NCBI RefSeq assembly: GCF_028748065.1
Contig: NZ_CP118166.1
Coordinates: forward strand, 2,805,501-2,869,500
Source of the DNA: Hyphococcus flavus
GTDB taxonomy: Bacteria > Pseudomonadota > Alphaproteobacteria > Caulobacterales > Parvularculaceae
Direction of reading: 5' to 3'
DNA: 64,000 bases
Shown here: positions 1-64,000 of the stretch, one piece after another
Layout of the letters: each line of letters starts with the position of its first letter
Numbering within the stretch: position 1 is the first letter of the stretch
Position numbers and translations under genes: made by a program
The notes under the pieces: model-generated
Databases searched by the model: none
What the model was told of the DNA's origin: nothing
Seen by the model: only the letters and a program-made list of their open reading frames with translations

Positions 1-210
1 CTGTATGCAACAGGCCATATCAAGCTGGACCCAGAAACAAACAAGCCAGTCAGAGTTGGGGGCGTCGATTACGTCGTTAAGAACGGACTGGTCTATAGCG
101 GCGAGGAGTTGCGAAGCTCCATCAAGGCTGATGTCGCCGCTGAAAAGGAACGTCTAGGCATCCCTTCAGGGCCGATGCCGATTGTTGGATTTGAATTGCC
201 GGAGGAATAG
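1..210 (+). CDS. C-terminal end of an amidohydrolase-family protein (partial)
   Basis: The window opens inside a reading frame that gives 69 residues before a TAG stop at 208-210. The piece VDYVVKNGLVYSGEELR resembles the last strand of metal-dependent amidohydrolases, where the composite beta-sandwich ends with a phrase like 'VIKDGxVY'. The metal-binding part lies outside the window, so the substrate cannot be judged. The stop is 7 bases before the next gene's start, and the GGAGG of that gene's ribosome binding site lies in the last codons here, so the two are probably co-transcribed. The family call rests on this short tail only. Confidence 0.6.
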   Translation: MYATGHIKLDPETNKPVRVGGVDYVVKNGLVYSGEELRSSIKADVAAEKERLGIPSGPMPIVGFELPEE

Positions 211-217
211 AAACGAA

Positions 218-1603
218 ATGAAGAAGCTGTTTTTAAGCGCCGCATCTGCAGCGGCCGCGATCTTTACAACCGTCAGCGCGAATGAGCTGGCCGATGCTGT
301 GGCGGCGGACTACGAGTATGTTTTAGATCTCTACAAACATTTTCATGAAAACCCGGAGCTTTCTTTCAGGGAAAGCGAAAGTGCGGCGCGCATGACGGCT
401 GAGCTAGAAGGGCTTGGCTTCACAGTGACTAACGGCGTGGGCGATAAATGGACTCGCAATAAAGCCAAAGCTGACGCTGGCGAGGTTCTGGAGGGTGTCG
501 GTGGCTATGGTCTCGTGGCGGTTATGGAGAATGGCGACGGACCAACCTTGATGCTGCGTGCGGATATGGATGCGTTGCCGCTGGAAGAAAAAACCGGTTT
601 GCCGTACGCCTCGAAAGTCGTCAGCACCGATTATAAAGGCCAGGAAGCGCCGGTGATGCATGCCTGCGCTCACGACAGTCACATGGCGATCCTGATTGGC
701 GCCGCGCGTCAACTTGTGGCGATGAAGGATCAATGGTCCGGCACGCTGGTTCTGATCGGTCAGCCTGCGGAGGAGATTGGGCACGGCGCCGTCGCAATGC
801 TGGAAGACGGTCTGTACAAAAAGTTTCCAAAACCGGATTATATTCTGGCGACGCATACGTCTGGCTGGGACTCCGCGGGTGATGTCACCTATACGCCTGG
901 CTGGGCGCTCGCCAACGTGGACAGCGTCGATATTTACATTAAAGGCATCGGCGCACATGGTTCTGCGCCGCATATGGGCAAGGATCCGATCGTCCTCGGC
1001 TCGCAAATCATCAATGCGCTGCAGACACTCGTTTCGCGTGAAACCGACCCGTTGGAAGCCGGCGTGGTGACGGTCGGCTCTTTCCAGGCGGGATATAAGC
1101 ACAATATCATTCCTGACGCTGCCCATCTGCAAATCACGGTGCGTTCATACGAGGACAAAGTCCGCGCTCAACTTTTGGAAGGGATTGAGCGGATCGCCAT
1201 TGCGCAGGCAAAGTCAGCAGGGCTGCCTGATGATCTTATGCCCGAGGTCAAAATCGAGCAGGATTACACGCCATCTACGTTTAACGATGAAGCATTGACG
1301 GAACGGGTCATGGCGGCTGTCTCAGATAGTGTTGGCGCTGACCGGGTTTATATCCGTCCGCCGAGCATGGGCGGCGAAGACTTCTCTCAGTTCGGACGCA
1401 CTGCTGAGGATATTCCGACAGTTATTTTCTGGACTGGCGGGAATGATCCTGAAGCGATGAAAGCCGCGCGTGAGGGCACCGCACCGCCGCCGCCAGCGAA
1501 TCATTCGCCGTTTTTTGCACCTATCCCAGAGCCGACTTTAAAGACAGGCGTACAGGCGATGACTGCCGGCGCTCTGGAATTGTTGGGACCGGCAGGCGAG
1601 TAA
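218..1603 (+). CDS. Secreted M20-family amidohydrolase (M20D, hippurate/IAA-amino-acid hydrolase type)
   Basis: A 461-residue zinc-dependent hydrolase of the M20D type, which cleaves amide bonds of N-acyl amino acids. I start it at ATG 218, 12 bases after GGAGG (201-205); the longer frame from 182 would add a poor leader. Residues 1-22 form a signal peptide (MKKLFLSAASAAAAIF then TVSA). Family landmarks are LRADMDALPLEE, the metal-binding HACAHDSH near residue 148 (HACGHDxH is usual), GQPAEEIGHGA, an ATHTSG segment, a dimerization domain with GIGAHGSAPHMGKDP, and a C-terminal MGGEDFSQF carrying the last ligand region. With the preceding amidohydrolase it may form a periplasmic peptide or acyl-amino-acid salvage pair (inference). 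The exact substrate is unknown. Confidence 0.88.
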   Translation: MKKLFLSAASAAAAIFTTVSANELADAVAADYEYVLDLYKHFHENPELSFRESESAARMTAELEGLGFTVTNGVGDKWTRNKAKADAGEVLEGVGGYGLVAVMENGDGPTLMLRADMDALPLEEKTGLPYASKVVSTDYKGQEAPVMHACAHDSHMAILIGAARQLVAMKDQWSGTLVLIGQPAEEIGHGAVAMLEDGLYKKFPKPDYILATHTSGWDSAGDVTYTPGWALANVDSVDIYIKGIGAHGSAPHMGKDPIVLGSQIINALQTLVSRETDPLEAGVVTVGSFQAGYKHNIIPDAAHLQITVRSYEDKVRAQLLEGIERIAIAQAKSAGLPDDLMPEVKIEQDYTPSTFNDEALTERVMAAVSDSVGADRVYIRPPSMGGEDFSQFGRTAEDIPTVIFWTGGNDPEAMKAAREGTAPPPPANHSPFFAPIPEPTLKTGVQAMTAGALELLGPAGE

Positions 1604-1646
1604 CGAGTAAGGTCGCCTGGAGTTCAATTTTTTAAAGATTATCAGA

Positions 1647-1677
1647 CCGGCGGCGGAAACGTCGCCGGCTATTTTTT
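1647..1677 (+). terminator. Intrinsic terminator after the M20 hydrolase gene
   Basis: A 9-bp stem with one G-T wobble (CCGGCGGCG / CGTCGCCGG) closes a GAAA loop and is followed by CTATTTTTTC. It lies between two convergent genes and reaches into the stop codon of the minus-strand gene at 1669. Confidence 0.75.
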
Positions 1678-1986
1678 CTCAAGCAACAACCGGCCTTCTT
1701 TTTCAACCTGTCCGGTTACTGTTTCTGCAATTGCGGCCAGCAATCCGGGCAGCATGGCTTCTATGCGAACATGTTGCGGGAAAATATCGATGGTTCCTGT
1801 AATGGTCTGGCCGAGTCCCTTCGCGGTGAACGATAATTGATCATCGCTGGTCCAGTGTTCGTCGAATTTGAACATCATCCCGCCAGTCATGGCGCCCTTC
1901 AGCTTGTCAAAACCATCACGCACGCGGTTTCGCGCCTCCTGGACGCCGAGGTCGTGAGAGATGGTAACTGTGACAGGTCTGGCCAT
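1669..1986 (-). CDS. Polyhydroxyalkanoic acid system family protein
   Basis: A 105-residue cytoplasmic protein matching the small PHA-system (PHA granule region) family: an N-terminal strand with ISHDLGVQEARNRVRDG, a middle containing MMFKFDEHWTSDDQLSF, GLGQTITGTIDIFPQHVRIE, and a helical end MLPGLLAAIAETV. These proteins are encoded with, or associated with, polyhydroxyalkanoate granules; their biochemical role is poorly defined. No PHA synthase or phasin gene is nearby. The ATG at 1986 is preceded by AAAGGAG at good spacing. It is monocistronic and convergent with the M20 gene. Confidence 0.8.
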   Translation of the reverse strand: MARPVTVTISHDLGVQEARNRVRDGFDKLKGAMTGGMMFKFDEHWTSDDQLSFTAKGLGQTITGTIDIFPQHVRIEAMLPGLLAAIAETVTGQVEKEGRLLLEKK

Positions 1987-2127
1987 GATTTCTCCTTTCG
2001 CAGTGCAAAACAGATAGGGATGAAAGCTTGGCTTTCAATGTCGTGAAGACCCCGGAACACTCAGACGTGCAATCAGCGCGCATATGTTATATGGTCACGC
2101 GGGGTGCATAGTTCAGGGGCTTGGTTC

Positions 2128-2913
2128 ATGAGGGTTTTGATTACGTTGGTATCACTCGCGGCGTTCGGCTGCGCGCTGGCGGTTGGCGTTGCCGGTCCGG
2201 GCAGCAAAATGGGCTGGTGGGAATTCGGGACGGGCTTCAGCATGATGCGCACGGTCGCATCGCCTAAAGAAATTTTTGGGCTGGTCAGCTTGTCACCGAT
2301 TTTTACCCTGGCGGGGCTGTCGTTGCTCGGCGGGCTTATCGCACTTATCGCCAAACCGCGAAGCCTGGGTTTGTTCGCAATTATCGCTGCTGCTGCGGCT
2401 GCCGGTGCTGGCATGGTGCCGGTGAAAATGCGTGAGCTTGTGGCCGCAAACCCTTTTATTCACGACATCACAACCGATTTTGACAACCCGCCAGCTATTA
2501 TCGCCGGCGCCGGGTTGGACCGGGTTAATCCACCCGAATATGTCGGCAGCGAACTTGTACGCGGCACGGAGCAAACCGTCGCTGACGCTCAGCGCGAAGC
2601 GTTTCCTGATATTCAGCCAATGGTCGTCAATGCGGGGCTTGATGAAACGCGCGAGATCGTCCGTGAAATATTGCCCGCCATGAAGATGGAAATCCTTGAT
2701 GAAACGTTGATGGAAGACGGCTGGCATATTGAAGCTGCGTACACGTCATTCTGGTATGGCTTTGTCGACGATTTTGTCGTGCGCCTGACGCCGCAAGGAT
2801 CGATGACGCGGGTTGATGTGCGCTCCAAATCGCGCGTGGGCGGTTCCGACCTTGGCGCGAACGCAAAACGCGTCAAAGCGTTTTTCGAAAAACTCGACGC
2901 CGCCACTGCCTGA
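2128..2913 (+). CDS. DUF1499 domain-containing membrane protein
   Basis: A 261-residue protein with three predicted membrane segments in its first ~110 residues (VLITLVSLAAFGCALAVGVA, a second around SLSPIFTLAGLSLLGGLIAL, a third around SLGLFAIIAAAAAAGAG). These precede a soluble DUF1499 domain starting with NPFIHDITTDFDNPPAI and ending with VDVRSKSRVGGSDLGANAKR. DUF1499 proteins are common in proteobacteria and plastids and have no settled function. ATG 2128 is preferred over an upstream in-frame GTG at 2104 because the hydrophobic N-terminus begins there. It ends exactly where the convergent purN ends. Confidence 0.8.
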   Translation: MRVLITLVSLAAFGCALAVGVAGPGSKMGWWEFGTGFSMMRTVASPKEIFGLVSLSPIFTLAGLSLLGGLIALIAKPRSLGLFAIIAAAAAAGAGMVPVKMRELVAANPFIHDITTDFDNPPAIIAGAGLDRVNPPEYVGSELVRGTEQTVADAQREAFPDIQPMVVNAGLDETREIVREILPAMKMEILDETLMEDGWHIEAAYTSFWYGFVDDFVVRLTPQGSMTRVDVRSKSRVGGSDLGANAKRVKAFFEKLDAATA

Positions 2914-3567
2914 CTATTTGACAGGCGGGTTAGTCAAAGATCCATTGACGATCACGTCTTCCGTGTAAGGAACGCTGTTGCCGGACAGGCGCGCTTTCCC
3001 GTCGATCAGTAATTTCAGGCAAGCCGGATAGAGCAGATGTTCCTGCTCCAGAATGCGAGCGGCCAGCGTTTCTTCGGTATCGCCCGGCAAGACAGGAACT
3101 ACAGCTTGCCCAATGATAGGGCCTGCATCGACCTCCGACGATACGAAATGAACAGTGCAGCCGGCGACTTTGACGCCAGCTTCGATCATCCGCTCGTGGA
3201 CGTGAAGGCCTTTGAAGGCAGGCAATAATGACGGATGAATGTTGATCAGACGGCCGCGCCAGTCACTGGCGAAACTATCAGTGAGAAGGCGCATGAAACC
3301 TGCGAGGCAAACAAAGTCGATTTTTGCAATTTTGAGGGCGTCATTCAGCGCAGCTTCAAAATCCTCGCGGTTTTCAAAATCCTTGTGGTCTATCGTTTCC
3401 TGCTGAATGCCTGCCTCTTGCGCACGCTCAAGCCCTTTGGCGTTGGGCCGGTTCGAAATCACCAGCGCAATGTCGCCGGGAAAGTCCGGGTTTGCAGCTG
3501 CGTCGATGAGCGCCTGAAGGTTGCTGCCACGTCCTGAAATCAATACTGCGATACGTGCTTTGGGCAC
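2914..3567 (-). CDS. purN: Phosphoribosylglycinamide formyltransferase
   Basis: A 217-residue GAR transformylase, which transfers a formyl group from 10-formyl-THF to GAR in step 3 of de novo purine synthesis. It shows the phosphate-binding ISGRGSNLQALIDA at residues 10-23, the catalytic INIHPSLLPAFKGLH with its Asn-His pair near residue 107, and HFVSSEVDAGPII with the catalytic Asp. The length is typical for the family. Translation starts at a GTG whose first base is the last base of the purM stop (TAGTG), so the two are translationally coupled. Confidence 0.97.
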   Translation of the reverse strand: MPKARIAVLISGRGSNLQALIDAAANPDFPGDIALVISNRPNAKGLERAQEAGIQQETIDHKDFENREDFEAALNDALKIAKIDFVCLAGFMRLLTDSFASDWRGRLINIHPSLLPAFKGLHVHERMIEAGVKVAGCTVHFVSSEVDAGPIIGQAVVPVLPGDTEETLAARILEQEHLLYPACLKLLIDGKARLSGNSVPYTEDVIVNGSLTNPPVK

Positions 3568-4574
3568 TATGATTGCTCCACGATATCGCCAATAACGTGC
3601 GCGGCTTCACCCGTAGATTTCAGCGCAGTGAGTACTTCGTCTACCGCGCCTGGCGCACAGACAAGAGCGCCGCCAATACCGCAGTTAAAAGTGCGAGACA
3701 TGTCAGCGAGAGAAAGCGATCCTGCTTCACGAAGCCATTGGAACAGCGGCGGCAGGCCAAGCGCCTTTTCATCAAATCGGGGCGACAGGTTTCCAGCCAG
3801 CACGCGCGGCACATTATCCGTCAGGCCGCCGCCGGTGATGTGGGCGAAAGCTTTCACATCCCGGTTGGACAAGAGTGGCAAGACGGATTTCACATAGATT
3901 CGTGTCGGAGCGATCAGGCTTTCGCCGAGCGATGTCCCGGAATCAAATGGCGCCGGCGCATCATAGTTGGCGCCGGCTTCTGCGGCGATTTTCCGGATAA
4001 GCGAGTAACCGTTGGAATGCGCGCCAGACGAGGCAAGCCCGATCATCACGTCACCAACCGCGACCTGCCTTGGCAGTAGTGAGTTGCGTTCAGCGGCACC
4101 GACGCAAAACCCGGCCAGGTCATATTCCCCATCGACATACATGCCCGGCATTTCGGCTGTTTCACCGCCGATGAGAGCGCACCCCGCAAGCCTGCAGCCT
4201 TCTGCAATGCCTGCGACGACGCTCGCGGCTGTTGCTTCGTCCAGTTTGCCGGTGGCGAAATAGTCGAGGAAAAAAAGCGGTTCGGCGCCCTGCGCCAGAA
4301 CATCGTTCACGCACATGGCGACAAGATCGATCCCGATCGTATCGTGTCGGCCCGTTTCAAACGCGATCTTCAATTTGGTGCCAACGCCGTCGGTCCCGGA
4401 AACAAGGATCGGATCCTGAAATCCTGCGGCTTTGAGATCGAAAAGCCCGCCAAATCCGCCGAGGGAGGCGTCTGCGCCAGCGCGGGCCGTGGCCTTGGCC
4501 AGGGGGCCGATGGCTTTCACCAGACGATCGCCGGCGTCGATATCCACCCCGGCCTTTTTATATGCGTCGCTCAT
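3567..4574 (-). CDS. purM: Phosphoribosylformylglycinamidine cyclo-ligase
   Basis: AIR synthetase, 335 residues, catalysing the ATP-dependent ring closure of FGAM to AIR in purine synthesis. Visible signatures are [15 protein letters not shown] near residue 60, [11 protein letters not shown] near 137, [17 protein letters not shown], the C-terminal [15 protein letters not shown], and NCGIGGALV. It is the first gene of a purM-purN pair and is divergent from the DUF2066-hda group, an arrangement also found in other alphaproteobacteria. No purine riboswitch or clear operator is visible in the 159-bp gap upstream. Confidence 0.97.
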
Positions 4575-4733
4575 GCCTTAACCTCAAACTCGCCGCTGTC
4601 CTAAGCGCGGTTGGGACAGGGGGCAAGCTTGTGAAAATGAAACCCGCGCCGGGGTCGTTTCTGGCCGCAAGGCCGTCTATAAAGTATCTCAATTGGCGTC
4701 TAGTATGGCGCCTGCGCCATAGCGGAGTTGAGG

Positions 4734-6200
4734 ATGCGGGTTTTTAAGGTTTTTGCGGGTCTGTTAGCGGGCTTATGGGCGGTCATGGCAGCCTCAGCGG
4801 CCTTTGCCGCCGGAGAAGATGTATTTGTCGTACCCCGTGTGACGGTTCAGGCGCAGGCCGACAACGCAACAGCAGCAAAAGTCATCGCCCAGCGGCGCGG
4901 CCGCAGACGAGCACTCGATATTCTCTTGAAGCGTCTCACGGTCGAAGAAGACTGGCCGTATTTGCCGCGTGTTGAAACGATGCAGAGCGACCAGCCTGAA
5001 GAGCCAGCTCAGGAAGACGCTGGTCTTGACGGAATTAGTCCGGCGGGGCCGGATGGATCCGAGCCGGACGTTTTCAATCCTTTTGCATATCGGGATCGGC
5101 CGGTTCTGACCCTTGACGATAATGCGCTTGAAGCGCTTGAGGCCGGGTTCGAAGTCTACAACGAAAAAAGTTCGGCGCAGACCTATCGTGCTTTCATCAC
5201 CTACAGGTTCAAGCCGGCTGCGGTCCGGCGGCTTCTGCGCGATGCGCAGATTCCTTACTCCGAGGCGCAAACCAGAACGGCGCTGGTGCTGCCGGTGCTT
5301 GAAACAGCCAATGGCGTTTATCTCTGGGAAGAAAATAATCCCTGGATGGCGGCGTGGAAGGTACGCCCATATAACAATGAGCTGACGCCGATGGCGGCGC
5401 CGCTTGGCGATCTTGAGGATGCGTCATCCATTTCTGCGCAAGAGGCGCTGAGCTTAAACAATGACGCGCTGCGCATGATGGCTGACCGTTATGCAGTGAG
5501 CCAGGTGATTATCGCCCATGCCTTTCTCCGCCAGGTTGACGGCGAGCACCGATTGCGCGTGCGGCTTATCAACGGCTTTCGCGAGTCCGGGGACGTTAGC
5601 AGCGATGCCGAGTTTAGCGCTGTCGATACGCCGGAGGCCAGCTATGAAGGGCTGACCGCTATCCAGCAGGCGCCGGAAACCAATGTCATCTCAGCGAAAG
5701 TCGGCGATGTGCTGGCGGAGTCATTATTTAATCGCCCGGTTGGCAATTTTCCGACGATGGCGGAAGAAGCGATCGAGGTTGTGATCGCGAAACACGCCAA
5801 GCCCTGGAAAGAACGCACCCTGATCGACCACACTGAGGCCGCGCTGTTAGAGGCGAGCGCCTATTTCAGATCGTTATCCGAATGGGCGAAAATCCGGTCC
5901 GCACTGATTTCAACGCCCTTGGTCGGGTCCGTTCAGGTGCGCTCGCTCTCAAGGCAGGGCGCGGAGATGTTGATTCAAGCTTATGGCGATCCTGACAAAC
6001 TCATCGTCGCCATGGAAGCGCAAGGATTGACCTTGTGGTCTGAGGATGGCGAACGCTGGCTCGTGGCGACCCCTGCGACTGCACAGAATGTGCGCAGAAG
6101 CGACCGCCGCAATCGTCGTGGCCGATATGGAGAATTATCGGGCCCTGCCGACCCGGTGCGACCTGCATCTTATGAACCCGGCGATGGTGAACAGTATTAA
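4734..6200 (+). CDS. DUF2066 domain-containing exported protein
   Basis: A 488-residue protein with an N-terminal signal peptide (FAGLLAGLWAVMAASAAFAA) and the DUF2066 hallmark start of the mature part (VTVQAQADNATAAKVIAQRR, then RALDILLKRLT). The function of DUF2066 proteins is unknown; they are envelope-directed. The middle has an acidic, Pro-rich linker around residues 85-115 and the C-terminus is Arg-rich. I chose ATG 4734, seven bases after GGAG (4724-4727), over the TTG at 4728. It overlaps the next gene, hda, by 17 bases, so the two are likely translated together. Confidence 0.78.
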   Translation: MRVFKVFAGLLAGLWAVMAASAAFAAGEDVFVVPRVTVQAQADNATAAKVIAQRRGRRRALDILLKRLTVEEDWPYLPRVETMQSDQPEEPAQEDAGLDGISPAGPDGSEPDVFNPFAYRDRPVLTLDDNALEALEAGFEVYNEKSSAQTYRAFITYRFKPAAVRRLLRDAQIPYSEAQTRTALVLPVLETANGVYLWEENNPWMAAWKVRPYNNELTPMAAPLGDLEDASSISAQEALSLNNDALRMMADRYAVSQVIIAHAFLRQVDGEHRLRVRLINGFRESGDVSSDAEFSAVDTPEASYEGLTAIQQAPETNVISAKVGDVLAESLFNRPVGNFPTMAEEAIEVVIAKHAKPWKERTLIDHTEAALLEASAYFRSLSEWAKIRSALISTPLVGSVQVRSLSRQGAEMLIQAYGDPDKLIVAMEAQGLTLWSEDGERWLVATPATAQNVRRSDRRNRRGRYGELSGPADPVRPASYEPGDGEQY

Positions 6201-6924
6201 GGCGAGTGCGGCGGCGCCGGCGGCGGCAAACACGAAGAGTCTGACGACTGACGATACCCGTCAGTTGCCTTTGGACTTGCCGGAAAACCCGCCGTATTTT
6301 GATCGCTCATCTTTTCTGCGTTCCGACTCAAATGAGACAGCCTGGCAAACAGGCAACGCCTGGCTGCGGTCCGATGAAACCTTGTTGCTTGTTTGCGGAC
6401 CAGAAGGGTCTGGCAAGTCTCATTTCAGTCATGCGATTCTCGATGGACAGGATTTCGTTGTTACGTCAGCAATAGACTTTACCCAAGACAGAATGGCGAA
6501 ACATGCGTTTTTGGTGATTGACGAAATGCCGTCGGCTGATCCTCGTTCGTTTCTCGCTAGGCTGGAAACTGTCCAGACAACAGGGGTCAGGTTAATTTTG
6601 GCCGGCCAGGGACATCCTTCTGAATGGGCGCTGGGTCTTAAGGACTTACGCACGCGGCTCGAAGCCGCGCCGCGCGCCATTCTGGCCGAACCGGATGAGT
6701 TTCTCATTCGAGCCGTTATTACGAAGGGCTTCCGGGATCGCCAGGTCGCTGTCAGTCCGCAGGTGATTGAGTATGCAGCGCCTCGTTTGCCGCGAACCTT
6801 CGCCGCTGCCCATACGTTTGTGCGCCTGGCGGATCGACAGGCGCTTGAACAAAAGCGAAAAATTACAACGCCTTTTGTTCAAAAGCTCCTTAATAACCTT
6901 TCGGAAGGCCTTCATCCGGCATAA
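6184..6924 (+). CDS. hdaA: DnaA regulatory inactivator Hda (HdaA)
   Basis: A 246-residue AAA+ protein related to the ATPase domain of DnaA. Hda proteins promote hydrolysis of DnaA-bound ATP together with the sliding clamp and so restrain re-initiation. Near the N-terminus RQLPLDLP matches the clamp-binding motif of Hda (QL-P-L-L type). A Walker A site ([15 protein letters not shown]) and an acidic Walker B-like site (FLVIDEMPS) follow. The DNA-binding C-terminal domain of DnaA is absent, as expected. ATG 6184 lies inside the end of the DUF2066 gene; earlier in-frame starts exist (from 6046) but add an unconserved leader. The ppk gene begins 29 bases downstream. Confidence 0.87.
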
Positions 6925-6953
6925 AACCCCAAGAGCAAAGCCTGAGAGGAGCG

Positions 6954-9143
6954 ATGATACCCATGGCGGCTGACGATGGCGGCAATATAACGGTTTCTGG
7001 GGCACCTTTGATCACCGAGACATCGCCGAGCCGGTTTATCAATCGGGAATTGTCCTGGCTCGCGTTCAACAGCCGCGTTCTGGAAGAAGCGCTGAACGAA
7101 AACCATCCGCTTCTGGAGCGGTTGAGGTTTTTATCCATCTCCGCGAGCAACCTTGATGAGTTCTTCATGGTGCGTGTCGCCGGCTTGCGCGGTCAGGTGC
7201 GGGAAGGCGTTTCCGCCATCAGTCAGGAAGGCCTGTCGCCGCAGGAACAGTTGAACCTCATTTCCGAGCAGGCCAGCTCGCTGATGGATGAACAGCAAAA
7301 ATGCTGGCGCGAGCTAACGCCATTGATGCGGGAAGCGGGCGTCGTTGTCCTTGAGGACGACGAACTGAATGAGGAGGATCTTCGCTGGCTGGAAGCAGAG
7401 TTTCAGTCAAATATTTTCCCGATCCTGACGCCGCTGGCGCTTGATCCGGCACACCCGTTTCCGTTTGTGCCGAATATGGGTTTTGTTTTGTGCTTCGAAA
7501 TGCGGCGCAAGGACGGGCAACTGCTGGAAGCGTTGCTGCCTGTGCCCGTAAAAATCGGCCGCTTTATCCGCTTGCCGGATATCGCCGTTGATGGCGCAGT
7601 GCGCCCGCCCGCACGATTTATTTCGCTCGAAAAAGTTTTGGTGCGTTTCATTCATCACGTATTTCCAGGCTTTGAGATCGTCTCCCATGGCGCCTTCAGG
7701 GTTCTCAGGGATTCCGATGTTGAGATCGAGGAAGAAGCCGAAGACCTTGTTCGTGTCTTTGAAACGATGCTCAAGCGCCGGCGTCGCGGTGATGTCATTC
7801 GAGTCAAAATCGATTCAAGAACGCCCGAACATTTGCGCGAAATGATCCGCGAAAGCCTGCAGGCGACGAGCCAGGATGTTGTTTATGTGGACGGCATTCT
7901 TGGGCTTGCGCAAACGAATGAGCTTATTCCGCCGGACCGGCCAGACCTGCAGTTCGAAATCTACGAGCCGCGGTTCCCCGAGCGTATTCGCGAACATGGC
8001 GGCGACTGTTTTTCCGCAATCAGGGCGAAGGATATCCTTGTCCACCACCCTTATGAATCTTTTGATGTTGTCGTTCAGTTCCTGAAACAGGCTGCCGCTG
8101 ATCCTAAGGTCGTCGCCATCAAGCAGACGCTTTACAGGACATCAAAACAATCGCCGATTGTCGAGGCGCTCATTGAAGCAGCTGAGGCAGGCAAGAACGT
8201 CACGGCGCTGGTTGAGCTAAAGGCCCGTTTTGATGAAGAGGCCAATATTCGCTGGGCGCGGGCGCTGGAACGCGCCGGTGTGAATGTCGTTTACGGTTTT
8301 CTGGAATATAAAACGCACGCAAAACTGTCATTGGTTGTGCGACAGGAGTCAGATGGCGCGCGCACTTATGTTCATGTGGGAACGGGCAACTATCATCCGA
8401 TCACTGCCAAAATCTATACGGATATGTCTTTGTTTACTTGCGATCCGGCTATTGGGCGGGATGCGGCGAAGGTGTTTAACTACATTACCGGTTATGCTGC
8501 GCCAGAAGCGTTGGAAAAATTCGCCGTCGCGCCTTTGAATGCGCGCTCGCATATCGCCAAGTTGATCGATAAGGAAATCCGAAACGCCAAGAAAGGAAAG
8601 TCTGCAGCGATTTGGGCGAAGATGAACGCGCTAGTCGATGGTCAACTTATTGATAAACTTTATGAAGCATCAAAAGCTGGCGTTCAGATTGACCTTATTG
8701 TGCGAGGCATTTGTTGTTTGCGTCCAGGCGTTCCAGGACTGTCTGAAAATATCCGGGTCAAGAGCATCATTGGCCGTTTTCTCGAACATGCTCGCATCTA
8801 CTGTTTTGGTTCCGGCGATGCACTGCCAAACCCGCAGGCTAAGGTGTATGTTGCATCTGCAGACTTAATGCCGCGCAACCTCAATCGCCGGGTTGAGGTC
8901 TTTTGCCCAGTAGAGAATCCAACGGTTCATCGGCAGATTCTCGATTACATCATGGTTGGTAATCTGAATGACGAAGCGCAAACCTGGCAGTTGCAATCGG
9001 ATGGGCGGTATGTACGCGGTAAAGCGCCCGAGGGCGCCGATAGCTTTAACGTGCATACCTATATGATGACCAATCCGTCCCTCTCGGGGCGCGGTGCGGC
9101 GCTGGAGTACAATGCGCCCAAAGAACTCAAGCGGCGAAAATAG
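6954..9143 (+). CDS. ppk1: Polyphosphate kinase 1
   Basis: A 729-residue PPK1, which polymerises the gamma-phosphate of ATP into polyphosphate. The four-domain layout is recognisable: the N-terminal domain begins [21 protein letters not shown] and includes [20 protein letters not shown]. The autophosphorylated catalytic His lies in [17 protein letters not shown] near residue 474. The C-terminal domain carries [17 protein letters not shown] and [19 protein letters not shown]. Two in-frame ATGs (6954 and 6963) both follow AGAGGAG; the first leaves only about 2 bases of spacing and the second 11, so the start may be three codons later. It is followed by the exopolyphosphatase gene, giving a make-and-break pair for polyphosphate. 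Confidence 0.96.
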
Positions 9144-9221
9144 CGTCCGTCAGGGCGAATCGATGAATGGTTGCGAAGACTTGAGTTTGAGTATGCAACG
9201 GTGACGATTGACGGACGCAGA

Positions 9222-10733
9222 ATGGGGTCGGGCGATAAATTAAATGATACTTCAGAAGGCGGTCTCGCCAGCGCACGGCGGGCTGTAGTCGATATCGGCT
9301 CAAATTCCGTCAGGCTTGTAGTGTACGATGGACCGCCACGGGCGCCCATACCGATCTGCAACGAAAAAGCTTTATGCGGTCTTGGCCGGGAAATGACCAA
9401 AGATGGCGGGCTTAACCCGGCAGCTGTTGAGGATGCGCTGGCGACGCTTTCCAGATTTCGTCATGTTCTTGATGATCTTGGCCGCCCGCATGTTGAGGTT
9501 ATAGCGACAGCCGCTGTTCGTGACGCGCGTGACGGAAAGCAGTTTGTCGAGGCGACAAAAGCGCTAGGTTTTGACGTCAATATCATCAGTGGCGAAGAGG
9601 AAGGCCGGCTTGCCGCGTATGGTGTCGCTGCAGTCGAGCCGGAAGCAACAGGCCTCGTTGGCGACATGGGCGGCGGCAGCCTTGAACTGGCCTTGCTGAA
9701 CAAGGGAGAAATTGAGCAAAGCAATAGCTTGCCTGTTGGTCCGTTTAATTTGATGCGCGCCGCCGGCGGTGACAACAAGGCGGCAGTTAAATTTATCGAA
9801 GAACAGCTTGATAGCATCAAATTTCTGAAGCCGAAGAAAATTGATACGATTTATTCAGTAGGCGGCGCATGGCGCGCCGTTGCACGAATCCACATGGGGC
9901 TTAGAAGCTATCCCTTGTCGGTGTTGCATCACTATGAAATGTCGAGTCAGCAAGTTCTCGACATTTGCGATCTTATCGCGCGTCAAAGCCGGCGGTCGCT
10001 GGAGGAAGTGCCGGGCATACCGCGCAGAAGGATTGATACGTTGCCGCTCGCCTCAATGGTGTTGCGCGCTGTCGTCACGAGGGTCAAAGCTGACAAGATT
10101 ATCGTCTCTGCTGGCGGTGTGCGCGAAGGGCTTTTGTACAACCAGTTATCGAAAGAACAGCGCGCCAGTGATCCTTTCATCGAAGCGTGCAAATATTACG
10201 CTCAACGCTTGTCGCCGGACCCAGCCTTTGGAGAAGCGGCGTATAAAGTTATTGAACCGCTCTTCGCGAATGGCGATGCATCTGGGGCGCGGTTGCGATA
10301 CGGCGCCTGCCTGCTGGCGGATATCGGCGCGTATTTTCATCCGGATCTTCGCGGCCGTCATGCTTTCGATACGGCTCTGCGCGCGCCTTTTGTCGGCGTC
10401 AGTCATGCTGAACGGCTCTGGACGGCGCTTGCCTTGTTCAGGCGCCATCAAGGACGCTCGCCGGCGCCGCCAGACGAGCAGGCCATGGCGTTAATGCCCT
10501 GGGATGCACAGTTGCAGTCTACGCAATTTGGTCTCGCTTTGCGTTTCGTCGCGGCGTTAGCGCCAAAAGCGCCGGCAGCGCTGAAGGGATGCAAACTTGA
10601 AAAGCGGGAAGACGAGATTGTCTTTACGGCGCCGTCGGATCGCGAGGCGCTGATGGGTGAAACGCCAAGGCGGCGGTTCGTATCACTCGCTGCGGCCTTT
10701 GAATGCGCGGCTGCGGAAGTGTACGAAGATTAA
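9222..10733 (+). CDS. ppx: Exopolyphosphatase / GppA family phosphatase
   Basis: A 503-residue Ppx/GppA protein of the ASKHA fold that removes terminal phosphates from polyphosphate and/or pppGpp. Visible motifs are the first phosphate loop VVDIGSNSVRLVVYD, ATAAVRDARDG, NIISGEEEGRLAAYG with the catalytic Glu region, and the second loop VGDMGGGSLELALL. The C-terminal region is the longer helical HD-like type seen in full-length Ppx. ATG 9222 is preferred; an upstream in-frame TTG at 9171 adds 17 residues with no ribosome binding site. It lies 78 bases after ppk1, and its end overlaps the end of the convergent SDR gene by 4 bases. Confidence 0.93.
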   Translation: MGSGDKLNDTSEGGLASARRAVVDIGSNSVRLVVYDGPPRAPIPICNEKALCGLGREMTKDGGLNPAAVEDALATLSRFRHVLDDLGRPHVEVIATAAVRDARDGKQFVEATKALGFDVNIISGEEEGRLAAYGVAAVEPEATGLVGDMGGGSLELALLNKGEIEQSNSLPVGPFNLMRAAGGDNKAAVKFIEEQLDSIKFLKPKKIDTIYSVGGAWRAVARIHMGLRSYPLSVLHHYEMSSQQVLDICDLIARQSRRSLEEVPGIPRRRIDTLPLASMVLRAVVTRVKADKIIVSAGGVREGLLYNQLSKEQRASDPFIEACKYYAQRLSPDPAFGEAAYKVIEPLFANGDASGARLRYGACLLADIGAYFHPDLRGRHAFDTALRAPFVGVSHAERLWTALALFRRHQGRSPAPPDEQAMALMPWDAQLQSTQFGLALRFVAALAPKAPAALKGCKLEKREDEIVFTAPSDREALMGETPRRRFVSLAAAFECAAAEVYED

Positions 10734-11581
10734 TTGCGGCGGGACTTTTTAAAACTATCGAGGCCGTTTATGCGTTCAAGAATACGGTCTGTCGCTCCTG
10801 ACGGCAGAAAGTTTCGCAGCGCAATTGCGTAAGTCATGCTTTTTGGCGCTGTATAACGCGATTGCGGACGCTCGGCGGTCAGCGCTTCATGCACCGCCTC
10901 AGCAACAACAATTGGCGGCGGCGCTGAAGGGTGCTGTTTTTCAAACCATGCTTTGAAGATTTTGACTTGCTCTCCGTAAACATCGTCAGTCTCGTAATGC
11001 GTCAGCATTTCCTGTTCGAAATGGCCGAATGGCGTGTTGATGGCGCCCGGTCGCACCACTGAAACCTTGATGCCATGAGGTTTAAGCTCGCGGCGCAGTG
11101 AATCCGATAACCCTTCGACTGCGTGTTTGGTCGCCGCATAAGCGCTTTGAAACGGGGAGGCGATGCGGCCGGTCAAGGAGCCAATATTGACAATGCGGCC
11201 GCGACCCGCCTCGCGCATTTGCGGCAACAGCGCTTGCGTCACAGCAACAAGGCCAAAGACATTCGTTTCGAATACGCCGCGCCACTCAGTCTGAGAGAGC
11301 CGTTCGAGCGGTCCCATGGCGGAAACGCCGGCGTTATTGACGAGCCCGTAAAGCGTCACGCCTTCGTCGGCGATTTTTTTCAAGGCTTTTTCGATGGAGC
11401 TTTCATCGGTGACGTCCATTTCAATTGGCGTAATGCGCCCACCGCCAAGGCCGGAGAGGTTTTTCAGCTTTTCTTCCCGGCGGGCCGTAGCGAAGACGCG
11501 AAACCCTTTATGGGCTAGATGAATGGCGGTCGCTTCGCCAATGCCGCTTGAGGCGCCGGTGATGAGGACGGATTGATGCAA
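10730..11581 (-). CDS. Short-chain dehydrogenase/reductase (SDR)
   Basis: A 283-residue classical SDR with the cofactor motif TGASSGIGEATAIHLA at residues 7-22, NNAGVSAMG, a catalytic Ser in NIGSLTGRIASPF and the Tyr-Lys pair in YAATKHAVEGLSDSL. An Arg pair after the second strand (TARREEK) points to NADP(H) preference. The family reduces or oxidises many alcohols and ketones, so no substrate is assigned. Translation appears to start at TTG 11581, supported by AAGGAGC about eight bases upstream; no in-frame ATG fits before the Rossmann fold. It is a single gene, convergent with ppx. Confidence 0.88.
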   Translation of the reverse strand: MHQSVLITGASSGIGEATAIHLAHKGFRVFATARREEKLKNLSGLGGGRITPIEMDVTDESSIEKALKKIADEGVTLYGLVNNAGVSAMGPLERLSQTEWRGVFETNVFGLVAVTQALLPQMREAGRGRIVNIGSLTGRIASPFQSAYAATKHAVEGLSDSLRRELKPHGIKVSVVRPGAINTPFGHFEQEMLTHYETDDVYGEQVKIFKAWFEKQHPSAPPPIVVAEAVHEALTAERPQSRYTAPKSMTYAIALRNFLPSGATDRILERINGLDSFKKSRRN

Positions 11582-11645
11582 AGCAAAGCTCCTTAATGCT
11601 CTTTCTTGAAGAACCTAGCGCCACTTGCGCTTCTGATCAAAACGC

Positions 11646-11687
11646 AAAAAAACGGCGCCTTGCATGGGGCGTATGCAAAGCGCCGTT
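11646..11687 (-). terminator. Intrinsic terminator of the VPLPA-CTERM gene
   Basis: A near-perfect 15-base inverted repeat (AACGGCGCCTTGCAT / ATGCAAAGCGCCGTT) surrounds a 7-base loop. On the minus strand it is followed by a run of seven U. It lies just after the stop of the gene at 11716. Confidence 0.88.
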
Positions 11688-11715
11688 AGTTTTACGCGTA
11701 AAGGCCGGGGGAGGG

Positions 11716-12408
11716 CTACGCGTAAGTCTTTTTTCGCTTGGCGGCGAATCCAAGGCCGATAAGACCGGAGATCAACAGTGGAAGCGCCGCTGGGATTGGC
11801 ACGTCAGAAACCGCATTGATATAGAATTCACGCCCACCTTCGCTGAGCGCCACACCAACAAGGCGCAGTGTTTCCGCGTTAGCGTACATGCCGCTGGCCG
11901 CGGCTGAGACGACTCCCGCAAATGTCAGTGTTTCCAGCACTCCACCGTCAACACTTACTTGCACGAAATCATTGCTGCCGCTGATGTCGAAATGATCTGC
12001 ATCGCGAAACGATATTCCCATTAGCGAGAATAATCGCTGGCCACTGTCGTCAAGAAATCCGAATTCAATAAATTCATCTTGATCACCGGTGACATTGTCT
12101 TCGTTATTGCGTTCGCATTCAGAACCCGGTCCCGCTTCAAGCGTGCAAACGCCAAGACCTGCAGGGCGTCCGTTGCTTAAACCGTCAAGGTATGGTGCGG
12201 GAATATTTTCTGATCCGTCTGTAGCAGTTCCGCCAGATGTCAACCGGATCTGTTCGCCGTTCGAGGCGGTGAAAATTGCACCATTCTCCAAACCTCGCTC
12301 TCCGCCGATCGCGGCTTCGGTAGCGAAATTAATAGGCGCCGCTTCCGCGGCGAAACTTCCTGCGAAAAAAGTACTTAAAGCCGCAAACGCGGCTGACTTA
12401 AAATTCAT
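11716..12408 (-). CDS. Exported VPLPA-CTERM sorting-domain protein
   Basis: A 230-residue secreted protein. Residues 1-23 are a signal peptide (AAFAALSTFFAGSFAAEA). The mature part is acidic with many Gly, Asp and Asn, predicted beta-rich, with one Cys pair (GVCTLEAGPGSECE). The C-terminus ends VPIPAALPLLISGLIGLG followed by AAKRKK: a tripartite sorting signal (VPxPA, hydrophobic helix, basic tail). Such signals are processed by exosortases of the XrtD type in bacteria that make extracellular polysaccharide. No exosortase gene is in this window. GGGAG precedes ATG 12408. What the protein does outside the cell is not evident. Confidence 0.85.
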   Translation of the reverse strand: MNFKSAAFAALSTFFAGSFAAEAAPINFATEAAIGGERGLENGAIFTASNGEQIRLTSGGTATDGSENIPAPYLDGLSNGRPAGLGVCTLEAGPGSECERNNEDNVTGDQDEFIEFGFLDDSGQRLFSLMGISFRDADHFDISGSNDFVQVSVDGGVLETLTFAGVVSAAASGMYANAETLRLVGVALSEGGREFYINAVSDVPIPAALPLLISGLIGLGFAAKRKKTYA

Positions 12409-12532
12409 GCTTGCTCCCTATGTTTACTGATGCAGGGGGACACTGCACGTAACGTGGGGCGCGTTCGAAAGTTCCAAAAAATATAAAAATATATGCTGAA
12501 AGTTTTCCGGTAAACGAGAGAGTTTACCGCTA

Positions 12533-14203
<1,671 letters not shown>

Positions 14204-14239
14204 CTAAATTCAGAATTTGCAAAAAAGATCGCAGATTGT

Positions 14240-14776
14240 TCAGCCCTGCGGCGGATCTTCCTGAGAGTCCGTTGTTTGCTCGCCGGATGCAGGCTCTGTT
14301 TCTGCTGCAGGTTGCACGTCCGATGGTTCGTTTGTGACGGGCTGGGCTTCTTCCGGCGCCTCCGCGCCAAGCGATTCGAGAAGATCCGTCGTAGAGGCCG
14401 GCTCATCAGTTCCGGTTTGAGATTCCTCCACATCAAGGGAATCCAGCAAATCGCTGGTGGAGGGCGGCGTGTCGATATCTTCTGGCTGGCTTTCCTGTGC
14501 GCCACCGGTACTGGTTAGCTCATCAATCAGAGAATCCGTGTCCTCACCTCCACCGGCTTGTATCGCCAACGCAAGAGAGGTAGCGAAAAACAGCGCCGCA
14601 AGAATCGAAGTCGTGCGGGTTAACGCATTCGCCGCGCCACGGCCGGTCATGAAACCGCCGCCGCCGCCACCGCCGCCGCCAATGCCCAGCGCACCGCCGT
14701 CAGAACGCTGAAGCAGAACGACAACGATCAGCGCAAGCACGATCAAGGAATGGACGGTCAGCAAAATAGCGGTCAT
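14240..14776 (-). CDS. secG: Preprotein translocase subunit SecG with a long acidic tail
   Basis: A 178-residue SecG, the small SecYEG partner that assists SecA-driven export. The first helix is ILLTVHSLIVLALIVVVLLQ, then the conserved QRSDGGALGIGGG, a run of nine glycines, FMTGRGAANALTRTT, and a second helix ending FATSLALAI. From residue 80 on, an unusually long acidic Ser/Thr/Pro/Gln tail (about 95 residues) contains three related units built around SLIDELTS, SDLLDSL and TDLLESL. Typical SecG is 75-130 residues. The core assignment is sure; the role of the tail is unknown. Confidence 0.92.
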   Translation of the reverse strand: MTAILLTVHSLIVLALIVVVLLQRSDGGALGIGGGGGGGGGFMTGRGAANALTRTTSILAALFFATSLALAIQAGGGEDTDSLIDELTSTGGAQESQPEDIDTPPSTSDLLDSLDVEESQTGTDEPASTTDLLESLGAEAPEEAQPVTNEPSDVQPAAETEPASGEQTTDSQEDPPQG

Positions 14777-14910
14777 GAAAGCGGCTCATCTCTACCGGGC
14801 ATTCGGGCCCAGCGCTTATTTAGGAAGCGGGTTCCAGATGTCAAAAGCGACCGCTGGAAGGGTGAGGGCCATAACGGAAAGCCCGGGCCCCTGCAAGTCC
14901 CGCGAGAATT

Positions 14911-15753
14911 CTAGCGACGGCTCAACCGTCGCCGCAGCCGCGCAACCTGCCGGTTGAGGATGGGGGGCAGAAAATCCTCGAGAGCCTCGTCGATTTTGAC
15001 CTTCCAGTCTGTTTCATCGCCAGTACCGGGCCGGGGCCTGAACTGGGTCGTGCGGGATGCTTTGGAGGCTTCCCAGGTCGCGGTGTAGTAATAGAGCGCG
15101 ATGGATTTCCGGGTGACGCTCTCAGGGTGCGCGACCGGCTGGGGATTGCCGTGCATGCTGTCGCCTGTGGTCGTAAAGATGACGCAGCGATTGGCGATCG
15201 GCGTTATGGCGTGAACCCGTTCGGACATATCCGTCCGCCACAGCTCCAACTGACCGCCATATTCATCTTTCCAGTCGCGATTTAGGTAGATCAGGACATT
15301 GATGCGGCGCTCAAGTCCCAACGGCTTGTGGTGGTTAAAGTCGGCATGCATGGACAGATGCCCGCCATTGGCGATTTCGTGGAAACCGCCGCCGAGAAAA
15401 TAAGGGTCGGGGATGAGACCCTTAATGCCTGAAATGTTTTCGATGACCTTGATGAACGGCCTCGAGTTGAAGGCGTAAAATAGCCGCCGCAGCTTAGGCG
15501 CCATATGGTCCGGATGAAAACTGGTTTTCAGGCGTTCCTGATTGCGGTCGAAAGTCTGGCTGTCTGCATCCGGTTGTTGCGGAAACTGGCTGAGGCAAAG
15601 GTCAATGACCGCAGACGGCAGGAAGTCATCGATCACGATATGCGGGAACGGATCGGCTGCCGCGTAATCGGTCGCCAGGTCCAGACCGCGATCCTTGAGC
15701 GCATCGAAGTCGAATAAAGCGGGGTCGTCTTTATTGCCGGAGAGAAAGGTCAT
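14911..15753 (-). CDS. 2-oxoglutarate-Fe(II) oxygenase (prolyl 4-hydroxylase type)
   Basis: A 280-residue protein with the double-stranded beta-helix iron site: HADFN around residue 135 provides the HxD pair, HGNPQPVAH around 200 provides the distal His, and the following ESVTRKSIALYYYT provides the Arg that binds 2-oxoglutarate. The early segment FPHIVIDDFLPSAVIDLCL is typical of the prolyl 4-hydroxylase-like branch. Such enzymes hydroxylate peptides, sugars or small molecules; no substrate can be assigned. The C-terminus is strongly basic (RQVARLRRRLSRR). No good ribosome binding site precedes ATG 15753. The neighbours give no pathway hint. Confidence 0.83.
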   Translation of the reverse strand: MTFLSGNKDDPALFDFDALKDRGLDLATDYAAADPFPHIVIDDFLPSAVIDLCLSQFPQQPDADSQTFDRNQERLKTSFHPDHMAPKLRRLFYAFNSRPFIKVIENISGIKGLIPDPYFLGGGFHEIANGGHLSMHADFNHHKPLGLERRINVLIYLNRDWKDEYGGQLELWRTDMSERVHAITPIANRCVIFTTTGDSMHGNPQPVAHPESVTRKSIALYYYTATWEASKASRTTQFRPRPGTGDETDWKVKIDEALEDFLPPILNRQVARLRRRLSRR

Positions 15754-15842
15754 TCGTTAAGTAGCCGCCAGGAAGCTGAATGCTTCCCGGCATGCATAAA
15801 ACAGACCGGACCGGATACGCCAGCCCTGATGATCAGAGATGG

Positions 15843-17660
15843 TTAAGAAGCTTTTTCCGCTTCTATCCACTCGTCCACGACTTCGTCGAGGATGCCGAGC
15901 GGCATGCCGCCATTCATCAAGACTGTTTCATGGAATTCCCTGAGATCGAAATCATCGCCCAATTCATTCTCGGCGCGTTCGCGCATTCGTAAAATGGCGA
16001 GCTGACCGGTTTTATAGGCAGTGGCCTGTCCCGGCCAGACGGCATAGCGCTCAATCTCGCGTGTGACTTCCGCGTCGGTCATGCCGGTTTTCGAGGCCAT
16101 GTATTCGATAGCCTGTTCACGTGACCAGCGTTTGTGGTGGATACCTGTATCGACTACCAGACGCACCGCTCTGTACATCTCTGCCTGTAGGCGGCCAAGG
16201 TCCCCAAGCGGGTCGTCGTCATACATGCCCATGTCAATTTTCGCCACGCGTTCCGCATAAAGCGCCCATCCTTCTGAATAGGCGGTGAACGGCGAAAGCT
16301 TGCGCAGCATTGGCACGCCTTCAATCATCTGCGACAGCGAAATCTGGAAATGGTGCCCTGGCGCTCCCTCATGAATAAGAAGCGTCGGTAATGTCCATTT
16401 CGGATTATCGGCCGTATCCTTCTGGTTGATATAAAATCGTCCGGGACGCGAACCGTCGAGGGCAGGCGCGTTATAGTAACCGCCCGGCGCGCCGTCTTCG
16501 GAAAATTCCGGCACGCGCACAACTTCCAGCGGCTGCGGCGGCAGGGTGATGAAATAGTCGCCAGCAATCTCCATCACCTCGTCATTGAGGTTTGAAAGAT
16601 AATCCAGCATTTCCTGCCGGCCTTCATCCGTATTGGGATAAATCTGGTCTGGCGCTTCCATGAGGACGCGCACGCGTTCCGCGACCGTACCCTCGGTATA
16701 TCCTTGGGAGACAAGGATGTCGTCCATCTGCTGTTCGATAAGTGCGACTTCCGACAGACCGGTTTCATGAATTTCATCCGCCGTGAAGTCGGTTGTGGTG
16801 TTTGACTTAAGCTGAACCTTGTAAATTTCGGCGCCGTCCGGAATTCTCCAGATACCAGCGTTATGATCAGTGTTTTCAAGAAGCGCCTCAAATAGCGCGA
16901 TCATGGCTTCGTAGCCGGGGATGACTTCTGTCTCCACGGCTTCTGTTGCTTGCGCCATGTAACCCGCCTGTTTGTCTTCGGACAAACCGATTTCTTCAAG
17001 CTTTGCCGGTAATGTGGTGACAAGCGGGTTTTCAGCCGCGCCGCCTTCGATAAAGGAGCGCATGCCGGTAAGCGATTTTTCGATGACGAAATCAGGCGGC
17101 ACGACGCCGTTGTCCCGATCATCCTCAACCCGGACTTTCGTTTCCCGCAACACCCGGCCGAATTCATTCAGACGGGAGATATATCGTTTGACGCTTTTTT
17201 CGTTTTTGATGACGTGCGCGTCGGTAAGAAACGACGGCATATTCACTAGCGGACCGCTGAGCTGTGAAACGCGATAGCCGCCATATTCAAATTCGGCCTG
17301 ACGAAGCAGATCGTCGAAAAACCAGGCGGTGATTTTCCAGGTTAAAAGTTCCTGTCCTTCAAGACCGTCGGGGCCGTATTTGTCGAGACCAGCGCGCGCT
17401 TTGCGAAGTTTTTCCAGCGACTTTTCATCTTGCGCTTGTGTGTAGTCGGCGAGCTTGCCGCTGTGGAAATCGAGCGGCGTGTTATCGATAAACCCGAGTT
17501 GGGTCATCAGCTCGGGAGAGTCCGTCAGAAATTGAAACGTTACTTTGTTAACGTAATTGTTGACGCCCACCGGCGTGAACCAGAACCACATGGACGCCGC
17601 GCCAGCCGCCAGGACCAGCAAAAGTAGCAAAAATCCGAATATCTTCCCTATGATGCGCAT
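15843..17660 (-). CDS. DUF885 family protein, putative membrane-anchored metallopeptidase
   Basis: A 605-residue protein with an N-terminal membrane segment (GFLLLLLVLAAGAASMWFWF) that is probably an anchor or uncleaved signal. The body matches DUF885, a family of alpha-helical zinc-peptidase-like proteins. The key motif HEGAPGHHFQ near residue 430 is the HExxH-like variant of this family (H-E-G-x-P-G-H-H), followed by YSEGWALYAERVA with a conserved Glu. A periplasmic hydrolase of peptides or esters is likely, but the substrate is unknown. AGGGGCG lies before ATG 17660. It is divergent from pdhB across a 272-bp gap. Confidence 0.85.
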   Translation of the reverse strand: MRIIGKIFGFLLLLLVLAAGAASMWFWFTPVGVNNYVNKVTFQFLTDSPELMTQLGFIDNTPLDFHSGKLADYTQAQDEKSLEKLRKARAGLDKYGPDGLEGQELLTWKITAWFFDDLLRQAEFEYGGYRVSQLSGPLVNMPSFLTDAHVIKNEKSVKRYISRLNEFGRVLRETKVRVEDDRDNGVVPPDFVIEKSLTGMRSFIEGGAAENPLVTTLPAKLEEIGLSEDKQAGYMAQATEAVETEVIPGYEAMIALFEALLENTDHNAGIWRIPDGAEIYKVQLKSNTTTDFTADEIHETGLSEVALIEQQMDDILVSQGYTEGTVAERVRVLMEAPDQIYPNTDEGRQEMLDYLSNLNDEVMEIAGDYFITLPPQPLEVVRVPEFSEDGAPGGYYNAPALDGSRPGRFYINQKDTADNPKWTLPTLLIHEGAPGHHFQISLSQMIEGVPMLRKLSPFTAYSEGWALYAERVAKIDMGMYDDDPLGDLGRLQAEMYRAVRLVVDTGIHHKRWSREQAIEYMASKTGMTDAEVTREIERYAVWPGQATAYKTGQLAILRMRERAENELGDDFDLREFHETVLMNGGMPLGILDEVVDEWIEAEKAS

Positions 17661-17932
17661 GATATCGCCCCTCTAAATCCCCTTGCTATTGAACTAGCTG
17701 CGCCCTTGCCTGACGCAGATCATGCAGCACGTTTATGCCAATTCCGGCGGGGTTGGAAGCAATGGCAGCCGTTGACTCGGCGGACCGTTGGAATTTCGCG
17801 CTATCAGGGGAAATTGGCTCCTGAAATGGCGGGCCATGGCGAGTTTTCGAGTTTACGCTTGTTCACCCCATGATTGTGCGGCTAGGAAAGGCGCGCCGAT
17901 TCTGAAGATTTACAAAGAAGAGACGAAATCAA

Positions 17933-19336
17933 ATGCCAACGCCGGTTTTAATGCCAGCCCTTTCCCCCACCATGGAAGAAGGCACGCTTGCCAAGTGGAA
18001 TGTAAAAGAAGGGGACAAGGTGTCCTCTGGCGATGTGATCGCCGAAATTGAAACCGACAAGGCGACCATGGAGGTCGAAGCGGTCGATGAGGGGACCATC
18101 GGTAAAATCCTGGTGGCCGAAGGCACGGAGAACGTCAAAGTTAATGACCCCATTGCTGTGCTGGTCGACGATGGCGAAAGCGCCGATGACATCGATCTGT
18201 CGAGCCTGAACGGCGGCGCGCCGGCGGCGTCGGATGAGCAATCTGCCAGCACTGAAACTGATCAGGCCGCAGATGACGGCGACAGTCAGGACACGCCGCC
18301 GCAACCAGCGGTGACCGCGGCGGCTGATCCCGAATTGCCGGACGACGTTGAAATGATCCCCACAACCATCCGCGATGCGTTGCGCGACGCCATGGCCGAA
18401 GAAATGCGCCGTGATGAGGACGTGTTCCTCATGGGCGAGGAAGTCGCCGAATATCAGGGCGCCTATAAAGTCTCACGCGGATTGCTCGACGAGTTCGGGC
18501 CGAAGCGCGTGGTCGATACGCCGATCACGGAATATGGCTTTGCCGGTCTTGGCGTTGGCGCGGCTTTTGCGGGCCTGAAACCGATTGTCGAATTCATGAC
18601 CTGGAATTTCGCCATGCAGGCGATTGACCATATCATCAACTCGGCTGCGAAGACGCGTTATATGTCCGGCGGTCAGATGGGCTCGCCCATCGTCTTCCGC
18701 GGACCGAACGCAGCGGCGTCGCGCGTCGCCGCGCAGCATTCTCAGGATTACGCCGCATGGTATTCAAACGTGCCGGGCCTGATCGTGATTTCGCCGTACT
18801 CCGCATCAGATGCGAAAGGCCTGTTGAAGGCCGCGATCCGCAACCCGAACCCGGTGGTGTTTCTGGAGCATGAGCTGCTTTACGGCGACACCATGGATGT
18901 GCCGGACGTGGACGACTGGGTGCTGCCCATCGGCAAGGCGAAGGTCGCGCGCGAAGGCGATGACGTCACTATTGTTTCCTATTCGCGTGGCGTGAAGTTC
19001 TCGCTGGAAGCAGCGGAGAAGCTGGCCGAGGAGGGCGTTTCCGCCGAAGTCGTAGATTTGCGCACATTACGTCCGCTCGATGTGGAGACGGTGCTCGCTT
19101 CCGTTCGCAAGACCAACCGCATCGTTACGGTGGAAGAGGGCTGGGCGCCCTGCGGCGTCGGCGCCGAGATCGGGTGGCAGGTGACACAGCATGCGTTCGA
19201 TTACCTCGATGCGCCGCCGGCGCGCGTCACGCAAGAGGATGCGCCGCTCCCCTACGCTGCGAATCTCGAAGTCTTAAGCCTTCCGAATGCGGACAAAATC
19301 GTCAAGGCGGTGAAGACGGTGATGTATAGGGATTAA
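17933..19336 (+). CDS. pdhB: Pyruvate dehydrogenase E1 beta subunit with N-terminal lipoyl domain
   Basis: A 467-residue E1 beta subunit. Residues 1-80 are a biotinyl/lipoyl domain with the lipoylation site in [13 protein letters not shown] (Lys about 43). A Pro/Ala/Asp-rich linker follows, then the transketolase-like domain starting near residue 143 ([20 protein letters not shown]). It shows [37 protein letters not shown] and [19 protein letters not shown]. With E1 alpha it decarboxylates pyruvate and passes acetyl to E2. A lipoyl domain on E1 beta is known in alphaproteobacteria. No pdhA is adjacent: upstream is the divergent DUF885 gene, and pdhC starts 1.85 kb downstream. Confidence 0.95.
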
Positions 19337-19339
19337 TTA

Positions 19340-19648
19340 GTGGCTATTGCTAACCTTGCTGTTTATGGATTTGGATATTTAGCTGCTGCCTTATTCATCG
19401 GCTTTGGCTTACTAAGGGTGCTCACATTTTTTCATGTCCGTCAGGAAGGTAATTGGATAGATTCCTTTTATCGGTGGCTATGGTGGTGGGGCTCCAACGG
19501 GCTTACCGTTTTTATATTTCCAGATTCAAGAATGCTAACTGATAAAGGAAAATCAATATTTCGATTGTCCCGAAATTTATTTTTTGCATCATTGGCGATC
19601 ATGATTTTTGTAGTCTTGGTAGATTCTTTTTATCTCGCGACAGGATGA
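19340..19648 (+). CDS. Small two-helix membrane protein of unknown function
   Basis: A 102-residue protein that I do not recognise. It has two membrane helices, YLAAALFIGFGLLRVLTFF near residues 13-31 and FFASLAIMIFVVLVDSFYLA at the C-terminus, joined by a short Trp-rich stretch (SFYRWLWWWGSNG) and a basic segment. It starts at GTG 19340, three bases after the pdhB stop, with GGGA about eight bases upstream. Its DNA is visibly richer in A and T (many ttt, aaa, tta and att codons) than pdhB before it or the GFA gene after it, so it may be a late arrival in the pdh region. Position, not homology, supports its being real. Confidence 0.6.
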   Translation: MAIANLAVYGFGYLAAALFIGFGLLRVLTFFHVRQEGNWIDSFYRWLWWWGSNGLTVFIFPDSRMLTDKGKSIFRLSRNLFFASLAIMIFVVLVDSFYLATG

Positions 19649-19651
19649 TAT

Positions 19652-20101
19652 ATGATCCACACCGGCCAATGCCATTGCGGGAAACTGAAAGTTTCTTTTG
19701 AGACGGGAATGACGCCGGAGGCGCTGGGCGTCAGGACGTGTCAGTGTGCGTTTTGCCGGGCTCATGGCGCAGTCAATATTTCCGATCCACAGGGACTGAT
19801 CACCATCGACGGCGCGCCGGAAGATGTGGAGTGTTATAATTTCGCCTTGCGCACGGCGGATTTTCTGATCTGCAAGACTTGCGGTGTTTATATCGCAGCG
19901 GTCATGGGCGAGGGCGAAAAGATTGTTTCGACGATCAATATCGTCGGGCTCCGCATGAATGAGTTTTTTGAAATCGACGAAGCGCCCATGGACTATGGCG
20001 CGGAAACGACCGAGGCGCGCATTGCCCGGCGATTTCAGAAATGGACGCCGACAAGATTCTTAAATCCTGATCTTGCCGCTTCGAATTTCGGTCCGCACTG
20101 A
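19652..20101 (+). CDS. GFA-family (Mss4-like fold) zinc protein
   Basis: A 149-residue protein of the glutathione-dependent formaldehyde-activating (GFA/CENP-V) family. It has the three zinc-binding clusters: GQCHCGKL at residues 5-12, CQCAFCRAHG at about 30-39, and LICKTCGVY at about 71-79. Family members bind zinc structurally; the formaldehyde-activating role holds only for the founder, so no reaction is assigned. It follows the small membrane-protein gene by 3 bases and is probably in the same transcript. The GC-rich codon use matches the chromosome average. Confidence 0.82.
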   Translation: MIHTGQCHCGKLKVSFETGMTPEALGVRTCQCAFCRAHGAVNISDPQGLITIDGAPEDVECYNFALRTADFLICKTCGVYIAAVMGEGEKIVSTINIVGLRMNEFFEIDEAPMDYGAETTEARIARRFQKWTPTRFLNPDLAASNFGPH

Positions 20102-20132
20102 CGGTGGTTGGTTTTAGCATAAGTTCCAAAGC

Positions 20133-20234
20133 CCGCTCTCCCCGGCGAAAGCCGGGGTCCAGTTTAAAGAATAATGACGGGCTTCGCCCGACTAGTACGT
20201 TTTGCTGGATCCCGTCTTGCGACGGGATGAGCGG
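20133..20234. repeat. Palindromic extragenic repeat with cloverleaf-like folding
   Basis: An outer inverted pair CCGCTC (20133-20138) / GAGCGG (20229-20234) and an inner pair CCAG / CTGG enclose three perfect hairpins. These are CCCCGGC-GAAA-GCCGGGG at 20140-20157, CGGGC-TTC-GCCCG at 20178-20190 and CCCGTC-TTGC-GACGGG at 20211-20226. It sits in the gap between the GFA gene and a glycosyltransferase gene. The design resembles dispersed REP-type intergenic palindromes of alphaproteobacteria. I saw no second copy in this window, so its being dispersed is inference. Confidence 0.7.
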
Positions 20235-20248
20235 AGAGAGAAAGTGAA

Positions 20249-21124
20249 GTGATCGAGCCAGCAACTACACAAGGCTATATCACCATGGCGTATGGCCATC
20301 GGCGTTTCTTTGAGATGGCGGTCAATCTCGCGCTGTCCGCCCGGCTGAACGATCCGAACAGGCCGGTCACGCTGCTCTATAAAGACTGTTCGGAATTGCC
20401 CGAAGAGCTGGCGCCGTATTTTCAGGACTGCAGGCCGTTTGAAAATCCCGAAGCCTATCCCGGCGTGACCATCAAACTCGGCGTCTATGAACCCTCGCCC
20501 TATGAAGAGACTTTCTTTGTTGACGCCGACTGCCTGATCATGAAGCGCGACATGGATCGCCATTGGGAGAAGTATGGCGCACAGGATTTCGCAATATCAG
20601 GCGATGTCGTAAAATCGGGCGCCGCCTATGGCTGCGATGTTGAAAAGATGATGGCGGCGGCGGGCGTCGATTATTTTTGCGATATGAATTGCGGCGTCCT
20701 CTTTTTTCGTAAAAGCGACAAAGCGCAAAAGGTGTTTGCGGATGCGCGCGCGCTTCTGGCGGAACGCCACCCCGATTTGATTGAGTTGCGCCCCCGCCGG
20801 GGCGACGGTCTTTCGGACCAGCCTTACTTCGCCGCCGCCATGGCCAGAAACGGTGTTGAGCCGGTCAGCTATACGCCGGAGGAGGGCACCATCATGGCCA
20901 CCACCTGGCGGGCGTCGGATATCGAATTCGATCTGGAGCATGGCATCAACCGTCTGAAGAAACCCACGGGGTTTCGGCTCATGGACCGGTTCTGGGCCAG
21001 GGGCTGGGTGAGCCATGAGACATCCATCGCCCATTTTATCGAGCTTAAACCCCGCGCCGCCTATCAGCGCCTATCGGACTGGCTGCGCGATCATTTCGGC
21101 GTTCCGCGCTTTCGCTTTGATTGA
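20249..21124 (+). CDS. Nucleotide-diphospho-sugar transferase-like protein (GT-A fold)
   Basis: A 291-residue cytoplasmic protein with the layout of GT-A glycosyltransferases of the glycogenin/GT8-like type: an N-terminal segment ITMAYGHRRFFEMAVNLALS, a nucleotide-sugar region, and a metal-binding DxD in EETFFVDADCLIMKRDMDR near residue 95. A later FCDMNCGVLFFRKS and a DGLSDQPYFAAAMA segment match the acceptor-side half. Donor and acceptor are unknown. The GTG at 20249 follows GGAGAGAG, which lies at the end of the palindromic repeat; ATG 20285 is an alternative. It stands between pdhB and pdhC with no evident role in that complex. Confidence 0.68.
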   Translation: MIEPATTQGYITMAYGHRRFFEMAVNLALSARLNDPNRPVTLLYKDCSELPEELAPYFQDCRPFENPEAYPGVTIKLGVYEPSPYEETFFVDADCLIMKRDMDRHWEKYGAQDFAISGDVVKSGAAYGCDVEKMMAAAGVDYFCDMNCGVLFFRKSDKAQKVFADARALLAERHPDLIELRPRRGDGLSDQPYFAAAMARNGVEPVSYTPEEGTIMATTWRASDIEFDLEHGINRLKKPTGFRLMDRFWARGWVSHETSIAHFIELKPRAAYQRLSDWLRDHFGVPRFRFD

Positions 21125-21190
21125 ACGGTTGTTTGCCGCTAAAGCACCGTGATAACTCTTTTCCTGCCCTAAAGACGAAGTGATTAATCC

Positions 21191-22519
21191 ATGCCCACGC
21201 CAATTTTGATGCCAGCCCTTTCGCCGACCATGGAGGAAGGCACGCTCGCCAAATGGAATGTGAAAGAAGGCGACAAGGTCTCTTCAGGGGACGTCATCGC
21301 CGAGATTGAAACCGACAAGGCAACCATGGAAGTGGAAGCAGTGGACGAAGGCACGGTCGGCAAAATCCTGATCGGCGAGGGCACGGAAAACGTAAAGGTC
21401 AACGCGCCGATTGCCGTCCTGCTCGAAGATGGCGAGAGCGCCGGAGATATTGATCTTGGCGCGCTGGAGAACGGGTCTGGCGGCGGAACAGGCGAGGTGG
21501 AAAAAGACCAGTCTGAGGAAGCCCCTAAAGCGGCAAATGGCGCCGCGTCCGCTCCTCAAAAAGCGGCGAGTTCGTCCACGAACCCAGCCCCTTCAGCAAA
21601 CGGGCGCGTTCTTGCGTCGCCTTTGGCGAAACGTCTTGCTGAACAGGAAGGCATAGATCTTTCGGCTTTGACCGGCTCCGGTCCGCGGGGCCGCATCGTC
21701 AAGCGCGATATCGAAAAAGCGAAGAAAGAAGGCGTCAGCGCCAAACCTGCTTCGGCGCCAATGCCGGGATCTGGACAAATCGCGCCTGCCTCTGTCGATG
21801 CAAGGCTTTATCCGGCGGAAAGCTATACCGCCGTGAAGCTCGACGGCATGCGCAAGACCATCGCCAAACGCCTCACGCAAAGCTTCAACCAGGAAGTCCC
21901 GCACTTTCCACTGAATGTTGACATTGAACTCGACAACCTACTGGCGGCGCGCGCGCGTATTAACGCGACCTCTCCCAAGGAAGGCGACGAAGCATTCAAG
22001 CTGTCGGTCAACGACTTCATCATCAAGGCGTCCGCCATGGCGCTGAAAAAAGTACCGGCCGCGAACGCGACTTACACGGACGAAGCGATCCTGCTGCATA
22101 AACATGCCGATATTGGCGTCGCGGTGGCGATTGACGGTGGCCTGATCACGCCGATTGTCTGGAAAGCGGAAGAAAAAGGCCTGAAAACCATTTCCGCTGA
22201 AGTGAAAGACATGGCGGGCCGGGCGCGCAACAAAAAGCTTAAGCCCGAGGAATATCAGGGTGGCACGTTTTCGGTTTCCAATCTCGGCATGTTCGGAATC
22301 ACGTCCTTCGCCTCCATCGTGAACCAGCCGCACGGGGCGATCATGTCAGTTGGCGCCGGCGAGCAGCGGCCCGTTGTCCGCGACGGACAGATTGTGGCGC
22401 GGACCATGATGACCGTAACACTTACTTGTGATCACCGGGTGGTGGATGGAGCGGTGGGCGCTGAATTCCTTGCGGCGTTCAAATCATTCATCGAAGAACC
22501 TGCCGCGATGCTGCTTTAG
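21191..22519 (+). CDS. pdhC: Dihydrolipoamide acetyltransferase, pyruvate dehydrogenase E2
   Basis: A 442-residue E2 core protein. One lipoyl domain covers residues 1-80 ([13 protein letters not shown]), followed by an Ala/Ser-rich linker. The peripheral subunit-binding domain runs from [17 protein letters not shown] to [15 protein letters not shown] (about 138-177), and the catalytic chloramphenicol-acetyltransferase-like domain begins near 212. It contains [18 protein letters not shown] and the active-site [15 protein letters not shown]. It moves acetyl from E1 to CoA. Its lipoyl domain is almost residue-for-residue that of pdhB, but codons differ at many synonymous sites. No lpd gene follows. 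Confidence 0.96.
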
Positions 22520-23179
22520 AAGTTGGGCCAGAGCTATTGCGGCGCAAAAGAGCTTGGAACTCTCTCGAGCTACCACTTGAAAGCCGAGAAACTTGAAACT
22601 CTAACTAAATCAATGCGTTGATGCGGTTTTCGTGTTATGGTCCCGTAGTATGGGATTACAATTCGTGATGTTGTAACGCAAAATCGCCATGATTTTGCCG
22701 CGACTTTATTCCAATTGAGAGCTATATCCTGCCATGCACTCGGGCGTTGAGTATCTCGTGTGTAGGCGAGGCTGCAGCGAATTCTCTCTCCCCCGTGCTG
22801 TTTCAAGCCTCGCCGCCCTCTCTTAAAGTTGTAAAATTTCCCGTTTAAGGCGAACTGCATTCCATGCTTGCATCTTGATAAATGTAAGTTTATAACATCA
22901 CGAGAGCGCGGTTGAACTGCGATCTCAACAAAATCAGTAGCGTTGGTTTTAGTAAGTTGCGTAATCGCGGGCGGTCTCAAGTCCCCCATAGAGGCCGCCC
23001 GCTTTCTAATTTCCCCTAGATTTCCTCAAAATTTGCACTTGCGAAGACTATGACGCTGCTCTAAGAGCGCGCCTTTCGCGGAAGGTTTCGGGCTTAAGTC
23101 CTGGCTCTGCCGTACCGCGACCCTAATCGGGCCAAGCCGTTAAGTCGGCGCGGCCGCAACCAACGAGAAGGTCAGTAAA
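22520..23179. other. 660-bp non-coding stretch before rplK, possible small RNA plus leader
   Basis: I see no credible protein here. A minus-strand frame at 22570-22989 lacks any recognisable domain. The stretch is richer in A and T than its surroundings. Two strong foldable elements are visible: a 9-bp stem GGCGAGGCT / AGCCTCGCC at 22765-22814, and a terminator-like hairpin at 22967-23005. Together they suggest an untranslated transcript ending near 23005 (inference). From 23012 to 23179 is the rplK leader, ending with GAGAAGG before the start codon. No tRNA is seen, nor the secE-nusG pair that usually precedes rplK. Confidence 0.5.
22967..23005 (+). terminator. Terminator-like hairpin upstream of rplK
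   Basis: GCGGGCGGTCTC and GAGGCCGCCCGC form a 12-bp stem with one T-G wobble around a 12-base loop, followed by TTTCTAATTT. It would end a transcript coming from pdhC or from an unannotated RNA before the rplK leader. Confidence 0.65.
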
Positions 23180-23608
23180 ATGGCGAAGAAAATTGCAGGC
23201 TACCTGAAGCTTCAGGTGCCGGCGGGTGCGGCGTCTCCGTCGCCTCCCATCGGTCCAGCGCTCGGCCAGCGCGGTCTTAACATCATGGAATTCTGCAAGG
23301 CGTTTAACGCCAAGACGCAGGAAATGGAAAAGGGGATGCCGATCCCCACGATCATCACGATCTTTTCCGATAAATCGTTCACGTTCGTTACAAAAACGCC
23401 GCCGGCGGCTTTCTATCTGAAAAAAGCCGCGAAGCTGCAAAAGGGCGGATCGACGCCCGGAAAAGCAGTCGCCGGTAAAGTGACAAAAAAACAGTGCCGT
23501 GAAATCGCGGAAGCGAAAATGGCCGACTTGAACGCCAACGACCTCGACGCTGCAACGAACATCATCATGGGTTCGGCTCGCGCCATGGGCCTTGAAGTGC
23601 AGGAGTAG
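23180..23608 (+). CDS. rplK: Large ribosomal subunit protein L11
   Basis: A 142-residue L11, which binds the 23S rRNA GTPase-centre region at the base of the L10-L12 stalk and contacts translation factors and RelA. It shows the Pro-rich switch region [20 protein letters not shown] at residues 12-31, [20 protein letters not shown], and the RNA-binding C-terminal domain ending [13 protein letters not shown]. The length is standard. rplA follows after 5 bases. Upstream there is non-coding DNA and then pdhC, not nusG. Confidence 0.98.
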
Positions 23609-23613
23609 GGACG

Positions 23614-24312
23614 ATGGCGAAATCAGGAAAAAGAATCCGTAACGCACGCGAAACCGTTGATCGTAAAAAGCTTCACTCCGTCGAAGAAGCGGTGAAGCTC
23701 GTAAAAGCTGGGGCCAATGCGAAATTCGATGAAACCATCGAAGTCGCAATGAACCTTGGTGTTGATCCGCGTCACGCAGATCAGATGGTGCGCGGTGTTG
23801 TTTCACTGCCCAACGGTACGGGACGCGATGTTCGCGTGGCTGTTTTTGCAAAAGACGCCAAAGCGGAAGAAGCCAAGAGCGCTGGCGCGGATATTGTCGG
23901 CGCGGAAGACCTGATGGAAAAAATTCAGGGCGGCTTCATGGACTTTGACCGCGTGATTGCAACGCCTGACATGATGGCGATTGTCGGCCGGCTCGGTAAG
24001 GTGCTGGGTCCCAAAGGCATGATGCCGAACCCGAAAGTGGGCACGGTCACGCCGAACGTTGCGCAGGCCGTAAAAGACTCCAAAGGCGGCGCCGTGGAAT
24101 TCCGCGTTGAAAAAGCGGGCATCATTCACGCTGGCGTCGGCAAGGCGAGCTTTGCAGAAAAAGCGATCGCGGAAAACGTTCAGGCGTTTATCGATGCAGT
24201 CACGAAAGCCAAACCGTCAGGCGCGAAAGGCACCTATATCAAGAAGATCGCGATTTCTTCGACCATGGGTCCTGGCGTCAAGATCGATACGTCTGGCAAC
24301 GCAAGCGCGTAA
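23614..24312 (+). CDS. rplA: Large ribosomal subunit protein L1
   Basis: A 232-residue L1, which forms the mobile L1 stalk that handles exit-site tRNA; in other bacteria it also represses its own L11-L1 mRNA. The signature [20 protein letters not shown] is near residues 126-145, and the two-domain order is intact. In most bacteria rplJ would follow directly. Here a terminator at 24337 and about 9 kb of unrelated genes intervene, so rplK-rplA behaves as its own short operon. Confidence 0.98.
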
Positions 24313-24336
24313 AGGTTTGTCTGAATATACTCTTAG

Positions 24337-24364
24337 AAAACGGCCCCCTACGGGGCCGTTTTTT
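24337..24364. terminator. Bidirectional intrinsic terminator between rplA and a convergent regulator gene
   Basis: An 11-bp perfect stem AAAACGGCCCC / GGGGCCGTTTT with loop CTAC is followed by TT on the plus strand and flanked by A on the other side. It can act in both directions between rplA (ends 24312) and the minus-strand gene ending at 24398. Confidence 0.88.
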
Positions 24365-24397
24365 ATTGCGATCTCTGCCTTGCAGATTATTGCTGAT

Positions 24398-25741
24398 TTA
24401 TGATTCCGCTTGCCTTTGCGTGCGTTTGAGGCGTGAGAGTTCAAATTCGATATAGGGTAAGGTGCGCCGCGCCCGGAGTACGTATTCACGTGCGGATTTT
24501 TCATCACCATCGGCCATAAGCGACAATGCCAATGCGTATTCCGCCTCTGGTAATGCGGGGGAATGGGAATTGGCGAGACGGGCTTCACTCAAGGCGAGTG
24601 CCGAAAAATGATCATCGCCCGTATGAATTGCATACTTTGCATACGCTTCAGCCAAGCGCGCTCTGGCAATAATGAAATTCGAATCCGCGCTGAGCGCATC
24701 TTGGAAATGGCGGGCCGCTTCAAGATAGTTTTCAGGTTCTATCGGTTTTTTGAGAGTCTCGACCCCATTAAGGTAGGTAGCGTATGCACTTCGAGAACTT
24801 GTTCCGCCCGCAATGGCTGTTGGCGATTGCAATTGTTCGAACTCTAAAATCAACAAACGCCCCATATGATTGATGATTCTTGACCAGTCTTTCTCTGGCG
24901 CATCCGCCGGCAGATTATATTCACCTGCCCAAAGGGCGGTTTCCCGTCTGGCGTCGGTGAGGGTAACGAACAGGCGATAATTGTTGTCAAATTCAGCAAT
25001 TTTCCATTCTATTAAAGCGCTTACATTCGATTGTCTGGAAAGCTCCAGCGGTCTGATTGATGACAGATGTGCTGAAGCCTGCCTGCCCATTACATCTGTA
25101 TTGTGATGAAGGCTCAACAGCGTCGTGAGCGCAGATTCCAGTTTGGATCCCAGAAACTGTATATTTTCAGCCTTGTCGGCGACTTCGATCGAAGAAACCA
25201 TGACGACAAGTTTTGCGTCCTCATTGCCATGGTCAGGTGTAAAAGGTTTGCCACCGATCACCAGCGCTAACACAAATAGAAAAATGATTGCTGCAAGCGC
25301 GTACCCGGCCGGCGGCGTGAAGAGACGCTTGAACTGGTCTCCCCAGCGCTCTCCCGGATTTTCATCAGCGCCGTCATTAGCGTTTTCATCGATGATGACC
25401 GCGCTGCTGGTCAGGGCGTAGCCCTCGCCAGCGATGGTTTCGATCAGGTTTTCTCCGATGCCGCCTTGCTCCAGCGATACGCGCAACATCCGGACCCGCT
25501 GTTTAACGGAATCAGGGCCCACATTTATGTCGCCCCACACGCGCGTTTGCAGGTCGTGCTTGGAAACGGTCTTCGGCGCAACCTCGGCCAGCGCGCGTAA
25601 AAGCCGGAAGGAAAGGGGCGGAAGGCTCAGTGATTGACCATTAGCGCTGACGGTTCGGTCAGCATCGTTGATGTGCAGCGTTGCCTGTTCATGGCCGTTC
25701 GGCGACGATTTCATCAAGCCTGATCCCTTCACGCCATTCAC
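24398..25741 (-). CDS. Membrane-anchored winged-helix transcriptional regulator (CadC/ToxR-like) with TPR-like C-terminus
   Basis: A 447-residue protein. Residues ~20-112 form an OmpR/PhoB-type winged helix (LSLPPLSFRLLRALAEVAPK, TVSKHDLQTRVWG, VKQRVRMLRVSLEQ, ETIAGEGYAL). One membrane helix follows near residue 145 (GYALAAIIFLFVLALVIGG), then a periplasmic part with a domain resembling the TolB-like sensor of this class and helical repeats (NYLEAARHFQDALSADSNF and others). This is the CadC-like design, a DNA-binding domain driven directly by a periplasmic sensor. The start may instead be ATG 25714. It is divergent from a secreted YD-repeat-like protein, its likeliest target (inference). Confidence 0.82.
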   Translation of the reverse strand: MNGVKGSGLMKSSPNGHEQATLHINDADRTVSANGQSLSLPPLSFRLLRALAEVAPKTVSKHDLQTRVWGDINVGPDSVKQRVRMLRVSLEQGGIGENLIETIAGEGYALTSSAVIIDENANDGADENPGERWGDQFKRLFTPPAGYALAAIIFLFVLALVIGGKPFTPDHGNEDAKLVVMVSSIEVADKAENIQFLGSKLESALTTLLSLHHNTDVMGRQASAHLSSIRPLELSRQSNVSALIEWKIAEFDNNYRLFVTLTDARRETALWAGEYNLPADAPEKDWSRIINHMGRLLILEFEQLQSPTAIAGGTSSRSAYATYLNGVETLKKPIEPENYLEAARHFQDALSADSNFIIARARLAEAYAKYAIHTGDDHFSALALSEARLANSHSPALPEAEYALALSLMADGDEKSAREYVLRARRTLPYIEFELSRLKRTQRQAES

Positions 25742-25837
25742 TGACGGTAAAAGAACTTTTTACCGGGTTTTACTCCTAAATCACAGGTCCCGCAGGCAAG
25801 TATCTCTCACGCAGGAATTAGCGCTGAGGAGATAAGG

Positions 25838-27259
25838 ATGCAGAATACCGCCTGGACGACAGTTTTCAGAGTTTTGGCCTTTAGAACCCGAGCCAGTTTC
25901 ATTGCTCTGTTTTCTTGTCTTGTCGCGTTTGTCGCCCCGGCGGCTGCAGCGGCGGATACACGGCTGTTGCCAGTTCGCGAAGATGCGGTTTTTGTCGATT
26001 ATTTTGCAACGCTTCCATTTCGAGAGACTCCGTTTGCGCCCCTGTCTGGCATTCACCGGTTAACAGAAGCAGACGCGGCGCAACGCAACCATTTTCGTTT
26101 CGAGTATGACCGCAAGGGCAGGCCAATTCGTGTCGCCTTCATGCTTGGCGATCTGGTCAGAGAGGTAAATGACGCTGCAAATTACTACTTCTACACGCCG
26201 GTTGTAGAAATCTCATACGGTCCATCGACTGAAACCAGAATATTTTTCGACAAACATGGCAACAGGATCAATGCAAACGGGGACGTCTTTAGAGAGCAAT
26301 ATACGCTCGATAAAAACGGATACAGAAAAGAGCTGACTTTCTATGATCATAAAGACGAGCCATCAGCAAATAGCTGGGGCGTCGTTAGGTATGAGTGGTC
26401 CATTCTTGATGATGGCGAGGTTATCGAAAAGCGTTTCGATACCGAAGGTAACCTGGCGCCTTTGAGAGCTAGCCTACCGTTCTACGAAACACGGCTGCAC
26501 TACGGATATGCGGGGTGGTTATCTGTGATGCGGAACTACGGGCTTGAGGGAAAACTCGTCCTGAACGAACTGAACGCCGCACAGGACATGCTCGAGTTCA
26601 ATGCCAATGGCGATATCATGTCGTGGAATGTGCTGGATGTGAATGGCGATCTTATCGATGGGAATTCACCTCGTATTGCACGCGGCATCATGGAAAAAAA
26701 TGAATTCGGATATGATATTTCAGAACGGTATGAAAATGCCGCCGGCGAGCGCGTGATGAATGCATATGGCCGAACATACAATAAAACGACTTATGACGAG
26801 TTCGGCAATTATCTGGAACGCGGCAACTATACACTTGATGGCTCTTCGCTATTGATCAATGAGCAAAGAGGATACGCTGGCTTTAGATATGAATACGATC
26901 CTTCCGGTCATAACAGGATTTCGCTTGAGTTATTCGATGAGAACAAAAAAGGCGTCGCAAACGCCACAAGCGGTTTTGCACGGGTGGAATACGATTATGA
27001 TCAACAGGGTAATATGATCGAAATTAGGTTTCTGACCACTGATGGCGTTTTGATGGATCGGAATGATACTGGGCTGGCGATTATTCAGCATGAATACGAC
27101 TCACGCGGCAGACGGATTGAAACGCGGTATCTGAATGCCAAAGGCGTTCTGACGAATGACGCACGAACTTCAATCGCCGTTACGAGACGCGAATATGGAG
27201 ATCATGGCGTTCCGACGCGGGTGACAAATTACAACGCTGATATGGAACTCGTTGAATAA
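25838..27259 (+). CDS. Secreted protein with YD-like repeats, function unknown
   Basis: A 473-residue protein with a signal peptide (ASFIALFSCLVAFVAPAAAA, cleavage near residue 38). The mature part is a chain of imperfect units like YDRKGRPIRVAF, YDEFGNYLERGNY, YDPSGHNRISLELFD, YDQQGNMIEIRFL and YDSRGRRIETRYLN, spaced about 40-50 residues apart. These resemble RHS/YD repeats, which form beta-strand wraps, but there is no toxin domain and no RHS core signature. It may bind carbohydrate or surface material (inference). GAGGAGATAAGG precedes ATG 25838. It is divergent from a CadC-like regulator. Confidence 0.65.
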   Translation: MQNTAWTTVFRVLAFRTRASFIALFSCLVAFVAPAAAAADTRLLPVREDAVFVDYFATLPFRETPFAPLSGIHRLTEADAAQRNHFRFEYDRKGRPIRVAFMLGDLVREVNDAANYYFYTPVVEISYGPSTETRIFFDKHGNRINANGDVFREQYTLDKNGYRKELTFYDHKDEPSANSWGVVRYEWSILDDGEVIEKRFDTEGNLAPLRASLPFYETRLHYGYAGWLSVMRNYGLEGKLVLNELNAAQDMLEFNANGDIMSWNVLDVNGDLIDGNSPRIARGIMEKNEFGYDISERYENAAGERVMNAYGRTYNKTTYDEFGNYLERGNYTLDGSSLLINEQRGYAGFRYEYDPSGHNRISLELFDENKKGVANATSGFARVEYDYDQQGNMIEIRFLTTDGVLMDRNDTGLAIIQHEYDSRGRRIETRYLNAKGVLTNDARTSIAVTRREYGDHGVPTRVTNYNADMELVE

Positions 27260-27288
27260 GATCGCCGCTGGCTTGGCAGCCTTCCTGT

Positions 27289-27320
27289 AATAAAACGGCC
27301 CCCTACCGGGTCGTTTTATT
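27289..27320. terminator. Bidirectional terminator between convergent genes
   Basis: A 13-bp stem AATAAAACGGCCC / GGGTCGTTTTATT with one wobble and a short loop is flanked by T-rich sequence. It separates the YD-repeat gene (ends 27259) from the minus-strand FMN dehydrogenase gene and overlaps the latter's stop codon. Confidence 0.85.
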
Positions 27321-28527
27321 ATTTGTACCGCTCACCAAATCTGCCGTTGGGCGTAGAGATAATGTTGTGCAGGTTCATGGCCCTTAGCGAAGTCACGCCG
27401 GATAATTGCATTGTCCTGACGAGTTCGCCTTGCAGGATATTCAATACTTGTTCAACGCCAGCCTGACCAAAGGCGCCAAGGCCCCAGACCTGAGGCCGCC
27501 CGACGGCGACCAGATCGGCGCCCATCGCCAGCGCTTTGAATATATCCGTGCCGCGGCGAATTCCGCCATCGACAAGAATTGGAACTTTCTTCTTCACGAT
27601 CGGCGCTATCACAGCCAGAGATTCCAGCGCGCTTCGGTTGCTCGCTTCCTGCCGCCCGCCATGATTTGAAACATAAAGTCCATCGACGCCGGCGCTTAGG
27701 GCCTGTTTCGCATCATCGACAGAAACGATGCCTTTAATCAGCACCTTCATAGAGGTGTTGTTTTTCAGCCAATCCACATATTCCCACGTAAGGGCGCTAT
27801 TCGGCGGCGCCAGAGGCTGTAGGTCTTCCGGGAAATTTCCAAACCGCAAAGGCTGTTCCGTTACGAGATCATACGACAGACGGGCTATGGTTTCACGCTT
27901 ACCGCCCACGGGCACGTCAACGGTGAGCGCGACGGCTGGGCAGCCAGCGTCCTCGACCTTTTTCAGAAGATCCGCAACAAAGCTTCGCGGCCATCGGGTG
28001 TAAAGTTGAAGCCAGGGTTTCGGATCAGCGTAGGACGCGATGTCTGCATAAGAAGCGCTGGAAAGATTTCCCGCCATTGTAAGGTGCTTCGTTTTGGCGG
28101 CAGCTTTTGCCGTAGCGATTTCCGCACCGTCATGAAAAAGGTTTTGAAGGCCAATCGGCGCCAGCATGATAGGAGACTGATAAGTCCGCCCGAACACCTC
28201 CACAGATGTATCAATGTTGGTGACATCAATAAGCCGATGCACCCTGATTTGCAGATCGTCGAAAATCTCCCTGTTGGCGCGCAGCGTTTTTTCATCGTCA
28301 GACCCTGTCATCAACCACGCCCACGGCGCCGGCCGGATTTTGGTCTTGGCAATTTCTCTTAGCTCGAACACATTCAACGTTTCATCAGCCGCTGTAATGG
28401 CGGCCAGATCAAACCCAGCCGCAACGTTTTCGGCGAATGCGGGCATGATATTGCCGATCGAAATCAATGGAGAAGCAGCGGCAAATTCCAGAAACCGTCT
28501 TCGTGATGTAGATAGAGGAGTGTTCAT
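27319..28527 (-). CDS. Tat-exported FMN-dependent alpha-hydroxy-acid dehydrogenase
   Basis: A 402-residue flavoprotein of the lactate/glycolate oxidase family. The N-terminus SRRRFLEFAAASPLIS is a twin-arginine signal, unusual because most relatives are cytoplasmic or inner-membrane associated. The body is the FMN TIM barrel: an ITAADETLNVFELREIAKTK opening, SPIMLAPIGLQNLFHDGAE, LTVDVPVGGKRE, the active site SNHGGRQEASNRSALESL with the catalytic His and Arg, and the phosphate-binding VDGGIRRGTDIFKALAMGAD. It oxidises 2-hydroxy acids such as L-lactate, passing electrons to oxygen, quinone or cytochrome; the acceptor here is unknown. It is a single gene beside the copper cluster. Confidence 0.87.
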   Translation of the reverse strand: MNTPLSTSRRRFLEFAAASPLISIGNIMPAFAENVAAGFDLAAITAADETLNVFELREIAKTKIRPAPWAWLMTGSDDEKTLRANREIFDDLQIRVHRLIDVTNIDTSVEVFGRTYQSPIMLAPIGLQNLFHDGAEIATAKAAAKTKHLTMAGNLSSASYADIASYADPKPWLQLYTRWPRSFVADLLKKVEDAGCPAVALTVDVPVGGKRETIARLSYDLVTEQPLRFGNFPEDLQPLAPPNSALTWEYVDWLKNNTSMKVLIKGIVSVDDAKQALSAGVDGLYVSNHGGRQEASNRSALESLAVIAPIVKKKVPILVDGGIRRGTDIFKALAMGADLVAVGRPQVWGLGAFGQAGVEQVLNILQGELVRTMQLSGVTSLRAMNLHNIISTPNGRFGERYK

Positions 28528-28694
28528 AATATTTTCCAGAATCGGCTATATAAAAAGCAACCCTGTGGCTGCCATACATATTATCTTATTCAAATATCAT
28601 TAAATAATCAAATAAGTAGTGTGCCGCTTTAGCGGTATGAACAAAATGCGGCAAGGCTCAAAATCTATATTGAGACGATCTACGCTAGCGCTAT

Positions 28695-29171
28695 CTAGTG
28701 ACACTTTTTCAGATCGCGGCTTAACAGCCACCAGTTTACCGGCCAGGCGGCGAGGAAGCCCGCTGGTACGGCGACAGCAATACCGATCCAGAACATCGGC
28801 GATAGAACTGATCCTGCCTGCATGCCGCCAACCATATAGTCGGCGCTGTTCATGGCGATTTCCATGACGCCGATAGATATCGCTTCGCCAACCCAGATCA
28901 GTTTAAGCGCCTGCCAAAATGTTTTCTTTTGTCTGCGCATGACTGGCAGCAAGCCGAGCGTGAAACCGGAGATGTAAGCGAGCACGGTCGCGAGAATAAT
29001 CGTCGGCCATACGCCGATCCCCAGCGTGACGCCGATGGCGAGGCCTGTAACCTCGCCGATGACACAACCCGTTAGGCAATGAAGCGTGGCCTGCGCCGAT
29101 GTGACTATCGGGTTCGCGCCGCTATGATGATGAGTGTGATGCTCTTTGTTTTGACATTCACTATGCGCCAT
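28695..29171 (-). CDS. DUF4396 membrane protein
   Basis: A 158-residue protein with a His-rich N-terminus (NKEHHTHHHSGANP) and four predicted membrane helices, beginning ATLHCLTGCVIGEVTGLAIG. This opening, with its Cys-x3-Cys-like pair and Gly-Glu, is the mark of DUF4396, a family often found with copper-handling genes. The function is unproven; the His stretch and the neighbours point to metal transport or delivery (inference). ATG 29171 is preceded by GGAGG; a longer frame upstream of it is not supported. It is the last gene of a copA-copB-DUF4396 unit, with 10 bases between it and copB. Confidence 0.78.
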   Translation of the reverse strand: MAHSECQNKEHHTHHHSGANPIVTSAQATLHCLTGCVIGEVTGLAIGVTLGIGVWPTIILATVLAYISGFTLGLLPVMRRQKKTFWQALKLIWVGEAISIGVMEIAMNSADYMVGGMQAGSVLSPMFWIGIAVAVPAGFLAAWPVNWWLLSRDLKKCH

Positions 29172-29181
29172 TTGAACCTCC

Positions 29182-29934
29182 TTAAAACCAGGTTCTAAAA
29201 CCGGCGACAAAGGAAACGCTTCCCGGTTCGTCACCGTCAATCCGTGCAAAGTCAGCACTATCGCCGACGGCGCGTTCCCATGAGACGCCGACATAAGGTG
29301 CGAATTGACGGCTGATTTCGTATCTGAGGCGCGCGCCCGTTTCGACGGTCGATAATCCTGCGCCAATTCCATACTCAGCTATGTCTTGTGCGGCGAAGTT
29401 CAACTCCGCGCGAGGCTGAAGAATAAGTCGCTGTGTGATTAACAGTTCGTATTCCGCTTCGACGCGCGCTTCGACATCGCCGTCATCGGAAACAAACAGC
29501 GCCGCATCGATTTCAAACAAGTAGGGCAATAGCCCTTGCGCCCCGACAACTGCGAACGTGCGGTCATTGCCCGGCGCGAAATCATGTCGGATGCCGGCCT
29601 GAAGATCGAAAAAGTCGCCAACGGCGCGGCTATAAAGCGCCTGGACTTCCGCCTCTTCGAATTCGTCGGCGTCAAAGTCAAATTCGCCCTCGGTCTTAAC
29701 CCACAAACGATTGATATCGCCGCCATACCAGCCTTGAGCGTCCCACAGAAAAACCGGGTCGCCTTCGTTGCTACGATACTCAAGCCGCTCGCCTTCGACA
29801 TACCAGAATGTAGCACCGCCATGGTGTTGTTGAAGATGCTTGCGCATCTCGCTCATGCCATGTGCTGTGTCGTCGGCGAGCGCGCCCAACGGCGCTGCGA
29901 GAATCAGTGTTGTAAGCAGTAGTAGCTTTTTCAT
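29182..29934 (-). CDS. copB: Copper resistance protein B (outer membrane)
   Basis: A 250-residue CopB/PcoB protein with signal peptide LLLLTTLILAAPLGALA. The mature part begins with a His/Met stretch, then FWYVEGERLEYRSNEGDP and WDAQGWYGGDINRLWVKTEG, which are typical CopB phrases. The remainder is alternating beta strands ending in an aromatic residue (FVAGFRTWF), as in outer-membrane beta barrels. In studied systems CopB works with the multicopper oxidase CopA in periplasmic copper defence. Its ATG overlaps the copA stop (ATGA at 29931-29934), so translation is coupled. The Met-rich N-terminal repeats of longer CopB proteins are absent here. Confidence 0.93.
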   Translation of the reverse strand: MKKLLLLTTLILAAPLGALADDTAHGMSEMRKHLQQHHGGATFWYVEGERLEYRSNEGDPVFLWDAQGWYGGDINRLWVKTEGEFDFDADEFEEAEVQALYSRAVGDFFDLQAGIRHDFAPGNDRTFAVVGAQGLLPYLFEIDAALFVSDDGDVEARVEAEYELLITQRLILQPRAELNFAAQDIAEYGIGAGLSTVETGARLRYEISRQFAPYVGVSWERAVGDSADFARIDGDEPGSVSFVAGFRTWF

Positions 29935-31841
29935 GACGCGCTATCCTGATGCATTTCATGACCGCTATGATCCATTTGATGATCTTGATGATGTGCCCGC
30001 GGCTTGACTGACACGACCTGCATCATGCCCGCCATCATGTGATAGAGCAGGTGACAGTGAAACGCCCAGTCGCCGACGGCGTCAGCAGTGACATCGACAG
30101 ATAATTTCTCGCCGGGCTTGACGATGATCGTATGTTTGCGCGCTTTTGTATGATCGTGATGGGCTTGTTTCACGACATCAAAAAACATCCCGTGAAGGTG
30201 GATGGGGTGAGACATCATCGTGTCGTTGACCAGCGTCAGCCTTAGTCGTTCGCCCTCATGAAACGTGATCGCGTCTTCAACTTCGGAAAACTTTTTCCCG
30301 TCGAAGGACCACATATACCGCTCCATATTGCCGGTCAGATGCAGTTCGAGTTCGCGTTCCGGGTCGTGCATGTCCGGGTTCATGTCGAGAGCGCTCAAAT
30401 CCGCATAGGTCAAAACCCGGTGCGGCTGATTTTCGAGGCCGAGACCCGGTTCATTGAGGCGGTCCGAAGGCGTTTCCGCAAGGCCGACAACGCCCGGTCC
30501 GGTCGGGTGGTTGTGTTCCTGCGCGGCGGACATGCCGCCAGTCATATTTGCAGAGTCATGCTTATCATGCCCGGATATTGAATTGTGATCGCCATGAGGT
30601 GATGCGCTGGAACTCGTTGCGCGGTCATCTGTATTCATATTGTGGCCGCTGTGATCCATTCTTGCATGTTGCTCATGCATAGACGCTTCAGGCTCGTGAC
30701 CGCCGCCATGACTTCCATGCGACATGGCCATGTCGCGCATGGTCAGCGTCGGGCGTTCGCGCAACGGTGGCACGGCTGCAACCATCCCCATGCGCGGCGT
30801 TAGGATTGCGCGGGCGTAGCCCGAACGGTCGATCGACTCCGCCATGATCGTAAAGGCTTTGTCCTGATGCGGATGAACGATGACGTCGTAGGTTTCAGCA
30901 ACGCCGATCTGTAGCTCGTCGGTCTCGACCGGCTTTACGTTCAGACCGTCTGCCTGGACGACGCTCATGGGTAGTTCCGGCAAGCGGAAATTGAAGATCG
31001 TCATGGCTGATGCGTTGATAATGCGCAGGCGCACGCGTTCGCCCGGTGAGAAGAGGCCTGTCCAGTTGTCGCCGGGCCCGTGGCCGTTGATCAAATAGGT
31101 GTATGTTGCGCCAGTAACGTCCGCGATATCAGCCGGGTCCATGCGCATGCGGCCCCACATGGCGCGTTCGGACAGCGCGTCCCCGAAACCGTCGTTTCCG
31201 GCGTCCCGGAAAAAATCGACAAGCGTGCGTTTCTGGAAATTATAATTTTCGGAATGTTTTTTCAGCTTGGCGAAAAGCCGGTTCGGATTTTCGAACGTCC
31301 AGTCGGAAAGAACAATCACATATTCCCGATCATATTGAACGGGATCGGCGTCTTTCGGTTCAATGATGATCGGCCCGTAATGGCCTGACTGTTCCTGCAG
31401 ACCTGAGTGCGAGTGATACCAATACGTGCCCGCTTGTTTGAGTGGAAATCTGTAGGTGAATGTCTCGCCGGGCTTAACGCCAGCGAAACCGGATAGGCCA
31501 GGCACGCCGTCCATTTCTGGCGGCAGCAAGATGCCGTGCCAGTGAATGGATGTGTCCTCATCGAGCCCATTCGAAAGATGCAACGTAACGTCATCGCCCT
31601 CGCGCCAGCGCAAAAGCGGGGCAGGAAGCTGGCCATTAATAGTGATGGCGCGTCCGCTTTTTCCATCGATGATAGATTTGGAGCGATCGGCTCGCAGATG
31701 AAACTCAGTCCCGGAAAGCGCGCTTATGCCGTACATGTTGTTGGCCGCGCCTGTCCTGGCCCAGGCAGGCAGTTGAAGTTGTGCGGCAGCAGCGCTTCCC
31801 AGAACGGCTGCGCCATTTAAAAATCGCCGGCGGTTCAACAT
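29931..31841 (-). CDS. copA: Multicopper oxidase CopA (copper resistance, Tat-exported)
   Basis: A 636-residue periplasmic multicopper oxidase of the CopA/PcoA type, which binds copper and oxidises Cu(I). A Tat signal (LNRRRFLNGAAVLGSAAAAQ) is followed by cupredoxin domain 1 with SIHWHGILLP and TYWYHSHSGLQEQSG, domain 2, then a His/Met-rich insert near residues 400-480 (MSHGSHGGGHEPEASMHEQH and similar). The C-terminal cupredoxin has HPIHLHGMFFDVV and the type-1 site FHCHLLYHMMAGMMQ. I start at ATG 31841, which has GAGG upstream; earlier in-frame starts at 31880 and 31943 fall in the promoter or operator. copB and the DUF4396 gene follow. Confidence 0.95.
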   Translation of the reverse strand: MLNRRRFLNGAAVLGSAAAAQLQLPAWARTGAANNMYGISALSGTEFHLRADRSKSIIDGKSGRAITINGQLPAPLLRWREGDDVTLHLSNGLDEDTSIHWHGILLPPEMDGVPGLSGFAGVKPGETFTYRFPLKQAGTYWYHSHSGLQEQSGHYGPIIIEPKDADPVQYDREYVIVLSDWTFENPNRLFAKLKKHSENYNFQKRTLVDFFRDAGNDGFGDALSERAMWGRMRMDPADIADVTGATYTYLINGHGPGDNWTGLFSPGERVRLRIINASAMTIFNFRLPELPMSVVQADGLNVKPVETDELQIGVAETYDVIVHPHQDKAFTIMAESIDRSGYARAILTPRMGMVAAVPPLRERPTLTMRDMAMSHGSHGGGHEPEASMHEQHARMDHSGHNMNTDDRATSSSASPHGDHNSISGHDKHDSANMTGGMSAAQEHNHPTGPGVVGLAETPSDRLNEPGLGLENQPHRVLTYADLSALDMNPDMHDPERELELHLTGNMERYMWSFDGKKFSEVEDAITFHEGERLRLTLVNDTMMSHPIHLHGMFFDVVKQAHHDHTKARKHTIIVKPGEKLSVDVTADAVGDWAFHCHLLYHMMAGMMQVVSVKPRAHHQDHQMDHSGHEMHQDSAS

Positions 31842-31875
31842 TTCAAACCTCAAAGCTTCACATTTGGTTTGGGAA

Positions 31876-31904
31876 GGCATACTATACCCCCCTAGGGTAT
31901 TCAA
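31876..31904 (-). promoter_or_regulatory. copA promoter with CsoR-type operator in the spacer
   Basis: On the minus strand TTGAAT (-35, at 31899-31904) and TATGCC (-10, at 31876-31881) are 17 bases apart. Within the spacer, 31884-31900 reads ATACCC-CCCTA-GGGTAT, a perfect 6-base inverted repeat with a C/G tract. This is the layout of operators bound by CsoR/RcnR-family repressors. The divergent gene at 31919 encodes such a repressor. The promoter assignment is by inspection only. Confidence 0.72.
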
Positions 31905-31918
31905 GCGGCGAGAATGAG

Positions 31919-32194
31919 ATGGCTCATTGCGACAAAACTTCAACGGTCAGGCGGCTAAACCGCATAGAAGGCCAGGTACGCGGCGTCGCGCGTATGGTCG
32001 AGGACGAACGCTATTGCATCGACATTCTGCATCAGGTGCAGGCCGTCAAAGCCGCGCTTTCAAAAGTGGAAGACGCCATCCTCTCCGACCATGCCGCCCA
32101 TTGCGTAGCCGAAGCGATCGCCTCTGGCGACGAGGCTGATCAACGTCAAAAATTCAGCGAGCTTGTAGATCTCTTTGGCAAAGTGAAGCGCTAG
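31919..32194 (+). CDS. csoR: CsoR-type copper-sensing transcriptional repressor
   Basis: A 91-residue all-helical repressor of the CsoR/RcnR family (DUF156) with RRLNRIEGQVRGVARMVED at residues 11-29. The Cu(I) ligand set of CsoR is present: Cys33, His58 and Cys62, spaced 25 and 4 apart as in the characterised CsoR triad. An extra His3-Cys4 at the N-terminus recalls the nickel/cobalt sensor RcnR, so metal choice is not fully settled. Cu(I) binding would release the operator between it and copA. The ATG at 31919 starts just after that operator. The facing permease gene ends 3 bases beyond its stop. Confidence 0.88.
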   Translation: MAHCDKTSTVRRLNRIEGQVRGVARMVEDERYCIDILHQVQAVKAALSKVEDAILSDHAAHCVAEAIASGDEADQRQKFSELVDLFGKVKR

Positions 32195-32197
32195 CCC

Positions 32198-33409
32198 TCA
32201 CCCTAAGACAATCGGAACCAATAGGCCGCCTGCAAGCCAGAGAAACGCGGCCCAAGCAAACAAGCGCAAGATCCTGTCGCTCAGCGTCCCCTTATCGCTG
32301 GTCATGAAACCGGCGGTGCGCCATTTCCAGACTAGAAAAGCGCCGCTCATCGTCAAAAACCCAGCGTTCAGAAACAACGTATAATCGACTTTGAAAAATT
32401 CCCTGTCTGTTACTGAATTGGCGCTGGCGGAATCAGGCAGAAGGCCGGCGAAAGAAAACCCGAAATGCAAGATGACGGCGCACGCGACGAGAATGACCAG
32501 AAAAACGCCGAGAATATAAAGCGCCATCTTCCACCCGTAATATTGCGCCTGAATGCGCAGCACCGGCAGAACGACAAGGTCGCTGAAAATAAACGCCATT
32601 ACGCCGGCGAAGCTGACGCCGTTTGAAAACAGGACTGCGGCGAGGGGAATGTTGCCCATCGATCCGATAAACGTGAAAAACGCCGCTATTGGCCCAACAA
32701 TTGTTTGCGCCAAAATTTCCCAGAACGCCGGATTTTCTGATCCTGAGCCGATAAAGAGCATTTGAAAAAACGCTTTAGGCACGAACGCAGCGATAGCGCC
32801 CGCGACTGTGAAGCCGACCGTCACGTCTTTCCAGACCATTCGCCATTCCACGACGTAGCGGTTGGAGACCTTGCGCCAGCCCTCGCGTGAGCGGATCAGT
32901 TGTTTCCAGTCTGGAAGCTCTTCGGTTTCATCATCGGCTTCCTGTTCGCGCGCATGCTCTCTCGCTTTTTCGATCAGGTTTTGAGGCCGGGTGAAGCGCA
33001 CGACAAGCCACATAAGCAAGATCAGAAGAATCCCGCCAAGATACTCGCCGATAACGAATTGCCAGCCGAGGAAGATGGCGATGACAATGCCAAGCTCGAC
33101 TACAAGATTGGTGGAGGCAAGAAGGAAGGCGAGGGCGGGCACGATCCCGGCGCCCTTGGTGAAAAGCGATCGGGTCGTGGCCAGCGCGGCGAAGGAGCAT
33201 GAGCTTGAAACAAAACCAAAGAAAGTTCCGATAGCGACGCTTTTGGGCCCCGCTTCGCCCATGCTTTTCTGCATGCGTTCGCGGGTGATAAAGACCTGGA
33301 TCATGCTGGAAATGAGATAACCAAGCCCGAAAGCCCAGAAAGCCATCCAGAAAAGGCCGACCGTTGTTCTGGCGGCCTCATGCCATAGGTTCACAAAATC
33401 GCCGCTCAT
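32198..33409 (-). CDS. Permease of the UPF0718/ArsP-like family
   Basis: A 403-residue protein with about nine membrane helices in two similar halves separated by a charged cytoplasmic loop (EKAREHAREQEADDETEELP, residues about 148-170). The first half has FFGFVSSSCSFAALATTRSLF and FLLASTNLVVELG; the second has FIGSMGNIPLAAVLFSNGVSF. This is the predicted-permease family that includes the organoarsenical exporter ArsP. The substrate here is unknown; the Cys in the SSSCS motif and the copper neighbourhood allow metal or metalloid export (inference). It is convergent with csoR and just upstream of the rplJ leader on the opposite strand. Confidence 0.82.
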   Translation of the reverse strand: MSGDFVNLWHEAARTTVGLFWMAFWAFGLGYLISSMIQVFITRERMQKSMGEAGPKSVAIGTFFGFVSSSCSFAALATTRSLFTKGAGIVPALAFLLASTNLVVELGIVIAIFLGWQFVIGEYLGGILLILLMWLVVRFTRPQNLIEKAREHAREQEADDETEELPDWKQLIRSREGWRKVSNRYVVEWRMVWKDVTVGFTVAGAIAAFVPKAFFQMLFIGSGSENPAFWEILAQTIVGPIAAFFTFIGSMGNIPLAAVLFSNGVSFAGVMAFIFSDLVVLPVLRIQAQYYGWKMALYILGVFLVILVACAVILHFGFSFAGLLPDSASANSVTDREFFKVDYTLFLNAGFLTMSGAFLVWKWRTAGFMTSDKGTLSDRILRLFAWAAFLWLAGGLLVPIVLG

Positions 33410-33519
33410 AGCTCATGTAACACCCGTGAGCAGAAGCCATTGCAATATTTGGTAACGGTCAAAACAGGGAAAGGCCTTGCATTCTGAAAAAGTCCGGTTA
33501 GAAGCACGCCGTCGCCTTA

Positions 33520-33794
33520 ATTGGCGATACCTGTCCGAGACTGCGGGTGTAGGTTTCCTACTTAATCTCCCGCATAGACAGAGGGAAAAGGATCAGCCGG
33601 ATTTCTTCCGGTCAAGTCCGTTGGACCTTCTGGGGCAGGCTCCGAGCGTTCGTCGCGGGAGCCTTTTTTGGTTCTCATGACAACGCGCTCAGTTGAAGCC
33701 CCTCGCGGGAAACCGCGGGGATTATCTGGGGCAGGGCTCAGTTTCCTAAGCGAAACGGCGTCTTGCCTCGCCATGAACCGAAGGGACTGCCAAC
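33520..33794 (+). promoter_or_regulatory. rplJ 5' leader RNA (L10-binding leader type) with a terminator-like hairpin
   Basis: The 385-bp gap before rplJ has no gene. From about 33530 it folds: GACTGCGGG pairs with CCCGCATAGACAG across a short TAGGTTTCCTA hairpin, the arrangement of the conserved L10 leader bound by L10-L12 to repress translation. At 33637-33669 AGGCTCC / GGAGCCT plus TTTTTT forms an intrinsic terminator inside the leader. The phrase TCTGGGGCAGG occurs twice (near 33629 and 33726). AAGGGA lies before the rplJ start. I see no convincing promoter at 33410-33520. Confidence 0.68.
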
Positions 33795-34307
33795 ATGGAC
33801 AGAACCCAAAAGGCGGAAATGGTTGAATGGATCGGCGGCGTGTTCGATGCGAACACGGTTGTCGTGGTGGCGAACGGGGGCCTTTCAGTCTCTGAATTCG
33901 AATCCTTGCGCGGCGAGCTGCGCGAGGCCGGCGCTTCCATGAAAATCGTCAAGAATCGTCTCGCCAAGATCGCGATCTCCGGAAAAACTGCAGAGAAACT
34001 CTCAGACCTTTTCCAGGGACCGACCGCCATCGCGTTCTCTGAAGACCCGGTCGCAGCGGCGAAAGCCGTCAAGAAGTTCGCCAAGGACAATGAAAAGCTC
34101 AAAATCCTCGGCGGCGCCATGGGCGAAGAAATCATGGACGAGAAGGGAGTGGAGGCGCTTGCCGCCATGCCGTCTCGTGATGAGCTCATCGCTTCTATTG
34201 TCGCGACCATCACAGCTCCGGCAGCGAATATCGCCAGCGCCATCGGCGCCCCGGCGTCGAACATCGCTGGAATTCTGGAGACCCTTGAGAACCGTGAAGC
34301 GGCGTAA
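33795..34307 (+). CDS. rplJ: Large ribosomal subunit protein L10
   Basis: A 170-residue L10, the stalk base that anchors L7/L12 dimers through its C-terminal helix and autoregulates the rplJ-rplL mRNA. The start MDRTQKAEMVEWIGGVF, the FESLRGELREAGASMKIVKN region and GPTAIAFSEDPVAAAK are typical. The alanine-rich C-terminal helix (ASAIGAPASNIAGILETLEN) is the L12-binding part. It follows a structured leader and the minus-strand permease gene instead of rplA. rplL lies 50 bases downstream in the same transcript. Confidence 0.98.
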   Translation: MDRTQKAEMVEWIGGVFDANTVVVVANGGLSVSEFESLRGELREAGASMKIVKNRLAKIAISGKTAEKLSDLFQGPTAIAFSEDPVAAAKAVKKFAKDNEKLKILGGAMGEEIMDEKGVEALAAMPSRDELIASIVATITAPAANIASAIGAPASNIAGILETLENREAA

Positions 34308-34357
34308 ACCAAAATCCGAATTTTTGAATTGAACCAACGAACTAGGAACTAAAGACA

Positions 34358-34735
34358 ATGGCTGATCTTAAAAAACTTGCTGAAGAGCTTGTCGGCCTGA
34401 CGCTTCTTGAAGCGGCTGAGCTGAAAAACATTCTTAAAGACGAATACGGCATCGAACCGGCTGCGGGCGCTGTTGCGGTTGCAGCGGCTCCGGGCGGCGG
34501 CGGCGAAGCGGCTGCTGAAGAGAAAGACGAATTCGACGTCATTCTCGTTGACGCAGGCGACAAGAAAATCAACGTGATCAAAGAAGTTCGCGCGATTACG
34601 GGCCTTGGCCTCAAAGAAGCCAAAGACCTCGTCGAAGCTGGCGGCAAAGCAGTCAAGGAAGCTGCGCCGAAAGCAGAAGCCGAAGAAATCAAGAAAAAGC
34701 TGGAAGACGCCGGCGCGAAAGTCGAACTCAAGTAG
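34358..34735 (+). CDS. rplL: Large ribosomal subunit protein L7/L12
   Basis: A 125-residue stalk protein that recruits and stimulates the translational GTPases. The N-terminal dimerization helix ([20 protein letters not shown]), the flexible Ala/Gly hinge around residues 38-52, and the C-terminal factor-binding domain ([20 protein letters not shown], then [11 protein letters not shown]) are all present. Four copies or more are normally made per ribosome from this gene. A strong terminator follows at 34761, partly separating it from rpoBC. Confidence 0.98.
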
Positions 34736-34760
34736 TTACGGCTCTGATTTCATTCATGAA

Positions 34761-34792
34761 AGCCGTCGCGGGCTTGCTCGCGGCGGCTTTTT
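34761..34792 (+). terminator. Terminator after rplL
   Basis: AGCCGTCGCG and CGCGGCGGCT (one wobble) form a stem around GGCTTGCT, followed by TTTTTG. It should reduce read-through from rplJL into rpoBC. A second, weaker hairpin (CTGGCGC / GCGCCAG, then CGGCTTTTTG) is at about 34809-34846. Confidence 0.82.
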
Positions 34793-34905
34793 GTTGGGCC
34801 GCGTCAGGCCTGGCGCTTTTGTCTGCATAGGCGCCAGCGGCTTTTTGTGATAATGTGACACCGTCCCGGAGATAAAATTGGGGCAAAATTTTTACAATCG
34901 GGGGG

Positions 34906-34934
34906 TTGCAGCCGCTTGCCGGCGCGCCTAATAA
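34906..34934 (+). promoter_or_regulatory. Predicted rpoB promoter
   Basis: TTGCAG (34906-34911) and TAATAA (34929-34934) are separated by exactly 17 bases, a good housekeeping-sigma match. It lies after the rplL terminators. It would give an approximately 200-base rpoB leader, which contains a further hairpin, CCGCCGACGG / CCGCCGGCGG with TTTTC, at about 34947-34973. It supports independent transcription of rpoBC. Confidence 0.68.
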
Positions 34935-35143
34935 ACACGTTCGCCGCCGACGGGAGTTCCGCCGGCGGTTTTCAGGCTTTGCGGCGACGTGCTTCGGTTA
35001 ATCGAGATTTGAAAATTTAGTCATCCGCGACCCGCGGTCGAACCTGGTCCGGCCTGCGGTCGTTTTTGCGCACTCATTTACCCTGTTTGAAGCGGCGGGG
35101 AGCTGACGTGTCGCTGAGATGGCTTCCGTTTATGAGGATAAAG

Positions 35144-39223
<4,080 letters not shown>

Positions 39224-39227
39224 GAGA

Positions 39228-39740
39228 ATGCCTATCCGTCTGTCTCAGTTTCTGCCGATGTTCGTTGCTTATGTAGCAATGACGGTGTCTGGATATGCAG
39301 ATGGGCTTGAACAAATTGTAGAAGTGCAATGCGTAGAGGATGCGGATTATTTCACTGCGACGGGGAAGATGGTCTCAGCGGATTATTTTCAGACTGATGC
39401 TGCGCAAATGGAAGAAGTCTTGGCTGGTCATGGAGTCTTTACATTGAGCAAGCTCGCTTCATCGCCAGTTACATGCCGTGTGGGCGAGCACTTGGTGAAG
39501 GTTCATGCCGAGATTGGTCCCTATCGGACGCAGGGTCGCTGCATTACAGAAGTTAGCGGCAATATTTTTGTTGAACTTGATGATGAAAAGATTGCTGTCG
39601 CCAAATTACCCAGCGCTTGTCTTGATCCCGGTTGGAGTGAGATCGAGATAAACAAGCGTTGGATTAAGGTCACGGAGTTTGCTGGAGGCAATGGCGAGCC
39701 TCTGTCGAGCGAGTTCCAGTTTAAGCATTTTGCTGAGTAG
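39228..39740 (+). CDS. Small secreted protein of unknown function between rpoB and rpoC
   Basis: A 170-residue protein that I do not recognise. Residues 1-24 look like a signal peptide (LSQFLPMFVAYVAMTVSGYA). The mature part is mostly beta-prone, slightly acidic, with four Cys (VEVQCVED, VTCRVGEH, GRCITEVS, SACLDPG) that could form two disulfides. The start ATG 39228 is 4 bases after the rpoB stop, and rpoC begins 39 bases after its end, so it must ride on the rpoBC transcript. Its codon use is more AT-rich than that of rpoB or rpoC, hinting at insertion. The frame is open and has a clean signal peptide, which argues that it is a real gene. Confidence 0.7.
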   Translation: MPIRLSQFLPMFVAYVAMTVSGYADGLEQIVEVQCVEDADYFTATGKMVSADYFQTDAAQMEEVLAGHGVFTLSKLASSPVTCRVGEHLVKVHAEIGPYRTQGRCITEVSGNIFVELDDEKIAVAKLPSACLDPGWSEIEINKRWIKVTEFAGGNGEPLSSEFQFKHFAE

Positions 39741-39779
39741 GAGCGCGTCAAGCGCGCTTCCATCGAAGGAGCAGACTTC

Positions 39780-42700
39780 ATGTCACAGGAACTTCTGAAC
39801 GTATTTAATCCGACTGCCCCCGCGCAGACGTTCAACAAGATCCGTATTTCGTTAGCGAGCCCGGAGAAAATTCTCTCCTGGTCGTTTGGCGAAATCAAAA
39901 AGCCTGAAACCATCAACTACCGCACCTTCAAGCCGGAGCGTGACGGCCTGTTCTGCGCGCGCATCTTCGGTCCGGTAAAGGACTACGAATGCCTCTGCGG
40001 CAAATACAAGCGCATGAAGTACAAAGGCATCGTGTGTGAAAAGTGCGGTGTCGAAGTCACCCTGACGAAAGTTCGCCGCGAGCGCATGGGCCATATCGAA
40101 CTTGCAGCGCCTTGCGCGCATATTTGGTTCCTGAAGTCGCTGCCGTCGCGCATCTCGCTGATGCTCGACATGACGCTGAAAGACCTCGAGCGCGTTCTTT
40201 ATTTTGAACAGTACATTGTGATTGAGCCGGGCCTCACCGCGCTGACGCCGAACCAGCTTCTGACGGAAGAAGAATATCTGCAGGCGCAGGAAGAATACGG
40301 CGAGGATTCCTTCACCGCCGGAATCGGCGCCGAAGCGATCCGCGAAATCCTGTCGAATATCGACATGGAAGCAGAAGCTGAAAAGCTGCGCGTTGAGATC
40401 GCCGAGTCGACGTCGGAACTCAAAACCAAGAAATACGCAAAACGCCTGAAACTGATCACGGCTTTCCTTGAGTCCGGCAACCGCCCGGAATGGATGATCA
40501 TGACGGTTATCCCGGTGATCCCGCCGGAATTGCGCCCGCTTGTGCCGCTCGATGGCGGCCGCTTCGCGACGTCTGACCTCAACGATCTTTATCGACGGGT
40601 TATCAACCGCAACAACCGCCTGAAACGCCTGATCGAACTGCGTGCGCCGGACATTATCGTGCGCAACGAAAAGCGCATGCTGCAGGAATCTGTCGATGCG
40701 CTGTTCGATAACGGCCGCCGCGGCCGCGTCATCACCGGCACCAACAAGCGTCCGCTGAAATCGCTGTCTGACATGCTGAAAGGCAAGCAGGGCCGCTTCC
40801 GCCAGAACCTTCTCGGCAAACGCGTCGATTATTCCGGCCGTTCGGTGATCGTTGTCGGTCCGGAACTGAAACTGCATGAATGCGGCCTGCCGAAGAAGAT
40901 GGCGCTCGAACTCTTCAAGCCGTTCATCTATTCGCGCCTCGACGCTAAGGGTCTCTCGGCCACGGTCAAACAGGCGAAAAAGCTTGTCGAAAAAGAACGC
41001 CCTGAAGTCTGGGATATTCTCGACGAGGTGATCCGCGAGCACCCTGTTATGTTGAACCGGGCGCCGACGCTCCACCGTCTTGGCATTCAGGCGTTCGAGC
41101 CGAAACTCATTGAAGGCAAGGCGATCCAGCTTCACCCGCTGGTCTGTACCGCGTTCAACGCTGACTTCGACGGCGACCAGATGGCGGTGCACGTGCCGCT
41201 GTCGCTTGAAGCGCAGCTCGAAGCGCGCGTCCTGATGATGTCGACCAACAATATTCTTTCGCCGGCCAACGGCAAGCCGATCATTGTGCCGTCGCAGGAT
41301 ATCGTTCTCGGTCTTTACTACATCACCATGGATAAAGAGGGCGAGCCGGGCGAGGGCAAGGTTTTCGGAACGCTGGAAGAAATCGAACACGCGCTCGACG
41401 CCGGCGTCGTCACGCTGCACTCCAAAATCAAGGCGCGCTGGAACACGGTTGACGAACACGGCGACCCGATCAGCGAGGTCGTTGATACAACGCCGGGCCG
41501 GATGAAAGTGGCGCAGGTTCTGCCGCGTAACTCTGATGTGCCGTTTTCCGTGGTCAATCAGCTCCTGACCAAAAAAACCATTCAGGGCCTCATCGATATC
41601 GTTTATCGTCACTGCGGTCAGAAGAAGACAGTTATCTTTGCTGACCACATCATGGATCTTGGTTTCAAGGAAGCCTGTAAGGCCGGCATCTCTTTCGGCA
41701 AGGACGACGTTGTCATTCCTGAAGCCAAGCGCAAGCTGGTTGAGGAAACCCGTGCGCAGGTGTCAGAATTCGAACAGCAATATGCTGAAGGTCTGATCAC
41801 GCGCGGTGAGAAGTACAACAAAGTCATCGACGCCTGGGCGAAGTGTACGGACAAAATCGCCGATGCGATGATGGATGAAATCTCCGAAACGAAATTCGAT
41901 CCGGAGACAAAACGCCAGCTAGAGCCGAACTCCATCTACATGATGTCCCACTCAGGGGCTCGAGGCTCGCCCACGCAGATGCGTCAGCTCGGCGCCATGC
42001 GCGGCCTGATGGCGAAGCCTTCCGGCGAAATCATCGAAACGCCGATCACGTCGAACTTTAAAGAAGGCCTCACGGTTCTTGAATACTTCAACTCGACCCA
42101 CGGAGCGCGGAAAGGTCTTGCCGACACCGCGTTGAAGACGGCGAACTCAGGTTACCTGACGCGCCGTCTGGTTGACGTGGCGCAGGATTGCATCGTCCGC
42201 GAAATCGATTGCGGCACCACCAACGGCATCACGCTTGAGGCGGTTGTTCGCTCCGGTGAAATTGTCGTGCCGTTGTCACAGATCATTCTTGGCCGGACAT
42301 TGCTGGAAGACATCACTCATCCGGAAACGGGCGAAGTTCTCGGCAAGGCCAATGACGAGGTAGATGAAGCGCAAGCCGAAGAGATCGAAGGCGCTGGGCT
42401 GCAGAAGGTCCGCGTACGTTCAGTCCTGACGTGCGATTCCAAAGTCGGCGTTTGTGCGAAATGCTACGGTCGTGACCTTGCTCGCGGGTGTCCGGTTAAT
42501 ATCGGCGAATCTGTCGGCGTCATCGCGGCGCAGTCGATCGGCGAACCGGGTACGCAGCTTACCATGCGTACGTTCCACGTTGGCGGCACGGCGCAGGTCG
42601 GCGACACGTCGTTCATCGAGGCGAGCCACGAGGGTACAGTCAAGCTCGATGGTGGCAATGTGCTGAAAAACTCCGATGGCGATCTGGTCGTCATGGGACG

Positions 42701-44021
42701 CAACACGCTCGTCAAAATCCTCGACAGCGACGGCAAGGAACACGCATCCTACAAAGTATCGTACGGCGCCAAGTTGCGCGCCGCAGACGGATCGAAAGTC
42801 ACGCGCGGTCAGCGCCTCGCTGACTGGGATCCGTACACCATGCCGATCCTGACGGAGCTTGCCGGTAAGATTAAGTTCGAAGACCTTCAAGAAGGGTTCT
42901 CGATGCAGGTTGTCGCCGATGAAGCGACGGGTATCGCCAGCCGCGTTGTTACTGATTGGCGCGCGAACCCGCGTGCGGCTGACATGAAACCGGCTATCGT
43001 CATTGTCGATGACAAGGGCGAGCCGCTGAAACTCTCTTCAGGCGGCGAGGCGCGCTACATGTTGCCGGTCGAAGCGGTTCTTTCCGTCGAAGACGGTGAA
43101 GACATCCGTCCGGGCGACGTGCTCGCGCGTATCCCGACCGAGGGCGCCAAGACCCGCGACATTACCGGCGGTCTGCCGCGTGTGGCGGAACTGTTCGAAG
43201 CGCGCCGGCCGAAAGACCACGCCATCATCGCCAATGTCGACGGCAAGGTTGAGTTTGGCCGCGACTACAAGAACAAACGCCGCATCAAGATCATCCCGAC
43301 CGATGAAAGCCTTGAGCCGTCTGATTATCTCGTTCCGAAAGGCCGCCATATCGCGGTTCAGGATGGCGACTTCATCGCCAAGGGCGAATATCTGATGGAC
43401 GGCAATCCGGCGCCGCATGACATTCTTGCGATCATGGGGATCGAGGCTTTGGCCGACTTCCTCATCGATGAAATCCAGGAAGTTTACCGTCTGCAGGGCG
43501 TGCCGATTAACGACAAACACATTGAGGTTATCGTTCGCCAGATGCTGCAAAAGGTCGAGATCACCGATCCCGGCGAGTCGCTCTTCCTGAAAGAAGAGCA
43601 AATCGACAAGCTTGAGTTCGAAGAAATGAACGCCAAGCTGGAAGATCAGGGCAAGCGTCCGGCGCAGGCAATGCCGGTTCTGCTCGGCATCACCAAGGCG
43701 TCTCTGCAGACCCGCTCATTCATCTCTGCGGCGTCGTTCCAGGAAACGACACGCGTTCTGACCGACGCAGCGGTAAACGGCAAGATCGACACGCTGGAAG
43801 GCCTTAAAGAGAACGTCATTGTTGGACGTCTCATCCCGGCCGGTACTGGCGGGGCCATGTCCCGTCATCAGGTAGAGGCCGAGCGCCGCGACCAGGTGCT
43901 GCTCGAAGAACGCGCCAAGCGCGCAGGCGTTTCCGATACGCCGGCTCTTGAAGGTCCGTCGGAAGACGCGCCTGAAGAGCCTGTGGCGGAAGAAACTGTT
44001 AGTCAGGACGCTGCGGAATAA
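39780..44021 (+). CDS. rpoC: RNA polymerase beta' subunit
   Basis: A 1413-residue beta' subunit carrying the catalytic magnesium site [15 protein letters not shown] near residue 460. Other landmarks are the N-terminal zinc ribbon [20 protein letters not shown], the lid and rudder region, [20 protein letters not shown], the trigger-loop area [15 protein letters not shown], and a second zinc site ([19 protein letters not shown]). The C-terminus is extended by an acidic Glu/Ala-rich tail. AAGGAGCAGACTTC precedes ATG 39780, so translation does not need coupling to rpoB. A terminator follows at 44048. Confidence 0.98.
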
Positions 44022-44047
44022 GCGTTTGAGCACGTCTCAAAACATTT

Positions 44048-44073
44048 ACGGCGGCCCTAGGGCCGCCGTTTTT
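44048..44073 (+). terminator. Terminator after rpoC
   Basis: A perfect 10-bp palindrome arm pair ACGGCGGCCC / GGGCCGCCGT with a 2-base centre is followed by TTTT. It ends the rpoBC transcript before the glycosyltransferase gene. Confidence 0.88.
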
Positions 44074-44168
44074 GTAGTAACCAATATGCGCGGCCTCGAG
44101 GCAATTTTCCGGCTCGTTCTCATGGCCGGATAAATTGACAATTCCATTCATACGAATAAGCACCGGGG

Positions 44169-45416
44169 ATGGCCGTGCAACCGTTTGATTATCTTCTCGC
44201 CATACAAATTCCCGTATTTCGGGACGGCGACCGGTTGTTTTATCAAACGGACTGGCATCGCGCCTTGTCCTTACTGCGTGAATCGTTAGGTGATCACATC
44301 AATCGCTTGAAAGTTGTGGCGCCGGTTCTGCCAGCGAGCGGTCCAAGCTCGCATTTGCTGCAACCTGCTGACAGTCTTGATATCGAGGCCATCCCCTCAA
44401 TTCCGCTCGATTGCCGAGCTGCAGCCTATTGGGTGAAGTATCGGAACATCTGGCGCAATGATGTGGCGCGGGCGGCAGAAGGCTGCGCAATCGGTCATTT
44501 TGCCTGCAATGATAATATTCGCACACTTGATCTTGATGCATTCAAGGTAGGGCGCGCCGCGAAACTAATGACTGTGTTTTTTCGCGATGTGGATGAGCGC
44601 GTGCGCATTCCACAAGCGGCCCAAGCGTTGGGGCGTGGGTTGACACTAAAAGAGCGCGTCTATCTCGAAATTGATGACAGGGCCGTCAAATATTGCGTTC
44701 GCCATGCCGATTTATCTTTTCTGAAGGGGCGTTCGCTGATTTCGCGGTACGGCGTTTACAGCAATAATGTCCACGATATAGCCGATACCTCATACAGCCT
44801 GCATGACGTCATCGATTCAACGCTTGTGGAGCGCAGGACAGCGAGTATGAAGGGTGATCGGCCTTTACGGCTGGTCTATTGCGGCCGTCTTGAGCCCATA
44901 AAGGGCGTTGAGGCTGGGATTCGGATAGTCGCAAAAGCGCGTGAAGCCGGCGCGAACGTTACCTTCGATATTATCGGCCAGGGCTCTCAACGACAGCGTC
45001 TGGAAGAGGTGACGGCTGAACTAGGGGCGTCAGAAGCTATACGGTTTTTAGGAGCCATAGCTTACGGCCCTGAGTTGATCAGAAGCCTGGCTGAATATGA
45101 TGCCCTCCTGTTCACGCCCACAGCGGAAGAAACCCCCCGGATGATCTTCGATGGGTATGCCGCAGGACTGCCGTTAATAGGCTTTGATATCCCATATTGT
45201 GTCGAAAGGGCTGAGACGGATGCGGCGGCGGTGTTGATGCCTTTCAGTCACATCAACAAGAGCGCTGCTGTATTGGCCAATCTGGACAAGAATCGCCATG
45301 AATTGGCTGTGGCCGCGCAAAAAGCGCTGAAGGCGGGCAGGGCGAACGCCGTAGATGTCTGGTACAAAAGACGAGCTGAATTAACCCTGGAAACGCTGCA
45401 TAAAAGCCGCCCTTAG
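44169..45416 (+). CDS. GT4-like glycosyltransferase (GT-B fold)
   Basis: A 415-residue protein whose C-terminal half is a GT-B donor domain: LRLVYCGRLEPIKGVEAGIR near residue 236, FDIIGQGSQRQRLEEV, AIRFLGAIAYGPELIRSL, and the Glu-containing TPTAEETPRMIFDGYAAGLP that binds the nucleotide sugar in GT4 enzymes. The N-terminal acceptor half is less conserved. Such enzymes build polysaccharides or glycolipids; no substrate can be named. It stands alone between rpoC (after its terminator) and rpsL (before its promoter), an unusual place for a sugar gene. ATG 44169 follows GGGGATGG only weakly. Confidence 0.8.
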   Translation: MAVQPFDYLLAIQIPVFRDGDRLFYQTDWHRALSLLRESLGDHINRLKVVAPVLPASGPSSHLLQPADSLDIEAIPSIPLDCRAAAYWVKYRNIWRNDVARAAEGCAIGHFACNDNIRTLDLDAFKVGRAAKLMTVFFRDVDERVRIPQAAQALGRGLTLKERVYLEIDDRAVKYCVRHADLSFLKGRSLISRYGVYSNNVHDIADTSYSLHDVIDSTLVERRTASMKGDRPLRLVYCGRLEPIKGVEAGIRIVAKAREAGANVTFDIIGQGSQRQRLEEVTAELGASEAIRFLGAIAYGPELIRSLAEYDALLFTPTAEETPRMIFDGYAAGLPLIGFDIPYCVERAETDAAAVLMPFSHINKSAAVLANLDKNRHELAVAAQKALKAGRANAVDVWYKRRAELTLETLHKSRP

Positions 45417-45467
45417 CCTGCCGTTGGATAATTCGTAAGAAATCAGCGGAAAAAGCCGGTTGGCGTA

Positions 45468-45496
45468 TTGACCCACGCGATTCGCACAGTTATGTC
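45468..45496 (+). promoter_or_regulatory. Predicted promoter of the str operon
   Basis: TTGACC (45468-45473) and TATGTC (45491-45496) have a 17-base spacer, about 200 bases before rpsL. The region 45417-45699 holds no gene; I see no clear attenuator in it. Confidence 0.65.
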
Positions 45497-45699
45497 TCGC
45501 GCCGCTGAATGGCTGGCCGTCAGGGGTTTCTCTCGAAACGCCGCTGAAACGCAGCCGCTTTTAGCTGAAGACAGTTTGTATTTTTGAGCGGCGTTCCGCC
45601 AGACGGGGCCCCGCTCGTTTGCGTCGTGGGTCACGTAGGTCCATGGCGCGCGAGTTTTTAGATTTGGCGCCCGCGAGAAGCGTAGCCGGAGACAGGTGA

Positions 45700-46071
45700 A
45701 TGCCGACGATACAACAGCTTATCCGTAAGCCGCGAAAACCAAAGCGCGCGATTAACAAAGTGCCGGCTTTGGAAGGCAACCCGCAAAAGCGGGGCGTGTG
45801 CACGCGCGTTTACACAACGACACCGAAAAAGCCGAACTCGGCGCTTCGTAAGGTTGCAAAGATTCGTCTGACCAACGGCTATGAAGTCATCGGTTATATC
45901 CCGGGCGAGGGCCACAATTTGCAGGAGCACTCGGTTGTGCTGATCCGCGGCGGCCGCGTGAAGGACCTTCCGGGCGTTCGCTATCATATCATTCGTGGCG
46001 TTCTTGACACCCAGGGCGTCAAAGACCGCAAGCAGCGCCGTTCGAAGTACGGCGCCAAGCGTCCGAAGTAA
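45700..46071 (+). CDS. rpsL: Small ribosomal subunit protein S12
   Basis: A 123-residue S12 at the decoding centre. [18 protein letters not shown] carries the lysine (about residue 43) whose changes give streptomycin resistance elsewhere; here it is the sensitive Lys. [20 protein letters not shown] and [11 protein letters not shown] contain the second streptomycin-related Lys and the Asp that is methylthiolated in many bacteria. The sequence is full length. It opens the str operon, with rpsG 12 bases downstream. Confidence 0.98.
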
Positions 46072-46080
46072 GGGATTTAA

Positions 46081-46554
<474 letters not shown>

Positions 46555-46582
46555 CGGAATTCAAGGGTAAGGGCTTTTAGCC

Positions 46583-48661
46583 ATGTCGCGCACGCATAAA
46601 ATTGAGGACTATCGCAACTTCGGCATTATGGCCCACATTGATGCGGGCAAGACGACAACAACCGAGCGCGTCCTTTATTACACAGGCAAGTCCCACAAAA
46701 TCGGCGAAGTCCATGACGGCGCCGCGACCATGGACTGGATGGAGCAAGAGCAGGAGCGCGGCATCACGATCACGTCCGCTGCAACGACGTGCTTCTGGAA
46801 TGACAAGCGCCTGAACATTATCGATACGCCAGGACACGTTGACTTCACTATTGAGGTTGAGCGTTCCCTACGCGTGCTTGATGGCGCTGTGGCGCTTCTT
46901 GACGCCAATGCCGGTGTTGAGCCGCAAACGGAAACCGTCTGGCGTCAGGGCGATAAGTATCATGTCCCGCGCATGTTCTTCATCAACAAGATGGATAAGC
47001 TTGGCGCTGATTTCTATTATTCCCTCGACACGATTCATAGCCGCCTGGCGGCCAAGACAGTTGTTCTGCAGTTGCCAATTGGCGCTGAGAGCAATTTCGC
47101 CGGCGTTGTCGATCTTCTGAAAATGAAGGCGATTATCTGGGAAGAAGAAGGCCTGGGCGCTGCGTTCCATGAAGAAGACATTCCTGCCGACCTCGTCGAG
47201 AAAGCGAATGAATATCGCGAGAAGATGATCGAGACGGTCGTCGAGCTCGATGAAGAAGTGATGGAAGCTTACCTTGAAGGCAACGAGCCCGACGAAGCGA
47301 CGATCAAGCGTCTGATCCGTCAGGGTACGTGCAAGGTTGAGTTCCACCCTGTGTTGTGCGGCTCCGCGTTCAAGAACAAAGGCGTCCAGCCGATGCTTGA
47401 CGCTGTTGTCGATTACCTGCCGAGCCCGGTTGAGGTGCCGTCAATTCGCGGCGTCTTGCCTGACAGCGACGAAGAAGTGACACGCAAGTCTTCTGACGAC
47501 GAGCCGCTTTCCATGCTGGCTTTCAAAGTCATGAATGACCCGTTTGTCGGTTCTCTTACGTTCTGCCGTATTTATTCTGGCAAGCTTGAGGCTGGCACGC
47601 AGGTCTTGAACACGGTTAAAGGCAAAAAAGAGCGCGCCGGACGAATGCTCCAGATGCACTCTAACAGCCGCGAAGAAATCAAAGAGGCTTATGCTGGCGA
47701 CATCATCGCGGTTGTCGGTCTGAAAGACACAACCACGGGCGATACGCTGTGCGATCCGGCGAAACCGGTCGTGCTTGAGCGGATGGAATTCCCAGATCCG
47801 GTTATTGAATTGGCTGTCGAGCCAAAGACAAAAGCCGACCAGGAGAAAATGGGCATCGCGCTACAACGCCTTGCGGCTGAGGACCCGTCCTTCCGCGTTT
47901 CTTCCGATGAAGAGTCCGGTCAGACGATTATCAAAGGCATGGGCGAACTTCACCTCGATATCCTCGTTGATCGCATGAAGCGTGAATTCAAGGTTGAGGC
48001 GAATATTGGCGCGCCGCAGGTCGCTTATCGTGAAACGATCTCGAATGAAGCTGACATCGACTACACCCACAAGAAGCAGTCGGGTGGTTCAGGTCAGTTC
48101 GCTCGCATCAAGATGCGCGTCATTCCGCAGGAACCGGGATCGGGCTACTCTTTCGAAAGCCAGATCGTTGGCGGCTCTATTCCGAAGGAATATATTCCGG
48201 GTGTCGAAAAGGGCATCAACTCCATTCGCGAAAACGGCTTATTGGTCGGCTTCCCGATTCTCGATTTCAAGGTCGAGCTTTATGACGGCGCCTTCCACGA
48301 TGTGGACTCGTCCGTGCTGGCTTTCGAAATCGCAGCACGTGGCGCGTTGCGTGAGAATAAAGCTGCGCTCGGCTTAGCGCTGCTGGAGCCTGTCATGAAG
48401 GTCGAGGTTGTCACGCCGGAAGAATACACCGGTACGGTTATTGGCGACCTTAACTCCCGCCGCGGCCAGATCCAGGAGCAGGAAATGCGCGGCAATGCGA
48501 ACGTGGTCCATGCCATGGTCCCGCTCGCCAACATGTTCGGCTACGTCAACAACCTCCGTTCGGCGACGCAAGGGCGCGCGAACTACACCATGCAGTTCGA
48601 TCACTACGAGCGCGTGCCGAAGGCGGTTGAAGATGAAGTCAAAGCGAAACTGGCGGGCTAG
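46583..48661 (+). CDS. fusA: Elongation factor G
   Basis: A 692-residue EF-G, the GTPase that drives translocation and, with RRF, ribosome recycling. The G1 loop is [19 protein letters not shown] at residues 17-35, the switch region has [16 protein letters not shown]3 is [17 protein letters not shown] and G4 is [10 protein letters not shown]. Domains II-V are complete, including [18 protein letters not shown] and [14 protein letters not shown]. No fusidic-acid-resistance duplication is visible. tuf follows after 78 bases. Confidence 0.98.
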
Positions 48662-48739
48662 CCGGTGATGTGAGCCGCCCGCCAAGAGACAACGGGCAAG
48701 AGTTAACGACAGACGTCAAAGAAGACGGAGAGAAGTGAA

Positions 48740-49915
48740 ATGTCGAAGGAAAAGTTTGAACGTACAAAACCGCACGCCAACATCGGCACCATCGGTCACG
48801 TTGACCATGGTAAAACGACGCTGACGGCTGCGATCACGAAATATTTTGGCGACTTTAAAGCCTATGATCAGATCGACGCGGCGCCAGAAGAAAAAGCACG
48901 CGGCATCACGATCTCCACGGCGCACGTTGAGTATGAGACGGATGGCCGTCACTACGCTCACGTCGACTGCCCGGGCCACGCCGACTACGTGAAAAACATG
49001 ATCACCGGCGCTGCGCAGATGGACGGCGCGATCTTGGTTGTGAACGCAGCAGACGGCCCGATGCCGCAAACGCGTGAGCACATCCTGCTCGCGCGTCAGG
49101 TTGGCGTTCCCGCGATTGTTGTTTACCTCAACAAAGTCGACCAGGTTGACGATGAAGAGCTTCTTGAGCTCGTCGAAATGGAAGTTCGCGAACTTCTTTC
49201 GTCATACGAGTTCCCGGGCGATGATATTCCGATCATCAAAGGTTCGGCGCTTGCAGCGCTTGAAGGCCGTGACCCTGAAATCGGCGAAAACTCCATCAAG
49301 CAGTTGATGGAAGAAGTCGACAAGTACATCCCGACGCCGGATCGTCCGGTTGACCAGCCGTTCCTTCTGCCGATCGAGGACGTTTTCTCGATCTCCGGTC
49401 GCGGTACGGTTGTAACGGGCCGTGTTGAGCGCGGTGTTGTTAATGTTGGCGACGAACTAGAAATCGTCGGCATCAAAGACACCAAGAAAACGACCTGCAC
49501 AGGCGTTGAAATGTTCCGCAAGCTGCTTGATCGCGGGGAAGCCGGCGACAACGTTGGCGTTCTCTTGCGCGGTATCGAGCGTGACGGCGTTGAACGCGGT
49601 CAGGTTCTGTGCAAGCCGGGTTCTGTTACGCCGCACACGAAATTCGTTGCTGAGGCTTACATTCTGACGAAAGAAGAAGGCGGTCGTCACACGCCGTTCT
49701 TCGCGAACTACCGTCCGCAATTCTACTTCCGTACGACTGACGTGACAGGCGTTGTTACGCTTAAAGAAGGTACGGAAATGGTTATGCCGGGCGACAATGC
49801 CGAGCTTAATGTCGAGCTGATCGTGCCGATCGCCATGGAAGAGAAGCTTCGCTTCGCTATCCGTGAAGGCGGCCGCACCGTTGGCGCTGGCATCGTCTCG
49901 AAGATTGTAGAGTAG
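48740..49915 (+). CDS. tuf: Elongation factor Tu
   Basis: A 391-residue EF-Tu, which delivers aminoacyl-tRNA to the ribosome. The G motifs are [19 protein letters not shown] (G1), [20 protein letters not shown] (G3) and [10 protein letters not shown] (G4). The effector region has [18 protein letters not shown]. Domain 3 ends [15 protein letters not shown]. Many alphaproteobacteria carry a second copy elsewhere; only one is in this window. A strong hairpin follows at 49928, so the S10 group probably has some transcription of its own. Confidence 0.98.
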
Positions 49916-49927
49916 GCATAAGAAATA

Positions 49928-49961
49928 AAAGCGCGGGCCGGCCCCAATCGGCCCGCGCTTT
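49928..49961 (+). terminator. Terminator-like hairpin after tuf
   Basis: A 13-bp perfect stem AAAGCGCGGGCCG / CGGCCCGCGCTTT has an 8-base loop. The U-run after it is short (TTT then CG), so it may be a partial terminator or a processing site between the str and S10 operons. Confidence 0.72.
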
Positions 49962-50011
49962 CGACTCTGAGAACCAAGAAACCGAACTGAAAAGAACGAA
50001 GCGTTAGACAC

Positions 50012-50323
50012 ATGCAACAGAATATCCGCATCAGGCTAAAAGCGTTTGATCATCGCGTGCTCGACGCTTCGACGATCGAGATCGTCAACACGGCGAAACG
50101 TACTGGCGCGAATGTGCGCGGGCCTATCCCGCTGCCGACGCGTATTGAGCGTTACACCGTCAACCGGTCTCCACATGTGAACAAGAAAAGCCGTGAGCAG
50201 TTCGAAATGCGCACCCATAAGCGTATGCTCGATATTGTCGATCCGACGCCGCAAACGGTTGATGCGCTCATGAAACTCGACCTCTCGGCTGGTGTCGATG
50301 TCGAAATCAAACTCGGCGCGTGA
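50012..50323 (+). CDS. rpsJ: Small ribosomal subunit protein S10
   Basis: A 103-residue S10 (also NusE in transcription antitermination). It shows [19 protein letters not shown], the loop [19 protein letters not shown], and [20 protein letters not shown]. It is the first gene of the S10 cluster. Only 50 bases separate it from the tuf hairpin, too short for the long L4-responsive leader known in enterobacteria, so regulation is likely different. rplC follows after 14 bases with AAGGAGC. Confidence 0.98.
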
Positions 50324-50337
50324 AGGAGCATTTGACG

Positions 50338-51138
50338 ATGCGTACGGGATTAATTGCAAAAAAGATGGGCATGACGCGCATCTACACCGAGGACGGCAAT
50401 CATTTGCCGGTCACGGTGATGCAGCTTGAAGGCTGTCAGGTTGTCGGTCAGCGCACCGCTGACAAGAACGGCTACACGGCTGTTCAGCTCGGCGCCGGCG
50501 CCAAGAAAGCAAAACGCGTCACGAAAGCCGAACGCGGGCAATTCGCCAAAGCGAATGTTGAGCCTAAGGCGAAAGTGGCTGAGTTCCGCGTTTCTGACGA
50601 AAACATGATTGATGTCGGGGCTGAGTTGTCAGCCGAACATTTCATTCCCGGTCAAAAAGTTGACGTTACTGGCACCTCTATCGGTAAGGGTTTTGCCGGC
50701 GCAATGAAGCGTCATAACTTTGGCGGCTTGCGCGCCTCGCACGGTGTTTCGATCTCGCACCGTTCACACGGGTCTACGGGTCAGTGTCAGGATCCGGGTA
50801 AAGTCTTCAAAGGTAAGAAGATGGCCGGCCACATGGGTGCGGCTCGTGTGACGACGCAAAACCTTGAAATCGTTCGCACTGATGGCGATCGCGGTTTGAT
50901 CCTGATTAAGGGCGCCGTGCCTGGGCCAAAAGGCGGCTGGGTGTTCATCAAGGATGCAGTCAAGCGCGCTGCGCCAGAAGGCGTGCCGACGCCGGCTGGA
51001 TTGAAGACCGCGAAAGCTGATGAAGAAAAAGTCGACAGCCCGGAGCCCGATTCTCCGGAAGCGGAAATGGTCGCTGAAGGCGCGCCAGTCGATGATCAGG
51101 CGCCTGCAGAAGAAACGAAAAAAGAAGGGGACGAATAA
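50338..51138 (+). CDS. rplC: Large ribosomal subunit protein L3 with an acidic C-terminal extension
   Basis: A 266-residue L3, which binds the 3' end region of 23S rRNA near the peptidyl-transferase centre. The conserved loop [20 protein letters not shown] carries the Gln that is methylated in many bacteria, followed by [20 protein letters not shown]. The core ends around residue 215; the remaining ~50 residues are acidic and Pro/Glu-rich ([20 protein letters not shown]). Escherichia coli L3 is 209 residues. ATG 50338 ([12 protein letters not shown]) is used, with AAGGAG upstream. Confidence 0.96.
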
Positions 51139-51755
51139 TGAAAGCCGACGTCCTCAGCATTGAGAATAAAAAAGCCGGGTCCATCGATCTTGACGATGGG
51201 ATCTTTGGGCTGGAGCCGCGCAAAGACATCTTGCACCGCTGTGTCGTTTATCAATTGGCGAAAAGACAGCAGGGCACGCACAAAACCAAAGAGCGTAACG
51301 AAGTCAGCGGCACGACCAAGAAGTTTGGCCGTCAGAAGGGTTCCGGCGGCGCTCGCCATGGCAATCGCAAGGCGCCGCTCTTCCGTGGCGGCGGCAAGGC
51401 TCATGGTCCGCGTCCGCGCAGCCATGCGATTTCACTGCCGAAAAAAGTGCGCCAGCTTGCGCTGAAGCATGCGTTATCGTCGAAAGCGGCATCCGGCTCG
51501 CTCGTCATTATCGACGAGGCGAAAATGGAAAATGCGAAAACAAAAACACTCGTTGACGCGCTTTCAAAGCTGGAAATTTCAAATGCGCTGATCGTTGACG
51601 CGAGCGTTGACGAGCATTTCGGCCTGGCGACGCGCAATCTTAAGGGCGTCGACATGCTGCCTGTGATCGGCGCTAATGTTTACGACATTCTGCGTAAGGA
51701 CAAACTGGTCCTTACTAAAGCGGCCGTTGAAGGTCTGGAGGCGCGCCTCAAATGA
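51138..51755 (+). CDS. rplD: Large ribosomal subunit protein L4
   Basis: A 205-residue L4, lining part of the exit tunnel. Its extended loop reads [20 protein letters not shown] then [20 protein letters not shown], the region contacting the tunnel near the macrolide site; no unusual insertion is seen there. The C-terminal globular part ends [19 protein letters not shown]. Its ATG shares one base with the rplC stop (TAATG), and its own stop overlaps the rplW start (ATGA), so the three are tightly coupled. In Escherichia coli L4 regulates this operon. Confidence 0.97.
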
Positions 51756-52066
51756 GCAAGAAACAAGCAGTACAAGGCGCGGAAGCGCACTATGACACGC
51801 TGATCCAGCCTGTGATCACGGAAAAGTCGACGATCGCGTCAGAAAACAACCAGGTTGTTTTCCAGACACCGATCACAGCGACAAAGCCGGAGATCAAGGA
51901 AGCGGTTGAAACGCTATTCAAAGTAAAAGTGAAAGCGGTCAACACCCTGCGGGTCAAAGGCAAGAACAAACAGTTTCGCGGGCGCCCTTACACGCGCTCA
52001 ACAGTAAAAAAAGCGATCGTGACGCTTGAAGAGGGTCACACAATCGACGTGACCACAGGACTTTAA
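51752..52066 (+). CDS. rplW: Large ribosomal subunit protein L23
   Basis: A 104-residue L23 at the tunnel exit, where trigger factor and SRP dock. The start of the fold is [20 protein letters not shown], followed by [20 protein letters not shown] and the basic RNA-binding loop [20 protein letters not shown]. The bacterial type is complete. It overlaps rplD by four bases and precedes rplB by 18 bases. Confidence 0.97.
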
Positions 52067-52084
52067 GGCGGGGTTTTAAGACCA

Positions 52085-52921
52085 ATGGCTTTGAAAAAAT
52101 TCAAACCGACAACGCCGGGACGCCGCCAGCTGGTGCTGGTGGACAAGAGCGAACTTTGGAAGGGCAAGCCGGTCAAGGCTTTGACTGAAGGCCTGACCGA
52201 GAGCGCAGGGCGTAACAATACGGGTCGCATTACCGTCCGCCGTCGCGGCGGCGGCGCGAAAAAGACCTATCGCTGTATCGATTTCAAACGCCGCAAGTTT
52301 GATATCGAGGCGAAGGTTGAACGTCTCGAATATGATCCGAACCGCACAGGCTTCATCGCTTTAGTGAAGTATCTGGACGGCGAGCAGGCATACATTCTTG
52401 CGCCACAGCGCCTGAAAGCCGGTGACAAAGTCATCTCCGGAACGAAAGTCGATGTGAAGCCAGGCAATGCGATGCCGCTGAAGTCGATCCCGGTCGGTAC
52501 GATCATTCACAATGTTGAAATGAAGCCGGGCAAAGGCGGTCAGCTCGCACGTTCGGCTGGCGCTTATGCGCAGCTCGTTGGCCGTGACAGCGGCATGGCG
52601 CAGGTTCGCATGCAGTCTGGCGAGGTTCGCCTTGTCCATGGCGAGTGCATGGCGACGGTTGGCGCGGTGTCGAACCCGGATCATATGAACCAGTCAATTG
52701 GGAAGGCCGGACGCAACCGTCACAAGGGAAAGCGTCCTTCCGTACGCGGTGTTGTCATGAACCCGGTTGATCACCCCCATGGCGGCGGCGAAGGCCGGAC
52801 CTCTGGCGGCCGTCACCCGGTGACCCCGTGGGGCAAGCCGACCAAAGGCGCCAAGACACGCAAGAATAAAGCAACAGATAAATTCATCCTGCGCTCGCGG
52901 CACGCGCGGAAGAAGAAATAA
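52085..52921 (+). CDS. rplB: Large ribosomal subunit protein L2
   Basis: A 278-residue L2, needed for subunit association and peptidyl transfer. It shows [40 protein letters not shown] and the most conserved stretch, [18 protein letters not shown] with the functionally important His of the [11 protein letters not shown] loop, ending in a basic tail. The length is standard for alphaproteobacteria. It lies 20 bases before rpsS. Confidence 0.98.
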
Positions 52922-52941
52922 GGCGACGGAGTTTAAACGAT

Positions 52942-53220
52942 ATGTCACGTTCAGTCTGGAAAGGTCCGTTCGTCGATCGCTACATGCTTAAAAAGGCAGA
53001 AGAAGCGCAGGACGGAAAACATAAAGGCGGGGTCAAGACCTGGTCGCGCCGTTCAACGATCCTGCCGCAATTCGTCGGCATGACGTTCAATGTCTACAAC
53101 GGACAGAAGTTCATTCCTGTCCATGTCACCGAAGACATGGTCGGTCACAAGTTCGGCGAATTTTCTCCGACGCGCACATACTACGGTCACGGCGCGGATA
53201 AAAAGGCGAAGAGGAAGTAA
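52942..53220 (+). CDS. rpsS: Small ribosomal subunit protein S19
   Basis: A 92-residue S19 in the 30S head, forming a pair with S13 near the A-site finger. The start [18 protein letters not shown] and the later [37 protein letters not shown] are invariant family phrases. The tail is basic (KKAKRK). rplV starts 2 bases after its stop. Confidence 0.98.
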
Positions 53221-53222
53221 TC

Positions 53223-53603
53223 ATGGGGCAGAAGAAAAATCCCCGGCGCGTAAGCGAAACTGCTGCGATGGCGAAAGGTCGTATGATCCGTACGTCGCCG
53301 CAGAAGCTTAACCTTGTGGCGCAAATGATCCGCGGCAAGAAAGTGGAAAAGGCGCTCGCCGACCTTACTTTCTCGCGCAAGCGTGTGGCGCTCAACGTCA
53401 AGAAGGTGCTTGAGAGCGCCATCGCGAACGCAGAAAACAATCATGACCTCGACATCGATACGCTTGTTGTTGATCAGGCGTTCGTTGGCAAAAACCTCGT
53501 GATGAAGCGCTGGAAAGCGCGCGCACGCGGCCGGGTCGGCAGAATTCATAAACCGTTTTCCGAAATCACCATTGTCGTGAAAGAAGTTGAGGAGGCCGCT
53601 TAA
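53223..53603 (+). CDS. rplV: Large ribosomal subunit protein L22
   Basis: A 126-residue L22, whose long beta-hairpin lines the exit tunnel. [20 protein letters not shown] and [19 protein letters not shown] are conserved, and the hairpin sequence [20 protein letters not shown] shows no insertion of the macrolide-resistance type. The N-terminus has about 15 extra residues before the core, seen in other alphaproteobacteria. Its stop shares a base with the rpsC start (TAATG). Confidence 0.97.
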
Positions 53604-54319
53604 TGGGCCAGAAAGTCAATCCTATCGGCTTGCGCCTCGGTATTAACCGGACGTGGGATTCGCGCTGGTTCGCCGGCAAATCCGCCTATGGCGATTTGCT
53701 GCATGAAGACCTCGCGATCCGGAAATATCTAGAGAAGCGCCTGCAACAGGCCGGCGTTTCGCGCATCGTGATCGAGCGTCCGCACAAGAAATGCCGGGTG
53801 ACGATTTACACAGCGCGCCCGGGCGTCGTCATCGGCAAGAAAGGCGCCGATATCGAAAAGCTGCGCGGCGAGCTGTCGAAACTGTCTTCTTCAGAAACGG
53901 TTTTGAACATCGTCGAAATCCGCAAGCCGGAAGTGGATTCGACCCTTGTTGCGGAAAACATCGCGCAGCAGCTTGAGCGCCGCGTCGCATTCCGCCGCGC
54001 TATGAAGCGCGCGATGCAAACGGCGCAAAGAATGGGCGCCCTTGGCATTCGCGTGAATGTGTCCGGCCGTCTTGGCGGCGCTGAAATCGCACGGATGGAA
54101 TGGTACCGCGAAGGCCGCGTGCCGCTTCACACGCTTCGCGCTGACATCGATTACGGCGTTGCTACCGCGCAAACGACTTACGGCGCGATTGGCATCAAGG
54201 TCTGGATCTTCAAAGGCGAGATCATGGAACACGACCCGATGGGTCAGGAAAAGCGATTGATTGATGCTCAAACTGGCGGCGTGTCAGGCGGCGGGCGCGA
54301 TAATCGTCCTGCCCGCTAG
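53603..54319 (+). CDS. rpsC: Small ribosomal subunit protein S3
   Basis: A 238-residue S3, part of the mRNA entry helicase site. It begins [20 protein letters not shown]. The KH domain has the GxxG-type loop [20 protein letters not shown] near residues 72-91. The C-terminal domain includes [20 protein letters not shown] and [16 protein letters not shown] Gly/Arg-rich tail closes the protein. It overlaps rplV by one base and precedes rplP by 33 bases. Confidence 0.98.
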
Positions 54320-54352
54320 TGGGTCTGCAAGGAAACGAGTTGGAACAGTAAG

Positions 54353-54766
54353 ATGCTGCAACCGAAGAAGACAAAATACCGCAAGATGCACAAAGGGCGC
54401 ATCAAGGGCGTCGCAAAAGGCGGCACGGAGTTGAACTTTGGCTCACACGGTCTGAAAGCCGTGCAGCCGGAGCGCATCACCTCGCGTCAGATCGAGGCGA
54501 CACGCCGTGCGATCACCCGCGCCATGAAGCGTCAGGGCCGCGTCTGGATCCGTATTTTTCCGGATGTGCCGGTCTCCAAGAAACCGACGGAAGTGCGCAT
54601 GGGTAAGGGCAAGGGCTCCGTCGAATATTGGGCGGCGAAGGTAAAGCCAGGCCGGGTCATGTTCGAAATTGACGGCGTCACTGATGAAACCGCGCGTGAA
54701 GCATTGGCGCTGGGCGCTGCAAAGCTGCCGATCAAAACGCGCATCGTAACGCGTATTGGCGAATAA
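54353..54766 (+). CDS. rplP: Large ribosomal subunit protein L16
   Basis: A 137-residue L16, which organises 23S rRNA around the A-site tRNA elbow. Conserved phrases are [39 protein letters not shown] and [20 protein letters not shown], the last containing the arginine (about residue 80) that can be hydroxylated in some bacteria. The length is standard. rpmC follows after 12 bases. Confidence 0.98.
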
Positions 54767-54778
54767 GGAACGACGACG

Positions 54779-54973
54779 ATGGAAGCCAGCGAAGCACGCG
54801 ATTTGACCCCCGATGAGTTGAAGGACCGTATTCTTCAGCTCAAGCGCGAGCAGTTTAACCTGCGCTTTCAAAAGGCGTCGGGTCAGCTCGAAAAGACCGC
54901 ACGCATCGGCGAAGTCCGTAAGGACATCGCCCGTTTGAAAACCATTCTCGGTGAAAAAGTCCGAGCGAACTAG
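54779..54973 (+). CDS. rpmC: Large ribosomal subunit protein L29
   Basis: A 64-residue L29, a two-helix protein next to the tunnel exit and L23. It shows [20 protein letters not shown] and the second helix [18 protein letters not shown], joined by the conserved [15 protein letters not shown]. No extra domain is present. It fits between rplP and rpsQ as in other spc/S10 clusters. Confidence 0.97.
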
Positions 54974-54991
54974 GAATCAGAGGCGAAAAAA

Positions 54992-55234
54992 ATGCCCAAA
55001 CGCATACTGCAAGGCACTGTTGTGAGCGACAAAGGCAACCAAACGGTTGTCGTGAATGTTGAGCGGTTTTTTACGCATCCGCTTTTCAAAAAGACAGTTC
55101 GCCGCTCGAACAAGTTTCACGCGCATGACGCGGAGAATGCTTACAAGGCGGGCGATCTCGTCCGAATTCAGGAATGTGCGCCGAAGTCAAAGCTGAAGCG
55201 CTGGGAAGTTATCGGGCACGGCTCGAAAGGTTAA
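54992..55234 (+). CDS. rpsQ: Small ribosomal subunit protein S17
   Basis: An 80-residue S17, an early-binding OB-fold protein of the 30S body. It starts [20 protein letters not shown] with a central [20 protein letters not shown] and the conserved [21 protein letters not shown] 62-base gap follows before rplN, the largest in this part of the cluster. This is the boundary between the S10 and spc operons in other bacteria; no promoter is obvious in it. Confidence 0.97.
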
Positions 55235-55296
55235 GAGGTTCGCTGAGGCGAACGGTTTGAAGTCAAGCGGGCGATGAGCCCATCAGGAGCGGCATC

Positions 55297-55665
55297 ATGA
55301 TTCAGATGCAATCAAATTTGGACGTAGCCGATAATTCCGGCGCCAAGCGCGTTCAGTGCATCAAGGTGCTTGGCGGCGCAAAGCGCAAATACGCCGGCGT
55401 GGGCGATATTATCGTCGTGTCCGTAAAGGAAGCGATCCCGCGCGGCCGCGTTAAAAAAGGCCAGGTCATGAAGGCCGTTGTCGTTCGGACGGCGAAAGAC
55501 ATCATACGCCGCGATGGATCGGTAATCCGTTTCGACCGCAACGCCGCTGTCCTGATCAACAGCAATAAAGAGCCGATCGGCACGCGTATCTTTGGCCCGG
55601 TGACGCGCGAACTTCGCGCCGCCAAGCATATGAAGATCGTGTCGCTCGCACCGGAGGTTTTGTAG
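55297..55665 (+). CDS. rplN: Large ribosomal subunit protein L14
   Basis: A 122-residue L14 on the intersubunit face, where the silencing factor RsfS and bridges to 16S rRNA bind. Family phrases are [40 protein letters not shown] and [20 protein letters not shown]. It is full length and has AGGAGCGGCATC upstream of ATG. rplX begins 2 bases after its stop. Confidence 0.98.
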
Positions 55666-55667
55666 TC

Positions 55668-55982
55668 ATGGCTGCGAAGATTAAAAAAGGCGACAAGGTG
55701 ATTGTCCTTGCAGGCCGCGATCGCGGCGCCGAGGGCGAAGTGATCCAGGTGATGCCGAAGGCGGACCGTGTGGTCGTGCGCGGCGTCAACCTGATCAAGA
55801 AGCACCAGAAGCAAACGCAGACGGAGCAGGGCGGCATCATTTCGAAAGAAGCGCCGCTCCATATCTCCAATGTTGCGCTCAAAGATCCTTCAACAGGCAA
55901 GCCGACACGCGTCGGGTTCAAGGTTGACGGTGATAAGAAAGTACGCGTCGCGAAAGCGTCGGGTGAGGTAATCGATGGCTGA
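55668..55982 (+). CDS. rplX: Large ribosomal subunit protein L24
   Basis: A 104-residue L24, an assembly initiator of the 50S subunit. The KOW motif is [20 protein letters not shown] at residues 4-23, followed by [20 protein letters not shown]. The C-terminal part ends [14 protein letters not shown]. Its last eight bases overlap the rplE start (ATGGCTGA), so the two are translationally coupled. Confidence 0.97.
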
Positions 55983-56535
55983 AGCAAGCACATATCAACC
56001 GCGTCTGAAGACGCTTTATAACGACGCCATTCGGGGCAAGCTGGACGACAAGTTCAAGTTCCCGAACAAGATGATGACGCCTCAGCTAGAGAAGATCGTC
56101 ATCAACATGGGCGTTGGCGATGCCGTGAATGATCGTAAAGCCGTTGATGCGGCGGTACAGGATCTGACCCTGATTTCAGGCCAAAAGCCGGTCATCACCA
56201 AGGCGAAGAAATCCATCGCCGGCTTCAAGCTGCGTGAAGGCATGGCGGTTGGCTGCAAGGTGACCTTGCGCAAGGATCGCATGTACGAGTTTCTCGATCG
56301 CCTGATTACGATCGCGCTGCCGCGCGTGCGTGACTTCCGCGGTCTGAACGCCAAGAGTTTTGACGGCCGCGGCAACTACGCCATGGGCCTTAAAGAACAC
56401 ATCGTGTTTCCGGAAATCGACTACGACAAGGTCGACAAAATCCGGGGCATGGACATTATTATCTGCACCTCCGCTCGCACCGACGATGAGGCGCGTGAAC
56501 TGCTTCGGGAATTCAATTTCCCGTTCCGTAAATAA
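55975..56535 (+). CDS. rplE: Large ribosomal subunit protein L5
   Basis: A 186-residue L5, which binds 5S rRNA with L18 and contacts P-site tRNA. Conserved stretches are [40 protein letters not shown], and [20 protein letters not shown] followed by [20 protein letters not shown]. The start overlaps rplX by 8 bases. rpsN follows after 53 bases. Confidence 0.98.
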
Positions 56536-56588
56536 GAAAGCGTTGAGCAAGGTCCGAGTGTCGGAAACCGGCTTACAGAGGAGATACA

Positions 56589-56894
56589 ATGGCTAAGAAA
56601 GCAATGGTCGAGCGCGATCTCAAACGCCGCCGGATGGCGAAAAAGTTTGAGTCCAAACGCAACCGGCTGAAAGCGATCATTAAGGATCAGGAACAGCCTG
56701 GTGAAGAGCGTTTCATGGCGGCGTTGAAGCTTGCGGAAATTCCGCGCAATTCGTCGAAAACGCGCATTCGCAACCGCTGTCTCGTGACAGGCCGTCCGCG
56801 TGGGTTCTATCGCAAATTGAAGATGTCGCGGATCGCTTTGCGCGATCTTGGTTCGTCCGGAAAAATTCCGGGCCTGGTTAAGTCGAGCTGGTAA
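56589..56894 (+). CDS. rpsN: Small ribosomal subunit protein S14 (non-zinc form)
   Basis: A 101-residue S14 in the 30S head. It is the long form without the CxxC zinc ribbon: only one Cys is present ([20 protein letters not shown]). The C-terminus is [22 protein letters not shown], as expected. The N-terminus [19 protein letters not shown] is basic. A zinc-free S14 avoids dependence on zinc supply. It precedes rpsH by 15 bases. Confidence 0.98.
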
Positions 56895-56909
56895 GGAGCC
56901 TGAAACAAG

Positions 56910-57308
56910 ATGGCTATCAATGATCCTGTCGGCGATCTGATCACCCGTATCCGCAATGCGCAGATGCGCCGTCATTCAACGATGAACGTACCGGCGTCAA
57001 AGCTGCGCGGTTGGGTTCTCGATGTTCTGCAGAGCGAGGGCTACATTCGCGGCTACTCGCGTACGGAAAAAGAAGGCGAAAAGCCTAGCTTTGACGTAGA
57101 GCTTAAATATTACGAAGGCGCGCCGGTCATTCAAAAGATCAAGCGCGTGTCCAAGCCGGGCCGCCGGGTTTATTCTTCGGTGCGCGACCTTTCTACGGTT
57201 CGCAACGGCCTTGGCATTTCAATCGTATCGACGCCGAAAGGCGTCATGTCAGACGCGGCAGCGCGCGACGCCAATGTCGGCGGCGAAGTGCTCTGCGAAG
57301 TTTACTAA
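56910..57308 (+). CDS. rpsH: Small ribosomal subunit protein S8
   Basis: A 132-residue S8, which binds the central domain of 16S rRNA and represses spc-operon translation in Escherichia coli. It shows [20 protein letters not shown] at the N-terminus, [20 protein letters not shown] in the middle, and the signature [20 protein letters not shown] near the end. The length is standard. rplF follows after 16 bases. Confidence 0.98.
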
Positions 57309-57324
57309 GGGTTGGGAGAATAAA

Positions 57325-57858
57325 ATGTCCCGCATTGGTAAAAAGGTAATCCCGGTTCCCGGCGGCGTTACTGTCAACGTCGATGGGCAAACGGTGAACG
57401 CCAGGGGTCCGAAGGGCGAATTAAAGTTCGTCGTCAATGAGCTTTGCACGGTCGCGCTCGAGGATAACGAGATTTCCGTCAAGCCGGTCAATAATTCAAA
57501 GCCGGCGCGTTCGATGTGGGGCATGAGCCGCACGCGGATCGCCAATATGCTTGAAGGCGTGACGAACGAATACACCAAGACCCTTGAACTGGTCGGTGTT
57601 GGTTATCGCGCGCAAATGAAGGGCGCCGCCCTCAATCTCGCGCTTGGGTATAGTCATGAAATCGACTATCCGGCGCCAGACGGTGTCAAAATCGCTACCC
57701 CGAAACCTACGGAAATCGTGATTTCGGGCATCGACAAGCAAAAGGTTGGTCAGGCTGCGGCTGAAATCCGCGCCATGCGTCCGCCTGAACCGTATAAGGG
57801 CAAAGGCATTAAATACGCTGACGAATACATCTTCCGTAAGGAAGGTAAGAAGAAGTAA
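57325..57858 (+). CDS. rplF: Large ribosomal subunit protein L6
   Basis: A 177-residue L6 near the sarcin-ricin loop and the factor-binding site. ATG 57325 ([20 protein letters not shown]) is chosen, with GGGAG upstream; an earlier in-frame ATG lies within rpsH and is not supported. The duplicated L6 fold is intact, and the C-terminal signature is [20 protein letters not shown]. rplR follows after 24 bases. Confidence 0.98.
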
Positions 57859-57882
57859 CGCTTCGAACAGGGAATTACGGCA

Positions 57883-58236
57883 ATGGCCGATCAGAAAAGA
57901 AAACAGCAAAATTCGCGGGCGACGCGGACCAGAGCCAAGCTTCAGCGCGTCTCAACCGAGCGTCCGCGTCTTTCAGTGTTTCGTTCATCGAAAAACATCT
58001 CAGCGCAGATCATCGATGACAAGCAAGGCAAGACGCTCGCTTCCGCTACGTCTCTCGAAAAGGAATTTGGCAAGGGTTCCGATAAGGACGCCGCAGCAAA
58101 AGTCGGCAAGACACTTGCGGAACGCGCAGCTAAAGCCGGCGTCAAAAGCGTCGTCTTCGATCGAGGCGGCTATATGTATCACGGCCGGGTAAGAGCGCTG
58201 GCGGAAGCCGCGCGTGAAGCCGGTTTGAATTTTTAA
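57883..58236 (+). CDS. rplR: Large ribosomal subunit protein L18
   Basis: A 117-residue L18, which with L5 and L25 holds 5S rRNA in the central protuberance. The basic N-terminus (residues 1-25, [20 protein letters not shown]) is followed by [20 protein letters not shown] and the C-terminal [20 protein letters not shown]. The length is standard, and rpsE begins 13 bases later with AAGGAG upstream. Confidence 0.98.
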
Positions 58237-58249
58237 GGAGTAGATCCTA

Positions 58250-58837
58250 ATGGCTCGAGAAGAAGGACGCGGCCGGGGACGCGGTCAAGGCAAAGGCCGG
58301 GGTGAACGCGAAGAGCGCGACGAATTCGTCGATAAGCTTGTCGCGATCAACCGTGTGGCGAAAGTGGTCAAGGGCGGTAAAAACTTCGGTTTCGCTGCGC
58401 TTGTCGTTGTCGGCGACCAGAAAGGCCGTGTCGGTTTCGGCAAGGGCAAGGCGCGCGAAGTGCCCGAAGCGATCCGGAAAGCCAGCCAGGAAGCGAAACG
58501 CAACCTTGTTCGCATTCCCTTGCGCGAAGGCCGCACGCTTCATCATGACGCCCATGGCCGCTGGGGTGCAGGCAAGGTCGTTCTTCGCTCTGCGCCTGCT
58601 GGTACCGGTATTATCGCCGGCGGTCCGATGCGCGCTATTTTTGAAACGCTCGGCGTTCAGGATGTGGTTGCGAAGTCGATCGGCTCGTCAAATCCGTACA
58701 ACATGGTTCGCGCGACAGTGAACGCGCTGCAAAACCAGACCAGTCCGCGAAACATGGCGGCGAAACGCGGCAAGAAAGTATCCGAAATCCTGACAACCAG
58801 GAATCGCGATGCTGAAGCCGGCGCAGACGCGGCGTAA
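58250..58837 (+). CDS. rpsE: Small ribosomal subunit protein S5
   Basis: A 195-residue S5, involved in mRNA unwinding and decoding accuracy. The N-terminus is Arg/Gly-rich ([20 protein letters not shown]), longer than in Escherichia coli. The S5 double-stranded RNA-binding domain has [20 protein letters not shown] and [20 protein letters not shown], and the C-terminal part has [20 protein letters not shown]. The spectinomycin loop near residue 38 shows no deletion. Confidence 0.98.
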
Positions 58838-58849
58838 GAGGTTCGAATA

Positions 58850-59038
58850 ATGGCTCAGAAAAAAACCATCAAAGTTCGCCAGACTGGCAGCCCGATCCGG
58901 CGGCCGGGAGACCAGCGTGCAACGCTGGTTGGTCTGGGGCTGAACAAAATCGGCCGCGAGCGTGAATTGGAAGATACGCCTTCGGTCCGCGGCATGATCC
59001 GCAAGGTCTCCCACATGGTGGAGATTGTTGAAGAGTAA
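58850..59038 (+). CDS. rpmD: Large ribosomal subunit protein L30
   Basis: A 62-residue L30 of the bacterial short type. It shows [20 protein letters not shown], then [20 protein letters not shown] and [16 protein letters not shown]. The family signature (GLGLxKI-x-RE) is exact. It is complete and sits between rpsE and rplO as usual; 72 bases then separate it from rplO. Confidence 0.97.
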
Positions 59039-59110
59039 ATCGCGCATTCGCGCATAACAGGCGAGGCGAGCTTTCCCTGATGAAGCATCGTCGCAAGTCG
59101 AGGTGATAAA

Positions 59111-59578
59111 ATGAAACTCAACGAACTTTCAGATAATAAAGGCGCCCGTAAAAATCGGATGCGCGTTGGTCGCGGTATTGGTTCCGGTAAAGGAAAAACC
59201 GGTGGCCGCGGTGTTAAAGGCCAGAAATCACGCTCTGGCGTTTCCGGCATCCGCGCCTATGAAGGCGGTCAGATGCCGCTTTACATGCGCTTGCCGAAGC
59301 GTGGCTTTAAAAAGCCAAATCGCCTTGCTTTCGTTGAGGTCAATATTGGACGGCTGCAGACGGCTATCGATGCCGGCAAGCTAGACGCCGCCAAGAAAAT
59401 TGACGCCTCCGTATTGGAAGAGGCCGGCGTTATCCGCCGCGCCAAGGCCGGCATCCGCCTTCTTGGCACTGGCGAGCTCAAAGCCAAGCTCGAGATCGAG
59501 GTGGCGCATGCTTCGGCGGGCGCAAAAGCAGCCGTTGAAAAGGCCGGCGGCTCCGTAACGCTTAAAGGCGGCGAATAA
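59111..59578 (+). CDS. rplO: Large ribosomal subunit protein L15
   Basis: A 155-residue L15, a late-assembly 50S protein. The N-terminal Gly/Lys/Arg-rich extension that enters the rRNA reads [20 protein letters not shown] then [34 protein letters not shown] follows, and the globular C-terminal part ends with [16 protein letters not shown]. The order rplO-secY is the usual one; the gap to secY is 88 bases. Confidence 0.98.
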
Positions 59579-59666
59579 GCCATTTTCCTTGGAAGGGTTG
59601 CCGCTTGTGAACAGCAGCCCCACATGGGCGGAATTCGCTCCCTAACCAGCCAGGTGAAGCTTTAAG

Positions 59667-61019
59667 ATGACATCAGCAGCGGAACAGTTTGCCTCGAATA
59701 TCAATCTGTCTTCCTTCGCGAAGGCGGAAGAATTGAAAAAACGCCTGCTGTTCACGCTTGGCGCATTGATTGTCTATCGTTTGGGCACGTTTGTCCCAAT
59801 CCCTGGAATTAACCCGCAAGCCTTTGCGCAGGCGTTTCAAAGCCAGCAAGACGGCTTGATGGGGACGCTGAACATTTTCGCCGGCGGCGCGGTTGAGCGG
59901 ATGGCGATTTTCGCGCTCAACATCATGCCTTACATTTCCGCATCGATCATCATGCAGTTGATGACGGCTGTTATCCCGTCGCTTGAAGCGATCAAGAAAG
60001 AAGGCGAGCAGGGACGCCGTCAGATCAATCAGTACACAAGATATCTCACCGTATTTCTTGCAACGATGCAGGGCTATTTTATCGCCATCAGCCTTTCGTC
60101 GAATGCGGGCAGCGGCATTCCGGTGGTGGCCAATCCCGGACCGTTCTTCCTGGTGACGACGGTTGTGACGCTTGTTGGCGGCGTCATGTTCCTCTTGTGG
60201 CTTGGCGAACAGATCACGGCGCGCGGCGTCGGCAACGGCGTATCGCTGATCATCTTTGCCGGCATTGTCGCAGAATTGCCGCGTGCGATTGCCGGTCTTC
60301 TCGATCAGGGCCGGACCGGGGCCGGCGTTGGCGGCGGCGCTATTCTTGTTATCGCTGCTCTGGCGCTGGCGCTCATTGCGTTTGTTGTTTTCATCGAACG
60401 GTCTCAACGGCGGATCCTTGTTCAGTATCCGCGCCGACAGGTCGGTCAGAAGATGACGCAAGGTGAGAAATCGCACCTGCCGCTTAAGTTGAACGTATCC
60501 GGCGTTATTCCGCCGATCTTTGCTTCGTCGCTTTTATTGTTGCCTGCCACGGCCGCTGGCGCCGTTGGCGATGGCTCGCCGGACTGGCTGCAGAATTTGA
60601 CCTATCTCTTTGCGCCGCAACGGCCTGCCTATATCGCGCTTTATGCGTTCCTGATTATCGGCTTTACGTTCATCTACACGTCCGTCGTCTTCAACGTTGA
60701 AGACGTTGCCGATAATCTGAAAAAATATGGCGGGTTCATTCAGGGATACCGCCCGGGTTCCCGAACGGCCGAGTATCTCGATTTCGTGCTGACGCGCCTG
60801 ACTATGATTGGCGCGGCCTATTTGACCTTTGTCTGTATTCTGCCGGAAATTCTCAAAGCCAATTACAGTCAATCGATACCGGTTTACATAGGGGGCACGT
60901 CGCTGCTCATTGTGGTCTCGGTGACGCTCGATACGGTCTCGCAGATTCAAGGGCACCTGGTCGCCCAGCAATATGAGAGCCTGATCAAGAAGTCGAAATT
61001 GCGCGGGAGCAGGCGATGA
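59667..61019 (+). CDS. secY: Preprotein translocase subunit SecY
   Basis: A 450-residue channel subunit with ten membrane helices. The first helix follows [20 protein letters not shown]. The SecY signatures are [14 protein letters not shown] (residues ~35-48) and [20 protein letters not shown] then [20 protein letters not shown]. The cytoplasmic loop [16 protein letters not shown] and the late [30 protein letters not shown] are also present. It uses ATG 59667; its stop overlaps the adk start (ATGA). secG lies 45 kb away at 14.2 kb. Confidence 0.98.
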
Positions 61020-61606
61020 TCGTCATCTTCCTCGGTCCTCCCGGCGCGGGAAAGGGCACGCAGGCGGCACATATCGTCGAACGCTACAAGATTCCTCAAT
61101 TGTCCACTGGCGACATGTTGAGGGCGGCCGTGGCGGCGAAAACGCCTGTTGGCGTCAAAGCCAAGGAAGTGATGGACGCCGGCAATCTGGTGTCTGATGA
61201 AATTGTCGGCGCCATCGTCTCTGACCGGATCGAAGAGCCCGATTGCGCCAGGGGCTTCCTTCTGGACGGCTTTCCGCGGACCCTGGTTCAGGCGGAAATG
61301 CTGGACGAGATTCTGGCGAAAAAAGGCCTCTCCGTGAATGCGGTGATTGAGCTGAAAGTGGACGAGGCGGCGCTGCTCGATCGCCTCCGCAACCGCATTG
61401 AAGAGACCAAGGCGCGCGGCGAGGAAGTGCGCGCCGATGACAATGAAGAGACCTTCGCGAAGCGCCTCGGCGTTTACAGCGAGCAGACGGCTCCCCTGAT
61501 CCCGTATTACGAGAAACAGGGGAAATTACGCGCCGTGGACGGCATGGGGACAGTCGAAGACGTCTCGGCCGCGCTCGACGCGATTTTAGACCCGATTTCG
61601 GCCTAA
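61016..61606 (+). CDS. adk: Adenylate kinase
   Basis: A 196-residue adenylate kinase, which interconverts AMP, ADP and ATP. The P-loop is [20 protein letters not shown] at residues 5-24, followed by [20 protein letters not shown] for AMP binding and [20 protein letters not shown]. The LID is the short type without zinc Cys ([20 protein letters not shown]). The LID length marks it as the short alphaproteobacterial form. Its start overlaps the secY stop by four bases. Confidence 0.97.
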
Positions 61607-61624
61607 AATAGGTCGGAAAAACGG

Positions 61625-61653
61625 TTGACGGCGGGCCGCGCGTAGGCTTATCA
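61625..61653 (+). promoter_or_regulatory. Predicted promoter of the alpha operon (rpsM-rpsK-rpoA-rplQ)
   Basis: TTGACG (61625-61630) and TTATCA (61648-61653) are 17 bases apart in the 207-bp gap after adk. The remaining 160 bases before rpsM are GC-rich and foldable and may serve as a leader; no terminator is evident. Confidence 0.62.
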
Positions 61654-61813
61654 AACGCGCTCTCCGCCAACAGGAGATCAGCTCGCTCGGCGCGGCATTC
61701 GCCATGCGCCGTCGCGGGCTTTATGCGGTTCGCGGCCGGTGTGCTGCGAGCAGCGAAAGACGGCTTGCCCGGCCTCTACCAGGGCGGAGAACGAAGAAAA
61801 AGGAACGAATCCC

Positions 61814-62182
61814 GTGGCCCGTATTGCAGGCGTCAACATTCCGACGAACAAGCGCGTAACCATCGCGCTGCGTTACATTCACGGCATTGGCCCAGCCAAA
61901 GCTGCTGAAATTTGTGAAAAAGCAGGCATCACGCCAGAGCGGCGGGTGAATGAACTGTCTGACTCTGAAGTCTTGCAGATCCGCGAGACGATCGACAGCG
62001 ATTATATGGTGGAAGGTGATCTTCGCCGTGACGTCGCCGTCAACATCAAGCGTTTAATGGACCAGGGTTGCTATCGCGGACTTCGTCATCGTCGCGGGCT
62101 TCCGGTTCGTGGACAGCGTACACATACCAATGCACGTACGCGCAAAGGTCCAGCCAAGCCGATCGCCGGCAAAAAGAAATAA
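61814..62182 (+). CDS. rpsM: Small ribosomal subunit protein S13
   Basis: A 122-residue S13 in the 30S head, contacting P-site tRNA and bridges to L5. It starts at GTG 61814 ([20 protein letters not shown]); a longer frame from ATG 61739 adds 25 unconserved residues. [20 protein letters not shown] (helix-hairpin) and the basic C-terminus [32 protein letters not shown] are typical. A GTG start on an rpsM gene is uncommon but well placed after AAAAGGA. Confidence 0.97.
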
Positions 62183-62195
62183 GGGATAAAAAAAG

Positions 62196-62591
62196 ATGGC
62201 GAAACAAGCTGCTGCTACGCGCGTTAAGCGCCGCGAACGCAAAAACATCTCCACCGGCGTTGTTCACGTGAACGCGTCGTTCAACAACACCATGGTGACG
62301 ATATCTGACGAGCAGGGCAATGCGATTGCATGGTCGTCCGCTGGCGGCATGGGTTTTAAAGGCTCACGCAAATCGACCCCATACGCTGCGCAGCTTGCTG
62401 CAGAAGACGCAGCCAAGAAAGCCATGGAACACGGGCTTCAGACGGTGAGCGTTGAAGTGCGCGGTCCGGGTTCTGGCCGTGAAAGCGCGTTGCGCGCGCT
62501 GCAGTCGGCAGGCCTCACCGTAACGATTATTCGAGACGTCACGCCAATCCCTCACAATGGCTGCCGTCCGCGTAAACGCCGCCGCGTTTAA
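62196..62591 (+). CDS. rpsK: Small ribosomal subunit protein S11
   Basis: A 131-residue S11 on the 30S platform near the mRNA exit. Conserved phrases are [40 protein letters not shown], and the end [18 protein letters not shown]. The asparagine in PHNGC is the residue that can isomerise in Escherichia coli S11. It is full length. The gap to rpsM is 13 bases and to rpoA 33 bases. Confidence 0.98.
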
Positions 62592-62624
62592 TTCTGACAC
62601 TGACGAACAGAGAGCGACATCCAC

Positions 62625-63650
62625 ATGGATTCCACAAATATTCTTGAGAAAAACTGGCTTGAGCTGATCCGGCCGCAAAAGCTCGACGTTACGCCGGGTA
62701 CGGATTCCAGCCGTAAAGCCGTTATGGTCGCCCAGCCGCTTGAGCGCGGCTTTGGCCTTACGCTTGGCAACTCGCTGCGCCGTATCCTTATGTCGTCGCT
62801 GCAGGGCGCGGCGGTTACGTCGATCCAGATTGACGGCGTCGTGCACGAGTTCTCATCCATTCCGGGCGTCCGGGAAGATGTGACCGATCTCGTTCTCAAT
62901 ATTAAACAGCTTGCGTTGCGCATGCATGCCGATGGTCCGAAAAGGCTGGTTCTCAAAAAGGACACGCCGGGCCTCGTCACTGCAGCGGATATTGAAGAGA
63001 CGTCCGCCGTTGAAATTCTCAATAAGGACCATGTGATTTGTCACCTTGATGAAGGCGCAAATCTGCGGATCGAAATGACGGTCAACACGGGCAAGGGCTA
63101 TGCGCCTGCTGAGCAGAACCGCCCAGAAGACGCGCCGATCGGTCTGATCCCGATCGACAGTCTCTATTCCCCGGTTATACGGGTCGCCTATCGCGTCGAG
63201 AACACGCGCGAAGGCCAGGTTCTCGACTATGACAAGCTGATCATGGAAGTCGAAACCGATGGTTCTATGTCTCCTGACGATTCCGTTGCCTATGCGGCGC
63301 GTATTCTTCAGGACCAGCTCCAGATCTTCATCAACTTCGACGAGCCGACCAAGGACACGGGCGGCGATGCGCGCGAAGAGCTGCCGTTTAACCCGGCGCT
63401 GTTGCGTAAAGTTGACGAGCTTGAGCTTTCCGTCCGCTCTGCAAATTGCCTGAAGAACGACAACATCGTTTATATCGGCGATCTCATCCAGAAGACGGAA
63501 GCGGAAATGCTCCGTACGCCGAACTTCGGCCGCAAGTCGCTGAACGAGATCAAGGAAGTGCTGGCTGGTCTTGGCCTGCATCTCGGCATGGACGTGCCGG
63601 ACTGGCCGCCGGATAACATTGAAGACCTCGCGAAGAAATTTGATGAATAA
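62625..63650 (+). CDS. rpoA: RNA polymerase alpha subunit
   Basis: A 341-residue alpha subunit. The N-terminal assembly domain contains [20 protein letters not shown] near residues 37-56 and the later [20 protein letters not shown]. The C-terminal DNA-binding domain follows a linker around residue 245 and includes [20 protein letters not shown] and [20 protein letters not shown], which contact UP elements and activators. Its ATG is at 62625. It precedes rplQ by 33 bases. Confidence 0.98.
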
Positions 63651-63683
63651 CTGACGGGACGTCAGCTTTAAGGAGAAAAAGCC

Positions 63684-64000
63684 ATGCGACACGGGATGGC
63701 GCACAGAAAACTGAACCGCACCCACGAGCATCGCAAAGCGATGTTCGCCAACATGGCTTGCGCGCTGATCAAGCACGAACAGATCACTACGACCTTGCCA
63801 AAGGCGAAGGAACTTCGCCCGATCGTTGAAAAACTCGTCACAAAGGCGAAACATGCCTCGAAAGACGAGGGGCGTTCGCTGCACCTGCGCCGCCAGGTGA
63901 TTTCATCGATCCGCGACAAGGACATGGCCAAGAAGCTGTTTGACACTTTGGGCCCGCGTTACGAAGAGCGCGACGGCGGCTATATCCGCATCATGAAAGC
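63684..64000 (+). CDS. rplQ: Large ribosomal subunit protein L17 (partial, runs off the window)
   Basis: The first 105 residues of L17 are present from ATG 63684, which has AAGGAGAAAAA upstream; no stop is reached by base 64000. [20 protein letters not shown] then [20 protein letters not shown] and [18 protein letters not shown] are the family start. L17 sits near the tunnel exit. Bacterial L17 is 115-140 residues, so most of the gene is in view. It closes the alpha operon. Confidence 0.97.

Follow-up and report, generated by a model that had tools for sequence, protein, structure and literature searches.

In Hyphococcus flavus, the interval that separates the rplA terminator from the rplJ promoter is probably a long-lived accessory-gene slot of the genus, filled here in two layers rather than by a single insertion. 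The genus Hyphococcus (synonym Marinicaulis) comprises marine bacteria of the Parvularculaceae. The gene order in question joins rplKA to rplJL-rpoBC, a block which in the passages of Ream et al. considered here ranks first for conservation among 38 proteobacterial blocks and splits mostly between these two halves (Ream et al., 2015; PMC4481853).

Gene content of the locus

The window is the whole 64,000-nucleotide stretch that was analysed, taken from a genome assembled as a single contig and 99.9% complete. The initial annotation described the order rplK-rplA-rplJ-rplL-rpoB-rpoC as strongly conserved and as broken here by eight genes between rplA and rplJ, and both the break and the eight genes were confirmed at that place. 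Its gene labels were borne out by Pfam and NCBIfam (Trans_reg_C, FMN_dh, DUF4396, CopB, TIGR01480 copper_res_A, Trns_repr_metal/RicR-CsoR and ArsP_1 permease). The label of a YD-repeat-like secreted protein was kept, on a weak NCBIfam match, a partial model and Foldseek. The features are as follows, with strand in brackets (a point where none is assigned).

23180..24312 (+) rplK-rplA, left fixed slot edge
24334..24365 (+) intrinsic terminator after rplA, slot boundary; A-run and T-run, fold -22.9 kcal/mol, z -5.4
24368..28695 (.) segment private to the H. flavus genome, recent insertion; absent from the sister G027
24398..25741 (-) CadC-like membrane regulator (Trans_reg_C); Pfam/NCBIfam
25838..27259 (+) secreted YD/Rhs-type repeat protein, 473 aa; NCBIfam, model, Foldseek
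27292..27317 (.) second terminator-like hairpin, between the convergent YD and FMN genes
27319..28527 (-) Tat-signal FMN-dependent 2-hydroxyacid oxidase/dehydrogenase; PF01070, E 1e-103
28695..29171 (-) DUF4396 membrane protein, copper core; also in G027 and G007; refined start 29171
29182..29934 (-) copB, outer-membrane copper protein; PF05275
29931..31841 (-) copA, PcoA/CopA-type multicopper oxidase with Tat signal; TIGR01480; refined start 31841
31883..31900 (+) putative CsoR operator TATACCC-N5-GGGTAT, between copA and csoR; from sequence conservation
31919..32194 (+) csoR, copper-sensing repressor, C-x24-H-x3-C; Pfam/NCBIfam; refined start 31919
32198..33409 (-) ArsP_1-family permease; G022 has one at this place, 80% identical
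33477..33794 (+) promoter and structured leader of rplJ, fixed slot edge on the right; conserved across the genus
33795..44021 (+) rplJ-rplL-rpoB-rpoC

The rplA-rplJ junction across the genus and class

Among 28 genomes of the genus, compared at one genome per species, 24 yielded both rplA and rplJ. The two genes share a contig and strand in 14 and lie on different contigs in 10; in two of the latter, G015 and G023, they are clearly separated, and in the other eight they are on separate contigs. All 14 joined genomes have a gap of 2,282-16,347 bp. In Alphaproteobacteria outside the order, the gap is at most 700 bp in 98 of 103 genomes among the best-scoring matches listed. Gene calling places an intervening gene at this junction in 13 of the 14, and the fourteenth, G017, holds a helicase within a gap of 3,081 bp. 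At the neighbouring junctions of the genus, intervening genes were found in 0/23 (rplK-rplA), 0/21 (rplJ-rplL), 0/20 (rplL-rpoB), 1/9 (rpoB-rpoC) and 2/17 (pdhC-rplK) cases, with rplK and rplA no more than 72 bp apart at all 23 loci that have both. Across the genus the slot contains about 40 ORF families, versus 0-2 in five neighbouring junctions.

The contents differ between species, with recognised copper genes (cop or PCuAC) in nine of the 14 joined genomes and unrelated genes in five. It had been proposed to compare gene order in relatives, where the same arrangement everywhere would speak for an ancient order; the split is indeed common to all measurable congeners, but its contents are not. 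A gene order treated as nearly fixed opens freely in one lineage, at one exact joint.

Edges of the slot

The edges had been drawn at the terminator of rplA and the leader of rplJ, and the ends of the alignments agree: those to G003 and G027 stop at 24364 and 24367, and on the rplJ side those to relatives begin at 33495-33523. The terminator itself stood up to folding, while its claimed bidirectionality is a potential only, given by the A-run and T-run. On the other side, rplJ has its own conserved promoter-like sequence and leader; a search of Rfam for known RNAs at both edges returned two weak matches only, below threshold. Because a strong terminator closes rplKA and rplJ carries its own start signals, genes placed between them need not disrupt either unit.

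Outside the genus, a strong rplA terminator accompanies 9 of 14 open versus 7 of 51 closed junctions (Fisher p 4e-4, kinship ignored). The terminator may have made the rplA-rplJ junction permissive. Strong terminators are also found, then, at some closed junctions.

The private segment

The initial annotation saw one 9-kb accessory insertion, and this did not hold, since six other species have the copper core in this slot too and only 4,328 bp are private. In the sister species G027 the sequence resumes at the same base, giving a base-precise breakpoint with the segment missing. Against the 27 congeners, the segment has matches of only 43-69 nt, and its GC content is 50.6% versus 55.4% for the window. 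As the alignments indicate, the 4,328-bp segment entered once the lineage had parted from its sister species, and its place is exactly between the tail of the terminator and the stop of DUF4396.

Its cargo consists of the CadC-like regulator, the secreted YD-repeat protein and the FMN oxidase. The regulator is divergent from the YD gene, an arrangement also seen in G393 and G492. The NCBIfam match behind the YD label is weak (E 6.7e-5); the predicted model has a confident run of beta-hairpins spaced by about 33 residues and is poor elsewhere, and Foldseek matched it to Rhs/YD shells. The protein occurs in 10 of 249 relatives and, besides H. flavus, approaches its full length in G393 (52%) and G492 (45%) only. 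For the FMN enzyme, which carries a Tat signal, the closest solved structures are L-lactate and glycolate oxidases.

A terminator-like hairpin is found at 24340 and again at 27295, one copy on each side of the CadC-YD pair, and the 64 kb contain no other match. The claim that no direct repeat is visible at the edges stands for the edges of the insert, which have no convincing repeat, but the hairpin is repeated. We read the pair as a shared type of terminator rather than an insertion scar; the right edge of the insert, at 28695, lies away from the second hairpin, which counts against a duplicated terminator as the scar. A plasmid origin of the insert was rejected, as only copA and copB match plasmids (~70%) and the YD protein matches none, and so was a phage origin, matches to PHROGs being weak and generic only.

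The copper module and its proposed regulation

The copB-copA/csoR genes occupy the slot in seven species in identical orientation, the six besides H. flavus being G022, G025, G007, G021, G016 and G027. CopA scores 830.6 bits against TIGR01480 (cut-off 478.95) and has three Cu-oxidase domains (PF07732, PF00394 and PF07731). In the CopA tree, the seven slot copies and one relocated copy in G014 form one clade (93/98). The junctions recur in independent assemblies, as copA-csoR-permease-rplJ in G022 and as rplA-DUF4396-copB-copA in G027.

All seven slot copies of CsoR have the C-H-C copper ligands with x24/x3 spacing, and the best solved relative is 4m1p (CsoR). The putative box lies in the divergent promoter and is invariant at 16 of 18 positions across the seven copies; exact sites number only three in the genome, all at copper loci, and the slot ATPase of G025, G021 and G016 also has a CsoR box. 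In this layout csoR and copA diverge from the common box, with copA running together with copB and DUF4396 and the permease following. Under copper, CsoR would leave the box, derepressing copA-copB and csoR. Periplasmic CopA would then oxidise Cu(I) and CopB would handle copper at the outer membrane, as is usual for these families.

Route and history of the cargo

That a single recent 9-kb block arrived between rplA and rplJ in this lineage is highly improbable. The first 4.3 kb fit such an event, being recent, private and of lower GC, but the copper part has host GC and the same place and orientation in the six other species, and G000 and G022 align unbroken from copA through the permease to rplL; the G022 and G027 alignments rule out one 9-kb insertion. 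Misassembly or a binning error at 24.35 or 33.4 kb is scarcely credible: breaks near the slot are seen in many congeners, which are draft MAGs, but the single contig and the matching joins in independent assemblies rule it out here, and G023, G015 and G001 have identical new neighbours to either side of the break. A site-specific mobile element (integrase, transposon or plasmid) could explain the rapid turnover of content, and relatives of copA and copB are common on plasmids at ~70% DNA identity. We nevertheless consider it very unlikely, as no integrase, transposase or recombinase was found among the slot genes scanned, in keeping with the initial annotation, ARAGORN found no tRNA in the window, the insert edges bear no convincing direct repeat and the YD protein has no plasmid match.

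It is quite possible, if short of probable, that the copper module was passed several times from congener to congener into the slot, through crossovers in the flanking rplKA and rplJL-rpoBC genes, and not inherited in place. Its presence is patchy: least-change counting needs 4 changes if gains are free, and a single gain followed by loss needs 8 losses. Sister species also differ in slot order, with the Cu-ATPase lying to the left of copB in G022 but to the right of csoR in G025, and the rplK+rplA tree groups G017 with G016/G021, unlike the species tree built from gyrB+dnaK. The trees of the left and right flanks are partly incongruent and in places depart from the species tree; they were built from short proteins, with weak, quickly computed support. 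However, the CopA pairs G000-G027, G022-G025 and G016-G021 agree with the gyrB+dnaK tree, and no pair of distant species shares a near-identical CopA. CopA identity tracks core identity loosely (rho 0.56, over non-independent pairs); G016 and G021 are 95% alike in the core and 80% in CopA.

On the preferred reading of a long-lived slot, cargo would come in with no integrase involved, either through double crossover within the conserved flanks or through illegitimate joining where the terminator lies. The analysis turned up no direct sign of homologous recombination. The earlier suggestion that the insertion is old or came by homologous exchange is divided in its age part, the copper core being long resident and the 4,328 bp recent.

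Comparison with known systems

We regard the slot as a further case of a core-flanked hotspot, free of integrases among the slot genes scanned, at a junction whose splitting is already documented. As in the hotspots between core genes described in the parts of Oliveira et al. (2017; PMC5635113) used here, the core-gene flanks are fixed, accessory families are many, turnover is high and recognisable mobile-element genes are lacking, here among those scanned. The same two core flanks that define such hotspots were found on one contig and strand in 14 of the 24 genomes. However, those hotspots were counted genome-wide within species, whereas the Hyphococcus slot is seen across species of a genus, with 10 of 24 genomes unjoined. 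Their definition asks for more transferred genes than a threshold (T95%) set over all intervals of the genome, and raised homologous recombination in the core genes alongside is common but not essential. Replacement flexible genomic islands, in the portions of Lopez-Perez et al. (2014; PMC4033161) drawn on, are alternative clusters with functions alike at a single location; they encode exposed surface structures and have near-identical recent swaps and SNP peaks at their borders, whereas the present slot is known from one genome per species. The split junction of Ream et al. (2015; PMC4481853) is the same, but recurrent cargo, copper genes and a link to the terminator are absent from the passages considered. 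The csoR-cueA divergon of Bradyrhizobium liaoningense (PMC5057107, as excerpted) likewise has a divergent csoR, a box TATACCC-N5-GGGTATA and the ligands C-x24-H-x3-C; its target is an efflux ATPase, whereas the divergent target in Hyphococcus is the oxidase gene copA with copB.

Implications

A wider, tentative and somewhat doubtful proposal is that acquisition of a strong terminator downstream of rplA frees rplKA from its coupling to rplJL-rpoBC and creates an open docking site in the most conserved proteobacterial block. In Hyphococcus/Marinicaulis this site would now be a copper-homeostasis island keeping diverse copper genes (copAB-csoR, Cu-ATPase and PCuAC), other cargo being transient. 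The joint would open after the two halves have come to carry stop and start signals of their own, which offers a testable rule for operon breakage, the terminator coming before the cargo. An odd block in one genome may also stack two histories, in this case that of a long-resident copper module and that of a young insert private to the genome.

Gene content and edges of the rplA-rplJ slot

The initial annotation of Hyphococcus flavus (G000) described eight genes in the slot between rplA and rplJ, which is borne out by open reading frames (ORFs) and profile searches, the basis of each of the following:

24398-25741, minus strand, CadC-like regulator
25838-27259, plus strand, YD-like secreted protein
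27319-28527, minus strand, Tat-signal FMN enzyme
28695-29171, minus strand, DUF4396
29182-29934, minus strand, copB
29931-31841, minus strand, copA
31919-32194, plus strand, csoR
32198-33409, minus strand, ArsP_1 permease

The proposed edges, the rplA terminator and the rplJ leader, are likewise where alignments to relatives end and restart. On the left, alignments end at the terminator (24364-24367 in G003 and in the sister species, G027), which has a strong fold, or at the end of rplA, and on the right they resume at 33495-33523, within the rplJ promoter-leader. Across the genus the leader (33477-33794, plus strand) shows strong conservation and structure: RNAalifold predicts 53 pairs, 14 of which have both bases changed in at least one sequence. 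No Rfam family matches it up to E 1, and it may be an alphaproteobacterial L10 leader that has not been catalogued. A single 3.47-Mb contig holds the whole window (genome completeness 99.88%).

An open junction across the family

Among 28 genomes of Hyphococcus (synonym Marinicaulis), rplA was found in 27, rplJ in 24 and both in 24. The two genes share a contig in 14 of these 24, with gaps of 2,282 to 16,347 bp, and lie on different contigs in 10. In G015 and G023 rplKA and rplJL-rpoBC are truly apart, because the contigs run far beyond both genes; G001 has the same new neighbours beside its separated halves. Outside the genus, eight genomes of the family (Parvularculaceae) were examined and the junction is open in all five that could be resolved: three have gaps of 1,253, 1,398 and 4,561 bp, and in two the halves lie at a distance from each other. 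Of 24 genomes from the remainder of the order, 16 have a gap below 700 bp, six a wider one and two the genes on separate contigs. Complete separation is also seen in G029 (contig C18), where 283 kb lie between rplKA and rplJL-rpoBC. For the class, 337 genomes were searched; among the matches listed, 103 genomes outside the order had both places, with a gap of at most 700 bp in 98, a wider one in four and a split in one (median gap 341 over the 102 joined genomes). An open junction thus characterises the family and turns up sporadically elsewhere; it is not a recent event in G000.

Within the genus, an intervening gene occurs at rplA|rplJ in 13/14 loci by gene calling (14/14 counting the G017 helicase), at rplK|rplA in 0/23, at rplJ|rplL in 0/21, at rplL|rpoB in 0/20, at pdhC|rplK in 2/17 and at rpoB|rpoC in 1/9. 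This last is G000 itself, and its ORF has no Pfam match and was not seen in the eight other genus loci holding both flanks. That ORF and a gene further along the window are:

39228-39740, plus strand, 170-aa ORF with signal peptide, between rpoB and rpoC
44169-45416, plus strand, glycosyltransferase group 1 gene, between rpoC and rpsL

The supercluster is broken at a second point: rplK has pdhC (window 21191-23180) as its upstream neighbour in the genus, rather than secE-nusG. Several relatives in the order have secE/nusG-like genes upstream of rplK.

Opening may be related to termination after rplA. In named genomes outside the genus, a simple hairpin-plus-T scan downstream of rplA found a strong terminator at 9/14 open versus 7/51 closed junctions (Fisher p 4e-4, kinship ignored), and a looser scan at 10/14 versus 18/51 (p 0.03). 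At a control position within rplA the count was 2/80. Closed junctions with a terminator occur within the order (G044 and G048), as expected if the terminator precedes opening.

Variable contents and a private insert

About 40 ORF families occupy the slot across the genus, including an RhlE-like RNA helicase, amidohydrolases, an amidase, an MMPL transporter, a carbamoyltransferase, a molybdopterin enzyme, PCuAC and a Cu-ATPase. The reported lack of an integrase holds among the slot ORFs scanned (part of the total), with no integrase or transposase found. Recognised copper genes (cop or PCuAC) are in the slot in 9/14 joined genus genomes; G016 and G027, which are fragmented, have cop genes there as well.

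The alignment of G000 to G027 covers 22919-24367 and picks up again at 28696, from the G027 base where it had stopped, so the intervening 4,328 bp are private to G000. The GC content of this insert, 50.6%, is below that of the window (55.4%) and of the copper part (55.2%), and its only matches in the 27 other genus genomes are 43-69 nt long. No clear entry scar was seen at its edges. The first two genes of the insert form a divergent pair that occurs in three genomes, each from a different genus:

window 24398-27259; L331 4904-9137; L332 4828-8930, divergent CadC-like/YD-repeat pair

The copies in G393, of the same family, and G492, of the same order, lie away from rplA/rplJ, and after each comes a beta-lactamase-fold serine hydrolase, which does not adjoin the pair in G000. 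The pair resembles a small, mobile module with a regulatory role. The hairpin ACGGCCC-N6-GGGCCGT occurs only twice in the 64 kb, at 24340 and 27295, flanking the pair.

History and regulation of the copper core

Seven genomes carry the copper core in the slot, always in one orientation: G000, G022, G025, G007, G021, G016 and G027. Their slot CopAs and one G014 copy group as a clade (93/98) that excludes every other CopA of the genus. Neither slot flank adjoins the G014 copy (L301, 20-kb contig C1). A slot-type gene, c16, with 77% identity, also lies away from rplA/rplJ in G013 (C18:86424-87497); both appear as if relocated. G000 has a second copper cluster at about 388-399 kb (csoR, a CusF-like gene, copA, copB and a Cu-ATPase).

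The core could have been resident since the genus ancestor, which requires eight losses, or could have been handed between congeners, with four changes if gains are free. Sister pairs in the CopA tree agree with the gyrB+dnaK tree, CopA identity tracks core identity loosely (rho 0.56, 21 non-independent pairs), and the G000-G022 alignment is unbroken from 30720 via csoR and the permease to 34735. The left and right flank trees are too weak to favour either history.

A CsoR box separates the divergent genes:

31883-31900, 18-bp CsoR box, TATACCCCCCTAGGGTAT, between csoR and copA

In the seven slot copies 16/18 columns are invariant. The whole G000 genome has three exact matches, all at copper loci, and 984 kb of loci have 16 hits, all at copper genes, with 0.2 expected (mononucleotide shuffles). 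The slot CsoR shares the box and the C-x24-H-x3-C ligands with a tested Bradyrhizobium repressor (PMC5057107). Because of this match and the conservation and specificity of the box, it is well supported at the sequence level that copper would derepress copA-copB and csoR, which diverge from the box. For DUF4396 and the permease, a role in the module is suggested by context.

Relation to known work

Among 38 proteobacterial blocks, rplKAJL-rpoBC is reported to be the most conserved, with most of its splits lying between rplKA and rplJL-rpoBC (Ream et al., 2015; PMC4481853). Hotspots flanked by core genes have also been described, most of which lack integrases (Oliveira et al., 2017; PMC5635113). 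No paper on the rplA-rplJ slot was found within limited open-access coverage. The slot fits both the split site and the hotspots described in these papers.

Follow-up and report, generated by a model that had tools for sequence, protein, structure and literature searches.

Few gene pairs are as well conserved across bacteria as rpoB and rpoC. The secE-rpoBC-str-S10 cluster is highly conserved, with small numbers of genes inserted in the course of evolution (PMC8046335, 2021). In the passages of that study considered here, the inserted genes are of known function and are situated between operons (tusDCB, bfd-bfr) or, in Bacilli, between rplL and rsmC; unlike the gene described here, none of them separates rpoB from rpoC. 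No other case of an insertion between rpoB and rpoC was found in the open literature searched, which is weak evidence of absence. In the window, that is, the entire 64,000-nt stretch of Hyphococcus flavus DNA analyzed here, an open reading frame (ORF) for a predicted exported protein separates the two genes (Table 1). We consider it probable that this ORF is a real gene acquired at the junction, that its product is a divergent member of a family of exported proteins, and that at least four, apparently independent, gains occurred at this junction.

Table 1. Features at the rpoB-rpoC junction (positions in the window).
Feature	Position	Strand	Remarks
rpoB	35144..39223	+	start at MAQSF; TAA stop 39221-39223; upstream flank
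ORF, 170-aa exported protein (predicted)	39228..39740	+	ATG 39228; TAG ends 39740
Predicted signal peptide MPIRLSQFLPMFVAYVAMTVSGYA	39228..39299	+	by inspection
Mature domain, 146 aa	39300..39737	+	Cys 11/59/81/107
Hairpin GGAGCGCG-TCAAG-CGCGCTTC	39740..39760	+	ends 19 nt before rpoC ATG
rpoC ribosome-binding site GAAGGAG	39765..39771	+	8 nt before ATG; by inspection
rpoC	39780..44021	+	ATG at 39780; downstream flank

The first-pass annotation described a 170-residue protein with a signal peptide and four cysteines, encoded by a gene more AT-rich than its neighbors and separated from them by 4 and 39 bases, and both this description and the coordinates proved exact. The 4 nt between the rpoB stop and the ATG of the ORF (GAGA) yield a geometry compatible with stop-start coupling, TAAGAGAATG, and 39 nt separate the ORF stop from the rpoC ATG. 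The G+C content of the ORF is 48.5%, compared with 57.3-57.6% for rpoC and rpoB, and its distribution over the three codon positions (.58/.39/.48) is coding-like. When the 556-nt insert was subjected to 5000 dinucleotide shuffles, an ORF of 170 codons or more arose on the same strand in only 2 of them. The in-frame codon score is -0.04 bits/codon, about 6 sd above the shuffled sequences (-0.95 +/- 0.15), and the other five frames of the region score between -0.3 and -1.2 bits/codon; the level of codon usage equals that of a glycosyltransferase gene that lies downstream of rpoC and was apparently acquired. Judging by these sequence properties, the ORF is unlikely to have arisen by chance and is apparently a real gene. 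Given that no promoter-like or terminator-like site was found around it, the ORF is probably expressed from the rpoBC mRNA, as had been proposed, co-transcription being the simplest assumption. The closest solved structure to the RpoC encoded in the window is chain 7ye1_D, a Caulobacter protein, in keeping with a likely Caulobacter-like alphaproteobacterial host.

The signal peptide is typical, and the cleavage site was read by inspection as falling after FVAYVAMTVSGYA and before DG, a position that would agree with the presence, in the relatives discussed below, of a common cysteine at mature position 11. The mature domain is predicted to be probably beta-rich, with two disulfides; the single-sequence structure model of the protein was of low confidence (pLDDT 36), too poor to serve for a fold search.

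By direct search, the window protein is an orphan. There is no second copy in its own genome, and searches of 27 congeneric genomes and of samples from the order, class and phylum (398, 385 and 398 genomes, respectively) detected no homologue; the weak matches obtained up to the order level look like noise when aligned. Searches of Pfam, NCBIfam, PHROGs and PADLOC gave no match at a curated or significant threshold, and those of the PDB, phage records, plasmid records and viral contigs gave none beyond noise; the relatives of the protein likewise have no match to named families. Rfam gave no match to the insert, so that no known RNA element was identified there, and no convincing flanking repeats of a mobile element were found around it.

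The family was first approached through a consensus of one type of exported protein, which was employed only as bait and was later replaced with real sequences. This bait brought in three proteins from other Alphaproteobacteria (G506, G434 and G036), of which the G434 protein is related (E 6e-8) to a protein encoded at the rpoB-rpoC junction of another genome, G032. Against a profile constructed from the G032, G434 and G506 proteins, with the window protein excluded from the build, the latter scored 10.9 bits, a value reached by none of 1000 of its own shuffles (maximum 8.3). It was the best non-seed ORF among the 6416 compared with this profile, yet with an E-value of 0.55, so that the match alone would not be significant database-wide. 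The ungapped N-terminal register of the window protein was matched by none of 5000 shuffles. A cysteine at mature position 11 is found in 6 of the 7 proteins compared, including the window protein, with the cleavage sites set by inspection and those of G029 and G434 adjusted by one residue. The family pattern of TC[RQ] (or EC) followed about 22 residues later by G-x-C is represented in the window protein by TCRV and GRC (Cys 59/81), and the CG pair of the relatives is CI. Taken together, these similarities place the window protein, with good confidence, as a highly diverged member of a family of exported, cysteine-containing alphaproteobacterial proteins that has no name. On this point, the first-pass annotation, in which the family was not recognized, is corrected: the protein is not without a family.

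The proteins of G434 (L084/L141), G506 (L083/L140) and G036 (L085/L142, N-terminal part) resemble the window protein in having a signal peptide, a mature domain that starts with D-x(9)-C, the cysteine being at position 11 (Phe in G434), and the later TC[RQ] motif, with G-x-C present in G434 and G506. They differ in that their sequence identity to the window protein is very low and their genes are not located between rpoB and rpoC: the G506 gene (L140, 6361-7047, minus strand) lies just upstream of trmD-rplS, a housekeeping translation operon, and the G434 gene is found among unrelated genes. The G036 protein is longer (394 aa). Ordinary searches miss this family, which is unnamed in the family libraries searched and is exposed by the present comparison, because of its very fast divergence.

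The rpoB-rpoC spacer is 75-84 nt long in the 22 other genomes of the genus, with one exception of 192 nt (G015), and none of the 22, including the sister species G003, encodes this kind of ORF; this is the outcome of the comparison of spacing in relatives that the first-pass annotation had proposed. The same-genus spacers have one recognizable sequence in common, and in the near relatives of the window genome the spacers span 75-127 nt. The G015 spacer (L021) contains a G+C-rich inverted repeat, CTCTCCCC...GGGGAGAG. In a survey of the bacterial family, which included 49 genomes with a readable junction (the window genome, G000, among them), much longer spacers were identified in five: 556 nt in G000, 541 in G032, 566 in G029, 728 in G034 and 332 in G128. 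The inserts of G032, G029 and G034, which represent three genera, each encode on the same strand a predicted exported, cysteine-containing protein; the ORF begins 3 nt past the rpoB stop in G032 and overlaps that stop in G029. The G128 spacer (L129) encompasses a different ORF, of 91 aa, with neither a signal peptide nor a Pfam match.

The junction proteins of G032, G029 and G034 thus share with the window protein the place and strand of their genes, predicted export and the position of the first cysteine (mature position 11), although direct pairwise comparison with the latter yields nothing above noise. In contrast to the window protein, G029 and G034 fit the family profile weakly. For G034, the score was reached by none of 1000 shuffles with one profile and by about 1-2% with the others, for a range of 0% to 1.6%, so that this protein is probably a family member; for G029, between 0.6% and 19% of the shuffles reached the score, depending on the profile, and membership is possible. 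When 62 genomes from the bacterial family were searched with a profile of the protein family, the only matches were the copies of G000 and G032, which both lie at the junction, and one weak fragment in G004; at this sensitivity, with a profile that also misses G029 and G034, no reservoir or donor pool of copies elsewhere is visible in these genomes. The G004 fragment (L145, G004:C25) consists of 80 aa, matches the family profile weakly (E 0.018) and may be a decayed copy.

A short hairpin whose end lies 15-25 nt ahead of the rpoC ATG occurs in most of the 49 family genomes. The sequence of the stems varies between genomes while the complementarity stays, and the median score is 8.8, compared with 6.0 for shuffles. 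The hairpin in the window is the counterpart of this common spacer element. It is kept in the two insert carriers G000 and G032, in both cases 19 nt before rpoC, and the insertion point seems to lie between the rpoB stop and the hairpin. Because the hairpin is retained beside the insert and the ribosome-binding site of rpoC is strong, the expression of rpoC is probably protected.

Outside the bacterial family, a junction insert was found in none of 100 genomes (14 from the order and 86 from the class), where the spacers are 6-178 nt long; about 27 of the 86 class genomes were selected by a search for a short gap and form a biased part of this sample, and the remainder were not gap-selected. 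Three genomes with fused rpoB-rpoC were left out of these 100. The latter are small genomes, G545, G722 and G414 (L173, L174 and L175), in which the fusion forms one frame of about 2700 codons. The presence of any long junction ORF in 5 of the 49 family genomes differs from its absence in the 100 outside genomes with a Fisher P of 0.003. In a tree built on 1.5 kb of rpoB and rpoC, which was used for sister relations only given that one outgroup was misplaced, every carrier adjoins non-carriers, and G003, the sister of the window genome, lacks the gene. Parsimony compares four gains with one gain and about 15 losses and, with near relatives that are non-carriers and 100 outside genomes free of inserts, favors four separate gains; apparently, the inserts in the four genera arose separately. 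Third-position identity to the relatives does not dip near the junction, and therefore, recent import of the junction with long foreign flanks is unsupported. In the G008 assembly, there is a second rpoC start (L038, G008:C54), 82% identical; its spacer is 150 nt long and the rpoB tail differs, which perhaps reflects contamination.

Recurrence in three other genera suggests that the junction serves repeatedly as a landing site and that the window insert is not an isolated oddity. A further step, to which we assign a rather low probability, is that the site is selected for fast-evolving exported disulfide proteins, with the output of the inserted factor, which would act in the envelope or in antagonism, strictly proportional to RNA polymerase and thereby to growth, and with the conserved hairpin insulating rpoC. 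Vertical inheritance, in which one old insertion was already present in the ancestor of the bacterial family and was followed by very fast divergence and many losses, would account for the same junction, orientation and type of exported, cysteine-containing product in four genera. We nevertheless regard it as improbable: it requires about 15 losses on the tree (a count that comes from the 1.5-kb tree with its misplaced outgroup), and each loss would have to restore a similar short spacer; the same-genus spacers have a recognizable sequence in common. Repeated, apparently independent insertion of genes for exported proteins, within one bacterial family only, indicates that even the rpoB-rpoC junction can be opened, and the inserts provide natural tests of what holds RpoB and RpoC in balance.

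Most likely, the product of the acquired gene is an accessory exported protein made by coupling to rpoB. We infer that the ORF would be transcribed together with rpoBC, with ribosomes largely supplied from rpoB by stop-start coupling, and that the product would be exported by Sec and oxidized, with formation of disulfides, in the periplasm or outside the cell. It could then play an accessory role in the envelope or as a secreted factor, with a synthesis that keeps pace with growth, while rpoC would be shielded by its own strong ribosome-binding site and the retained hairpin. The first-pass annotation tied the product to RNA polymerase synthesis; a functional tie to the polymerase is not supported. 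A regulatory partnership, in which the protein or its translation balances the synthesis of RpoB and RpoC or conveys the growth rate to the envelope, is possible, and the location, the likely coupling to rpoB and the recurrence at one junction are in line with it; apart from position, there is little in its favor, and we consider it very unlikely. The product would leave the cytoplasm, the gene is missing in nearly all relatives, the inserts are sporadic, and rpoC keeps its own ribosome-binding site and hairpin, and for the last three reasons, a tolerated insertion fits the data better. The least probable reading is that the ORF is spurious and that the insertion or repeat carrying it is non-coding: this would agree with the failure of direct searches to find a homologue anywhere searched and with the occurrence of non-coding repeat insertions in spacers (such as the 192 nt in G015) but not with the 6-sd codon bias in the correct frame, the length of the ORF, the signal peptide, the family match and the stop-start geometry.

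A group 1 glycosyltransferase gene (44169-45416) is located between rpoC and rpsL. Its closest matches, which come from Planctomycetes, Myxococcales and Gammaproteobacteria, reach 38-43% over most of the sequence, and among 10 same-genus loci just one shows even a weak match in that vicinity, so that this gene looks acquired as well. The rpoC-rpsL gap ranges from about 0.6 to over 3 kb within the genus. Just upstream of rplJ (29931-33409), there is a copper or metal cluster that consists of a multicopper oxidase, a metal-sensitive repressor and an ArsP-type permease, of which the oxidase and the permease are shared with G022.
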